From the NCBI RefSeq assembly GCF_964199755.1, contig NC_133929.1, forward strand, positions 5,845,806 through 5,909,805: 64,000 bases of DNA. The letters are read 5' to 3'. Origin of the DNA: Larus michahellis. Its lineage: Eukaryota; Chordata; Aves; Charadriiformes; Laridae. A program made the position numbers and the translations under genes. Within the stretch, counting starts at the first letter, position 1. The number at the start of each line of letters is the position of its first letter. The notes under the pieces were generated by a model that had not been told where the DNA came from, did no database searches, and saw nothing but the letters and a program-made list of their open reading frames with translations. Shown piece by piece: positions 1-64,000 of this stretch.

Positions 1-298
1 GAAGGACAATGGGACAACTGCCTCTCTAAAGCTATACAGCAAATAAATAATCGGTATGGTCCCTATAGAAGTCCATCTGCTCGAGCCTTTTCAGCATCTC
101 CTCTGGAAAAAACCAAGAACAACGGGGCATACCTGGTCTTCACTAAAACCAGGACAGCCTGTGATGGTAAAAATACCACCCGTGGGAGTAATACCAGTGA
201 CCCTAAATAAGCCACAAGGGTCTTTAGCATGGGACGCTATAGACAATGATGGAGTCGAGCTAAAAATCAGTACCATATGGATTTATCCTGCAGTATAA
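1..298 (+). pseudogene. Retroviral pol tail (integrase C-terminal) remnant
   Basis: The first ~110 bases read open in frame 1 and the rest reads open in frame 2 up to TAA at 296-298, so a frameshift is likely near 100-120. The frame-2 product carries PGQPVMVKI and ends ISTIWIYPAV, which resembles the small beta-rich C-terminal domain of retroviral integrases; that family call is an inference from general character. A polypyrimidine tract and AG follow, as at an env splice acceptor. The element enters from outside the window, so its LTRs and class cannot be judged. Confidence 0.35.
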
Positions 299-561
299 AA
301 GGGGTAACCTGATAGGCTTTCCACACCGAGACAGTTCTTTCTTTTCTTTCTTAACAGGAACGACGAACATCCACTAATGAATGATGAACTCCGCTAATGA
401 CATCATGGGAATGGACAACATCTCCAATGATCCCACTAGCAGCACGGCAGAAGCAACCCTCATTTTTGACATTGGCACCTTTACAGCATCGTGTCTATTC
501 CCTCTCCCCCTCACTGCACTGACCTGCTAGGATATACATCAATGGCAACAACGAAGACAGA
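299..561 (+). other. ERV-flank sequence with possible splice acceptor
   Basis: No gene seen. A pyrimidine-rich run at 335-352 is followed by CAG ending at 357, a good 3' splice-site shape. Its position just after the pol remnant would suit an env acceptor. Short ATG-started frames follow but none has a recognisable env motif. The stretch ends where the CR1 3' end begins. Confidence 0.3.
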
Positions 562-865
562 AAATCAGAATCACAGAATGATAGGGGTTGGAAGGGACCT
601 CTGGAGATCCTCTAGTCCAACCCCCCTGCCAGAACAGGGTCACCTAGAGCAGGTTGCACAGGAATGCATCCAGGTGGGTTTTGAATGTCTCCAGAGTTGG
701 AGACTCCACCACCTCTCTGGGCAGCCTGTTCCAGTGCTCTGCCACCCTCAAAGTAAAGAAGTTCCTCCTCATGTTTAGGTGGAACTTCCTATGCTCAAGT
801 TTGTGCCCATGACCTCTTGTCCTGTCCCTGGGCACCACTGAAAAGAGCCTGGCCCCATCCTCCTG

Positions 866-2151
866 TCACCCACCCTTTAAGTATTCATAAGCATTGATAA
901 GATCCCCCCTCAGCTGTCTTTTTTCCAGACTGAAGAGACCCAAATCCCTCAGCCTTTCTTCATAAGAGAGATGTTCCAGTCCCCTCAGCATCTTGGTAGC
1001 CCTTTGCTGCACCCTCTCCAGCAGTTCCCTGTCCCTCTTGAACCGGGGAGCCCAGAACTGGACACAGTACTCCAGATGCGGCCTCACCAGGGCAGAGGAG
1101 AGGCAGAGGATAACCTCCCTCGACCTGCTGGCCACACTCTTCTTGATGCACCCCAGGATGCCATTGGCCTTCTTGGCCACGAGGGCACATTGCTGGCTCA
1201 TGGTCATCCTGTTGTCCACCAGGACTCCCAGGTCTCTTTCCACTGAGCTGCTCTCCTGAGCAGGTCAGGCCCCAACCTGTCCTGGTGCAGGGGGTTATTC
1301 CTCCCCAGGTGCAGCACCCTACACTTGCCCTTGTTGAATTTCATAAGGTTTCTCTCCACCCAACTCTCCAGCCTGTCCAAGTCTCGCTGAATGGTGCCAC
1401 AGCCTTCCACTGTGTCAGCCACCCCTCCCAGCTTTGTGTCATCAGCAAACTTGCTGAGGGTGCACTCTGTCCCCTCATCCAGGTCATTGGTGAATATATT
1501 CAAGAGGACTGGACCCAGTACTGACCCCTGGGGAACACCACTCGTCACTGACCTCCAACTAGACTCTGTGCCCCTAATCACGACCCTCCGAGCTCTGTCT
1601 TTCAACCAGTTATCTATCCACCTTACTGTCCATTCATCTAGCCCACTCTTCCTAAGCTTCCCTATGAGGATGCTGTGGGAGACTGTGTCAAAAGCCTTGC
1701 TGAAGTCAAGGCAGACAACATCTACTGCCCTCCCCTCATCTATCCATCCAGTCATGCCATCGTAGAGGGCTATCAGATTAGTCAGACATTATTTCCCCTT
1801 GGTGAATCCATGTTGAGTACTTCTGATAGCTTCCTTGTCCTCCACATGCCTTGAGATGATGCCCAGAACGAGCTGTTCCATCATCTTTCCAGGGATGGAG
1901 GTGAGGCTGACCAGCCTGTAGTTCCCTGGGTCCTCCTTCTTGCCCTTTTTGAAGACTGGAGTGACATTGGCTTTCCTCCAGTCCTCAGGCACCTCGCCTG
2001 TTCTCCAGGACCTTTCAAAGATGATGGAGAGCAGCCCAGCAATGACTTCTGCCAGCTCCCTCCACACTCTCAGGTGCATCCCATCAGGACCCATGGACTT
2101 GTGGATGTCTAATTGAGTTAATTGATTTCTCACTTGATCCTCCTCAACCAA
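866..2151 (-). pseudogene. CR1 ORF2 reverse transcriptase region, broken
   Basis: Three consecutive minus-strand open stretches (1789-2151, 1204-1755, 866-1243) encode, in order, the RT fingers region (GPDGMHLRV, then [18 protein letters not shown]), the palm ([33 protein letters not shown]) and the CR1 C-terminal region ([23 protein letters not shown]). FADD holds the two catalytic aspartates. At least two frame breaks near 1780 and 1230 separate the pieces. The sequence is close to the CR1 at 46530-48928, so both belong to one subfamily. Confidence 0.88.
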
Positions 2152-2608
2152 GGGGAAGTTTTCCTTCGTCTAGACTTTCCCTGTTACTTTCTCCAAAGTC
2201 TGGGGCTCCTGAGGGCTGGGCTGAGCAGTAAAGGCCAAAGCAAAGAAGGCATTCAGTAACTCTGCCTTCTCCACATCCTCCGTCACCATGGCTCATGTCT
2301 CATTCAACAGTGGGCCCACATTTTCTCTAGTTTTCCTTTTGCCTCTGATATACTTGAAGAAACCCTTCCTGTTGAGCTTGACATCCCTAGCCAGGTTTAA
2401 TTCCAAGGAGGCCTTGGCTTTCCTCATTTTATCCCTGCATACTCTGACAGCATTCAGTACAAGTGGTCAGTCCCTTCTTCCATGTGCTCCACTTGAGCTT
2501 TTTCAGAAGCTCCCTGCTCAACCATGCAGGTCTCCTGCTTCCCTTGCCTGATTTCTTGCTCTTAGGGATGCACCAATCCTGAGCTTGGAGAAAGTGGTAT
2601 CTGAATAC

Positions 2609-3239
2609 TGAAGTAGGGTTTCATATATTAAAGCCGTAAACTAATTTAAGTAGAAGCTTAATATATTAGAACTGTAAATTAGAGTAGGAGCTTAATTTAG
2701 GAGACTAGGCACCTTAAGGCTGTACAAAGAGCAGATGCAACAGTTGTAGTACTAAATGGCAGAACTTATCTCCTATTTTTAAAGAAAGAATGCTTTAGGA
2801 CAATATAACCTTGTAGTAGAAGCTTATCTCTCAAAACAAGGGGCCCAGGATTACTGAGGAATGCAGAGACTAGTCAAAGCTAACACTTTTGATGCACCAG
2901 CAAGAATAAAGGAGTAGAGTAGAGGCCTGCAGTTGACCCAGAAGTCACAACGATGAAGAGGAGTGGAGGAAGTAAACCTCTGAAGACCACCGAGAGACTC
3001 TAGTGTGCATGTGGGAGTGGGCAGTAACCTGTAATAATGAGGTAATGAATAGGTAATCATTTCTTGGAAAACTAGTGAATATGCATACATAGTATGTGTT
3101 TAAACCGTACCTCTAAATCAGTCGGCGCGCACATTAGGTGGATCAATCAATCCCCTGTGCGCCCGGTGCTGCAATAAAGAATACCTGCTTAATAGTCACC
3201 AAGGCTATTGAGTCTTAACTTCGGCATTTCACTGCATCA
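2609..3239 (+). mobile_element. Solo LTR (TGAAGTAGGG...TGCATCA) in CR1
   Basis: Starts TGAAGTAGGG, ends TTCACTGCATCA, and is flanked by ATAC on both sides (2605-2608 and 3240-3243), a 4-bp target duplication inside CR1. AATAAA at about 3174 followed by a short tail fixes the orientation as plus. The same LTR forms the 3' LTR of the minus-strand ERV at 12627-15631, so it is a solo LTR of that gammaretrovirus-like family. Confidence 0.9.
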
Positions 3240-3962
3240 ATACCAACCAGCTCTCTTGAGCCCCTTTACCTTCCAGAGCCCTAGCCCACGGGATCTCTCC
3301 AAGCAGTTTCTTGAAGAGGTCAAAGTTAGCCCTCCTGAAGTCCAAGGTTGCAATCCTACTTGTTGCTTTGTGCACACTACCCACAGTCCTGAACTCTATC
3401 TTCTCATGATCACTACAGCCAAGGCTGCCCCCAACCCTCATGTCCTCCACCAGTCCCTCTGTGTTTGTCAGTACCAGGTCCAGTAGCACTCCTCTCCTTG
3501 TTGGCTCCTGTACCACCTGTGTCAGAAAGTTGTCATCAATGCACTGGAGGAACCTCCTGGACTGTGCGTGCCTGGCTGTGTGGTCTTCCCAGCAGATATT
3601 GGGGTGATTGAAGTCCCCCATGAGAACCAAGGCCTGCGATTGCGAGGCTACTGTCAGCTGTCTGTAGAAAGCCTCATCAGCTTCCCCATCCTGATCAGGT
3701 GGCCTGTAATAAACACCCACATCAGTGTCCCTCATATTTGCCTGCCCCTTAATCCTTACCCACAAGCTCTCAATCCTCTCTTCATCTGCCCCCAGGGAGA
3801 GCTCGATAAATTCCAGATGCTCTCTCACATAAAGAGCAACTCCACCACCACGCCTCACTGGCCTGTCTTTCCTGAAAAGGACATAGCCATCCATGACAGT
3901 GTTCCAGTCATGTGAGCTATCCCACCACATCTGAGTAATTGCAATGAGATCGTGGCCCTGCA
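3240..3962 (-). pseudogene. CR1 ORF2 endonuclease domain, truncated
   Basis: A 241-codon open stretch encodes most of the apurinic-type endonuclease that nicks target DNA. Visible motifs are TQMWW (TETWW in intact copies, so the catalytic Glu is replaced by Gln), [28 protein letters not shown] and CSDHEKIEF with the catalytic Asp-His. The N-terminal start is lost by 5' truncation at 3962, and the RT part continues beyond the inserted LTR. Confidence 0.85.
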
Positions 3963-4639
3963 TTTTAATTAAATTTGCATTTTAATTAAACACTAAGCAC
4001 TAGTCCTCAATGAAGGCTACACTCTGTTGCGTTACTGAACCTTGGTCAAAAAACATAATTGTGCTATTGCAGCTGTACTGATGTAATGATGAAGGTCAAA
4101 TGGTAGTTTGAAGCTAGATTCAGCCTTTAAGATTGTTACATCTGCTAAATGCATATCTTTTGGTGTGTGAAAAAATAGCAAGGGAGACAAGAGAGAAAGG
4201 AATTGTCTTTTGACCTACCTGAAGGTCAGGTTGTGTGACTGAATCTTTCTTTCATCTCTATCAGTTAGCGCTAATCAAACATAACTTCTTATAAAGAGTG
4301 TTTTGCTGGAACTGTTTTTCAGTATTTGTATTTTTTTAAGTTCTCCTATCATGGGAAAGCTGATAGGAAAAAAAAATAATAAAGAAATAAGTACATTACA
4401 AGGCAGGAGTACACATGAAAAAAAATGAGCGGTTTGATAAATCAATATGGCAAAGCCCAAATACTAGTGGGAAGTCTTAACCACGCTGTAACCTCTTGAT
4501 CCTGAACTTAACACTTGATGGTTTTCCTCACAAGATTGCAAGAATCAGAGCGAATGAGCAATTTAGCTATTAATTTTAAGGATATTTAAAGTTTTAGTTG
4601 GAGAGCCTTCTTTGTTAAATCACAGTAGGGATTTTTTGG
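3963..4639. other. AT-rich stretch, nothing recognised
   Basis: No coding, repeat-family or RNA signature seen, apart from the duplicated GCATTTTAATTAAA at its left edge. Confidence 0.5.
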
Positions 4640-5215
4640 TAGCGAGAGGGGCTGCAGGGGTGGCCTCTGTGAGAAGAGGTAAGGGGCTGCCCTGTGCTGC
4701 ACACAGGCAGTTCCATATAGCCCAGCAATGGACCCACTGCAGGCCAAAGCTGAGCCAATCAGGGGAGCATGTGGCACCTCTGAGAAAACGATGATGGTGG
4801 TGGTATTCCCTGCAGCCCATGGGGGACCTGTGCTGGAGCAGATGGATATTACTGAAGGACTGCAGGCCGTGGAGAGCCCACGCTGGAGCAGAGGAAAGGT
4901 ATGAGAAGGAAGGAGTGACACACAGAAACCACTATGTACTGACCGTAATCCCCCATCCTTGCTGTGCTGCTTGGCACTGGGATAGAGGAGTCTGGAGTGA
5001 AGGAGGGAAGTTGAACGTGAGAGAGGAGGGAGGAAAGGTCTCATTTTAATATTTGTCTTTTTGTTCCCACTACCCAAATCAGTAATTAAAATAGATATTT
5101 AATGGGTAATAAATTAATTTCCCCGAGTTGAGTCTGTTTTGCCTGTAACAGTAATGTCCCTGTCTTTATCTTGACCTACAAGATCTCTCATTCCTGTTTT
5201 TTTTCCCCCCTCCTC
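4640..5215 (+). mobile_element. Avian LTR fragment, plus strand
   Basis: Contains the wording of the LTR family seen in reverse at 5896-7660: CCCATGGGGGACC, GCTGGAGCAG repeats, and AATAAATTAATTTCCCC followed by GTTTTGCCTGTAACAG. AATAAA at about 5110 gives plus orientation. The start is degraded and the end lacks the CCACCACA terminus. Confidence 0.65.
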
Positions 5216-5895
5216 CGTGATGGGTACACAAAATCCATTCATTTACTTGAGGTGTTTTGTAGTGCCGTTCAATCATCGGGAGAAACCCGAGCTTGTTAAT
5301 TGAGAATGAATGTCGAGTAGTGTCAAGACTCCTCAGTTCTTAAAGCTGATAACTCCTTGTGTGATTGCATTCGTCTCTTTATAGCTCCTGTGGTCTCTCC
5401 CTCTTTACCTGCCATTGACAGAAGAACATGTATTATTCAACTGTTGGCACTGCTACACTAGTCTCATGATATTTGTTTCTGAGGATGAGCACCTCTTCAC
5501 AATAATTATATAAATGAAAAAAAAAAGTAAAAATTAGACCTTGATTTTGAAAGCATATTGCCTCTAGCAGAAGAAAAAAATCACGTAATGAATGCAAATC
5601 AGTAAAGCATGAGAGCATCTGGATTGGTTTCTTGACTATGAGTAATGAATTCTCATCACTAGTAATGTTTCATCATTTCTCTCTCCTATTTTCCATTTTC
5701 CCTTATCTTTCATTACTATCAGTACTCTCTTACACAGTTTTCTAATCCCATTCAAATCAATTTCTTAGTGCACAGTGGAATGTAAATCCTCTTGAGAGTG
5801 ATTCAGTGCTGTAATATCACAGTTTCTTGCTGGATTACTTAATTGATGGGAAAGTGATGATATAAACCAAGGTGGCACAGCTCTGTATTGGTCTG
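5216..5895. other. AT-rich stretch, nothing recognised
   Basis: Simple T/C runs and AT-rich text with no gene or clear repeat. Confidence 0.45.
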
Positions 5896-7660
5896 TGTGG
5901 TGGGTTGACACTGGCTCGATGCCAGGTGCCCACCAAGCTGCTCTACCACTCCCCCTCCTCAGCTGGGCAGGGGAGAGAAAATATAACAAAAAGCTCGGGG
6001 GATGAGATAAGGACAGGGAGAGATCACTCAGCAATTACCATCACTAGCAAAACGGACTCGACTTGGGGAAATTAGTTTAATTTATTGCCAATCAAATCAG
6101 AGTAGGATAATGAGAAATAAAACCAAATCTTAAAAACACCTTCCCCCCCACCCCTCCCTTCTTCCTGGGCTTAATTTTTACTCCTGATTTTCTCTACCTC
6201 CTCCCCCCAAGCAGCGCGGGGGATGGGGAATGGGGGCCGTGGTCAGTTCATCAAACGTTGTTTCTGCCGCTCCTTCCTCCTCAGGGGGAGGACTCTTCAC
6301 ACTCTTCCCCTGCTCCAGCGTGGGGTCCCTACCACAGGAGACAGTTCTCCACGACCTCCTCCAATATGAGTCCTTCCCACGGGCTACAGTTCTTCAGGAA
6401 CTGCTCCAGCGTGGGTCCCTTCCACGGGGTGTAGTCCTTCAGAAACAGACTGCTCCAGCGTGGGTCCCCCATGGGGTCACAAGTCCTGCCAGCAAACCTG
6501 TTCCATTGTGTGGTCCTCTATCCACGGGTCCACGGGTCCTGCCAGGAGCCTGTTCGAGTGCGGGCTTCCCATGGGGTCACAGTCTCCTTTGAGTGCATCC
6601 ACCTGCTCCGGTGTGGGGTCCTCCACAGGCTGCCGGTGGATATCTGCTCCACCATGGATCTCCACGGGTTGCAGGTGAATGGGATCACCTGGCCAAACCA
6701 GTTTCAGAACACAAAAGGTGAAATGCAGGGAGTTGTCTTTCGACTCAGCTCCATCTCCCCTTGGCAAATGCTTATTGATACCTATCTATGCAGAGATAAC
6801 TTGGGGGGAGCTGTGGGAATGGCTCAGCCCGGGGTGGTCTCAACACTGCATCACAATAAGAACGGAAACCCAAACGGAAGCCCAAACCAAAACCCAAGTG
6901 GTGCCTTTAACAAACAAAATGCCCTGAGTCACATCCCACCACTATTCAGTGAGTGTGAGACCAGACATCACAAAATAAACATTGCTACCTAAGGGGCCAT
7001 CAAACCACCAGAGATAACCATCCCAGATAGGGCAATCCATTCAGGCACAATCCTGCCCAGTCATCGGAAACAGGGTATTTAAGTCCAAAGTTTTGGGGAG
7101 CAAAATGGGCAGCCTTCCAAAGATACAGCTGGCCTGTAGGAGATTCTTCCTCCCCCTTGTCCAGGACGCTGCGCAAGGTAACTTCCCGGGATTGAGTGGC
7201 CTTACCTGAGAGAGAGGGTAAGTGATTTGATAACTTACATATGACGTCTAGCATGCTCTAAGATCGTGATTTGTGCACTCGTTTAAGGTATTCATATCTA
7301 GTGCACTGGTGGTTTGTTTTGTTACTTTTCGGAATCACTTGTTAGGTGGTAATAGTGTATTCTGTGATTTGTTTTGTTCTTTTTCCTTAAATTGCAATAG
7401 TGCATTCTTCCATTGTATCCATAAGAACTTGCAATAGTGGCATATCGGACCTGTGAGTGAAGTCCAAATAAATTGTTAATTTGAACCTCTCAGTGAAGTC
7501 TGTTTCTCTCTGCCACAGCAGGGTGACAGCCTGCCTCACCATGGTCTTCACCACAGGCTGCAGGGGAATCTGCTCTGGCACCTGGAGCACCTCCTCCCTC
7601 TCCTTCACTGACCTTGGTGTCTGCAGGGTTGTTCCTCTCACATATTCTCACTCCCTTTTT
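5896..7660 (-). mobile_element. Avian ERV LTR, minus strand, split by another LTR
   Basis: Begins TGTGGTGGGTTGAC, the reverse complement of an LTR end GTCAACCCACCACA. In reverse it has AATAAA (about 6083) and a purine-rich body, preceded by a series of diverged ~30-bp units ending GACCCACGCTGGAGCAG-like (about 6280-6660). A solo LTR at 6676-7517 with a GCAGG duplication interrupts it; similar text (CCATGGTCTTCACC, CTGGCACCTGGAGCACC) resumes at 7518. The outer edge near 7660 is approximate. I saw no coding frame that resembles a gene. Confidence 0.75.
6676..7517 (+). mobile_element. Solo LTR (TGAATGGGATC...CTGCCACA), 842 bp
   Basis: Exact GCAGG at 6671-6675 and 7518-7522 flanks a TG...CA unit. 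In plus orientation it carries GGTATTTAAGTCC (about 7072, TATA-like) and AAATAAATTG (about 7468, poly(A) signal) before a 50-bp U5. Related copies are at 61158-61955 (minus) and 15642-16149 (minus, truncated). Confidence 0.88.
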
Positions 7661-8579
7661 TTTTTTCTTTTTTTAAAACATACCTTAGAGTGGAATTTCA
7701 GGGCTTGCTTTTCAGTAGACCTTGAAATCAAGCTCCCCAGAACTCAAATTTGTGAACCCCAAGCCACCACTTCTCCTGGGACCATTGTAGCAAGGACTTT
7801 CTGTTCCAAACCTTAGGTCACTTAATTTTTATCGCTGGTACCCTCAGTGCCAAATACCAGCTTCAGTGAGCCAAGCACCGAGACTCCATATCAAGTAGCT
7901 TTGAAATCTTATGCTTTCATTCTATAGAAGATTTTATAGATGATTCACATGACTTGGAATACAGGGTGACATTCTTGATTCTCCCCTTCTTAGTCAAAAC
8001 GGTTTTCCTTGTTGTATGATCCTTCCATAGACAATGACTGTATTCATTGTAAATGGGGGAGAAGGGAAGCTCAGAAGATTTCTTCAGGAGGGGCAAACTT
8101 CCCATTTTGGTGGTTTTTAAATATTAAATATTAATATTTAAGATTTGAGAGGTCTGTCTAAGTTTATCCTAACTGAAAACATTCATTTTGACTAAAACCT
8201 AAGTGTCCGTGATTGTTTCCAACTTCCCACTTCTGAGCTAAGATAATACAAGGTGTGCCACTGTTATAGACTCCACCAAGAGCCATCTCTCCGTATTGTC
8301 ACATTATTTACTGTTTGAGTCCTTCTTAGAATTGTGGCAGTTAGCAAGCTACTTAAGGAGTCCATCCCTCCCAGGGATAGATACCTGACTTTATTAACAC
8401 TGAAATGATTGTTTTCCATGGCCAGACAAGTAGCAAGCTCATGTTTATCAGGCCCGGATACCTGCTAAAGTGGATACATATCTTGTTGACTACAGCCAGC
8501 CACATAGCTATATCATGTATCATAGATGTACACATGACCTTCCCCCCCCTTCCTAGAAAAACCCTTTGAGATTGATCCC
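7661..8579. other. Nothing recognised
   Basis: AT-moderate sequence after a T-run at 7656-7674. No long open frame with recognisable motifs. Confidence 0.45.
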
Positions 8580-8779
8580 TCACTGAAGCCCTGACCATGG
8601 ACAGATGCTCTGCTGTGCTTGGTAATCACCTGCTGCTTCCTGCAAGGTCCGGGGGCTTCCCCTTGCTGAAGGGATCATGAGTATAATCAATAAATGCAGT
8701 TGAATAATCATGCTTAACTTAAATACGTCTGTGTCTTCTTGAAAGCAGATCTGTGAACCTGGTTGCTATTTCGCGTAAC
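8580..8779 (+). mobile_element. Possible LTR 3' end
   Basis: AATCAATAAATGCAG (about 8690) followed by ~80 bases ending CGCGTAACA has the shape of an LTR R-U5. I could not place a 5' end or a matching target duplication, so this is tentative. Confidence 0.3.
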
Positions 8780-10537
8780 AGCAAGAATGATGGCCTTAAG
8801 CATCACTTTTTCTCTTTGGTGGTTGTCCTTCAATACCTGCTCTTTGGTGTCATGGAAACCTCTTATTTCAGAGGTTTACCATCACTTTTTTTAAGACTCT
8901 GTCCATTCTCTCCATGGGCCATTTGCTCCCTTACAGCCCCTCGATGACTTTATATCCTGTACAAAGAAAATTTTGGAGGATTTTATTAAATTTTTTTTGA
9001 GACCTTGTGTTCTTTAGTTGACATTCTGCATCATCTGTACTGAGGTGAATCAATAATACCAGTTTGGAAGCTTTTATGTTTTTGTAGCAAGTCCTGCTTT
9101 CCATCACACCATTAGTTGCTGCATGAATAAAATGATTTGTGTGTATTTTTTAATACAGCATACAATTACACTTTGTGTAACAAATTTCACGTCTTCACAC
9201 AGTAAAATAGATTGGGACTTCCTGAGCTACAGGACACATTAGGTCTATGATATTTCTGTTTTCTTTTTTCCCCTAGTCTCTGTGCCTCTTCAAGTATCTT
9301 TCTTTATTTTTCTTGTTGGGACTGTTTTCTGACATTGTGGGCTATAAGTACTTGAAGCAGTGTTCAAGAGCACGAGCAGAGTTCTCGCTTGTAAGTTTAT
9401 TAAGTTATTTGTAGCTTCAGTATGGGTGTCTCCTTCTGGGGTGGGGACACAATACCAGTGCATAGCCTACAAATTTTGCTAATTAATCTTCAGATAGATG
9501 TGAGACAGGGTTAAACACAATGCTGCTTTTCAAAGCAAAACACTTTTTTGCTATTTTGTTCCTTTTCATGTGTTTTTAGAATGGAAACAGAAGTGGAAGC
9601 TTCAGCTACTAACTTTGTAGGAGGTGTGGGCATGGTGTGGGCAAACTACTGGAGGACACCATGAGAGAAGTTATGCTGATGGAAAATTCTTAATGAAAAA
9701 GAAGGAAGGCCTGTTTCTTTGCAAATTTGTTCTATTTCACAGCACTTCTACTTGTCAGACTTGTCAGTACTGTTCTCCCAGTATTTGTTATTAGAAGTTT
9801 GGTGGCTGTTTGATTTTAAAAAATGGCTAGAATGAAATAATTGACATTTGATAGGTCCTTCAACTACCTTCATTAAGCTCCTTTGGGGATTTAATTTTTA
9901 CATCTATTCTGTGTTTCCATGCATTCTTGGCAGTTCCTGAAAACACCTTTGCTTACAAAAAAGCTTCGAATTGTTTTGTACTCAATTACAACTGCTAGTT
10001 AATCAGCTTTGTGTTAATTGGTGCTAAAATACAGAATGTTATGAAATAATGCATTCAGTCACATGACTTTTGGAGTAGAGAATGCATTCTTCCCTAGTGA
10101 TGAAACCTTATAGATCAAGTATGCAATGATAAGCATGTGATACATTTAACATAGTTATATAAGGACATTTAATACTTCTTCAGTTTTCCAAAGTCCCAGT
10201 ATTTGTGTTACTGTTCTCATTCATTCATGGCATAATTATAATCCAATCTGAGAATGGAAACAAAAGAGTATTTATTTTACATTGATCTAGAGTCTTCCAT
10301 ATGACATATATTTAAATACAGCTATTTTGCTAACGGATTTATGTAGTCCCTAGTGCTTCTATGTACCCATCAAATCATTTAACCAGGAATCAAATTACAG
10401 CTACCTATTAAAATAGATAGAACACCAAGACACGACAGTATACAACAGTATGGAGACACGATTGTTGCCTGAGGCAAATCTTGCCTGTCTTAGATCTTTA
10501 ACAAATATGCAGATTAGAAATAAACTTGTCTTAGTAC
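8780..10537. other. AT-rich DNA, nothing recognised
   Basis: No open frame longer than about 65 codons carries a recognisable motif. No repeat family was identified by eye. Confidence 0.45.
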
Positions 10538-10690
10538 CCGGCCAACCCCCACTTATATACTGAGCATGATGTTTATGGTACAGAATATTCCATTGGCCAT
10601 TCCGTTGTTCTGTCTAGGCTCCTTCTCAGCTTCTATGGGAAGCTGAAAAGAGTCCTTGAAAAGTATAAACATCACTTAGCAACAACTTTC
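10538..10690 (-). mobile_element. LTR U3 fragment related to the 27219 LTR
   Basis: The reverse complement matches the promoter part of the LTR at 27219-27763: GGCCAACC, TTATATACTGAGCATGATG (TATA region), TTTATGGTA, ATTCC, TTCTATGGGAAGCTGAAAA and AAACATCACTTAGCA. Both ends are degraded. Confidence 0.75.
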
Positions 10691-10956
10691 TGAACTGAAA
10701 TTCCTTTGAAGGCAATCACTAGAAAGAAAATTAACTCTTTCCCAGATGAAACCAGGACAGGAGGGTAAATAGATCTTTCCTTACTTATTGTCTTTCTTAA
10801 GGATTGCTATTATTTTACTGTGAAGAGAGATGCATGTTCCATAAATATACATATTGCTGTTCAACAGTCAAAGGAATTAAGATTATTCAAATTGCGAGTT
10901 AAAGAGAATAATAGTTAATATCTCATTGTAATGTAAACATCTACCTTTTATAACAT

Positions 10957-11185
10957 TGTGGTGGGTTAACCTTGGCTGGCTGCCTGGTGCTCAACAAGCC
11001 GCTCTATGACCCCCACTCCATCAACAGGACAGGGGGAGAAAATAAGATGAAAAAACTCATAGGTAGAGATAAAGACGGGGAGATCGCTTACCAATTACCA
11101 TCACAGGCAAAACAGACTTGAATTTGAGAATTTAATTTATTTAAAAAAAATAGAGTAGGATAGTGAGAAACAAAAAAATATATTT
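10957..11185 (-). mobile_element. Truncated avian LTR end
   Basis: Starts TGTGGTGGGTTAACC like the LTR at 5896 and continues with GGGGAGAAAATAAGATG, GAGATAAAGACGGGGAGATCGC and TTAATTTATTT (poly(A) signal in reverse). The U3 part is missing. Confidence 0.7.
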
Positions 11186-11594
11186 TAATTTCAAGCAACT
11201 AAGACTGATTTAAAAATTTACAGACCAGGAGTAAAACAAGATGATGAAAATTCAGGTTGCTGGTTTAGTTGAATATGAGACTGGTCAGGTGAAAAAATGA
11301 TGAACAGAAACATGGAGTAAAGCACTCAAGTTAGTTTATTGGCATTTTTTCCTATTATTAAAAATACTTATTAGAAAAATAGGTCTATAACAGTGAAAGT
11401 TAGTTTTTTTGTAGTATTTAGGCTATTAGTCTAAAGTTTATATTTTCTCTTAACCTTTAGTTTTCTGTTGAAGCTATTAACTGCATGTTACCAAACTATC
11501 TTGCTTATAAATCTTTCCATAGTTTTTTTCTGAATTGTCTTTGGTTTTGCTTTCTCTTTCTCCAGTTTTAACATTTGTCTACATGGTGCACTGA
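11186..11594. other. AT-rich stretch, nothing recognised
   Basis: Very AT-rich; no gene or repeat family recognised. Confidence 0.45.
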
Positions 11595-12626
11595 TGTTGT
11601 GTTTTAACCCCAGTAAGCAGCTACACCCCACACAGCCGCTCACTTACTCCCCCTCAGTGGGATGGGGAAGAGAATCAGAAGGGTAAATGTGAGAAAACTT
11701 GTGGGTTGAGATAAAGACAGTTTAATAGGTAAAGCAAAAGTTGCGCATGCAAGCAAAGCAAAATAAGGAATTCACAGAAGCACACACAGAATGGTTCGGG
11801 TGGGAAGGAACCTTAAAGATCATCCAGTTCCAATCCCCCTGCCATGGGCAGGGACACCTCCCACTAGACCAGGCTGCTCAAAGCCCCATCCAGCCTGGGG
11901 ATGGGGCATCCACAACTTCTCTGGGCAACCTGTTCCAGTGCCTCACCACCCTCACAGGAAAGAATTTCTTCCTAATATCCAATCTAAATCTCCCCTCTTT
12001 CAATTTAAAACCATTACCCCTCATCCTATCATTACACTCCCTGATAAAGAGTCCCTCCCCATCCTTCCTGTAGGCCCCCTTTAGGTACTGGAAGGCCGCT
12101 ATAAGGTCTCCCCGGAGCCTTCTCTTCTCCAGGCTGAACAACCCCAGCTCTCTCAGCCTGTCCTCATAGGAGAGGTGCTCCAGCCCTCTGATCATTTTTG
12201 TGGCCCTCCTCTGGACCCGCTCCAAAAGGTCTATGTCCTTTTTGCAATCACTACTTCCCATCGGCAGGCAGATGTTTAGCCATTTACAGGAAAGCAGGGC
12301 TTCATCATGCATAACGGCTACTTGGGTAGAGAAACACTGTAACTCTGAATGTCCCCCCCTTCCTCCTTCTACCCTGCAGCTTTTATTGCTGAGCATGACG
12401 TCATATAGTAAGAAATAGCCCTTTGGTCAGTTTGGGTCAGCTGTCCCAGCTGTGTCCCCTCCCAACTTCTTGTGCACCCCCTGCCTATTTGTTGGTGGGG
12501 ACAGTGTGAGAAGAAGGAAAAGCCTTGACACTTTGTAAACACTGTTCAGCAATAACTAAAACATCCCTGTGTTTTCAACACTGTTTTCATCACAAATCCA
12601 AAACATAGCACCATACAAGCAACTAT
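11595..12626 (-). mobile_element. Minus-strand LTR split by a CR1 fragment
   Basis: Left part 11595 to about 11767 matches the LTR at 18418 (CACACAGCCGCTCACTTACTC, GATGGGGAAGAGAATCAGAAGGGTAAA, GGGTTGAGATAAA). The match resumes at about 12243 with GCTTTTATTGCTGAGCATGACGTCA, GGTCAGTTTGGGTCAGCTGTCCC and CACAAATCCAAAACATAGC. A CR1 lies between. Its far end is cut by the next ERV at 12627. Confidence 0.75.
11768..12242 (-). mobile_element. CR1 3' fragment
   Basis: Reverse-complement CR1 3' end (CACAGAATGGTTCGGGTGGGAAGG) followed by the coding 3' part. The minus-strand product includes [34 protein letters not shown] (given here only as the family hallmark region near 12100-12240) and [11 protein letters not shown]. 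It is 5'-truncated and inserted in the LTR at 11595-12626. Confidence 0.85.
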
Positions 12627-13263
12627 TAACGCAGTGAAATGCCGAAGTTAAGACTCAATAGCCTTGGTGACTATTAAGCAGGTATTCTTTATTACAGCGC
12701 CAGGTGCACAGGGGATTGATCCACCTAATGTGCGCACCAACTGATTTAGAGGTACGGTTTAAATTCATACTATGTATGCATATTCACTAGTTTTCCAAGA
12801 AATGATTACCTATTCATTACCTCGTTACTACAGGTTACTGCCCACTCCCACATGCACACTAGAGTCTCTCGGTGGTCTTCAGAGACATCTGGTGGTCGTT
12901 TACTTCCTCCACTCCTCTTCATCGTTGTGACTTCTGGGTCAACTGCAGGCCTCTACTCCTTTATTCTTGCTGGCGCATCAAAAGTGTTAGCTTTGACTAG
13001 TCTCTGCATTCCTCAGTAACCCTGGGCCCCTTGTTTTGAGAGATAAGCTTCTATAGTATAAGGTTATATTGTCCTAAAGCATTCTTTCTTAAAAAATAGG
13101 AGATAAGTTCTGTCGTTTAGTACTACAACTGTTGCATCTGCTCTTTGTACAGCCTTAAGGCACCCAGTCTCCTAAATTAAGCTCCTACTCTAATTTACAG
13201 TTCTAATATATTAAGCCCCTACTTCAATTAGTTTGCAGCTTTAATATATCAAACCCTACTTCA
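12627..13263 (-). mobile_element. 3' LTR of minus-strand gamma-like ERV
   Basis: Reverse complement of the TGAAGTAGGG...CATCA LTR also present as a solo copy at 2609-3239. On the minus strand it is preceded by a polypurine tract (13265-13277, read as A5G6 on the minus strand), as expected for a 3' LTR. Its last bases are mutated from the TGCATCA of the solo copy. Confidence 0.88.
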
Positions 13264-13306
13264 GTTCCCCCCTTTTTCTTTATCATTGCAAATTTTCTTG
13301 CAAATT

Positions 13307-14101
13307 CTATAACAGTCCATCTTTCTGAAGAGTCTGAGCAAAATACTTCCCTGTTTCTACCTGATGTCTAATTCTGTGCCGTTTCCAATTGCTATAATTT
13401 TCTTCAGAATCTCGATGGCACCACAAAAAGCACCTAAGTAGCATGCAAATGATTATCCCTAAAATAATTAGAGTAATAATGCCCACAAATAGTTGCTTAA
13501 GCCAGTTCCAATTAGGCAGCCATGAAGTCAGTTTGTTCCACAATTCTTCAAATCCCCAACTAGTGTTATCTTTGCTAACTTCATATAGGATTTTGTTTTT
13601 CTCCCATATTTTCTCTAGATCATCTTCGATTCTTCCTTCTTGATTTATATATGCGCAACAGCTTTGATTAATCACTGCACATACTCCTCCTCCTTTTATC
13701 GTCAACAAGTCTAAAACCATTCGATTCTGCAAAACCACTTTCGATAACGAGTTTACTTCTATTTGTAATCCTTGAATTGCATCTGCAGTAGAGCTGACAA
13801 TTCTATCAATAGTTGCTGATATGTTGACTATTGCCTTTTCTAATTCTGAGACCCCAAGCGAAGCTATGAACCACCGTATAAAACTATGATAATGAGTATT
13901 GAGGATAACAAGGGGATTTTCTTCCCTTTTCGTTTTTATTTTTCTTAGCAGGGATCTCAGTATTCCTTGGGGAATTTGTGACTGATTATACCATTTATTT
14001 TGTGAAGTTAAGTACCCTATGGTGCACATTCCCTTCCATCCTGCAGGAAGCTGCTTTCTACTAATACCATCTCCAGACAGCCACCAATATCCATGAGGCA
14101 A
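13307..14101 (-). pseudogene. env: ERV env, transmembrane subunit region
   Basis: This 264-codon open stretch encodes the fusion subunit of a class I Env, which drives virus-cell membrane fusion. In order: the SU C-terminal part with LPAGWKGMCTIGYL, a basic KTKR site where furin cleavage would be expected, heptad-repeat sequence (VSELEKAIVNISATIDRIV), an immunosuppressive-domain-like LQNRMVLDLL, CAVINQSCC (CX6CC), a membrane-proximal Trp-rich region, a membrane span (FVGIITLIILGIIICMLL) and a cytoplasmic tail. CX6CC and the KTKR site are gammaretrovirus-type features. The upstream SU is broken, so this is not a complete gene. The polypurine tract follows directly on the minus strand. Confidence 0.85.
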
Positions 14102-14735
14102 TTTACCATGAGGGCCCGTATGTCATGTTGGCTCCATAGAAACTCCCTACACTGTGCCACCCATAAGGGGAGTTGTTTCTAGCTGGATCTAAACCTTTGG
14201 GTTCGTAGCTCCGAAGTTGGGTGCTGTTGCAAAAATCAATGTATGTTATATTTAAACCCATAAGGTTCCATTCACCTACGTTTATGGTAGTCTTATTTAT
14301 CCAAAAATTGTTCTACCCATCATTACAAGCACAGTTGTATGTGTTAAAAGGAGGGGGTGGGCATAGGCAGTTCTGGGATCTTTGTTTCCAACTGCAATTA
14401 TTGTTGCTCACTAGAAACTAAGTATTTTCATCTTTTAGCAATTGCAAATCAAATTTCGGACCTTCTTCCCTGCTCGTGTTGTCATATTGGCAGTAACAAC
14501 CATCTGACCATTTCCAGAACTCAGGCCAATCGTTATCATAATTCCAATGAGTTGAGGCCACCCCAAAAAGGGGTAGTCTCATGTTTCCTTTGGGTAATGC
14601 TGTGCATACCCACCAGTCTTTTGCTTGGGTTGCGTTTGCTATTGCCATTATGGTTGCATTATGTACATTTTCATCCCAAGCTACAACAATATTTACAATG
14701 CTGACACTTAAAGCTAAGACCTTTAAAGGCTTCAT
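14102..14735 (-). pseudogene. env: ERV env, surface subunit region, broken
   Basis: The open part 14418-14735 starts with a signal-peptide-like [19 protein letters not shown] and continues with DWWVCTALPKGN and PLFGVASTHW, the style of gammaretroviral SU N termini. The frame closes at about 14420; between there and 14102 the SU continues only in pieces with stops. The start codon overlaps the end of pol by 4 bases (ATGA), the compact pol/env overlap of gammaretroviruses. Confidence 0.75.
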
Positions 14736-15631
14736 TCTAACTTCTCTGTAAATCTCAACTTCAAGGGTCCAGCCACTTCAGAAGTCCATTGCTTATTTGG
14801 AGCCTTCTTCACACGGGAGTAATGGATCCAGGCTGGTTGTTCTCTGATCTTGATAGCAGTAAAGGTGGTCAGTAAGACTTGGAATGGTCCATTCCACTTC
14901 TCCTCTAGTGGATCACCTGAAAAATTCTTAATATAAACCCAGTCCCCAGGGCTAAATGGGTGGATCGGATGGTCCAACCCCTTAGCCCTAGCTCCCAAAA
15001 CATTCTTATTAATCTTTTCCAATTGTTTTCCCAAGGATATAACATAATTTTGTAAATACTGGTTCCCTATCTGATTCAAGTGTTCCCCTTGATATTTAGC
15101 TTGGTATGGCCTACCATGTAATATTTTAAAAGGGCTCAGATTTTCCTTAGTTCTGGGTTTTACACGTATCCTGAGTAGTGCAATAGGTAGTGCCTGATAC
15201 CAATATAGGTTTGCTTCTTGACATATTTTGGCTATTTGTTGTTTTATCATGTGATTCATTTTTTCCACCTGTCCGCTGGCTTGCGGTCTATAAGGTGTAT
15301 GTAATTGCCAATCAATTCCCAATAGTTTGCTTACCTGTTGCACTACTTGCGCACAGAAATGAGTACCTCTGTCTGATGAGATGATCGTGGGTACCCCAAA
15401 TTGAGGTATTTTTTCATTTAATAGTACCTTAGTCACTTCTTTTGCTTTGTTTCTTCTACATGGAAATGCCTCTGGCCATCTGGAAAAGGTATCTGTCAGT
15501 ACCAATAGGTATCTGTACCCTCCTCTTCTTGGAAGTTCAGAAAAATCGATTTGCCAGTGATCTCCTGGTATATTTCCCTTTCCAATGCTTCCCAATTGTA
15601 CTCGATTTCCAGTATTAGGATTGTTTTTCAA
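14732..15631 (-). pseudogene. pol: ERV pol, integrase (N-terminally truncated)
   Basis: An open frame of 299 codons covers the integrase catalytic core and C-terminal domain. Visible are WQIDF (first Asp), SSDRGTHF (second Asp), ASGQVEKMN (Glu) and the C-terminal [10 protein letters not shown] then [17 protein letters not shown], the GPY/F-type module of gammaretroviral and related integrases. The zinc-binding N terminus and all upstream pol and gag are missing: at about 15641 the sequence passes into an unrelated LTR fragment. The 3' end overlaps the env start by four bases. The element is decayed in gag, pol and SU and cannot be autonomous. Confidence 0.88.
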
Positions 15632-15641
15632 ATATACTTCA

Positions 15642-16149
15642 CATCAGGTAAGGCCACTAAATCCCTGGGAAATTGCACAGCGTCCTGGACAAGGGGGAGG
15701 AAGAATCTCCTACAGGCCAGCTGTATCTTTGGAAGACTCCCCTCTTTTCCTCACCAAACCTTAGGGTTTAAATATCCTGTTTCAATGGGTGGGCAGGACT
15801 GTGCCTGAATGGATTGCGCTATCTGGAACGGTTATTTCTGGTGGTTTGATGGCCCCTTAGGTAGCAATGTTTATTTTGTGATGTCTGGTCTCACACTCAC
15901 TGAATAGTGGTGGGATGTGACTCAGGGCATTTTGTTTGTTAAAGGACTATGCAAGGCACAATTCGGGTGTCGGTTCTTATTGTGATGCAGTGTTGAGACC
16001 ACCCCGGGCTGAGCCATTTCCACAGCTCCTCCCAAGTTATCTCTGCATAGATAAGGGTCGATAAGCATCTGTCAAGGCGAGATGAATGACAACTCCCTGC
16101 ATTTCACCTTTTGTGCTCCAAACCCGGTTTGGCCAGGTGATCCCATTCA
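15642..16149 (-). mobile_element. Truncated LTR of the TGAATGGGATC family
   Basis: Reverse-orientation copy of the LTR at 6676-7517, from its U3 start (GGGATC near 16141; TGAATGGGA in reverse at 16149) to just past the TATA region. The U5 side is missing at the junction with the integrase at 15641. Confidence 0.8.
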
Positions 16150-16449
16150 TACATACATATAATTTATTTTTATATTTTTATATATATAATTTATTTTTTT
16201 CTTAAGAATTATTGGATTATTTTTACCTCATTTAAGATTGTAATCTGTTAATATTTAAATTATACATTTAAAAAAACCAGAATACTCAGTGATTAGTTAA
16301 ATTATAGAAAACTCAAGCATACTGTATATAAGCAACTGCTTTTATCAAGCTAATCTCTGGAATGAAATTGTGTATCAGTGATATTTCTGTTCTTTAGTTC
16401 TTCTTTGGCTGAATTGTGTGTGATCTTTTATACAGTTTCATTAAGGACT
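16150..16449. other. AT-rich stretch
   Basis: Begins with TATATA/TTTATT simple sequence (16150-16205), then AT-rich text. Nothing recognised. Confidence 0.5.
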
Positions 16450-16890
16450 TGTAATAAGTAACTAAAGGTGATTTGCTGATCGAACAAGTTAAGCAAGAGG
16501 AACGAACCCATTGTGGCAGTCTTGAGAACTCCCTGTTTAACCAGAAGAGACATGTCCACAATGTTATCTTGCTTCACCAACATGGGAACTCCTGTTTGAC
16601 AAAAAGCTTAACCACAATGTTATCAGAATGTATTGTTTTAAGCTGATTCTGTGACCAACATTTTATCTAAACTACCTCAAGCAAGAAGCTACAGAGGGGC
16701 GTACCGAAGATGTCGAAACCCGAAACCGACCTCCGTGAAGATAAAAAGAGCTGCTCAGCTTGCTTGAATTTGCGAGCCTTTGGTGGAGCTGTGACTCCCC
16801 GGCCGCCCAGCGCTGCTTTTGCCTTCCTACCTCAATAAATATTTATTGAATCTATTTCGGACTTGATTTATTTTAAATTCAACTATAACA
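16450..16890 (+). mobile_element. Solo LTR (TGTAATAAG...CTATAACA), 441 bp
   Basis: GACT at 16446-16449 and 16891-16894 flanks a TG...CA unit. AGATAAAAAGAGC (about 16740) is a TATA-like box and CAATAAATATTTATTG (about 16833) holds the poly(A) signal, giving plus orientation. Confidence 0.82.
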
Positions 16891-16894
16891 GACT

Positions 16895-18417
16895 GATGTC
16901 AGATTAACCAGTATAGTTAGGTGGATCATCTTTCTTGTCCTTCCCATCAAAAAGCTTCTCCAGCACTAATTTATGAATTAATTAATGTCAGGTCAGAAGT
17001 ATCGTCCAGTCTTGTGTAGAAGTTATCCAGGCATTCTTCTGGGAAAAAAAAATAATCCCTATTAAATATTATTTAACCCACCTATTAGTTGATGATGTAT
17101 TGTAATGTTTATCAATTTTAACTTTTTTAACTTATCTTTATTTTAACTTAAGTTTTAAAGTAACTTTAGCATTACTTTAGAGGTATATTCCTATCAATAA
17201 TTCTTAACTTCACAAGATTACTGAGTTGCCCATAGTGATCCAAAAGTTCATTCCACTCACAAATTAAAAACCTGACAGAGATTTCTAAAATATGTTGTGC
17301 ATTGCTTATAAAATCTAGTCTGAGATTCAGAAACTTGCCAAGGAATGAAGACTGATCTGTAGAATATTCTGTTGCAAAGGACTATCCTAATCTCAGAGGT
17401 CAAAGGAAAAAAAAAAAAGACATGATATCAATATAATTGATATGATCATACTTTTCAGTCCTTTTCAAGAAAGAATTCTTAACACATGTCTTTCAAGCAA
17501 GAAGGCACTTTTCTTTCCAGAAGATCGCTGGAAAATATTGGGCCCTGTGAACTGCAGAAAGTCAAGGAACCCACTACCCCAAAATAGCAATGATTTTCAG
17601 CATCACTGAAAGACATTACAAAAGATGGGTTTCCCAGAATTCAATTTATGGAATCAACCTAGTTCTCTTTCCAAAAGAAGAAATAAAAACAAACAAACAA
17701 ACAAACAAAAAATACTTTCCTAGAACTTTCTACATCACTTATATAGCTAGGCAATCAAAACTGAAGAAATCTTAAACTTTTTATTTATAAAACTTGGAAA
17801 TTCTAGAATATGGTTGCCATCTGGTTCTTCATTGACAGGACAACCATTAGTAATGTTGGAACAGTTTTAACAGCTTTCATCTTGTTTATCTGAACTGATC
17901 AACAAGGTTGCTTATAAATTTTGCATGATAAATTCATATTCTGAAATCTAACCTCTTTCTGCTCCTCACCAATGCGGGTGTTCTGGAGTTTCATGTTGTC
18001 ATCTTCATCATTTATTATGTCTGGTTTTGCTAGCATCATCTCATTGCACATGATAAATATTTAATGGGTTGTGGTCGCAGCCTAAGGCAGTTTTCATTGC
18101 TAAATTGAAGCAAGATCATGCACTCCTCTTAAGTTGATCAAAAACCAGAATTTCTTCTCAGATGTTCTGACAATCTGAAGTTCCTAGCTAATTGCTTGGT
18201 TTTTAAATAGAATTTTTGTAAGACCTGGTATTTGCTGGTCTTGAAGTTGGAAACACTTATCGGCAGAATTGGTGTAAACTTTGGTATCTCAGCAGTCCCA
18301 ACACTGGCAGTTTGGCCAGTGTGGTTGGACACTCCCCATAACAGACCTTCTGAAACAATCTAATTTGTGAATCTACAGAGCACAGTGGTTTAATGCAGCA
18401 ATTGTCATGTCACGGTA
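16895..18417. other. AT-rich DNA, nothing recognised
   Basis: Contains an (AAAC)n-like run at 17690-17710 but no recognisable gene or repeat family. Confidence 0.45.
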
Positions 18418-19545
18418 CTGTCATGGTTTAACCTCAGCCAGCAACTAAGCATCACACAGCCACTCGCTCACTCCCCTCCCCCAGATGGATGGGGAAGAGA
18501 ATAGGAAGGGTAAAAGTGAGAAAACTCATGGGTTGAGATAAAAATGGTTCAATAATTGAAATAAAATAGAATAAGAGTAAGAATAGTAATGAAAAGGAAA
18601 TTAACAAAAAGAAGAGAAATAAAACCCAAGAAAGACAAGTGATGAAAATGAAAACAATTGCTTGCCACGAACTGACCGATGTCCAGGCAGTCCCCAAGCA
18701 GCAGCCCCCCTCACCAACCTCCCCCCAAGTTTTATTGCTGAGCATGATGTCACATGGTATGGAATATCCCTTTGGTCAGTTGGGGTTGTAAGAAAGGCAG
18801 GTATTGCTTTTGCAGAGGAGAAAAGCCGTTTCCATCAGAGGTGACATGATAAGGGAATGACTAAGACAAAGAGGCTCCAGCAGAGGCTTGTAGAACATCT
18901 CTTATCACACAGACAAAAGGACAAACTGATTCCTACTGGATTAGTGTCTAGAAGGGGAGTCAAACATTTAACCAGGGCTAATGACATGGAGCAATTCTTT
19001 TACCAAAAAGGAAAGAAATAAACTAGTCAGATAATCCCTTTAGGTGTAGCATCAGGAGAAGTAAACAGAGGCAGGACATGCGGGAAGAATTTTAGGCAGG
19101 CGCCTCGGACAGACTGTGAACCCTGGAGTACCTAACCAATGGGAAACAGGGGAGGGAAAAATTCAGCCGGGATTAGGGAATAAAAAGGTGTGTTTCAAGA
19201 ACTGGAAGTGTGCCTACTTGCTAGGTCACCCGCTCTTGCAAGAAGGTGAATAAAAATGTGCTTCATAGAGGATTCTGCCTGAGCCTATTTCATTCGGACT
19301 GGAACTTATTTCTCACAGGGTCAGCTGTCCCAACTGTGTCCCCACCAAACTTCTTGCACATCCCCAGTCTACTGTCTGGTGGGGCAGTGTGAGGAACAAA
19401 AAAGGCCTTGACACTGTTTAAGCACTGTTCAGCAATAACAAAAACATCAGTGTGTTATCAACACTGTTTTCAGCACAAATCCAAAACATAGCCCCATACT
19501 AGCTCCTATGAAGAAATTTAACCCTATTCCAGCACGAGTACAAAT
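18418..19545 (-). mobile_element. Minus-strand LTR split by a solo LTR
   Basis: Starts TGTCATGGTTTAACCTCAGCCAGCAACT in reverse orientation (cf. GTTGCTGGCTGGGGTTAAACC at the end of the LTR at 27219). The right part (19318 on) matches 12430-12620: TCAGCTGTCCCAACTGTG, CACAAATCCAAAACATAGC and GAAGAAATTTAACCC near its U3 start. It is interrupted at 18787-19317. Confidence 0.8.
18787..19317 (+). mobile_element. Solo LTR (TGTAAGAAAGG...TTCTCACA), 531 bp
   Basis: GGGT at 18783-18786 and 19318-19321 flanks the unit, and the intact sister LTR (12435-12450) shows the uninterrupted target GGGTCAGCTG. It carries GAATAAAAAGG (about 19178) and GAATAAAAATG (about 19248) as TATA-like and poly(A)-like signals. 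Plus orientation. Confidence 0.85.
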
Positions 19546-21248
19546 TCCAGTTCTTCTCATTTAATCTCTGCTCTTTTATTATTTTTTATTTTACTTATAA
19601 ATGTTGTTTCTACTTGTGCATTACCATTGTTCAGCAGCATCATGTCATTTGCTTGGTGCATCTTTAAAGACTACTTATAATTGTTGGCTCGGAAGAAATC
19701 TAAAGAGCATCTGGCACCTTTAATTAAACTTGGTATGGGTAATAACATGTCTGTAGCAGTGGTGGGAGTTGAAAGGAGAAAGAAAAATTCCCTGTGTGCA
19801 GAAAAAAAGTGGTTTTCTGAGAGATGAGTACCTCTTTGTAAAGAGAGTGCAGATAGGTAGGATGCATATACACACTCCACAGTAGAGGAAACAGTATTCA
19901 CAGCTCATATAAAGTTAGAAGAAATTTTTTTCAAGGTTAAAAGCTTACGTTTTCTGTTGTTCTTCTAGATGAAAACTGGCAAGAGACTCGTAAACTGAAA
20001 TATTTATCTCAACATATCTTGCAGCCCTTGGATGTAAAAGTAGAATTTATCAGGGTTATGGTTGCCACAGATGCAAGAATTCCCAAATATGTCTTTTTCC
20101 TATTAGAAAGTTTTACAGTAAATGACTTTTTAGGGGGGGGAAATCAAGTGTCTAATTATACTTCTTGCACTATTTTACATCAGCAACATGTGATCTACAC
20201 CCTGTGCTTTCAGCTTCATCAAGAAGAGACCCAAGAATTTAGCAGATATTGAAGAGATTATGGAATGTTGTATAAATATAAAGTTATTTAATACATTAAT
20301 ACTTATTTTAATTAGGTCTATCTTAGATAGTCACATTTCAGTCCTTATTGGAAATACTGCAGAAGCAAAAAATCTGAACTCAACGTTCCTCTATTACAAA
20401 TATCACAAAAATATTCAAACAAGTAACATTCTATCATGTTCCCTCTTTGATTTAGGTTAGTCATCTTGCTTGTTTTATTTATCAGAGATTACTTCTCAAG
20501 GAAACAGCTCTTAATGCACCAAGTTTCCACTTAGGCTTATTTAGCAAATACCTATTGGTTATGGATGTTATACTCAGTCAAAAGAAAATATATGTCACTG
20601 TTGATGATGCAAGTTTAGTGTTACAGATCACCAGAGTCAAAATGGCAAAGATTAATTTTGCACATGTTTTGGAAAATATATCTTATCTCTGATACTTGCT
20701 AAAACGTTCCTTCGGTTTTGAAGTACTTGTAAACTACCATATTAATGCATTAGGAGGTGATTTGATTTTTTAATTCATTCATAAGAACCACATTCTTACA
20801 CTACAACAAACTAGCATATGCTTATTTCATTCTTATGTCTGTAAGAAACTAGCAGGTTTCAGCTAGTCATTTAAGAAACTTATGGCATAAAATAGACATA
20901 GGCTATTGCAGAAAGTTTAGTACAGTCAGCAAAATCAAGAGGTATTTTATGAAATAAAAGGATTATAAAGAGTCTAGGATTTGCTTACTCAGAAATAAAA
21001 TAAAAAATAATTTACATCACCAATGCTGTGTTGCAAACACAGATCAATGACTGTACGGTGTAATGGTGACACCTTCTGCAAAGCAAGGAGGACAAATTAT
21101 GAATTTTGGTGCTTGACTTCTTTATAAAGTCTTATTCTTTCCCTGCTTACTATTTCTTTGTTCTGTAGAGAACATAAGATAAAGGAAATAATAAGATAGA
21201 TTCCTGAGAATCCTACTTCAGAAAGGCCAGGGAGGGAAAGTGAGCTTT
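19546..21248. other. AT-rich DNA, nothing recognised
   Basis: No gene or repeat family recognised by eye. Confidence 0.45.
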
Positions 21249-21903
21249 CACAGAATCATAGAACAGACAAAGTTGGAAGGGGCCTAGATGAGATTATCTA
21301 GCATCCTGTCCAATCACATCTTGAAAACCTCCAGCAATGGGGACACTACCACATCCGCTGGGGAGTTTGTTTCAATGAATGATTGTTCTCACTGTAAAAA
21401 ATTTCTTTCTTATATTGAGATGAAATCTCTCCCAGTGCAACTTGTACCCATTGCCCCTTGTCTTCTCCATGTGGCTCCTTGTCAAGAGAGAGCCTCTGTC
21501 CTCTTTGTAGCTGCCTTTTAAGTACTAGAATACTGTAATGAGGTCCCCTCTGAGCTTTCTCCAGGGAGAAAAGACCTAACTCCTTCAGTCTTTCCTCATA
21601 GGGCAGTTTCTTCAGCCCTTTGATCATCTTCATGGGCCTCCTTTGCACCCTCTTCAGTCTGTCCACACCTTGCTTGAATTGTGGGGACCAGAACTGGACA
21701 CAGTACTCCAGGTGGTGCAGCCTGACAAGCATTGAGTAGAGTGGGATGATCATGTCTCTGTCTCTGCTAGTAATGCTCCTGCAGATGCAGCCCAGGATCC
21801 AATTTGACCCCATTGCTGCAGCGGTGCACTGCTGACTCGTGTTCAGCTTGTTGTCCACTGGGACCCCCAGGTCCCTTTCAGCAAAGCTGCTCCCCAGCCA
21901 CAC
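21249..21903 (-). mobile_element. Old CR1 3' fragment
   Basis: Reverse-complement CR1 3' end (TCACAGAATCATAGAACAG, then TTGGAAGGGGCC) followed by the ORF2 C-terminal region ([28 protein letters not shown]) with frameshifts. More diverged than the copies at 32225 or 43509. Confidence 0.85.
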
Positions 21904-23470
21904 ATAGAATCATGGAATTGCCTAGGCTGGAAGGGACCTTTCAGATCATCTAGTCCAACCATCAACCTAACTCTGACGAGAACCATCACTAAACTATATC
22001 TCTAAGCACTATGTCTACCCGTCTAACCTCCAGGGATGGTGACTCAACCACTTCCCTGGGCAGCCTGTTCCAATGCTTAATAACCCTTTCAATGTAAATA
22101 TTTTTCCTAATATCCAGTCTAAACCTCCCCTGGTGCAACTTGAGGCCGTTTCCTCATATCCTAGCCCGTACTAGACTCTTCGGTTGTGTCGTCCCAGGTG
22201 CAGGACCTTGCACTTGTCTTTGTTAAACTTCATACTATTCTTGCTAGCCCACTCTTCCAGTCTGTCCAGGTCTCTGACGTGTCCACCTCACCACCCAGTT
22301 TGGTGTCGTCAGCAAACTTGGTGAGGGTGCTTTCAATCCCATCATCCAGATCATTTATGAAGATGTTGAACAGTGAGGCCCAGTATTGATCCCTGGGGGA
22401 CCCCACTTATGACAGACTGCCAGCCTGAGTAAAAACCATTGATCAGCACCCTCTGAGTGTGGCCTGTTAGCCAATTTCCTGCCCATTTCACATACCGTCT
22501 GTATCTAGACATCTAGTCTGTACCTTGCCAGTTTGTCTAGAAGGCTGTGGGAAACAGTGTCGAATGCTTTGCTGAAGTCCAGGTAAACAATATCCCCTGC
22601 TCTCCTCATGTCAACAGAAGATGTTATTTTGTTGTAGAAGGTCATCAGGTTAGTCAGGCATGATTTGCATTTGGTAAATCTGTACTGGCTTTTCCCAATC
22701 ACCTGCTTCATCGGTTTTGTAATATTTTCTAGGAGGACTCATTCCATTACTTTCCTAGGGACTGAAGTAAGACTAATGGGCCTGTAGTTTCCTGGGTCCT
22801 CTTTTGGGCCCTTCTTGTAGAAGGATATGACATTTGCCTTCTTCCAGTCATCAGGGATATCCCCTGATATCCACGACTTTTCAAATATTATTATAGAGTG
22901 GCCGCGTAGCAATGTCAGCCACATCTCTTAACACCCTGGGGTGGATTCTGTCCTGGCCCATAGATTTATGTGGGTTGAGCCCTTGCAAGAGGCCACAAAC
23001 CAGCCCTTCCTCCAGTACTGGTGGGTCGACACATGCGTTGTCATAGCTACTTGATCCTGTGATCTGGGGTCCAGCTGAGCCTTAGCCTTCATGTCTGCAT
23101 CTCTGCATGCCCTAGCAAGGTTCTTGTAGTCCTTGGTGCCTATTTGGCTGCCTTTCCATAGCTGGTACATTTTTTAGTGCTTTTAAGCACACCCAAAAGC
23201 TCATTGTTAAGCCAGGGTGGTCTCTTGTTCTGCCTTCTTCCTTTCCCTTTGTAGGGGATGGACTGCTCTTGTCCTTTCAGGAGGATGTTCTTGAATAACT
23301 CCCAGCAGTCACAAGCTCCTTTGCCCTTTATGGATGGTTCTCGTGGAATTCCTCACAGCTGGGCTCTGAACGTATTGAAGTTGGCTCTTCTGAAATCCAA
23401 TGTCTTTGTCCTAGTCTTCAGTGTGCTCATCAGGATCTTAAACTCCACAATGTTTCATTTCTGTGGTCAT
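21904..23470 (-). mobile_element. Second old CR1, minus strand
   Basis: A new 3' end (ATAGAATCATGGAATTGCC then GGAAGGGACCTTTCAG) begins immediately. Further right come RT pieces: [17 protein letters not shown] (22550-22620), [25 protein letters not shown] (about 22770-22830), then diverged endonuclease-linker text. Many stops and indels; it is an old copy. It ends in AT-rich DNA near 23470. Confidence 0.82.
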
Positions 23471-26064
23471 ATAACAGAATGTCATTTTAATGTAGATTTT
23501 AATGTAGATTTCTAATCTCTAAATTATGCTAGTATAACCTGGATTAAGCAGAGTGCATTTATTCTTAATGATAATGTCTACTGCAGTATTGTAGTTCCAC
23601 CTACCTAACTGTCTTGGCTACCAGCTGTGCTTCTCCTTTTGGTGGCAGTTTCTTTTTCTACAGTATTTCTCATCTGTTTCTGATTCTGTGAAACTTTTCC
23701 CTGATGGGTATTACTTCTTTAGTCCATGTTCTCATAAGGTCAGATACTTGACAAATAAACAGTTTCTTCCTATGCCTAGAAATGGGTAAATTTTGGATCC
23801 GTTAAGGTAATATTTCTTGGAGAACACTTATCAGCTGTTGCCTCTTTCTGAGTGCCTGTGCTGTCTGTGACACTCTTAACAGTTGTAGACAGCAGTTTGG
23901 TACTAGATAAGCATATACCACAGTGGGCTACTGATCATAACTAATATTTTAACCTTCACCAAGAAACCAGCAAGTAGCCACTTCAAATCTATCATGGTGA
24001 TACCACAACTCAACAAGAACTTGTTTGTTTTGTACCTGCTTCAATCTCCAAATGGTTCTAAGAGATATTCTGCAGACTATATTATGATAATCTAGTCATC
24101 TACCAATCTTGAAATGACTGGGACAGCAACTCTTTACCTGATAGTGAAGACTTGACCCTTTCTTCAAAGACTTGCTGCTTCTTCATGATGCAAGCTCTTT
24201 AAAAACAAGAAGTCAAAAAATCATGAACTGATTATCTTTTCTGTAGTATATATCTTGTTAGATGATATAATAAAATTTCACATTTGGATGTATATCTTCC
24301 AAATGTTCTATTTTTGTTGGTCTCTAGCTCTGACTACTCAAACATGTCAGTATTATCAGTATCAACATAGTTTCAAATGCCAGATCTGTATAATCAGTGA
24401 ATAACCTCTTTTTTTTAAGGAATGGTCAATTAGTGTGTGTTTATGTATAAATAACTAGGCCCACACGATGTTTAGATGACATCATGCACAGATGAACTGA
24501 TGGCTTCTATATTTTAACAGCAAAAATTCCCTAAACTGTACATTTTATCAATTATTTTTAAATAGGGTATTGTGCATCAGTATTGCTCGCATCAGTTTAC
24601 ATATATATTAATGTATTTTAATATATGTGTATTTATTCCTTTATATTCCAATTTTTATATGTATATTTGTATATAAAGCCAGCATTATATTTTTTCTGAT
24701 TTTTTTCTCATTCAGGTTTGTGACTGTGCTGAAGAACGGTATAGTTCTATTGAGCAGGGAGAGTGGAAAAATATTTGTTCTACAGCAGACTAGTATAAAA
24801 CTCGTTTTGTTTACTGCAGTAGAAGTTAAATGAATGACTCCTTTAGTTTGGAGTGTAATTATTTTACTTTAAAACATCTAAAAAGCAGGTAATTGTATGT
24901 TTGTGTTTTCTTGACTCATTGATGTTGTCTGTCCTTCCTTGGGAGACCATCGTATCCAGTTGAATTCCTTGTGATTTTTTTTTCTGTTCAAAAGCAATAA
25001 TGAATTAACCATGACTTAGCACTGGCTTTGTTTAGGAAGGCACTTCTCTATATTGTTGCCTTAAAGACAATACTAATTTTTGTATGAAAGACAACTATAA
25101 TAAGGGCCTTTCACTGTTAACCTCATTTTTTAAAATATCAAAGCATGTGTTTGTATTTTCTTTCCCCTAAAATGAACTTTCACCCAGTGGTTGAATCCAA
25201 ATATCTGGCTTTCATCTTTGAGAACAGGCTGGAGTTGCTCCTTATTGTTTCTGTCATTTCACGTTTGGGAACGCTAATATGATTGTGTAATTTTACAGCC
25301 TATATAAGGTGTGGGGTTTTTTTTTTAATCCTGTCTATATGGTTCCCTCAATTTCTGAAGCAGATCTCCTCTAGTCTGTCACCTGCTGACTACTGTTTTT
25401 TGAATGTGTATGAAGCCACCAATATTGAGAGCATCCTTTTGTGTATTATAACCTACATTAAAATTTTCCAATATGAAGGAATGTCCTTACTCGTTGTAGC
25501 TTTGAGAATGGTGATATTTAGAGAGACAAAAGCATTAAGGATGTCAATCTGAACTCGGAAGAAGCTTTTACACAGATTTCCTGTTTAAGTACCTAGTTCC
25601 TCTATGTCTCAGTTTCTGTCTACAAAGCATGAGTAAGAGTATTCCACTTGCAAATGTTTTCTGAAGGTTAAAAGCTTTTTTCATTAAAAGAACAATGTAG
25701 TGAGTCTGGGGTTATTATTTGCATTGTATCTGTATAAGAAGTCAGTCCATGGGCTGTCTGTTATGCAAACATACATCAAAAGATGAACCTTTCCTAAAGA
25801 ACTTACAAAGAGTAAGACATGAGGTAAGATAGGTGCAGTGGGATAGGATATTAAGTCTATGTTGCTGTAGTCTTGCCTAAAGCTAGTAAAGATGATAATG
25901 AAGCCTTTATATATATCTATATATATATCTGTTTATATATATATATCTTTATATATAAAGGAGGTGACCATTTTTTCCAAGAGGAAACTAAAATTATGGT
26001 AGATGAAGCACATAATGAGATAGGAGGAACCTATGCAAACACTCTCGCCAAGGTCAGATTGACC
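23471..26064. other. AT-rich DNA with a TA microsatellite
   Basis: Nothing coding recognised. A TA-rich microsatellite (TATATATC-like units) lies at about 25905-25966 and a shorter AT run at about 24596-24660. Confidence 0.5.
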
Positions 26065-27218
26065 AACCCCTCACAACGAGACCTGCATTAAGACCAAGGC
26101 CAAGAAGAAACAACGGCAAGTTATGGTCATCGGTGACTCCCTCCTGTGTGGAACTGAAGCATCTATTTGCAGACTGGATCTTCTTTTCAGGGAAGTTTGC
26201 TGCCTCCCTGGGGCCCGAATAAGGGATGTCACCAGATGACTGAAGACCTTAGTACAGCCTTCGGACTATTATCCACTCCTGCTTTTTCATGTGGGTACTA
26301 ATGATGTTGCAACAAAAAGTCTAAGGTCAATCAAGAGAGATTTCAGGCCCTGGGAAGAATGCTAAAAAATTCAGAAGCACAGGTAGTGTTTTCCTCGATC
26401 TTCCCAGTAATGGGGAGAGACTGGAAGAAACAGGTGAGCCCAAGATAGCAATACCTGGCTCCAGGACTGGTTCTGCTGCCAAAACATTGGGGTTTATAAC
26501 CGTGGAAGATTCTTTGAGGCACAAGGTATGCTGGGGCCTGACAGGGTCCACCTGCCTCAATGGGGGAAATGCATCTTTGGTCGTAAGCTGTCAGGACTAA
26601 TTGAGAGGGCTTTAAACTAGAATCGATAGGGGAAGGGGACACCAACAGGAGATCTGAAGGTAAACTAAGGGTTGGCATGGCATTGCCTGAGGGTGGCAAT
26701 GCTAGCTCCTGGGAGCACGGAGGGCTCAGGAGCACATCTGAAATGCTTGTACACCAACGCACACAGTATGAGAAACAAACAGGAAGCTTTGGTCCATTCC
26801 CAGAGCTACAATATCATTGGTATTAATGAGACTTGGTGGAATGAGTCCCACAATTTGTAGTGCTGGGATGGAGGGCTACAGGCTGTTCAGGAGAGATAGG
26901 CAGGGCAGGCAAGGTGGAAGAGTTGCACCATATATAAGGGAGAGGTTTGACTGTACAGCCCTTACAGTTAGGGATGATGTAGTTAAGAGCCTCTGGGTGA
27001 GGATTAGGGGGATGGAAAACATAGGAGATGTTGTAGTGAGTGTCTACTACTGATCACCCAGCCAGGATATCAGTACTGATAAGTTATTCTATAGGCAATT
27101 AGGAGAAATCTCTGGATTGGTAGCCCTTGCCCTTATGGGATATTTCAACTTCCCAGACATCAACAGGGAATATCATACTGCTGTGACAAGCAAGTCTGGG
27201 AAATTCCTGAAGTATGTG
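26065..27218 (+). mobile_element. CR1 5' part (ORF1 end to endonuclease)
   Basis: Plus-strand CR1 begins within the ORF1 esterase (VIGDSLLCGTE near 26126, VGTNDVATKS near 26293, DRVHLPQWGK near 26540) and continues into the ORF2 endonuclease (CLYTNAHSMRNKQEA, INETWWNESHN, RRDRQGRQGGRVAPYI). Several frame breaks are present. It stops at 27218 where the LTR of ERV copy 2 begins. The remainder was not found downstream, probably because of later rearrangement. Confidence 0.82.
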
Positions 27219-27763
27219 TGTCCTGGTTTCAGCTGGGATGGAGTTAATTTTCTTCCTAGTAGTTGCTGTGTTTTGGATTTGGTATGAGAGAAATGTTGAT
27301 AACACATATTGTTTTAGTTGCTGCTAAGTGATGTTTACCTTAGTCAAGGACATTTTCAGCTTCCCATAGAACTTGAGAGGGAGCATAGATAAGGACAAGC
27401 TGGCCAAAGGAATATTCCATACCATAAACATCATGCTCAGTATATAAAAGGAGGTTGGCCAGGGGGCAGTAATCTGCGATCACTGCTCAGGACAGGCTGG
27501 GCAACCGATCATCGGGTGGTAAGAGTGGCTTGTGTTGTATTACTTTATTTTGCACATTCTTTTACCATTATTATTATTAATAATAATAATAAAAATTTTT
27601 TTCTCCTCTGTTACTGTTCTATTAAACTGTCAAACTGTCGTTATCTCAGCCCATGAGTTTTTTTCCTTTCCCCTCTTTTTCTCCCTCTTCTCCCTACCCT
27701 GGGGGGGGGGAGTGAGCAAACAGCTGCATGGTCCTAGTTGCTGGCTGGGGTTAAACCACGACA
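27219..27763 (+). mobile_element. 5' LTR of ERV copy 2
   Basis: Runs TGTCCTGGTTTCAGC ... TTAAACCACGACA. TATATAAAAGG at about 27440 is the TATA box. A (TTA/AATAAT)n tract at 27560-27590 sits where the poly(A) signal is expected. The primer site follows 8 bases later. The matching 3' LTR was not found. Confidence 0.85.
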
Positions 27764-27771
27764 GTCCTTTT

Positions 27772-27789
27772 TGGTGCCCAACGATATAT
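27772..27789 (+). promoter_or_regulatory. Primer-binding site, copy 2 (degraded tRNA-Lys type)
   Basis: TGGTGCCCAACG just after the LTR matches the 3' end complement of tRNA-Lys(CUU) (TGGCGCCCAACGTGGGGC) with one early mismatch; the second half has decayed. Confidence 0.65.
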
Positions 27790-27879
27790 GATTGAGATAA
27801 CGACAAACCTGATCAGAGCGCAATAGAACAAAATCTGTTATAAGCATTCATTGTATTGGGTTAATAGTCATTGGCCACA

Positions 27880-29655
27880 GTGTTGATTTATTTGCTCTCA
27901 AAGTTGTGCTTGCTCTCAGGGTTCTGTTTTGTAATACCTTACCTGCTGCATGTGCTCCCTGTTGTGCTGTTTATCATCCCTGGGAACTGGGACAAGATTA
28001 CCATTTTGCTGTACTTTGTAGTGTGGGCTTATGAAATGATGAAATCGTGCGTGCTGTGGCTGTACTCGTTAGGGATAAGGGGCGATGAACAGGACGAAAA
28101 GGCAGCGGTGGTTTCATCTCTGTACTTCGGGAGCCATCTAGTAGAAACTATTAGTAATTACACTTTTTACCCTTTCTCCTCAGAGAGCCAATCTGTGGGG
28201 GAGACATCTTCCTTCACCTCCCCCTTCTCTTCCAGGCTAATTACAACGGCATTCAAGAATTTTGAATTCCCCTGAGATGCTCTAGCCAGCATGCTTCTAT
28301 TGCTAGGTGCTAGATTGCTTCTGAATATGTTTCAGTTCTTGCTTAGGGTTAAACATCGGCGTGTACATGGGCACACTACTCCAACCCCCACGACGAGCAC
28401 TGTGGCTACTCCAACCCCTATGAAAAGCACTGTGGCTGCTCCATCCCTCGTGACGAGAACTGCAGCTACTCAAATCCATGTGACAGGCACTGCGGCTAGT
28501 GAACCAGAGGAACAAACTCATACCGATATCAGTTGCCCCGATGCAGAAGAAGAAATACGCGAAGAAAATAGATCACAGGGGTGAAGAAGAACCAGGGTCA
28601 TCACGAGAACAGGAGGAAGAACCAGATGTAATCACCTGATCCTTATCCCTGGGTGAGCTGAGAGATATATGAAAAGATTTCAGTCATTGCCCAGGCGAGC
28701 ACATTGTCACCTGTCTGCTCTGATGCTGGGATAACGGGGCCAGTAGCTTGGAGTTAGAGGGTAGGGAAGCCAAGCAGCTGGGATCCCTGTCTAGGGAAGG
28801 GGGCATCAACAAGGCGATTGGAAAAAGGACACAAGCCCTCAGCATCTGGAGGCGACTTCTGTTAGCCATGAAGGAAAGGTATCCCTTCAAGGACGATATT
28901 ATATGTCACCCAGGGAAGTGGACAATCATGGAGAGAGGTATCCAGTACCTGAGGGAATTAGTTTGAGAGAGCTGATTTATTATGATCTGGACAACCCACA
29001 GTCCCATGTACTCGACCCATGTTGCAAAAGTTTGTACAGAGCGCACCATCGTCGTATGCCAGCTCATTGGCAACAATGGGCTGGAAAGACGAAGAGTCAC
29101 CAACGGTGGATGTAATGGCTGGCCACCAATACGAAGAAAATCTACTTCCCTACAGGCCTGTGTCTCGGCTCTGAAAGACTGTCCAAGAAATCCGAAAACC
29201 TGTTCAAAAAACTGTCAAAGCTGTTGGAGTCCAGCAACTCAAAAGAGGATAGGTCCTACTCCCCACCTGTATGGACCAGTATCTCAGCTATTAGGAGTAA
29301 GTGGTTTTCTGCTCAAGAGAGAGGATATAGAGGGTACACACCATGAGGCACCCTGTGGCTTTACCTGCGTGACCATGGAGAGGACATGAGGACGTGGGTT
29401 GGAAAACCTACCTCGACCCTACAGGCACAGGTATGTGAGTTGCAAGGAAAAAGAACCGCAAATAGGGGCACTTCCTAGAAAACTGCTGCCTCAGTTTCCA
29501 GTGGGCAGCTCCCCAGACAACGTAGAAGGGTTTCTGATCCTCTTAAAGGAACTTCCAATTTGTATTTACAAGGAGTGAGTAACAAGGATGGAACTCAAAC
29601 CCACGCATGCCACACAAACCCATTCATCGACAGCAGATACTACAATCAGAAATAG
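27880..29655 (+). pseudogene. gag: Gag of ERV copy 2 with N-terminal hydrophobic domain
   Basis: Aligns collinearly with copy 1 gag (54118-56082). The ATG of copy 1 is GTG here (27880). The first ~130 codons encode several strongly hydrophobic segments (LLSGFCFVIPYLLHVLPVVLFII, ITILLYFVVWAYEMM, a third after an acidic insert), then a fourth (LLLLGARLLLNMFQFLL). A TGA at 28273 stands where copy 1 has TGG. Next come about four 30-bp coding repeats (28377-28500, Thr/Pro/Ala-rich), then the conserved capsid-like part in several frames. It ends at TAG (29653-29655), the gag/pol stop shared with copies 1 and 3. Multiple stops and frameshifts make it a pseudogene. Confidence 0.82.
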
Positions 29656-30120
29656 AGGGGCCCTGCCTCCAGACAGGTGGAGGACAGGGACAACCGAGTT
29701 TACTGGACTGTGTGGATTCAATGGCCTGGCACGTCAGATCCCCAGGAGTATAAGGCTCTGGTAGACACCAACACACAGTGTACCCTAATACCATCAGGCT
29801 ATAAAGGGGCAGAACCCATCTGTATTTCTGGAGTGACAGGGGGATCCCAACAGTTAGCTGTATTGGCAGCTGAAGTGAGCCTAACAAGGAACGAGTGCCA
29901 AAAGCACTCCATCGTGACCGGCCCAGAGGCTCTGTGCATCCTTGGCATAGACTACCTCAGGAGAGAGTATTTCAAGGACCCAAAAGGGTACCAGTGGGGT
30001 TTTGGTACAGCCCCTGTGCAGACGGAGGAAATTACACAACTGTCTACCTTGCTTGGTGTCTCGGAGGACCCTTCTGTTGTGGGGCTGCTGAGGGTTGAAG
30101 AACAACAGGTGCCAATCACT
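29656..30120 (+). pseudogene. pol: Protease and start of pol, copy 2
   Basis: Continues in frame after the TAG. The product carries a retropepsin with LVDTNTQCTLIPS, so the usual DTG is DTN here and the enzyme would be inactive. It follows copy 1 closely through GIDYLRREYFKDPKG and VVGLLRVEEQQVPI. At about 30120 the match stops and an inverted RNase H piece begins, so RT and the rest are absent in this orientation. Confidence 0.82.
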
Positions 30121-30587
30121 AGTGGCCATTTTTCTTGCTCAGCAATATAGAATCATAGAATTATAGAATGTGTTGGGTTGGAAGGGACCTTTAAAGGTCA
30201 TCTAGTCCAACCCCCCTGCACTAAGCAGGGACATCTTCAACTAGATCAGGTTGCTCAGAGCCTCATCAAGCCTGGCCTTGAATGTCTCCAGGGATGGGGC
30301 CTCCACCACCTCTCTGGGCAACCTGGGCCAGTGCCTCACCACCCTCACTGTAAAGAACTTCTTCCTAATGTCTAATCTAAACCTACCCTGCTCTAGTTTA
30401 AACCCATTGCCCCTCATCCTATCCCAACATGCCCTTGCAAATAGCACCTCCCCAGCTTTCCTGTAGGCCCCCTTCAGGTACTGGAAAGCAAGAGAGGTGC
30501 TCCAGCCCTTGGATCATCTTCGAGGCCCTCCTCTGGACCTGCTCCAACAGGTCCATGTCCTTCTTGTGCTGAGGGTTCCAGAGATGG

Positions 30588-31287
30588 TGTGGCAGTATGC
30601 TCTCCCCTTTTCTCACCCCTGGCTCCTGCTCAAGCCATGGCCATCAGCGGGAGTTGTTATGAGTTGCACTTGAACTGTGGGAGATGGCTGGCAACATAAC
30701 CAAAACACTGTCTGGAGTGGGGGCCTAGGTATCTTGTTCCCATGAGAATATGACTATAGGTCAATTATCTTACTCCATAAATAGTGGACAGCCCAAGAGG
30801 CCTTTGAGCTCTCCTGCACGACAGCGGGCTGCACAACAGGATCTCCCCTTGAGTGGGGTTCTACTCCTTGAGGTTGAGAGATTCCTTGCCACAACAGATT
30901 CTCGGTAAGTGACTAAGAGCATGCTAAACTTAGAAATCTTAGCTAAGTGATATAAAGGACTGATTGCACATATATAATCCTTTAGACATAAACCATTGAC
31001 CAAGTCTGGGACTAGGATTGGATCCAGTCGCACCTAGACTCCACTCTCAGAAGGAGTTTAGAAAGCCAGGGGGTCCTTTCTGAACCTCGTGACTCAACGG
31101 GAGGGTCTCCCTGACAGCTTGTCTGACCCTGGCCTCTGTGCAGTTAAATAATCAAGTGTACCCTGGCATCGAATCTTGTAAAACACTGTTGCATTCACTA
31201 CTAACTTTGTTAAATCACTGTTTTATGTTTAATAAATATTTCACTATTTCTCTCTTACAAGTGAAGTTAATCACTCCGCCCGCGACA
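30588..31287 (+). mobile_element. Solo LTR A (TGTGGCAGTATGC...CCGCGACA), 700 bp
   Basis: Flanked by GATGG (30583-30587) and GCTGG (31288-31292), a 5-bp duplication with one mutation, inside CR1. TCCATAAATAGTGG (about 30774) is a TATA candidate and TTTAATAAATATTTC (about 31228) holds AATAAA, giving plus orientation. Confidence 0.87.
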
Positions 31288-32702
31288 GCTGGATGCAGTA
31301 CTCCAGGTGGGGTCTCACGAGAGCAGAGTAGAGGGGAAGAATCACCTCTCTCGATCTGCTGGCCACGGTTTTTTTGATGCAGCCTAGGATGCGATTGGCC
31401 TTCTGGGCTGCAAGCGCACATTGTTGGCTCATGTCGAGCTTTTCATCCACCAGTACCCCCAAGTCCTTTTCCGCAGGGCTGCTCTCTATCACATCATCCC
31501 CCAGCCTGTATTGATAACGAGGATTGTCCTGACCCAAGTGTAGGACCTTGCACTTGTCCTTGTTGAACTTAATGCGGTTTGCTCGGGCCCATCCCTCTAG
31601 CTCATCCAGGTCCCTCTGGATGACATCCCGTCCCTCTGGCCTGTCAACCGCACCACTCAGCTTCGTGTCATCGGCAAACTTGCTGAGGGTTGTAAGGGAC
31701 GGACTGTAAATTCCCTGATGAGGGGCAGAAGGCCCTCCAAGCCTTCAATGGAATGCCTCAAACACTCGCAAGGAAATAAATAATGCAGGCCTGGCCTTCA
31801 AAGAACTGATAAGGCTAACACTTCTGGCACCTGAAAGTGTGGGAGAACTGTCTTGTGAAGACAGGATAGTTCTGCCACTCATGTGGTGAGCTTGCTAGTT
31901 CTCTGTTCTCGAGGCCATTGTGTCCGATGAGTGACCTTTGCTTCATTATCCGCAAACTGCATATGAAAGCGCACACCCCTGCATATGCTAATGAAGGTTA
32001 TAGAGATCATGCTAAACATATATGACCATGGCACTCGTCTCTCCACCCAAATCATGCTACACATCACATGAGAGAAAGGAGAAACCTGAGACGAGGCTGT
32101 CCTCAGCAAGGGGGGTGGACCATGCTAATTCAGCAAACATAAAAGGGGAAAATAAGTGCCCCTGAGGGGGGAACAAAGAAGAAACTATAGAAGAAGATTG
32201 TGCCTGGGAAGATTCCCTGAAAAATGAAAATGTCGCCGTGGAGACCAGCTTCAGTGCAGGCAAGGCCTCACTGGGGAAGGGGATCGCGGCGGATAAGGCC
32301 GGCAAAGGGCTCTTTTGAGGGCTCTTTCGAGGGCTCTTGTAGCCAGGAAAGGCGGCTAGCTCGTGCAGAAACCGGCAGCTCAGGGGCGGGCTGCTGACGC
32401 GGCAGGGGCAGAGTCAGCGTCACACGCGGCAGCTCTAAACGGGTGGTCCCGGAGCGCAGCGGCCGGCCGCTGCGCACCCAGCACGCGGGTAGCCTACGTG
32501 GGTCACCCAGGGCGGCACCGCAGTGCGAGCGAACGAACAAGGAGCAGCATTTCGTACAGTGGGTCACTGGAAGCCTTGAGTCTAAGGTAAGCAGAAGCTG
32601 GGCAACCACAAGCAGAGGAACATCGGCGTGCAGGGGCACCGGCTCAGGGCGCGAGGGAAGCGAACAGCAGAGATCCTCCATCTCCCGGCACGAGAAAAGA
32701 AC

Positions 32703-33779
32703 ATGGCTGCAAAACAGTCAAAAGCTTCTGCGAGGAAGAACGTGGGAACTCAGACTGAGCTCCTTTGCAAGCATGTGGCTGTGCAGGTCTCGGGCTGTAA
32801 TGAATGCCTGAGCCTGGCACTGCTCCCACAGGGATCCAGAGACACTGCCTGTATACGGTGTGATCAAGTAAATGATCTGCTCAGGAAGGTGGTTGAACTG
32901 AAGGAAGAGGTAGAAAGGTTAAGAAGTATTAGGAACTGTGAAAACGAAATAGATTGGTGGAGCCATACCCTGAGGCAAAGGCAGCAGGAAGAGGCTCTAT
33001 CAGAAGTGGATGATCCCCTTCCCTCCTGTCACCAGGCAGAAGGAGAGGACTCAAGGGATAAGGGGGAGTGGAGTCAGATCCCTCCTCGGAGAGGCAAGCG
33101 AAACCCCTCACGGTCCCCCTCACCATCCCAATTGCCCTTGCATAATAGGTATGGGGCTCTGGAAATTGAGGACCAGGCGATTGAGGATGGAGAAGCTGAT
33201 CCATCCAGTGAAATGCCCAGTGCTGGTCACTCACCCCCACGCCTCAGGACGTCCTCAACAAAGAAAGAAAGAAGGGTTATTGTGGTAGGTGACTCCCTTC
33301 TGAGAGGAACAGAGGGTCCTATCTGTAGACCGGACCCATCCCACAGGGAAGTCAGCTGCCTCCCTGGGGCCAGAATTAAGGACATACGGAGGAAACTCCC
33401 TTCCCTGGTCCAGTCATCAGATTACTATCCGCTACTGATATTTCAGGTAGGCAGTGACGAAGTAGGTACCAGAAGTCTGAGGGCAATGAAGAATGACTTT
33501 AGGGCCCTGGGACGGCTGGTTAAGGGATCGGGAGCACAAATAGTGTTCTCCTCTATCCCACCATTTGCAGGGGTAGACGAGGGGATAAATAGGAGGAGCC
33601 AGCAAATTAACTCCTGGCTCCGCGACTGGTGCGTCCAGCAGGACTTTGGCTTTTTTGAACATGGGCTGATCTACAGGAAACCAGGCATGCTGGCATCAGG
33701 CGGGGGAAGCCTAACCCGAAGGGGAAGAAAGAGACTGGGACAAGAATTAGCAGGGCTTATCCATAAGGCTTTAAACTAG
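32703..33779 (+). CDS. CR1 ORF1 protein (nucleic-acid binding, esterase-like)
   Basis: The ATG at 32703 ([13 protein letters not shown]) is chosen because related CR1 ORF1s start with this wording; the frame is open from 32628. The 358-codon product has an N-terminal Cys-containing region ([18 protein letters not shown]), a predicted coiled coil ([17 protein letters not shown]), a basic, Ser/Pro-rich linker, and a C-terminal SGNH-type esterase domain with [12 protein letters not shown] (nucleophile Ser) and LPGARIKDI. The usual GTND block is GSDE and the usual DxxHL block reads GGGSL, so the hydrolase is probably inactive. ORF1 proteins bind element RNA. The frame has no stop or frameshift and ends 5 bases before the ORF2 ATG. 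Confidence 0.9.
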
Positions 33780-33784
33780 GTTTG

Positions 33785-36658
33785 ATGGGGGATGGGGACG
33801 AAACCAGGATCACAAAAGTGGTGCCTGGGAGCAACATAGCAGTGCTCATGGGTAAAAGTGATAGCAAGGTCTTGCAGCCTGCCTCAGCGATGGTGGGGGA
33901 TAGTGAATTGTGTGGCAGCATAGACACAAGGAGTAGTGATAATTTGGTAACTACAGTAGTGTCCGAGAATGATCAGGTGCAAATCAGGGCCTGTCCCCCC
34001 AAGAAAGTGGTAGGACAATTAACCCAACTGAAGTGCATCTACACTAATGCACGCAGCATGGGGAATAAGCAGGAGGAGCTGGAGGCCATCATGCAGCAGG
34101 GAAACTACGATGTGGTTGCCATCACGGAAACGTGGTGGGAAGACACACACAAGTGGAGTGCTGTAATCAATGGCTACCAACTTTTCAGAAGGGATAGGCA
34201 AGGAAGGAGAGGTGGTGGGGTGGCCCTCTATGTTAGGGGCAGTTTTGAATGTCTGGAACTTAACGGTGTGAATGACAGTGTTGAGTGTGTATGGATAAGA
34301 ATTAAGGGGAAGGCCAACAAGGCAGACATCATGATGGGAGTTTGTTATAGACCCCCTAATCAGGATGTAGAAACCGATGAAGTATTCTATAAGCGGCTGG
34401 CAGAGGTCTCGCGATCATCTGCCCTTGTTCTTGTGGGGGATTTCAACTTCCCGGATGTCCGCTGGGAATACTACACAGCAGAGAGGGAACAGTCCCAGAG
34501 GTTCCTGGAGCGTGTGGAAGACAACTTCCTAACACAGCTGGTGAAGGAACCTACTAGGGGAAGTGCCCTACTGGACCTACTGTTTGTTAACAGAGAAGGT
34601 CTTGTGGGGGATGTAAAGGTTGGAGGTCGTCTTGGGCACAGTGACCATGAAATGATAGAGTTTTCAATTCTTGGTGAAGGGAGGCGGGGAGCCAGCAAAA
34701 CTGCCACCTTGGATTTCCGAAGGGCAGACTTTAGCCTGTTTAGGAGCATGGTTGAGAGTGTCCCTTGGGAGGCAGTGTTGAAGAGCAAAGGTGCCCAGGA
34801 AAGCTGGTCATACTTCAAGCAGGTGCTCTTAGAAGCACAGGAGAAGGCCATCCCCATGTCTCGAAAAACGAGCCGACGGGGAAGAAGGCCAGCCTGGCTA
34901 AATAGAGAGCTTTGGCTGGACCTCAGGAAAAAAAGGAAGGCTTACATTCTCTGGAAAAGGGGCTTAGCAACTTATGAGGATTATCAAGATATAACAAAGC
35001 TATGCAGGGGGAAGATTAGAAGGGCCGAAGCTCAATCAGAACTCAGCTTGGCCACTGCAGTTAAAGACAACAAGAAGAGATTTTTCCAGTATATCAACAG
35101 AAAAAGGAAAACTAGGGAAAATATAGGTCCACTGATGAATGAGACGGGTGCCCTAGTGGTGGAAGACACAGAGAAGGCAGAGTTACTGAATGCCTTCTTT
35201 TCTTCGGTCTTCACTGATAAAGCCGTCCCTCACGCATCCCATACCCTGGAGGCAAGGGGGAAGGTCGGGAGAGAGGAAGATTTTCCCTTAGTTGAGGAGG
35301 ACTGGGTCAGAGACCACTTGGCCAAGCTGGACATTCATAAATCCATGGGCCCTGACGGGATGCACCCGCAAGTGCTGAGAGAGCTGGCAGATGTTATCGC
35401 TAGACCAATCTCCATTGTCTTTGCAAGGTCATGGGGAACAGGAGAGGTGCCTGAGGACTGGAGGAAGGCTGACATCACTCCAATCTTCAAAAAAGGCAAG
35501 AAGGAGGAGCCAGGGAACTACAGGCCGGTTAGTCTCACCTCTGTCCCTGGGAAGGTAATGGAGCGACTCATTCTGGATGTCATCTCCAAACACGTAGAGG
35601 AACAGGAAGTTATTGGAAGTGGTCAGCATGGATTTACCAAGGGCAAATCATGCCTGACCAATCTGATAGCTTTCTATGATGTTATAACGGGTTGGCTGGA
35701 TGAGGGGAGAGCTGTAGATGTCATCTACCTTGACCTTAGCAAGGCTTTTGACACTGTCTCCCATAACATCCTCATCAGGAAGCTGAGGAAGTATGGGCTA
35801 GACGAGGTGACAGTGAGGTGGATTGAGAGCTGGCTGAGTGACAGAACTCAGAGGGTTGTGATCAGCGGCACAGAGTCCAGTTGGAGGCCTGTAACGAGTG
35901 GTGTCCCTCAGGGGTCAATACTTGGACCAATTTTGTTCAATATATTCATTAATGACCTAGATGAGGGGACAGAGTGTATCCTCAGCAAGTTTGCTGATGA
36001 TACCAAGCTGGGAGGGGTGGCCGACACTCCAGAGGGCCGTGCTGCCATCCAGCGTGACCTGGACAGGCTGGAGATCTGGGCAGAGAAGAACCTAATGAGG
36101 TTCAACAAGGACAAGTGTAAGGTCCTGCACCTGGGAAGGAAGAATGCCAAGCACCAGTATAGGTTAGGGGTGGACATGCTGGGAAGCAGCTCTGAGGAGA
36201 AGGACCTGGGGGTCCTGGTAGACAGCAAATTATCCATGAGCCAGCAGTGTGCCCTTGTCGCCAAGAAGGCCAATGGCATCCTGGGCTGCATAGGGAAGAC
36301 TGTGGCCAGTAGGTCGAGGGAGGTCATTCTCCCCCTCTACTCTGCACTGGTGAGGCCACAACTGGAGTACTGTGTCCAGTTTTGGGCTCCCCAGTTCAAG
36401 AGGGACAGGGAACTACTGGAGCGAGTCCAGCGAAGGGCAACCAAGATGATTATGGGACTGGAGCACCTCCCTTATGAGGAAAGGCTGAAAGAGCTGGGAC
36501 TCTTTAGCCTGGAGAAGAGAAGGTTGAGGGGGGACCTGATTAATGTTTACAAGTACCTAAAGGGTGGGTTTAAGGAGGACGGAGCCAGGCTCTTTTCAGT
36601 GGTTCCTGGTGACAGGACAAGGGGCAATGGGCACAAGCTAGAACATAGGAAGTTCTGA
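33785..36658 (+). CDS. CR1 ORF2 endonuclease-reverse transcriptase, C-terminally shortened
   Basis: A 957-codon frame from ATG 33785. Residues ~75-300 form the apurinic-type endonuclease that nicks target DNA: YTNARS, TETWW (Glu), [23 protein letters not shown] (Asp), HSDHEMIEF (catalytic Asp-His). Residues ~500-800 form the reverse transcriptase: [54 protein letters not shown] and FADDTKLGG with the catalytic aspartates. The CR1 C-terminal region follows ([15 protein letters not shown]). TGA at 36656 stands in KF-TGA-SN where the related copy at 43599 has Arg, so a CGA-to-TGA change is likely. The frame is otherwise open to TAG 36791, so 44 codons are lost. The core enzyme is intact. Confidence 0.92.
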
Positions 36659-37277
36659 TCAAATACACGGAAAAACCTCTTTTCGGTGAGGGTGACAGAG
36701 CACTGGAACAGGCTGCCCAGGGAGGTTGTGGAGTCCCCTTCTCTGGAGATTTTCAAGACCCGCCTGGATGCAGCCCTGAGGGATGTGCTTTAGGCAATCC
36801 TGCTCTAGCAGGGGAGTTGGACTAGATGATCTCTAGAGGTCCCTTCCAACTCTGAAGATTCCGTGATTCCGTGAAAAAGATGCTGGAACCAGGACTGGTG
36901 ATCTCTTTATATCTGTCTTTTTTCTCCGTCTTTTCCTTTCTCTGTCCCTCAGTTTCTCTTTTCTCTTAGAATTGTTAAGTAACAGTTAGAGTTGTTAAGT
37001 AATGACCTTAAGTACGACCTTAAGTACCGCTTGCCATAAGATGTCCTATACCTGTTGTTAAGTAACACAATGCACACCTCACCACTTGCCATAGTTTGTT
37101 ATATACCTAACCAATTATCGTGGACTTGTTAAGATCTATACTAACCATTTTGGGAAGCTAATAAATGTTTGTATATGGACCTTGAGATTTATCTCACCTT
37201 AGTCTGCACCGTTGAGAATTTACGAATCTGAAGTCACTTACCCTCCTTCTTTACTGGGAGTGGGACGTGACAAGGGT

Positions 37278-38198
37278 TCACTTGATCCCACTGTCTATGT
37301 CATTGATGAAGATGTTGGACAGCACCGGTCCCAGTACGGATCCCTGAGGGACACCACTTGTCACCCCTCTCCATCTGGACGTTGAGCCATTGACCACTAC
37401 CCTCTGGATGCGAGCATCCAACCAATTCCTCATCCACTGAACAGTCCACCCATCAAATCCATATCTCTCCAATTTACAGAGAAGGATGTTGTGGGGGACT
37501 GTGTCAAAGGCCTTGCAGAAGTCCAGGTAGATGATATCCATTGCTCTCCCCTTGTCCACTGATGCAGTCACTCCATTGTAGGAACCCACTAGGTTGTCAG
37601 GCAGGACTTGCCCTTGGTGAAGCCATGCTGGCTGTCTCGAATCACCTCCCTGTCCTCCATGTGCCTTAGCATAGCTTCTAGGAGGATCTATTCCATGATC
37701 TTCCCAGGCACAGAGGTGAGGCTGACAGGGCGGTAGTTCCCAGGGTCCTCCTTTCTACCCTTTTTAAAAAATGGGTGTAATGTTTCCCTTTTTCCAGTCA
37801 CCAGGGACTTCACCTGACTGCCACGACTTTTCAAATATCATGGAGAGTGGCTTGGCAACTACATCAGCCAATTCCCTCAGGACTCTGGGGTGCATCTCAT
37901 CAGGTCCCATGGACTTGTGTATGTTCAGGTTCCTCAGGTGGTCACGAACCTTGTCTTCGCTTACAGTGGGAGGGACTTTGTCCCCCAGGTCCCCGTCTTG
38001 CCGTCCTTCAACTTGGGAGGCATGAGGAGAGAGGCTGGCAGTAAAGACCAAGGCAAAAAAGTTGTTGAGAACCTCAGCCTTCTCCTCTTCCCTTGTTACT
38101 AGTTTGCCATTCTTGCTCACCAGGGGAGGGTATGCTTTCTTTGGCCTTCCTTTTCTGGCTGACATCCCTGTAGAAGCCCTTCTTGTTATTCTTAGCAT
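37278..38198 (-). pseudogene. Outer CR1 ORF2 reverse transcriptase pieces
   Basis: Minus-strand stretches 37764-38198 and 37278-37589 encode [30 protein letters not shown], then [14 protein letters not shown] and [13 protein letters not shown]. The FADD part lies beyond LTR B at 31640-31690. Frame breaks near 37600-37760 split the RT, so it is not functional. Confidence 0.85.
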
Positions 38199-38699
38199 CC
38201 CTTGCCAAGTTCAGCTCCAGCCGCGCCTTGGCCTTCCTGACCTCTTCCCTACATAACCGGGCAGCATCCCTATACTCTTCCCAGGATGCCTGATGCTGCT
38301 TGAACTGACTGTGCAGTTCCTTCTTGCCTTTTAGTTTGGCCAGCAGGTCCCAGCTCAGCTATGCTGGTCTCTTCCCTGTCTTGCTTGATTTCTTACACCT
38401 GGGGATCGAGAGAGCTCTTGTGCTCTATGGAAAGCATCCTTGAAGATCTGCCAGCTCTGTTCTGCCCCCTTGTCCCTGAGGACCATTTCCCAGGGGGTCC
38501 TATTGACTCACTCCTTGAAGAGGTGGAGGTTTGCTTTCCTAAAATCCAGGGTCCTGACTAGGCTCCTCACCTGGCACGTATCCCTCAGGACTGTGAACTC
38601 CACCAGTGCGTGGTCACTGCAGCCCAGGCTGCTTCCAGTCTTGACATCCCCAATGACCTCACTGGCATTGGTGACCATCAGGTCCAGTATGGCATCCCC

Positions 38700-39491
38700 T
38701 CAGGTAGGGCTGTCTATTTCCTGTCTTAGGAAGTTATTGTCAAGGCACTCCAGGAACCTCCTGGATTGTCTACAGCTCGCCGTGTTGCTTTTCCAGCAGA
38801 TGTTGGGGTGGTTGAAATCCCCCAGCAGGACGAGAGCCTTCGAGCACGATGCCTCCTGTAGTTGGAGGAAGAAGGCTTCATCAGTAGGCTCCCCTTGATC
38901 AGGCGGCCTGTAGTAGACACCAACCACAAGGTTCCCCTTGTTGCCTTGGCCTCTAATTCCTACCCATAAGCTTTTGACTTCCTCTTGGCTGTTCTTTAGG
39001 GACATCTCTTCACACTCTATCCCTTGCTTAACATAGAGGGCAACACCTCCACCCCTCCTTCCTCGCCTGTCCCTTCTGAACAGCCTGTAGCCATCGATAG
39101 CCATGTGCCAGTCATAGGATTCATCCCACCAGGTTTCAGTAATGGCCACTATGTCGTAGCTTTCCAGCAGCACGGTAGCTTCCAACTCCTCCTGTTTGTT
39201 GCCCGTGCTGCATGCATTCGTGTAGAGGCACTTCAGACGGGCTGTTGGCTGTGAGGCCTTCTTGGAGGAGCACCCCTTGGGGTGTTTCACGGGTGTTTCC
39301 CTGTTGACTCCGACTACCTCAGGAGCCCCTGGCTCGTCTCTGTAAGACTTTGGCTGTGATGTAGCATCCCCAGCATGTTTTGGGGAAACAGGTCGAAGGC
39401 CCTTACTGGTGCCCCATCCCTCTATCCCTGATGTGTTATCCCACAGCTTGTCACAGACAAGCCATATATTATCATCCCCCTCCCCCTTCAC
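38700..39491 (-). pseudogene. Outer CR1 ORF2 endonuclease domain
   Basis: A 263-codon open stretch with [46 protein letters not shown] and GDFNHPNICW. It continues, with a break near 38700, into CR1 linker text at 38200-38690 that has stops and frameshifts. It lies just downstream of the ORF1 remnant, in normal CR1 order. Confidence 0.85.
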
Positions 39492-39493
39492 AT

Positions 39494-40260
39494 CTAGTTT
39501 AAAGCCCTGTCAATCATCCCTGCAATCTCTTGGGCAAAGACCCTCTTCCCCCTTTGAGAAAGGTGTTTCCCGTTTGATGCCAATAAGCCCGGTGCCGTGT
39601 AGGCCATCCCATTATCAAAAAACCCAAAATTGTGGTGGCAACACCAGCCACGGAGCCATGTATTAATGGACTGGATCCGTCTGTTCCTTCCAGTGTCACT
39701 GCCTGCAAATGGAAGGAGTGAGGAGAAAATAACTTGTGCCCCAGACTCCCTTACCAACCTTCCCAAGGCCCTGAAGTCCCCCTTGATTGCTCTTGGTCTG
39801 TGAGTTGTAGCTTCATCTCCACCTACATGGAAAATCAGTAATGGGTAATAGTCCGAGGACTGTATCAAACTAGGGAGTTTCTTGGTGATGTCCTTAACCC
39901 AGGCTCCGGGAAGACAGCAGACTTCCCTGTGAGGAGGGTCTACCCGGCATATTGGATCCTCTGTTCCCCTCAGGAGGGAGTCACCAACGACTAAAACCCT
40001 TCTTTTCTTCCTTGTGGGTGCGGTTGTGGTACAGGGGGTATGCCTTTCTGACTGTGGAGATGACTCTGGTGTAGATTGGCCATCATCCACATCCTCATTT
40101 GACTGGCCTTCCTCAACCAGAACCTCATATCTGTTATTCAGAGGTACTGGGGGGGGCGGGGGGGGCAAGGAGAGAGTTCGACTGCTGCCCCGACCGTGAA
40201 CTCACCTCCATTCACTCCCTTGGTTTAGGCTTCTGCCTTCTGCCTGACAGGAGCAGGGTA
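39494..40260 (-). pseudogene. Outer CR1 ORF1, 5'-truncated
   Basis: The open part 39494-40168 encodes the ORF1 C-terminal esterase: [39 protein letters not shown] and GKHLSQRGKRVFAQE, which keeps the His that the full-length copy lacks. The N-terminal half is missing, with the element ending near 40260 in text matching the ORF1 linker. Confidence 0.83.
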
Positions 40261-40410
40261 CAGGGGCCTTGATTGCTTGATTCAGCAATATCTAAAACCA
40301 GCTGGATGGCTTTCACCTCTGCAAACTGGCTCAATTCACCTTGTCTTTCAATGGCTTCTGCAACTCGTCGTACAGGACTCCACACAGCAGACTTCCACCT
40401 TTGATGACAC

Positions 40411-42522
40411 AAGCACTCAGTGAGCCAACTAGGAAAGATGCCCTCCTAGACTTGCTATTTGTGACTAGAGATGGACTCGTGGGAGATGTGATGGTAGGTG
40501 GCTGTCTTGGTGACAGTGATCATGAAATGGTTGAGTTTAAAATTTTCTGTGTACTGAGAAAAAAGGACAGCAGAGTTGCTACCCTGGATTTCAAGACAGC
40601 AAACTTTAAGCTACTCAGGGAGCTACTTAGCAGTGTCCCCTGGGGATCTGCTTTTGAGGGCTTAGGGGTCCAGGAGTGCTGGTCAGTTTTTAAGAACCAC
40701 TTTTTAAAAGCACAGGACCAGGCAATCCCATTGTGTCGCAAGTCAAGCAAGCGGGGCAGAAGACTATCTTGGCTGAACAGGGAACTCCTCATGGAGCTCA
40801 GGAGGAAAAAGAAGCTGTATGACAACATAAGCTGTAAGGACAACAAAAAAAGTTTTTATAAATACATCAACAAAAAGAGAGCCAGGGAGAATCTCCATCC
40901 CTTACTGGATGCCGGGGGGAAAGTTGCAACCAAGGACGAGGAGAAGGCTGAGATACTTAATGCCTTCTTTGCCTCCATCTTCAATAGTCACACCAGCTAT
41001 CCCCAGGGTGCTCAGCCTCCTGAGCTGGAAGATAAGGACGGAGAGCAGAACAACCCACCCATAATCCAGGAAGAAGTAGTCAATGATCTGCTTCTGCACA
41101 TAAGTCTATGGGGCCGGATGGGATTCACCCAAGAGTACTCAGGGAGCTGGCGGGAGAGCTCACCAAGCCTCTCTCCATCATTTATCAACAATCTTGGTCA
41201 ACAGGGCAGGTACCAGATGACTGTGACTGGAGGGTGGCTAATGTGATGCCCATCTACAAGAAGGGTCGGAAGGAGGATCCCGGAAACTACAGGCCTGTCA
41301 GCCTGACCTCGGTACCAGGAAAGATCATGGAGAGGATCATCTTGAGTGAGCTCTCAAGGCAAGTGCAGGGCAGCCAAGGGATCAGGGCCAGCCAGCATGG
41401 GTTTAGGAAAGGGAGGTCCTGCTTAACCAACCTGATCTCTTTCTATGACCATGTGACCCGCCTTCTGGATGCAGGGAAGGCTGTGGATGTTGTCTATCTG
41501 GACTTTGGTAAGGCCTTTGACACCGTCCCCCACAGCATTCTCCTGGAGAAGCTGGCGAATCATGGCATAGACAAGTGTACTCTTTGCTGGGTTAAAAACT
41601 GGCTGGATGGCTGTGCCCAGAGAGTTGGGATTAATGGGGTGAAATCCTCTTAGCGGCCGGTCACCAGTGGTGTCCCTCAGGGCTCAGTTTTGGGGCCAGT
41701 TTTGTTTAATATCTTTATCGATGATCTGGATGAGGGGACTGAGTGCACCCTCAGTAAGTTTGCAGATGACACCAAACTAGGTGGGAGTGTTGATCTGCTT
41801 GAGGGTAGGAAGGCCCTACAGAGGGACCTGGACAGGCTGGATCGATGGGCCAAGGCCAACTGTATGAGGTTTAATAAGGCCAAGTGCCGGGTCCTGCATT
41901 TCGGTCACAACAACCCCAAGCAATGCTACAGGCTTGGGGAAGAGTGGCTGGAGAGCTGCCCAGCAGAAAAGGACCTGGGGGTGCTGGTGGACGGCCAGCT
42001 TGACATGAGCCAGCAGTGTGCCCAGGGGGCCAAGAAGGCCAACAGCATCCTGGCTTGTATCAGGAATAGTGTGGCCAGCAGTAGGGAAGTGATGGTGCCT
42101 CTGTACTCGGCACTGGTGAGGCCTCGCCTCAAGTACTGTGTTCAGTTCTGGGCCCCTCTGTACAGGAGGGACATTGAAGTGCTGGAGCATGTCCAGAGGA
42201 GAGCTACCAGGCTGGTGAGGGGTCTGGAGACCAGGTCATATGAGGAGAGGCTGAGGGAACTGGGCATGTTTAGTTTGGAGAAGAGGAGGCTGAGGGGAGA
42301 CCTCATTGCCCTCTACAACTACCTGAAAGGAGGGTGGAGAGAGGTGGGTGTTGGCCTCTTCTCCCAGGTGAATAATGACAGGACCAGAGGAAATGGTCTG
42401 AAGCTGCAGCAGGGGATGTTTAGATTAGATGTTAGGAAGAATTACTTTACTAAAAGAGTGGTCAGGCACTGGAACAGCCTGCCCAGGGAGGTGGTTGAGT
42501 CACCATCCCTAGAAGTATTTAA
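40411..42522 (+). pseudogene. CR1 ORF2 (endonuclease tail and RT), broken
   Basis: Open stretches 40411-41246, 41108-41653 and 41690-42522 encode the endonuclease end (GDSDHEMVEFKIF), a linker, RT ([43 protein letters not shown]) and the C-terminal region ([23 protein letters not shown] up to the CR1-typical [15 protein letters not shown]). A frameshift near 41100-41240 and a TAG at 41651 break it. The FADD motif itself is preserved. Confidence 0.85.
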
Positions 42523-42527
42523 GAAAC

Positions 42528-42898
42528 TGTCGTGGTTTAGCCTCAGACGGCAACAAAGAACCACGTGCCGCTCGCTCGGGCCTTCCCAATACAGGAAGAA
42601 TCAGAAGAAAACGGCAAGACTCTTGGATTGAGACAAAGGCAGTTTAACAGAACAGCAAAGGGAACAAGAAAACAACAACAATAACACGGATAGAGGCATA
42701 TACAAACACGATTACGGAACCGCTGCTCCCCGCCGCTCATGCTCACGCTCACGACCGGACCCAGGACGCCCCAGCCCGCTCCAAGCCCGCTCCAAGCAGC
42801 GACTTCCTGCCCCCTCCCCCGGCAGCTCAGGGTGGGCATGGCTCACATGGCATGGAATACCAGGAAAACTTAACCCTATCCCCGCTGGAACCAGGACA
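42528..42898 (-). mobile_element. Solo LTR of the copy 1 ERV family, 371 bp
   Basis: Reverse complement of the LTRs at 53633 and 59725, with GAAAC at 42523-42527 and 42899-42903. It reads TGTCGTGGTTTAGCC ... ATCCCCGCTGGAACCAGGACA on the plus strand. It is slightly longer and more diverged than the copy 1 LTRs. Confidence 0.92.
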
Positions 42899-43092
42899 GA
42901 AACATCTAGATTTGGCACTTCAGGGCATGCTCTAGTGACAGAGATTGTAGGTTGGTTGTTTGTGGGGTTTTTTGGTTTTGTTGTTTGTTTTTTTTTCTGT
43001 GTGTGTATGGTTGGACTCAATGATCTCAAAGGTCCTTTCCAACCATGAAGATTCTATGGTTCTATGATTCTATGATTCTATGATTCTATGAT

Positions 43093-43508
43093 CTCTAGAT
43101 GTGAGGTCAGGCTTTACAAGAAGATTACAGAGCTGTGGTTCATATATGCAGGGAGAAGACACGAAAAGCCAAAGCTCAACTAGAGTTGAAACTGGCCAGT
43201 GTTTTGTCAGAAAGCAAGAAAGGCTTTTTTAAGTAAGTTAATAGCAAGAGGATGTTTCTTTAAAACATTGGACCGATACTTCTTGAAGATGGTCACCTGA
43301 TAAATAGGGATGAAGAAAAAGCAGAGGCATTCAGTGCTTTTTTTGCCTCAGTCTTTAATAATACTGATAGCCTTTGGGCTGCCTGGTCCTCTGAGTTGGA
43401 GGACCACAGTGCGGGAACAGTGACTTTCCATTTGTGGACACTTAAGTTGTAAGGGACCAGCTGTATCAGCTGAATGTTCACAACTCCATGGGGCCTGAAG
43501 GGATTCAC
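43093..43508 (+). mobile_element. Old CR1 fragment
   Basis: Plus-strand text from the CR1 linker before RT (GAAAAAGCAGAGGCATTCAGTGC, CAACTCCATGGGGCCTGAAGG), older than its neighbours. It is cut on the right by the 3' end of the next CR1 and on the left by the microsatellite end of the previous one. Confidence 0.7.
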
Positions 43509-45248
43509 GGAATTTCACAGAATTTCACGGAATTTTTCAGAGTTGGAAGGGACCTCTAGAGGTCATCTAGTCCAACTCCCCTGCTAAAGCAGGATTGCCT
43601 AGAGCACATCACTCCGGACTGCATCCAGGCAGGTCTTGAAAGTCTCCAGAGAAGGGGACTCCACACCCTCCCTGGGCAGCCTGTTCCAGTGCTCTGTCAC
43701 CCTCACCGTAAAGAAGTTTTTTCTCATATTTGATCGGAACTTCCTATGTTCCACCTTGTGCTCGTTACCCCTCGTCCTGTTACTGGGAACCACTGAAAAG
43801 AGTCTGGCACCATCCTCCTTAAACCCACCCTTTAGATACTTGTAAACATTAATAAGGTCTCCCCTCAGCCTTCTCTTCTCCAGGCTAAAGAGTCCCAGCT
43901 CTCTCAGCCTTTCCTCATAAGGGAGATGCTCTAGTCCCTCAATCATCTTTGTTGCCCTATGCTGGACTCTCTCCAGTAGTTCCCTGTCTCTCTTGAACTG
44001 GGGAGCCCAGAGCTGGATGCAGTACTCCAGTTGTGGCCTCACCAGTGCAGAGTAGAGGGGGAGAATGACCTCCCTTGACCTACTGGCCACAGTCTTCCCT
44101 ATGCAGCCCAGGATTCCATTGGCCTTCTTGGAGACAAGGGCACATTGCTGGCTCATGGATAATTTGCTGTCTACCAAGACCCCCTGATCCTTTTCTTCAG
44201 AGCTGCTTTCCGGCAGGTCCGCCCCTAACCTATACTGGTGCTTGGCATTCTTCCTTCCCAGGTGCAGGACCTTACACTTGTCCTTGTTGAACCTCATTAG
44301 GTTCTTCTCTGCCCAGCTCTCCAGCCTGTCTAGGTCACGCTGGATGGCAGCACGGCCCTCTGGGGTGTCAGCCACCCCACCCAGTTTGGTATCATCAGCA
44401 AACTTGCTGAGGATACACTCTGTCCCCTCGTCCAGGTCGTTGGTGAATACGTTAAACAATACTGGTCCAAGTATTGACCCCTGAGGGACACCACTGGTTA
44501 CAGGCCTCCAACTCGACCCTGCTCCATTAATCACAACCCTCTGAGTCCTGTCACACAGCCAGCTCTCAATCCACCTCACTGTCCCCCCGTCTAGTCCACG
44601 CTTCCTCAGTTTCCGAAGGAGGATGTTATGAGAGACAGTGTCAAAAGCCTTGCTGAAGTCAAGGTAGATGACATCTGCTGCTCTGCCCTCATCTAGCCAA
44701 GCAGTTATAACAACATAGAAGGCTACGAGATTGGTCAAGCATGATTTACCCTTGGTAAATCCATGCTGACCACTTCCAATAACTTCCCGCTCCTGAATGC
44801 GCTTGGATATGACATCCAGAATGAGTTGCTCCATTACCTTCCCAGGGACGGAGGTGAGGCTAACTGGCCTGTAGTTCCCTGGGTCCTCCTTCCTGCCCTT
44901 TTTGAAGACTGGAGTGATATTGGCCTTCCTCCAGTCCTCAGGCACCTCTCCTGTTCCCCATGACCTTTCAAAGATGATGGAGAGTGGCCAAGCAATAACA
45001 TCTGCCATCTCTCTCAGCATTCGCGGGTACATCTCGTCAGGGCCCATGGACTTATGGATGTCCAGATATCTTTAACCGTGGTGGCCAAGATGAGTTCTGT
45101 TGAGCTTCGGCCCTTCTAATTTTCGCCCTGCATAGCTTCACTACATCTTGGTATTTTTCATAAGTAGCCAACCCCCTTTTCCAAAGATCATAAACTTTCT
45201 TTTTTTTCCTGAGGTCCAGCCAAAGCTCTCTATTTAGCCAGGCTGGGG
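43509..45248 (-). mobile_element. CR1 LINE, minus strand, 5'-truncated
   Basis: The 3' end is made of TTTCACGGAA/TTTCACAGAA units at 43509-43540. The coding part runs to the pre-RT linker and stops at 45248. Around 45062 the text jumps, so a small internal deletion is likely. The 5' edge joins a pair of perfect hairpins (45249-45311). Confidence 0.88.
43599..45047 (-). pseudogene. CR1 ORF2 reverse transcriptase, long open fragment
   Basis: 482 codons open without a stop, covering RT and the whole C-terminal region. Motifs: [65 protein letters not shown], then [13 protein letters not shown] and the CR1-type end [14 protein letters not shown]. The endonuclease and N-terminal RT are missing through 5' truncation. 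Its closeness to the full-length copy at 32225 suggests the same young subfamily, and it shows the sense codon (Arg) at the position where that copy has a stop. Confidence 0.87.
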
Positions 45249-45311
45249 AAGATCTTTATCTTTAAGATAAAGATCTTAAAGTTCTTTATCTTCCTGGGGA
45301 AGATAAAGAAC
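45249..45311. repeat. Two adjacent perfect hairpins at the CR1 5' junction
   Basis: 45249-45262 and 45264-45277 form a 14-bp stem with a 1-base loop. 45281-45294 and 45298-45311 form a second 14-bp stem with a 3-base loop. They share the AAGATAAAG core, so one sequence has been copied back and forth. They sit exactly where the CR1 ends. Confidence 0.9.
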
Positions 45312-45589
45312 AACTTTTATTACAGAATATGCTACTCTCTGACTGATTGTCTCTTTGCATGCAGTCAGTTGTTTTTTCTTGTGAGCCACTTCTGCAACTT
45401 CTGTGTTAGACTGGGAGATTAATTTAGAGGCATGGAGGAATGCCTGCTGCTGTCTGGAGGCTGCACTGCCAACACACAACAAGGAAGCTCCTCTAATGAA
45501 GTGAGGCTGAGGGTGCTTGGTGCTTTTTCTCGATGAGGACATTGAAGGAGTTATCTATTTGCGAAGGTTGGATAACTCTGATTAGGTGT
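45312..45589. other. Nothing recognised
   Basis: No gene or repeat family seen. Confidence 0.45.
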
Positions 45590-46130
45590 TATGCTCAATA
45601 GCTATCAATTAAAGACTCTACAAAGGCCCAACAAAAAGTGGCTTTATAAGATAATTGCTTTAATAAGACAGAATAAGAAGATGAATACTGATAGCAAGGA
45701 AATCTTACATCCCTTCAGATGCTGGGCACCCTGCGTTAGTGCAGCATCAAACAGAGCCTGGATGGATTTTCCCACAGCATGCTGCAAAGAGCAGATACTG
45801 TCCTTGGAGATAAACTCTGTTTTGGTCATTCGAGTTATTATATAATTTCTTTACAAGAAAACAACTCCATTCCTAAAGGATGTTTCCATGACAACGTCTT
45901 GCTGCACTTTTAGATAAAGGCAAGGCCATGCAGGTGGCATAATCACAGATATACAGAAGGAGCTTCCTACAGGCTCTTCTGTTTCAATGAGCTGGCTGAG
46001 TTTATTCTTCAGCCGAGGAATTTGTGCAGCACAACACAGGCCTGAAAGCCATGCTGTCCACGCAGCACAGCACAGGCATGCACCTACTCAGGTTAACTGT
46101 TATGTGAATCACTAACTCCTTGATGTGCAG
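45590..46130 (-). repeat. LTR-like repeat, first copy
   Basis: Shares blocks with 49510-49990 in the same orientation: ATCTTACATC, TTTTGGTCATTC, GGCTCTTCTGTTTCAATGAGC (with changes), GAATTTGTGCAGCACAACAC and AGGCCTGAA. It lies left of the GA-rich tract, with the related copy to the right, as for two LTRs of a minus-strand element. Ends unresolved. Confidence 0.5.
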
Positions 46131-46529
46131 TGGTGTCTCAATCAGGATCAATACAGGGGGGAGAGCTCGGGAGTCTGAGAGCAAGAGAGAGACTGAAAGA
46201 CTGAGACATCTAAAGAGTTTGAGAGAGATGGAGGCAGGGTCCAAGAGAGTGAGAGACACAGAGACTGGGAGAGACACAGAGAGAGCCTGAGAGACCAAGG
46301 GACCAAGGCATGAGAAAATGAGGCACAGAGAGACACAGAGACACCAATAGACTGAGAGAGCCCAAGACAGAGATGGAGAGAGAGGCCAAGAGAGTGGCTG
46401 AGACAGACATAAAGAGGTCGAGTGAGAAAGAAAGAGAGCCCAAAACAGAGGGAAAGAGAGAGGCAGAGAGAGATGCAGAGGGGCAGAAGGTTGGGAAGCT
46501 GGGAAGGCTACACAGCCTGCTAGGAAGGC
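46131..46529. repeat. GA-rich low-complexity tract, left part
   Basis: Irregular GAGAGA/GACAGAGA sequence, nearly all purine on the plus strand. It was one tract with 48929-49509 before the CR1 at 46530 landed. Long open frames on either strand here are compositional. Confidence 0.75.
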
Positions 46530-48928
46530 TAAACAGCCAGGCACGCACAGTCCAGGAGGTTCCTCCAGTGCATTGATGACAACTTTCTGACACAGGTGGT
46601 GCAGGAGCCAACAAGGAGAGGTGTACTACTGGACCTAGTACTGACAAACACAGAGGGGCTGGTGGAGGACATGAAGGTTGGGGGCACCCTAGGTTGTAGT
46701 GATCATGAGAAGATAGAGTTCAGGATCATGGGTACTATGCACAAAGCAACAAGTGGAATTACAACCTTGGACTTCAGGAGGGCTAACTTTGACCTCTTCA
46801 AGAAACTGCTTGGGGAGATCTCGTGGGCTAGGGCTCTGGAAGGCAAAGGGGCTCAAGAGAGCTGGTTGGTATTCAAAGACCACTTCCTCCAAGCTCAGGA
46901 TTGGTGCATCCCTAGGAGAAAGAAATAGGCCAAGGGATGCAGGAGACCTGCATGGTTGAGCAGGGAGCTTCTGATAAAGCTCAAGTGGAAGAAGGAAGTT
47001 TACAGCATGTGGGAGAAGGGACTGACCCCTTGGGAAGATTACAAGAATGCCATCAGAGTATGCAGGGATGAAATGAGGAAAGCCAAGGCCTCCTTGGAAT
47101 TAAACCTGGCTAGGGATGTCAAGCTCAACAGGAAGGGTTTCTTCAAGTATATCAGAGGCAAAAGGAAAACTAGAGAAAATGTGGGTCCGCTGCTGAATGA
47201 GACAGGAGCCATGGTGACGGAGGATGTGGAGAAGGCGGAGTTACTGAATGCCTTCTTTGCTTCAGTCTTTACTGCTCAGGCCAGCCCTCAGGAGTCCCAG
47301 ACTTTGGAGAAAGTAACAGGGAAAGTCTGGACGAAGGAAAACTTCCCCTTGGTTGAGGAGGATCAAGTGAGAAATCAATTAACTCAATTGGATACCCACG
47401 AGTCCATGGGTCCTGATGGGATGCACCTGAGAGTGTGGAGGGAGCTGGCAGAAGTCATTGCTGGGCTGCTCTCCATCATTTTTGAAAGGTCCTGGAGAAC
47501 AGGCGAGGTGCCTGAGGACTGGAGGAAAGCCAATGTCACTCCAGTCTTCAAAAAGGGCAAGAAGGAGGACCCAGGGAACTACAGGCTGGTCAGCCTCACC
47601 TCCATCCCTGGAAAGATGATGGAACAGCTCGTTCTGGGCGTCATCTCAAGGCATGTGGAGGAAAAGAAAGCTATCAGAAGTAGTCAGCATGGATTCACCA
47701 AGGGGAAATCATGTCTGACTAATCTGATAGCCCTCTACGATGGCATGACTGGATGGATTAATTGAGGGGAGGGCAGTGGATGTTGTCTGCCTTGACTTCA
47801 GCAAGGTTTTTGACACAGTCTCCCACAGCATCCTCATAGGGAAGCTTAGGAAGAGTGGGCTAGATGAACGGACAGTAAGGTGGATAGATAACTGGTTGAA
47901 AGACAGAGCTCGGAGGGTCGTGATTAGGGGCACAGAGTCTAGTTGGAGGTCAGTGACGAGTGGTGTTCCCCAGGGGTCAGTACTGGGTCCAGTCCTCTTC
48001 AATATATTCACCAATGACCTGGATGAGGGGACAGAGTGCACCCTCAGCAAGTTTGCTGATGACACAAAGCTGGGAGGGGTGGCTGACACAGTGGAAGGCT
48101 GTGGCACCATTCAGCGAGACTTGGACAGGTTGGAGAGTTGGGCAGAGAGAAACCTTATGAAATTCAACAAGGGCAAGTGTAGGGTGCTGCACCTGGGGAG
48201 GAATAACCCCCTGCACCAGTACAGGTTGGGGCCTGACCTGCTGGAGAGCAGCTCGGTGGAAAGAGACCTGGGAGTCCTGGTGTGCAACGGGATGACCATG
48301 AGCCAGCAATGTGCCCTCGTGGCCAAGAAGGCCAATGGCATCCTGGGCTGCATCAAGAAGAGTGTGGCCAGCAGGTGGAGGGAGGTCATCCTCCCCCTCT
48401 ACTCTGCCCTGGTGAGGCTGCACCTGGAGTACTGTGTCCAGTTCTGGGCTCCCCGGTTCAAGAGGGATAGGGAACTGCTGGAGAGGGTGCAGCAGAGAGC
48501 TACCAAGATGATTAGGGGACTGGAACACCTCTCTTATGAAGAAAGGCTGAGGGATTTGGGTCTCTTCAGTCTGAAAAAAAGACAGCTGAGGGGGGACCTT
48601 ATCAATGCTTATAAATACTTAAAGGGTGGGTGACAGGAGGATGGGGCCAGGCTCTTTTCAGTGGTGCCCGGCGACAGGACAAGGGGTAATGGGCACAAAC
48701 TTGAACGTAGGGAGTTCCACCTAAACATGAGGAGGAACTTCTTTACTTTGAGGGTGGCAGAGCACTGGCACAGGCTGCCCAGAGAGGTGGTGGAGTCTCC
48801 TTCTCTGGAGACATTCAAAACCCACCTGGACACGTTCCTGTGCAACCTGCTCTAGGTGACCCTGTTCTGGCAGTGGGGTTGGACTAGATGATCTCCAGAG
48901 GTCCCTTCCAACTCCTGTTATTCTGTGA
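46530..48928 (+). mobile_element. CR1 LINE, plus strand, in the GA-rich tract
   Basis: Begins in the endonuclease (CCAGGCACGCACAGTCC at about 46530) and ends ACTCCTGTTATTCTGTGA at 48928. GA-rich DNA resumes immediately. Its sequence is close to the CR1 at 562-3962. Confidence 0.88.
46596..48855 (+). pseudogene. CR1 ORF2 (endonuclease end and RT), broken
   Basis: Open pieces 46596-46928, 46956-47765, 47776-48633 and 48661-48855 follow one another: endonuclease end (GCSDHEKIEF), linker, RT ([52 protein letters not shown]) and C-terminal region. Stops at 46926, 47763 and 48631 break the frame. It gives the clearest comparison for the first CR1 in the window. Confidence 0.86.
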
Positions 48929-49509
48929 AAGACCAAGAAAGAAAGAGAGAAACCCAGAGAGACAAATAAAGAGAGAGATTAAGACAGGGGTGCTGGGGGG
49001 TCTGAGAGAAAGTGCTTAAGGGCCAACGAGAGAGAGAAAGAGGCCAAGAGAAACTGAGATATGAAGAGAGGCAGGCCAAGAGATAGACAGAGAGAAAGAG
49101 TAAGAGAGAGGGAGCAAGAGAGAGAGAAGCATCAGGGGTTGAGTGGGCAAGCAGGCAAGTGAGCAAGATTTAGAGATCAAGAGAGACAGACATACAAGGA
49201 GAAACAGAGAGTCAGGCAGAGAGACTGAAAGGCAGAGAATGAGAGGGAGACAGAGAGAGGGGGAGAGAGAGCAGGGGAGAGGCTGACAGGCAGAGACAGA
49301 GTAACCGGGACACCAGGATACCAAGAGAGAGACTGATTGATAGTGAGAAGAGAAAAAGAGAGATCAAGAAGTGAAAGACTGACAAGCGGATAGTCAGAGA
49401 GGGTGACCGAGACACAACAAGAAAGAGCCCGAGACTGAGAAAAACTGATAGAAAGACAGAGAGACGAAAAACAAGGATAAGAAAGAGAGAGGCAGAGAGA
49501 GAGAGAGAC
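48929..49509. repeat. GA-rich low-complexity tract, right part
   Basis: GAGAGAGA-type purine-rich sequence with irregular units, ending at GAGAGAGAC just before TGTTTTTTACC. It is the continuation of 46131-46529. Confidence 0.75.
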
Positions 49510-49990
49510 TGTTTTTTACCAGGAGATACTGGTCCATTATGATCCCATTAAGAATGCCACTCAGACTCTGTAAGACTCTCTATCATTTAAAATGCTATTT
49601 ATTAGAGCTAACACAATAAGGAGAGAATAGTATAGATAATCTTACATCGCTTTAGATGCTGGGAATCCCAGTTGGTGTACATTGAACAGGCCTCCAATCC
49701 ACATGCAGCATGCTGGGCAGACCTCATCCATAGAAGAGATTCTTCTATTTTGGTCATTCAAGCTATTATAGGATTTTCTTACAAGGAAGGAGTTGCCTGG
49801 AGGCTCTTCTGTTACAGTGAGCTGGCTGAGTTTATCCTTCAACCAAGGAATTTGTGCAGCACAACACAGGCCTGAAGACCATACTGTATGTTGCCATGAA
49901 AATATCACAACTGGCCCATGCCCAACCAAGGAGAGAGGCTAGCCTGTAAAGTACAGATTTACAAGAGTATTTCTTTACTCATGCGCATGA
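49510..49990 (-). repeat. LTR-like repeat, second copy
   Basis: Starts TGTTTTTTACCAGG at the edge of the GA tract, which in reverse is an LTR-like CA end. GCTATTTATTAGAGC (AATAAA in reverse, about 49600) would be the poly(A) signal. The body shares blocks with 45590-46130. Confidence 0.5.
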
Positions 49991-50380
49991 GGTGTCCCAT
50001 TCAAATTGGGGCACACCAAATATGGTTTTACACATGGTTCTTACAACTTTCAAGTGTTCAGATACATGATTTAACCAGTCACTACTTAACGCACACATAC
50101 TACTGTTTTGAAAAGCAACTATAATTCTATGGCATCATCAACCATCTGCTTCTTTCTTGATCTAGATGTCCCTGGAGTTGGTTTTGCTAGAGTTGCTTAT
50201 CTATGATGCCAGATAATGAGAGGGCTTCACAAAGGTGTTAGAGGGGCTAGGATGCTGGTGTTATCTCAGTAGTCCAGGGGTACCCTTTATTCTTCAGGGT
50301 GGGGGCTGTCCTTCTTGCAATGAGCTGGGGTCCTTTAGTCATGCTTACTTAACCAAGACTATGCAGTATACAATGTAAAC
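49991..50380. other. Nothing recognised
   Basis: No gene or repeat family seen; the flank of the next ERV. Confidence 0.4.
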
Positions 50381-50763
50381 TGTGAAAAATAGTGAAGGTA
50401 TTGTTGGCTTTCGCCATAATAACAAGGCTATAAATCTTTGACTTATAAGGATAACTAACCTTTAGTAAATTAGGAAACATGAGAAACCTCAAAGATAACA
50501 ACTAACAGCAGCTATGAAGAAAAACATCCGAGAGAAACAAAAGAGAACTTCTCCAAAAGACTCCACAAGTGATTAACAGAAGGAAACAGATGCATAGGAG
50601 AAGGGAGTTGATGATAATTGATCCTACCAGAAGGAAACACATGCATGGGAAAAGGGAGCTGATCCTACCAGAAGGAAACAGATGCATGGGAAAAGGGAAC
50701 CGAAGATCATCGATCCTCAGGAACAATTGTCAGAAGGAAACGCACAAATAGAAGAGAAAAAGG
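50381..50763 (+). mobile_element. 5' LTR (U3 only) of the env-bearing ERV
   Basis: Starts TGTGAAAAATAGTGAAGG and matches the 3' LTR (53450-53632 plus 60076 on) over ~383 bases with three substitutions and a 2-base indel. It stops before the TATA box and joins the end of pol, so everything from the promoter through gag and most of pol is deleted. It carries three tandem AGAAGGAAACA-type units (50577-50700). Confidence 0.9.
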
Positions 50764-50769
50764 ACTATT

Positions 50770-50874
50770 CACGCCAGCAGAATAAAAGGACCAGTAGAAG
50801 AACCTAGAGATTGGACTCTGACTTCAACTCCCGGGGACACCAGACTCACCTTAAAACGCCAACCAATGCGGTGA
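50770..50874 (+). pseudogene. pol: Integrase C-terminal tail of the env-bearing ERV
   Basis: An open frame reading ...ASRIKGPVEEPRDWTLTS and ending at TGA 50872-50874. SRIKGP is the position of SRVKKAP in the integrase tail at 14732-15631, so this is the last ~34 codons of a gammaretrovirus-like pol. It joins directly to LTR U3 by the deletion at about 50763. Confidence 0.65.
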
Positions 50875-50877
50875 TGT

Positions 50878-51576
50878 ATGGGAGAGGAACTGAATCATAA
50901 CTTAGAAATCACAGAAACTTGGGAAGTGAAACCAGAACTTTATCGTTGGTTTCGGGTACAGCCGGGGCAAACCTTAAAGAAAATTAGATATCCTCCTTGG
51001 GGAAGAGCACTCCCGTTACAGACAGGAGGGTCAGGGTTGTATAAAACTGAAAACTCTCTGTTTGCACTTGCATGCGATTTATATGAAGAAGATAGTCGGC
51101 TATATCCTAACCTTGAGGAAGAACTACAGCCCCCTCCGGTACCCCGTAGTATACCTTGTCTGATACATCCCTATGCTAGACATCATAGTTGGGTGAAGTG
51201 CGAATGCTTAGGTTGTAAGCAAAATTGGTATTACCATTCATCCCGAAGACATCCCTTCTGTTTAAATTGCCGGAAGCAAAATTCGAGTTTGGCTCAAACT
51301 CAGATATGATATACCAATATCGTAACGTTAATTTGTGGGTGGGAATTGCTAGTGCCGGTTCTGTGGGAAATTCCTGAAGAATGGTGGGAAACAGTGGTTT
51401 CTAAGTGTAAAAACCGATTTTGCTTGGAAAAAGAGATAAGAACCCTACCTGCTACAAGAGCCAGGGATACCGTATCAAAAGAGGATGGAGGGCAAGACCA
51501 GGTTGGCCACTGTACTCGCTGCCAAGAAGAATTATTTCTCGGCTGTTGGAAGCACCCCAATAGGCATGAGAGGTAG
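50878..51576 (+). CDS. Unrecognised Cys-rich ORF between pol and env
   Basis: The ATG at 50878 lies 3 bases after the pol stop. 143 codons are open to TGA 51307-51309; the same frame is then open for another 88 codons to TAG 51574-51576, so the ancestral ORF may have had about 232 codons. The first part is acidic and aromatic (ETWEVKPELYRWFRV), then Pro-rich (EELQPPPVPRS), then CECLGC followed 14 residues later by CLNC with three His between, a possible zinc ribbon. The second part has CTRCQEELFLGCWKH, another metal-site-like cluster. The end overlaps the env start in a different frame. I do not recognise the family. Alternatives are an accessory regulator, an env leader, or chance openness. 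Confidence 0.45.
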
Positions 51577-52303
51577 GAGTATAAGCCATACTGGACCTCC
51601 ACTCCTCGTATGGTTATTAGCGGTATCCTTAGTATCCAGTAACGAATGCATGAAGTGTTACCAGCAGGTCTCCTGGAATAGGAAGATGGTTTCCACTATG
51701 ACAGTGCATTCGCATATCAACAGCCTCTGTTATAACCGCCATGAGTTAACAGTGTGCAAATACGACCAACACGAATATTGGGTTGGGAAGAATTTAGGAA
51801 TAGGCGGAACAAGACTAGGAGTACATTGTCCTAGAGGGGAACAATGGCTCTGCTTTACTAAAGCCGGGCATTGGGACATATCAGACGGAGGTGGGGTACA
51901 AGATATGATAAAAGCCGAAATAGTGAAAAATAAAATTGAGCAAATTAAGAAAAAAATAACTCCAAGATTTGATGGAGAATTGTATGCAAAAATCAGAAAG
52001 CAGTTGGAGGAAGAAATAGGACTCCCAACATTAGGAAAGAATTTGTTTGTAGATTTGGGGGAAAGAATAAGCAGGGAATTAAATGTAACAAATTGCTGGA
52101 TTTGCGGAGGGCCTTTAATGACGGAAGAGTGGCCTTGGAAAGGGAGCAGTTTAGGGCCAGTGGAACTCCTTAAATGGAATCGTACCAGTAGCACACGAGA
52201 AGACCGACCTGAGGGATGGATTTTGAGTTCTATCACAATAGGGGAGGAATGCCTACGGAGAGAGGGTAAAAATTATTTAGAGTGTGGGACATTCTCCTTG
52301 TAA
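51485..52303 (+). pseudogene. env: ERV env, surface subunit, frameshifted
   Basis: The frame opens at 51485, but the likely start is ATG 51566, which is followed by a hydrophobic signal peptide (PPLLVWLLAVSLVSS). The product is a small SU with many paired cysteines and CWIC (about codon 207), the CXXC motif through which gammaretroviral SU isomerises its bond to TM. N-glycosylation sites such as NVTN are visible. It ends at TAA 52301. The SU continues in another frame at about 52290-52425, then an A-run (52427-52438) with stops, and TM resumes in the original frame, so at least two indels separate the halves. It overlaps the Cys-rich ORF. Confidence 0.82.
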
Positions 52304-52498
52304 AAGACTTAAAATCAGCAATGGGACTTCCACCTGGTGGTACCCAGAAAAGCCAAAATGGGTATGGGCTCTAACTAATAATACAGGAAATTGTGAGTAT
52401 GACAGTATGACCAGACTTTTTAAATAAAAAAAAAAACGGTCCTAAACCCTTATCAAAACATTCCAGAAATATCCAAGTTTTGGGAAAATATAGCGGAG

Positions 52499-53425
52499 AT
52501 GCAGACAGAGTTTTGGAAAGCCCCTGAAGGGTTATTCTGGATATGCGGAAAAAGAGCTTATTCAGAACTACCTTCTAAGTGGAAGGGTAGCTGTACCCTT
52601 GGTATTATCCAGCCGGGATTTTTCTTATTGCCTGGACCAAAAGGAGATGACTTAGGAGTACCGGTATATGAGTCCTTAAAAAGAACTAAAAGAGGTATTA
52701 TAGGAGGATCTCAGAGGTGGGGTGAAGAGGATTGGCCTCCTGAACAGATAATCCAAGTATACGGACCAGCCACTTGGGCTCAAGATGGCAGCTGGGGTTA
52801 CCGGACTCCCATTTATATGTTAAACCGCATTGTCCGACTACAGGCGGTTGTAGAAATAATATCTAATAGAACAACTCAAGCAATAAATCTAATAACGAAA
52901 CAGCAAAAACAAATGAGGGCTGCTATCTACCAAAACCGATTAGCCTTAGACTACTTACTGGCGGAAGAAGGGGGCGTTTGTGGAAAATGGAACACTTCAG
53001 ATTGTTGTTTAAAGATAGATGATAATGGGGATGCAATATTGGAAATAACAGAAGAAATCCGGAAAATTGCGCATGTACCGGTTCAAAAATGGGAATCTAT
53101 GTTAAATGATAATTGGTGGAATAATGTTTTTGGGGGAACCTGGTGGAAGAAACTAGGCTACATTCTCTTTTGTTCAATCGCTGGTTTATTATTTCTTCCT
53201 TGCTTAATCCCTTGTTTTATACGCTTAATTACAACAGTAGTCCAAAGCATGCAAGTAGTTTCCATATCCAAGAATCCAAAATTGGCAGCCTCAGGCTCAA
53301 CTAAAAAGATAATGGTATTAAGGAAAATAAGAAATACTCCACAACAATTGGAAGAAGCAGAATCGATCTATGAACAAAACAAATGGATTAAGCAAAATGA
53401 AAGTTATGGCTCAAGCCAAATGTAG
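52499..53425 (+). pseudogene. env: ERV env, SU end plus transmembrane subunit
   Basis: A 308-codon open stretch, open upstream to about 52440. Residues 61-65 (KRTKR) form a furin-type site, followed by a GIIGG fusion-peptide-like start. Next come a heptad-repeat region (LNRIVRLQAVVEIISN), YQNRLALDYLLAEEGG (immunosuppressive-domain position), CGKWNTSDCC with seven residues between Cys161 and the CC pair, a Trp-rich membrane-proximal region, a membrane span (YILFCSIAGLLFLPCLI) and an unusually long, basic cytoplasmic tail of about 65 residues. The TM half is intact; the SU frame breaks make the gene as a whole a pseudogene. A polypurine tract and the 3' LTR follow within 25 bases. Confidence 0.87.
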
Positions 53426-53436
53426 TATAAAAGACA

Positions 53437-53448
53437 AAAAGGGGGAAT
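53437..53448 (+). promoter_or_regulatory. Polypurine tract
   Basis: AAAAAGGGGGAA immediately before the 3' LTR start (TGTGAAAAAT at 53450); the plus-strand primer site of the env-bearing ERV. Confidence 0.85.
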
Positions 53449-53632
53449 TGTGAAAAATAGTGAAGGTATTGTTGGCTTTCGCCATAATAACAAGGCTATA
53501 AATCTTTGACTTATAAGGATAACTAACCTTTAGTAAATTAGGAAACATGAGAAACCTCAAAGATAACAACTAACAGCAGCTATGAAGAAAAACATCCGAG
53601 AGAAACAAAAGAGAACTTCTCCAAAAGACTCC

Positions 53633-53985
53633 TGTCCTGGTTCCGGTGGGGATAGGGTTAACTTTTCCTGGTATTCCATGCCATGTGAGCCACGCCCACC
53701 CTGAGCTGCCGGGGGAGGGGGCAGGAAGTTGCTGCTTAAAAGCGGGCTGGGGTGTCCCAGGTCCGGCCGGTCGGCGAGCGGCGGGGAGCGGCGGTTCCGT
53801 AATCGCGTTTGTATATTCCCCTGTCCGTGTTGTTGTTGTTGTTTGCCTGTTCCCTTTGCTGTTCTGTTAAACTGCCTTTGTCCCAACCCAAGAGTCTTGC
53901 CTTTTCTTACGATCCTTCCTGTATTAGGAAGGCACGTGCGAGCGGCACGTGGTTCTTTGTTGCCGTCTGAGGCTAAACCACGACA
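53633..53985 (+). repeat. 5' LTR of copy 1 (353 bp)
   Basis: TGTCCTGGTTCCGG ... TAAACCACGACA. TTAAAA (53736-53741) is the TATA-like box. Compared with the 3' LTR it has a 10-bp tandem duplication (GGGGAGCGGC, about 53782) and one GTT unit fewer. Confidence 0.93.
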
Positions 53986-53993
53986 GTCCTTTT

Positions 53994-54011
53994 TGGCGCC
54001 CAACGTGGGGC
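53994..54011 (+). promoter_or_regulatory. Primer-binding site, tRNA-Lys(CUU) type
   Basis: TGGCGCCCAACGTGGGGC, 8 bases after the 5' LTR, is the complement of the tRNA-Lys(CUU) 3' end as I know it. Copies 2 and 3 carry decayed versions at the same place. Confidence 0.85.
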
Positions 54012-54117
54012 TTGAAGGGTTGAGATAACGACAGAATCCAACTAGAACATGGAAAAAACGGTTTTGGTTTTTTTTTTGTATGCATTTATTTTATTAGGTA
54101 AGTAGTCACTGGTCATC

Positions 54118-56082
54118 ATGTTGCTTGGTTTGTTCTCATGGCTGTGTTACATAAATTCCTATATGGCTTATGTACTCCCTGCGATGCTGTTTACCATGTC
54201 TGGAAGAGGGATGAGGATTATCATTCTGCTGTCCTGTGCGATATCTGTTTATGATATGATAACATCACTGTTCAGACGGTTATTTTGGGGTGTTTATGTG
54301 GTTTTGTTGTCCTGTCCGTACATTGGACACCGTCTCTCAGAATTTGTTAATAGTTTCCCCAGCCCTTTTGCCTCCCTTTTCTCCTTCGGGTCAGGTATGA
54401 CAGCTTTTGAGAATCTTGAATATCCTTGGGATACTCAAACTAGTGTGTTCCTAGTGCTATGTCTCCTGAATACGTTCCAGGTCTTGTTTAGGGTTAAGCG
54501 ACTATTTAAGACTACCACCCGGAGATCTGCTCCGAGGCTGGATAGTCAGGGGTGGCATGGCATGTGGGAGAGCATGGGCAGGTACCTAGAGAACTACTCG
54601 CCTCCAATGGTCTGGGACTTCACCCCTGAACAATTACAGGACCCTGATAAAGTGGTAGAATATTTGAAGGGAAAATGTTGTGGCTATTCTAGAGAGGCAC
54701 AACTCACCGCGCTGTGCTGGGCCCTGGCCAGTATCTACCAGGCACTGCTCAGAATTATGCAGCACCCTCAAGGGGAAGAGATGGAAACCAGACCGGCGGC
54801 CCCTGCGGCTGCTGCAGCCCCTGCGGCAGCCCCTGCGGCGGCCCCTGCGGCTGCTGCAGCCCCTGCGGCGGCCCCTGCGGCTGCTGCAGCCCCTGCGGCA
54901 GACACTGCGGGTACTGCAACCCCTGCGACAGACACTGCAGCTACTGCAACCCCCGTGGTAGCCACTGCCACTGAACCAGAGAACCAACCCGTGCCGGTAT
55001 CAGTTGCCCCCATACAGAAGAAGAAGTACACAAAGAAATCAGTTCGCTTAGTAAGAGATGATGATGAACCAGGGCCATCACGAGAGCAGGAGGAAGAGGC
55101 AGAACCAGAGATAATTACTCGATCCCTATCCTTGAGTGAGCTGCGGGATATGCGAAAAGATTTCAGCTGACTTTCAGGCGAGCACATTGTCACCTGGCTG
55201 CTCCGGTGCTGGGATAATGGGGCCAGTAGCCTGGAATTAGAGGGTAGGGAGGCCAGGCAGCTGGGATCCCTGTCTAGGGAAGGGGGCAGTGACAAGGCGA
55301 TTGGGAAAAAGACCCAAGCCCTCAGCCTCTGGAAACGACTCCTGTTAGGCGTGAGGGAGAGGTACCCCTTCAGTGAGGATGTTGTATGTCAGCCAAGCAA
55401 GTGGACTACCATGGAAAGAGGTATCCAGTACCTGAGAGAATTAGCCGTGCGGGAGATGATTTATTATGACTTGGACAATGCAGACTTACCCACAGACCCT
55501 GATGAGGTGCGATGCACAAGGCCCATGTGGCGGAAGTTTGTACGGAGCGCACCATCGTCATATGCCAACTCCCTGGCAGTAATGGAATGGAAAGGTGAAG
55601 AGGGACCAACGGTGGATGAGGTAGCTGGCCGGCTCCGGCGATATGAAGAAAGTCTCTCTTCCCCCCTTGTCTCAGCTGTGGAGAAACTGTCGCGGAAGGT
55701 CCAGCAACTTGAAGAGAATATGTTCTACTCCCCACCTGCACGGGCCAGCATCTCAGCTATTAGAAGCAGGCATTTCCCCACTCAAGAGAGAGAGTACAGA
55801 GGGTACACACCACGAGGCACCCTGTGGTTCTACCTGCGGGACCACGGAGAGGACATGAGGAAGTGGGATGGACAACCTACTTGGATCCTGCGGACACGGG
55901 TACAGGAGTTGCAAGGAAGGACAACCACAAAAGGGGATCCCTCCAGGAAAAGTGCCGCCCCAGTTTCCAGTGGGCCATTCCCCAGACAAAGCAGAAGGCC
56001 TGATCTTGCTTCTGATCCTCTTGAAGGAACTTCCAAGTCATTTATGCAAGAAGTGAGTAATGGATACTATGACGAGTATTAG
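54118..56082 (+). pseudogene. gag: Gag with N-terminal multi-pass hydrophobic domain, one in-frame TGA
   Basis: The ATG at 54118 is the first good start after the primer site. The frame runs to TAG 56080-56082 (654 codons), interrupted only by TGA at codon 351 (55168-55170); copy 2 has CAT there. Residues 1-27, 32-49, 54-70 and 109-127 are hydrophobic enough to span membrane, with short basic or polar links. Residues ~227-290 are a Pro/Ala then Thr-rich repeat. After it come a basic/acidic stretch (KKKYTKKSVRLVRDDDE) and a capsid-like helical part (SLWKRLLLGV, MERGIQYLRELAVREMIYYD, RKFVRSAPSSYANSLAV, VSAVEKLSRKVQQLEENM, RGTLWFYLRDHGEDMRKWDG). There is no CCHC knuckle; the tail is Arg/Ser/Pro-rich. 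Membrane anchoring by these segments, in place of an N-terminal lipid, is an inference. Confidence 0.85.
54795..54965 (+). repeat. Coding minisatellite in gag (Pro/Ala-rich)
   Basis: Units of CCTGCGGC/GCTGCAGC wording encode PAA-type then TA(G/A)TATPA(T)D-type repeats, about 10 codons per higher-order unit. Copies 2 and 3 have different repeats at the same site. Confidence 0.88.
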
Positions 56083-56110
56083 GGGGGCCCTGCCTCCGGC
56101 CAGGTGGAGG
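56080..56110 (+). promoter_or_regulatory. Gag-pol UAG with candidate readthrough pseudoknot
   Basis: TAG 56080-56082, in frame with pol. After a 6-base spacer, CCTG (56089-56092) can pair with CAGG (56101-56104), and the loop CCTCC (56093-56097) can pair with GGAGG (56106-56110): an H-type pseudoknot layout. Copies 2 (29653) and 3 (62640) keep TAG, the spacer length, CCTG, the 8-base loop and CAGG. Gammaretroviruses make Gag-Pol by UAG readthrough with a downstream pseudoknot. Confidence 0.68.
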
Positions 56111-59100
56111 AAAGGGACAACCGGGTTTATTGGATGGTGTGGATTCGATGGCCTGGCACATCAGACCCACAGGAGTATAAGGCTCTAGTGGACACGGGTG
56201 CGCAGTGTACTTTAATACCATCAAGCTATAGAGGGGCAGAACCCATTTGTATTTCTGGGGTGACAGGGGGATCCGAAGAGTTGACTGTACTGGAGGCAGA
56301 AGTGAGCCTAACTGGGAATGAGTGGCAAAAGCATCCCATTGTGACTGGCCCAGAGGCTCCATGCATCCTTGGCATAGATTACCTCAGGAGAGGGTATTTT
56401 AAGGACCCAAAAGGGTACTGCTGGGCCTTTGGCATAGCTGCTTTGGAGACAGAGGAAGTTAAACAGTTGTCTGCCTTGCCTGGTCTCTCGGAGGATTCTT
56501 CTGTTGTGGGGTTGTTGAGGGTCAAAGAACAACAGGTGCCGATTGCTACTACAACGGTGCATCGGCGGCAGTATCGCACTAACCGAGACTCTCTGATTCC
56601 CATCCATGAGCTGATTCGTCAACTAGAGGTTCAAGGAGTGATCAGCAAGACTCGCTCACCCTTTAACAGTCCCATATGGCCAGTGCGAAAATCTAATGGA
56701 GAGTGGAGGCTAACTGTAGACTATCGTGGTCTGAATGAAGTCACGCCACCGCTGAGTGCTGCCGTGCCGGACATGCTAGAACTCCAGTACGAACTGGAGT
56801 CCAAGGCAGCCAAGTGGTATGCCACGATTGATATAGCGAATGCATTCTTCTCAATCCCTTTGGCAGCAGAGTGCAGGCCACAGTTTGCTTTCACTTGGAG
56901 GGGCGTCCAATACACCTGGAATCGACTGCCCCAGGGGTGGAAACACAGCCCCACCATTTGCCATGGACTGATCCAGACTGCACTGGAACAGGGTGAAGCT
57001 CCAGAACATCTGCAGTACATTGATGACATCATTGTATGGGGAAACACAGCAGAAGAAGTTTTTGAGAAAGGGAGTAAAATAGTCCAAATCCTTCTGAACG
57101 CTGGTTTTGCTATAAAGCGAAGTAAGGTCAAGGGACCTGCGCAGGAGATCCAGTTTTTAGGAATAAAATGGCAAGATGGACGCCGTCAGATTCCAATGGA
57201 TGTGATCAACAAAATAGCAGCTATGTCTCCACCAACTAGTAAAAAGGAAACACAGGCTTTCTTAGGTATTGTGGGTTTTTGGAGAATGCATATCCCAGAT
57301 TACAGTCAAATTGTAAGCCCTCTGTATCAATTAACCCGGAAGAAGAATGATTTTAAATGGGGTCCTGAGCAACGACAAGCTTTTGAACAAATCAAACAGG
57401 AAATAGTCCATGCAGTGGCCCTGGGGCCAGTCCGGGCAGGACAAGATGTTAAAAATGTGCTCTATACCGCAGCCGGGGAGAACGGCCCTACCTGGAGCCT
57501 CTGGCAGAAAGCACCAGGGGAGACTCGAGGTCGACCCCTAGGGTTTTGGAGTCGTGCATACAGAGGATCCGAAGCCCGCTACACTCCAACAGAAAAAGAG
57601 ATATTGGCAGCATATGAAGGGGTTCGAGCTGCTTCGGAAGTAGTTGGTACAGAAGCACAGCTCCTCTTAGCACCTCGACTGCCAGTGCTGGGTTGGATGT
57701 TCAAAGAAAGGGTCCCCACCACACATCATGCAACCGATGCTACATGGACTAAGTGGATTGCACTGATCACGCAGCGAACTCGAATGGGAAACCCCAGTCG
57801 CCCAGGAATTCTGGAAGTGATCATGGACTGGCCAGAAGGCAAGGATTTCGGAATGTCACCAGAGGAGGAGGTGACGCGTGCAGAAGAGGCCCCACCATAT
57901 AATAAACTGCCAGAAAATGAGAAGAAATATGCCCTGTTCACTGATGGGTCCTGCCGTATTGTGGGAAAGTATCGAAAGTGGAAGGCTGCTGTGTGGAGTC
58001 CTACACGACGGGTTGCAGAAGCCAGTGAGGGACAGGGTGAATCGAGCCAGTTTGCAGAGGTGACAGCCATCCAGCTGGCTTTGGACATTGCTGAGCGAGA
58101 AAAATGGCCAGTACTTTATCTCTACACTGACTCATGGATGGTGGCAAATGCTCTCTGGGGGTGGTTACAGCAGTGGAAGCAGGGCAACTGGCAGCGCAGA
58201 GGCAAACCCATCTGGGCTGCTGAACTGTGGAAAGATATTGCTGCCTGGATAGAGAATCTGGTTGTGAAAGTACGCCATGTAGATGCCCATGTACCGAAGA
58301 ATCGGGCCACGGAGGAACATCAGAACAACCAGCAGGTGGATCGGGCCGCTAGGATTGAAGTGGCTCAAGTGGATCTGGACTGGCAACGTAAGGGTGAACT
58401 ATTCATAGCTCGGTGGGCCCATGACTCCTCAGGCCATCAAGGGAGAGATGCGACATATAGATGGGCTCGTGACCGAGGGGTGGACTTGACCATGGACACT
58501 ATTGCACAGGTCATCCATGAATGTGAGACATGCGCTGCGATCAAACAAGCCAAGCGTGTGAAGCCTCTTTGGTATGGAGGGCGATGGCTGAAATACAAAT
58601 ATGGGGAGGCCTGGCAGATTGATTATATCACACTGCCACAAACCCGTCAAGGCAAGCGCTATGTGCTCACAATGGTGGAAGCAACCACTGGATGGCTGGA
58701 AACATACCCTGTGCCCCATGCCACTGCCCGGAACACTATCCTGGGCCTTGAAAAGCAAGTCCCGTGGCGACATGGTACCCCAGAGAGAATTGAGTCGGAC
58801 AACGGGACTCATTTCCGAAACAGCCTCATAGACACCTGGGCCAAAGAGCATGGTATCGAGTGGGTGTATCACATCCCCTATCACGCCCCAGCCTCTGGGA
58901 AGATAGAACGATACAATGGACTGTTAAAAACTACACTGAGAGCAATGGGTGGTGGGACTTTCAAACACTGGGATACTCATTTAGCAAAAGCTACCTGGCT
59001 AGTTAACCCCAGGGGATCTAACAATCGGGCTGGCCCTGCCCAATCAAAACTTCCACGTACTGTGGAAGGGGATAAAGTCCCCGTAGTGCACATGAAGAAT

Positions 59101-59268
59101 ATGCTAGGGAAGACAGTCTGGGTTAGTCCTGCCTCAGGCAAAGGCAAACCCATCCGTGGGATTGCTTTTGCCCAAGGACCTGGGTGCACTTGGTGGGTGA
59201 TGCGGCAGGATGGGGAAGTCCGATGTGTACCTCATGGGGATCTGATTTTGGGCGAGAATAGCCAATGA
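56083..59268 (+). CDS. pol: Pro-Pol polyprotein (protease, RT, RNase H, integrase)
   Basis: One open frame, in the gag frame after UAG, presumably made as Gag-Pol. Counting from the codon at 56104: retropepsin DTGA at 30-33; reverse transcriptase with Asp243 (TIDIANAF), LPQGWKHSP and YIDD at 305-308; RNase H with Asp614 (FTDGSC), Glu652, Asp676 (YTDSW) and Asp746; integrase zinc site His773, His778, Cys807, Cys810; and catalytic Asp840, Asp899 and Glu935, the last two exactly 35 residues apart (DD35E). The C-terminal domain ends VPHGDLILGENSQ. All catalytic residues are present over about 1060 codons without a stop, which is unusual for an ERV. No dUTPase was seen. The enzyme set would suffice for reverse transcription and integration. 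Confidence 0.95.
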   Translation, partial: GGPASGQVEERDNRVYWMVWIRWPGTSDPQEYKALVDTGAQCTLIPSSYRGAEPICISGVTGGSEELTVLEAEVSLTGNEWQKHPIVTGPEAPCILGIDYLRRGYFKDPKGYCWAFGIAALETEEVKQLSALPGLSEDSSVVGLLRVKEQQVPIATTTVHRRQYRTNRDSLIPIHELIRQLEVQGVISKTRSPFNSPIWPVRKSNGEWRLTVDYRGLNEVTPPLSAAVPDMLELQYELESKAAKWYATIDIANAFFSIPLAAECRPQFAFTWRGVQYTWNRLPQGWKHSPTICHGLIQTALEQGEAPEHLQYIDDIIVWGNTAEEVFEKGSKIVQILLNAGFAIKRSKVKGPAQEIQFLGIKWQDGRRQIPMDVINKIAAMSPPTSKKETQAFLGIVGFWRMHIPDYSQIVSPLYQLTRKKNDFKWGPEQRQAFEQIKQEIVHAVALGPVRAGQDVKNVLYTAAGENGPTWSLWQKAPGETRGRPLGFWSRAYRGSEARYTPTEKEILAAYEGVRAASEVVGTEAQLLLAPRLPVLGWMFKERVPTTHHATDATWTKWIALITQRTRMGNPSRPGILEVIMDWPEGKDFGMSPEEEVTRAEEAPPYNKLPENEKKYALFTDGSCRIVGKYRKWKAAVWSPTRRVAEASEGQGESSQFAEVTAIQLALDIAEREKWPVLYLYTDSWMVANALWGWLQQWKQGNWQRRGKPIWAAELWKDIAAWIENLVVKVRHVDAHVPKNRATEEHQNNQQVDRAARIEVAQVDLDWQRKGELFIARWAHDSSGHQGRDATYRWARDRGVDLTMDTIAQVIHECETCAAIKQAKRVKPLWYGGRWLKYKYGEAWQIDYITLPQTRQGKRYVLTMVEATTGWLETYPVPHATARNTILGLEKQVPWRHGTPERIESDNGTHFRNSLIDTWAKEHGIEWVYHIPYHAPASGKIERYNGLLKTTLRAMGGGTFKHWDTHLAKATWLVNPRGSNNRAGPAQSKLPRTVEGDKVPVVHMKNMLGKTVWVSPASGKGKPIRGIAFAQGPGCTWWVMRQDGEVRCVPHGDLILGENSQ

Positions 59269-59724
59269 ATCAGATTGTGTGCTGTTAATTGATAAGTAAC
59301 ACTGTCACTGTATGTCCTCATTGCTATAATTGCTATCAGTTGTACTACAAGTAAGGCACAGGGATGATGGGATAAGAACTGATCTCAGCAGCTGGCGCCC
59401 AGCAGTTTCCTCAAGATCTACATCTTCAGCCCACGGACTGCGTGCATGAGCCACACCAGGTGCACCAGTCACAAGCTCCGAAAAATACAGCATGCAACAG
59501 ACCAGCACCACCCAGCATCTCACCTGCCCTGAGAGACTGTTCTAACAAATGGAGCCCAAAGCCGTGGATTAAAAGAACTCAACGGACACTTTGGAGGGAT
59601 GACCCATAAACTAAGGGCATTATATGTGTGTGTGTGTATATATATGTATAACAGGGGAAAGTGGTGGCAATTCATTGGAACCTGCTGGGCATGGCATAGA
59701 TGGTATGGAATAAGGGGTGGATAA
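59269..59724 (+). other. Noncoding 3' region of copy 1 with primer tract
   Basis: No env or other ORF. It contains a TG/TA microsatellite (about 59625-59650) and a short purine-rich AAGGGGTGGATAA (59712-59724) directly before the 3' LTR, the likely plus-strand primer. Confidence 0.7.
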
Positions 59725-60070
59725 TGTCCTGGTTCCGGTGGGGATAGGGTTAACTTTTCCTGGTATTCCATGCCATGTGAGCCACGCCCACCCTGAGCTG
59801 CCGGGGGAGGGGGCAGGAAGTTGCTGCTTAAAAGCGGGCTGGGGCGTCCCGGGTCCAGCCGGTCGGCGAGCGGCGGTTCCGTAATCGCGTTTGTATATTC
59901 CCCTGTCCGTGTTGTTGTTGTTGTTGTTTGCATGTTCCCTTTGCTGTTCTGTTAAACTGCCTTTGTCCCAACCCAAGAGTCTTGCCTTTTCTTACGATCC
60001 TTCCTGTATTAGGAAGGCACGTGCGAGCGGCACGTGGTTCTTTGTTGCCATCTGAGGCTAAACCACGACA
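59725..60070 (+). repeat. 3' LTR of copy 1 (346 bp)
   Basis: Same ends as the 5' LTR. Five substitutions, a 10-base and a 3-base indel separate the two. Confidence 0.93.
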
Positions 60071-60475
60071 ACTCCACAAGTGATTAACAGAAGGAAACAG
60101 ATGCATAGGAGAAGGGAGTTGATGATAATTGATCCTACCAGAAGGAAACACATGCATGGGAAAAGGGAGCTGATCCTACCAGAAGGAAACAGATGCATGG
60201 GAAAAGGGAACTGAAGATCATCGATCCTCAGAAACAATTCAGAAGGAAACACACAAATAGAAGAGAAAAAGGACTAATAATAATCAATCATCATAAACAA
60301 TTACTCTGTCTAAAATAGTGAATACGTATGCAATATTGAATGTATATAAGACGTGGGTGAAGTGTTAGCTGGTGTGCCTCTGACTTGAGTCATGCACCCA
60401 GCGCTGTGCTTTTGCTTTATTGACTTTGTCCCTATAATAAAATAAGTGCCATTTCTGTTTAAGGGATCTGGCTAT

Positions 60476-61030
60476 TTATTACACAGCCAAGGCCAGCTAA
60501 CTTTGTTATTTGCCCCATTGGAGGGTTGGAAGCAGAAAAGCGTAGAGGGGTCACACCTGCAGGGAGGACCAGACAAGACAGGTGACCCAAAACTGACCAA
60601 CAGGGGTATTCCATCCCATCTGCCTCATGCTCAATATAACAGCTGAGAGATCAAAGGGTCAGCCTTCTTTCTTCAATGGCTGACGTCTGAGGAGGAGTAC
60701 TCTGTTCATCTGCGCATTCCGGAATCCAGATCCGGAATCCAGTTCCCACCCGTTGCTGAATCCAGTCTGGGACTTCCCCAGTGCCTGCCGGTGATGTGAT
60801 TGTCATCCTGGGTGCTTAATAATGGTTTTGTATATATTTCATTATTTTCTTTTTTGATATTATCTTTTCTTGTTATTATTTTGTTATTAATATCTCCTTA
60901 AAGTAGCCTATTTCCTTTTAAACTCATAAGTCTCTTCCTCTCTCTCTCTCTCCCTCCTTTCCATGGAGAGAGAGGTGGGGGAAAGCATATGTCATTCATC
61001 TCAGTGGCCAGTCCGGCGCAAACCATGACA
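60476..61030 (+). mobile_element. 5' LTR of ERV copy 3
   Basis: The end is clear: GCGCAAACCATGACA at 61016-61030, just before a primer site. The U3 part has GGTATTCCATCCCATCTGCC and CATGCTCAATATAACAGC (TATA position), the wording of the copy 2 LTR. The T-rich R/U5 contains a CTCTCTCT run. The start is approximate. Confidence 0.7.
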
Positions 61031-61037
61031 GATTTAT

Positions 61038-61055
61038 TGGCACCCAACGTGGGGC
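61038..61055 (+). promoter_or_regulatory. Primer-binding site, copy 3 (tRNA-Lys type)
   Basis: TGGCACCCAACGTGGGGC differs from the copy 1 site by one base. Confidence 0.82.
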
Positions 61056-61157
61056 ACAACCAGGGCTCGACCAGGGCTCTCATAGATTGCTTGAATAGTT
61101 TGAATTTACGGCTTGCTCAGTTAAGATTTTTTTTCTACAAGAGTCTTAAGGGGTTGG

Positions 61158-61955
61158 TGTGGCAGAGAGAAAAAGATTTCGCTGAGAGGTTCAAATTAAC
61201 AATTTATTTGGACTTCACTCACAGGTCCGATACGCCACTATTGCAAGTTTTATGGATACAATGGAGAATGCGCTATTGCAATTTAAAAAGCTATTCACAG
61301 AATACACTATTACAACCTACAAGTGATCCCGAAAAGTACCAACACAAACCGCAAGCGTGCTAGATATTAATAACTTAAAAGAGTGCACTAATCACGATCT
61401 TAAAGCATGCCAAATACCATACGTATGTTTCTCAATCACTTACCCTCTCTCTCAGGTAAAGCCGCTAAATCCCTGGGAAGTTGCCTTGTACAGCGTCCTG
61501 GACAAGGGGGGAAGAATCTCCTACAGGCCAGCTGTATCGTTGGAAGACCCCCCCTTTTTTCCCCAAACTTTACGGGTTTTATTTCCTGATTCGATGGGTA
61601 GGCAGGATTATGCCTGAATGGATTACACTATCTGGAATGTTTATCTCTGGTGGTGTGATGGACCCTTAGGTAGTATTGCTAATTTTGTGATGTCTAGTAC
61701 ACAGTCACTGAATAGTGGTGGGATGTGACTCGGGGCATTTTGTTTGTTAAGGGACTATTCAAGGCTCCATTCGGTTTCGGTTCTTATTGTGATGCAGTGT
61801 TGAGACAACCCCGGGCTGAGCCCTTTACACAGCTCCCCCCAAGTCATCTCTGCATAGATAGGGATCTGTCAAGGGAGATGGAGCTGAGTCGAATGACAGC
61901 TCCCTGCATTTCATCTTTTGTGCTCTGAAACCGGTTTGGCCGGTGATTCCATTCA
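61158..61955 (-). mobile_element. Solo LTR of the TGAATGG family in the copy 3 leader
   Basis: Reverse orientation of the LTR at 6676-7517: starts TGTGGCAGAGAG and ends GGTGATTCCATTCA. Flanks GTTGG (61153-61157) and GTTGT (61956-61960) fit a 5-bp duplication with one change. It splits the leader and gag start of copy 3. Confidence 0.85.
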
Positions 61956-62642
61956 GTTGTAAATTAGGTTTATTTGTTCTTTGTGTTTGTATGCAGTGGA
62001 TTAAATGTGCTATTTTGCTGTGGTTTGGTATGCAGATCTATAATATTATAAATTGGATAACGATTTTACCTGTGTGTCTCGGGCATCGCATAATTGATTC
62101 TATTACTAATTACACTTTCGATTTTACCTGGGGAAAGTTTACTTTGCCCTTTAATTCTTATGCCAAATTGACACCACTAGAGCTAGGGGATGGAAACCTT
62201 TTGGATTTTGGAAATTAATGTTACTTCCTTAAAATCATGATTTTATTGTTGATTCTCCTGAATGTGATGCAGGGGTGGTTTCTTATTAAATCTTGGTGCA
62301 TATGACATACGCTGCTGCTACTCAAACCCACTCTGCAGCCTGTACTGGCACAAGCCACCCCACCACCTGTACTGGCACAAGCTACTCTGCAGCCCTTACC
62401 AGCAGAAGCTGCTGCACAGCCTGTACTGGCACAAGTCACTCCACCATCTGCACAGGCACAAACCACTCCACCGCCTGTACCGGCTCAAGCCACTCCTACA
62501 AGCACGAGTACATGAGTTACAAGGTAAAACAGATAGAAGACAGAATTCTTCCAGGAGGATGGCTACTCCAGTCTACAGCGAGCAATTCTCCAGTTCGGGT
62601 AGGAACTCATCTGCTAATCATAGGTACTATGCTCAATGTTAG
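61956..62642 (+). pseudogene. gag: Gag of copy 3, hydrophobic domain kept, middle deleted
   Basis: After the solo LTR the frame encodes hydrophobic segments like those of copies 1 and 2 (KLGLFVLCVCMQWIKC, AILLWFGMQIYNIINW), then LGHRIIDSITNYTF, matching GSHLVETISNYTF of copy 2 and GHRLSEFVNSF of copy 1. A TAA at 62216 falls between the third and fourth segments. The fourth (IMILLLILLNVMQGWFLI) follows in frame, then a 10-codon Pro/Ala/Gln-rich repeat (62325-62505). The capsid-like part is deleted up to the gag tail (ELQGKTDRR to RYYAQC). It ends at the shared TAG 62640-62642. Confidence 0.8.
62325..62515 (+). repeat. Coding minisatellite in gag, copy 3
   Basis: About six 30-bp units (CAGCCTGTACTGGCACAAGC-like) encode QPVLAQATPP-type decapeptides at the site of the copy 1 Pro/Ala repeat. 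Confidence 0.87.
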
Positions 62643-64000
62643 ACGAGCCCTGCCTCCAGCCAGGAAGAGGAGAGGGTTTTGTACGGTTTTGTATGGTTTG
62701 CTGTAAAAAGAGGCAAGGTCAAGGGACCTGCACGAGACATCCAGTTCTTGGGAATTAAATGGCAAGATGGTCGTCACCAGATCCCAATGGATGTGATGAA
62801 CAAAATAACATCGATGTCCCCACCAACTAACAAAAAGGAAACACAAGCCTTCTTAGGTATTGTGGGTTTCTGGAGAATGCACGTTCCAGGTTATAGTCAG
62901 ATTGTGAGACCTCTCTATGAAGTGACTCGAAAGAAAAATGATTTTATGAGCAACGACAGGCCTTTGAGCAAATTAAACAAGAGATTGTGCATGCAGTAGC
63001 CCTTGGACCAGTCCGAACAGGATGGGACGTTAAAAATGTGCTCTACACCGCAGCCGGGGACAATGGCCCTACCTGGAGCCTCTGGCAGAAAGCACCAGGG
63101 GAGACTCGATGTCGACCCCTAGGATTCTGAAGTCGAGGCTATAAAGGCTCCGAGGCCAGCTATACCCCAACTGAGAAAGAAATCTTGGCAGCATATGAAG
63201 GAGTCAGAGCTGCCTCAGGGGTAATTGGTACTGAAGCACAGCTCCTCCTGGCACCCCAATTAGCAGTGCTGGGCTGGATGTTCAAGGGTAAAGTTCCTTC
63301 TACTCATCATGACAGCGATGCTACCTGGAGTAAGTGGGTTGCCTTAATCCCATAGGAAACCCAAATCATCCAGGAACTGTAGAAGTGATCACAAACTGGC
63401 CCAAAAGCAAAGACTTTGGAATGCCACCAGAGGAGGTGGTGACTCGTGCTGAGGAAGCCCCACCATATAATGAACTGTCAGATAATGAGAAACAATATGC
63501 CCTGTTCACTGATGGATCTTGTTGGTTCATAGGAAAAGATTGAAGGTGGAAAGCTGCTGTATGGAGTCCTACATGATGAGTTGTAGAAGCAACTGAAGGA
63601 CAAGGTGAATTCAGTCAATTGGCAGAGGAGAAAGCCATCCATCTGGCCTTAGACATTGCTGAAGGAGAAAAGTGGCCAATACTCTATCTCTATACTGACT
63701 CATGGATGGTGGCAAATGCTCTGTGGGGATGGCTAAAGCAGTGGAAGCAGAGCAACTGGAAGCGCAAAGGTAAACCCATCTGAGCTACTGAATTTTGGCA
63801 AGATATTGCTGACGGCTAGGGAAACTAGTCGTGAAGGTACGCCATGTAGATGCCCACATACCCATGAGTTGAGCCACTGAGGAACATCAAAACAATCAGC
63901 AAGTGGACCAGGCTGCTAAGATCTTCCAGACAGATTTGGGAACATAAAAGTGAACTGTTTTTAGCTCGGTGGGCCCATGACACTTCAGGTCACCAAGGAA
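62643..64000 (+). pseudogene. pol: Pol of copy 3, internally deleted, runs off the window
   Basis: After TAG only ~35 bases of the protease start remain; a deletion of about 1 kb removes PR and the RT palm. Text resumes at about 62700 with KVKGPARDIQFLGIKW and continues collinearly with copy 1: RT connection (TQAFLGIVGFWRMHVPG), RNase H (YALFTDGSCW; YTDSWMVANALWGW) and the first integrase His residues (RWAHDTSGHQ) at the window edge. Frameshifts near 62945 and 63345 and stops (63128, 63541 and others) make it inactive. Confidence 0.85.

Follow-up and report, generated by a model that had tools for sequence, protein, structure and literature searches.

A conserved hydrophobic module at the start of Gag in env-less class III endogenous retroviruses of birds, with a probable role in membrane insertion

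Introduction

Gag proteins usually reach membranes by means of a lipid or a basic patch. A different route is taken by the Gag of Ty1 and, in part, that of IAP, which are brought to the ER by SRP, Ty1 Gag being reported to have no recognizable signal sequence or transmembrane domain (PMC3945221). SRP-led targeting of this kind would be shared with the protein described below, and no homology of its first residues to the Gag of IAP or Ty1 was found. Particles of the mouse ERV-L, MuERV-L, which like the present element is an env-less member of class III, gather in the ER (PMC5930517). The bird ERVL of the TguERVL type is env-less and has gag-pol, with a full-length member of 6.4 kb, and an alphaherpesvirus glycoprotein C-like stretch has been proposed in the Gag of TguERVL2; the words "hydrophobic" and "transmembrane" do not occur in that paper (PMC6523648). 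In XtERV-S of frogs, a class III Gag is described as having neither a myristoylation signal nor a Cys-His box, and it differs from ours in its polybasic Gag start and in carrying env (PMC8278194). A parallel in layout is sORF2 of the Drosophila 412 element, a short FAST-like membrane protein coded before gag, with N-out/C-in orientation and a basic patch after the span, which accompanies the transfer of capsids between cells (PMC11952523). It is, however, a separate small protein with one span, whereas the sequence considered here is fused to Gag and has about three hydrophobic segments.

The locus lies in a window (the whole stretch of DNA that was analysed) of 64,000 nucleotides from Larus michahellis, which contains three related elements, here called copies 1, 2 and 3. 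Within the openly licensed literature, we found no description of a polytopic Gag start in birds and no account of this particular Gag, which in the first-pass annotation would be a distinct way of budding or of assembling on internal membranes.

Results

Copy 1 and the opening of its gag

The element called copy 1 extends over 53633-60070 as LTR, primer site, gag, pol and LTR, leaving no room for env, and is a young endogenous retrovirus of the foamy-like group (class III). Its LTR pair has 5 mismatches in 343 aligned sites, with 13 gap columns. A 5-bp target duplication is a trait of class III ERVs, and the ACTCC found on both sides of copy 1 (53628-53632 and 60071-60075) fits it. In the PDB, the reverse transcriptase part scores best against Pr125Pol chains (E 1.4e-36), which we take to be foamy virus Pol, and MLV-type chains come next (4e-31), a ranking by match rather than by tree. 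The parts are as follows.

53633..53985, + strand: 5' LTR of copy 1 (TG...CA), from comparison of the LTR pair
53994..54011, + strand: primer site of tRNA-Lys type, 18 of 18 bases matching what we take to be the tRNA 3' end
54118..54510, + strand: hydrophobic module opening gag, open and in frame
54118..54198, + strand: hydrophobic segment A (residues 1-27), from hydrophobicity in 40 relatives
54217..54273, + strand: hydrophobic segment B (residues 34-52), with a basic link before it, from hydrophobicity in 40 relatives
54286..54327, + strand: weaker hydrophobic stretch (residues 57-70), probably no span
54328..54429, + strand: acidic loop (residues 71-104), bearing an N-x-S/T sequon in most older relatives
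54433..54489, + strand: hydrophobic segment D (residues 106-124)
54490..54543, + strand: basic stretch after D (residues 125-142), mean 5.85 K+R and 0.98 D+E
54544..54762, + strand: Trp-containing helical domain (residues 143-215), structure model with pLDDT about 80
54781..54987, + strand: Ala/Pro/Thr-rich spacer from the translation, limits approximate
55168..55170, + strand: TGA interrupting gag, from the translation
55171..56082, + strand: remaining gag, capsid-like part, in the same frame as upstream gag, stop at 56080-56082
56083..59268, + strand: pol frame with protease, RT, RNase H and integrase, in the same frame as gag
59725..60070, + strand: 3' LTR of copy 1, from LTR comparison

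Downstream of the LTR and the primer site, the frame of 54118-54510 runs on without interruption into the next roughly 220 residues, so that the module is indeed part of the gag frame, as the first-pass annotation had read it. Translation of 54118-55170 gives the hydrophobic start, the Trp-containing domain, the Ala/Pro/Thr-rich spacer and the beginning of the capsid-like part, in this order; the TGA at 55168-55170 means that copy 1 itself is broken. The length of the spacer varies, the open frames of sibling copies often being about 10 residues apart, perhaps through repeat expansion. The capsid-like part (55171..56082) has no Pfam match, and nothing bearing on the identity of the Gag capsid was returned by searches of Pfam, NCBIfam, PDB sequences and folds. 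The Cys-His box pattern is absent from both gag pieces, and a simple pattern for the major homology region was not found in the second. On the + strand between pol and the 3' LTR there is no frame of at least 80 aa, and hence none for a dUTPase after the integrase, a feature treated as variable in the OVEX1 paper (PMC2717909).

Copy 1 was inserted into the 3' LTR of a second, env-bearing ERV that spans 50378-60276, has its 5' LTR at about 50378-50767 and contains an env-like frame (52424-53425) matching TLV_coat with E 2.6e-11. Since copy 1 splits this 3' LTR, the order of the two insertions can be read directly.

The module in the host genome and in other birds

When the 1.41-Gb assembly containing the window was searched with the module of copy 1, 868 candidates were obtained. 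The best 150 all lack stops and have an identity of at least 98%, and 112 of these 150 have a frame open over at least 580 residues (counted by eye), a sample biased towards open frames since it consists of the best matches, and thus most of these copies have no stop between module and gag. With the module of copy 2, 150 of 697 candidates were scored and gave 148 matches, ranging in identity from 99% (copy 2 itself) to 36%; 113 of the 148 are stop-free over the matched stretch, as read from the table, and stops are common among the close relatives of copy 2. The module of copy 3 gave 159 matches from 305 candidates, 150 being scored. The sample comprised 20 young copies and 40 older relatives of copy 1, all 40 chosen from stop-free rows of the search with the copy 2 module, together with 20 loci of copy-2 type and 20 of copy-3 type.

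Copies 2 and 3 belong to sister families that have diverged strongly from copy 1.

27880..28353, + strand: module of copy 2, sister family 2, with an NYT sequon and one stop (TGA at 28273-28275)
61955..62308, + strand: module of copy 3, sister family 3, with a truncated start, an NYT sequon and two stops

Both have a related hydrophobic frame, which bears out one part of the claim that the three copies share the same plan; the other part, that the module keeps its place after the primer site, does not hold for copy 3, where an inserted repeat (61155-61955) separates the two. This insertion displaced roughly the first 30 residues of the module, which are still present at other family-3 loci. 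The repeat is an unnamed interspersed one, unrelated to the module, and occurs also at 6676-7520 and 15644-16149. In a profile comparison with A1, copy 2 was recovered with E=7e-26, copy 3 only with E=0.002 and probability 14. Common to the three families and to some bird homologues is a plan of A and B, an acidic loop with the sequon, D, and a basic or spacer stretch. The Trp-containing domain is missing from family 3, from two metagenome proteins, and from copy 2 together with several of its relatives. Segment D is mostly retained in them, so that the membrane module persists even where the adjoining domain has gone.

The P0001 protein search returned 141 matches. Among the 120 listed are models from birds, proteins from metagenomes and a few entries filed under Klebsiella, which we take for contamination. 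Considering 122 homologue models (the 120 listed and two more), 15 start within residues 1-60 of the module and 17 within 61-125, another 9 at 126-150, and 81 after residue 150, many of the last from cranes, whose gene models mostly begin at Met 149 or 164. Crane copies may have lost the module or may have been annotated too short. Gag models of the hawks Morphnus and Buteo do carry the module, with an NYT sequon. No relatives were found in viral contigs, bacterial genome contigs or plasmids. Where the homologues have weak Pfam hits to models of mucin-like proteins and herpesvirus glycoproteins, these lie within the Thr/Pro/Ala-rich spacer, and the glycoprotein C claim for TguERVL2 may therefore rest on such a spacer.

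Base composition and selection

The modules were compared with dinucleotide shuffles, 2000 in the case of copy 1. The lack of a stop in the 131 codons of copy 1 is reproduced by a fraction of only 0.0015 of its shuffles, whereas its mean hydrophobicity of 0.81 is close to the 0.79 of the shuffled sequences, 0.46 of which are as high. Copy 3 resembles copy 1 (0.42; two stops, 0.018), and copy 2 contains one hydrophobic segment that is rarer than chance (0.012). T-rich DNA by itself accounts for the hydrophobicity of copies 1 and 3. Since one copy taken alone does not exceed this expectation, the case has to be made from the family. In a simulation of neutral decay from copy 1, hydrophobic blocks average 0.6-0.7 at 59% identity, compared with 0.97-2.22 in copy 2, a difference that is only suggestive given the wide spread and the assumption of even base frequencies.

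By pairwise Nei-Gojobori estimation with bootstrap ranges, dN/dS of the family 1 module is 0.43 (0.30-0.58), calculated from 19 of the 40 copies (every second one after exclusion of L054 and L068), and that of the Trp-containing domain 0.37 (0.25-0.59; 17 copies). The family 3 module gives 0.72 (0.59-0.86), and its second half 0.80 (0.60-1.15), from 16 of the 20 loci, with copy 3 itself and three near-duplicates left out. Both family values lie below 1, and the purifying selection on the module that had been suspected is thereby supported. Between copies 1 and 2, the estimate is 0.45 (0.26-0.75) or 0.59 (0.37-0.93), depending on the alignment. Counting variants against copy 1 yields a corresponding ratio for the module of 0.70 among singletons, compared with 0.67 among shared variants and 0.54 among variants present in at least 4 copies. 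This contrast is weak, and the ratios of single blocks range from 0.28 to 1.62.

At non-polar sites of the hydrophobic blocks, the middle block included, 6 of 52 shared replacements are to polar residues, where 13.2 are expected (P=0.012), while singletons at the same sites are near expectation (11 of 47 vs 11.9). Leaving out the middle block gives 6 of 44 against 11.3 (P=0.043); for charged residues alone the deficit does not reach significance (3 vs 6.3 expected, P=0.11), and the Trp-containing domain displays a similar avoidance of polar residues (2 of 19 vs 6.2). At the level of the family, this avoidance lends support to the proposal that hydrophobicity is conserved; copies 1 and 3 taken singly match shuffled DNA. 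In 39 of the 40 older relatives, the lengths of internal indels relative to copy 1 are divisible by 3.

Compared with the first stretch of capsid and with pol, the module changes much faster. Its dS between copies 1 and 2 is also higher, at 0.97 against 0.31 and 0.48, respectively; the high value may come from alignment noise or from a different ancestry by recombination. The capsid stretch 91-297, with a dS of 0.95 for which frameshifts in copy 2 are perhaps responsible, was not taken as a yardstick.

Segments, charge and the sequon

As criterion for a span we used a Kyte-Doolittle mean of 1.6 over 19 residues. Segments A and B reach this value in all 40 older relatives of copy 1 and D in 36, compared with 8 of 40 for the stretch 50-76, and three spans are therefore likelier than the four that had been proposed from copy 1. 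If residues 57-70 did span, only about 8 residues would separate the sequon Asn near 78 from the membrane, a distance too short for the glycosylating enzyme to act. Structure models (pLDDT 53 and 56) are too weak to support statements about a fold.

In the same 40 relatives, basic residues prevail in the link between A and B (means of 2.0 K+R and 0.02 D+E) and strongly so in the stretch after D (5.9 K+R, 1.0 D+E), and acidic ones prevail in the loop (4.8 D+E, 1.3 K+R). One or two basic residues after B, on the supposed lumenal side, count against a simple reading of the topology. The loop carries an N-x-S/T sequon in 39 of the 40, and one is found in 15 of the 20 copy-2-type loci (restricted pattern; three of these are NQS) and, by count, at one place in 18 of the 20 copy-3-type loci. 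Together with the charge pattern, this conserved sequon is the best evidence for the predicted topology. No loop sequon is present in copy 1 or in the 20 young copies, whose alignment with it is free of gaps: all 40 older relatives hold 36 or 39 nt at 54351/54352 that are missing from copy 1, with the sequon inside. The youngest and very numerous copies have thus lost 36 nt together with the loop sequon, a loss that may or may not have played a role in their burst.

Discussion

We consider it probable that Gag in these avian env-less class III ERVs starts with a conserved membrane module of about 130 residues, which inserts into the ER and leads to assembly on internal membranes. The sequence can be read as follows. 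The nascent Gag chain would insert into the ER with its N-terminus facing the lumen; the basic link between A and B would remain cytosolic, B would cross back to the lumen, and the acidic loop would be lumenal and, in most copies, N-glycosylated. Segment D would then return the chain, leaving the basic patch and the capsid part cytosolic and tethered to the ER, such that particles would assemble on internal membranes and probably bud into them. Assembly at this site would suit an element without env, which re-inserts in the same cell. From translation through insertion and glycosylation to the sites of assembly and budding, these steps are what we infer from the sequences, which themselves show the open frame and its conservation, dN/dS below 1, the sequon and the charge pattern. 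Points against this reading are the hydrophobicity expected from T-rich DNA in copies 1 and 3, the nearly equal ratios of singleton and shared variants, the sequon missing from the youngest copies and the late start of 81 of the 122 homologue models.

The precedents of SRP-led ER targeting, MuERV-L and 412 together make internal-membrane assembly the likeliest reading, a released leader the next and a function between cells the third. The module could be cut from Gag, as a signal or leader peptide or as a small membrane protein released by protease, and work alone, with a soluble Gag in the particle; that the families differ downstream of D, the Trp-containing domain being absent from copy 2 and family 3, would agree with a module acting as a separate unit. 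We nevertheless regard this as rather unlikely, because module and gag form a continuous frame that no stop divides in the majority of the best copies, and what follows is a low-complexity spacer in place of a recognised cleavage site. Alternatively, the module might act in the manner of 412 sORF2, carrying capsids to cell contacts and aiding their passage to a neighbouring germ cell without env. Its place before the capsid part, the span followed by a basic patch and the missing env all speak for such a function (PMC11952523), but with more than one hydrophobic segment, fusion to Gag and no sequence relation to sORF2 found, it appears improbable.

The most sceptical reading holds the stretch to be an untranslated T-rich leader, open by chance, with Gag starting at Met 149 or 164. 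It would account for the match in hydrophobicity to shuffled DNA and for the start of most crane models at these two residues, but dN/dS below 1, in-frame indels, the kept sequon and the many open copies make it very unlikely. Base composition, which does explain the hydrophobicity of copies 1 and 3, was rejected as a full explanation on similar grounds, namely dN/dS, in-frame indels, the sequon and the avoidance of polar residues. At the other extreme, one could speculate that this Gag has become a polytopic glycoprotein of membranes, in effect a mini-envelope joined to the capsid, which would fix assembly to membranes of the ER or the secretory pathway and whose loop and spans would let particles exit in vesicles and pass between cells in place of env, a bold idea to which we give little credence.

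If assembly on internal membranes is correct, a Gag that combines conserved hydrophobic segments with a loop bearing a sequon would constitute another assembly route, spread over three diverged families, hundreds of candidate copies and some other birds. Such a route would be relevant to the multiplication of elements without env in the genomes of birds, and the site of particle assembly becomes testable with simple reporter proteins.

Additional observations

Immediately upstream of the gag ATG of copy 1 lies AG/GTAAGT (54096-54103), a consensus-like splice donor. It is present in 14 of the 20 young copies (of the other 6, 4 are not aligned here and 2 have AGGTAAAT), compared with 1 of the 40 older relatives, 23 of which have AGGTAAAT. 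The donor would be a recent gain of an element that carries no env.

Many of the matches to the modules of copies 2 and 3, a large share, lie on the 26.9-Mb contig that holds the window (C38), which may be the W chromosome; the W chromosome has been described as a refuge for ERVs (PMC8310711). The window also contains a LINE-type frame of 963 residues (33767-36658) with endonuclease and reverse transcriptase domains, and several partial copies of it are scattered across the same stretch.
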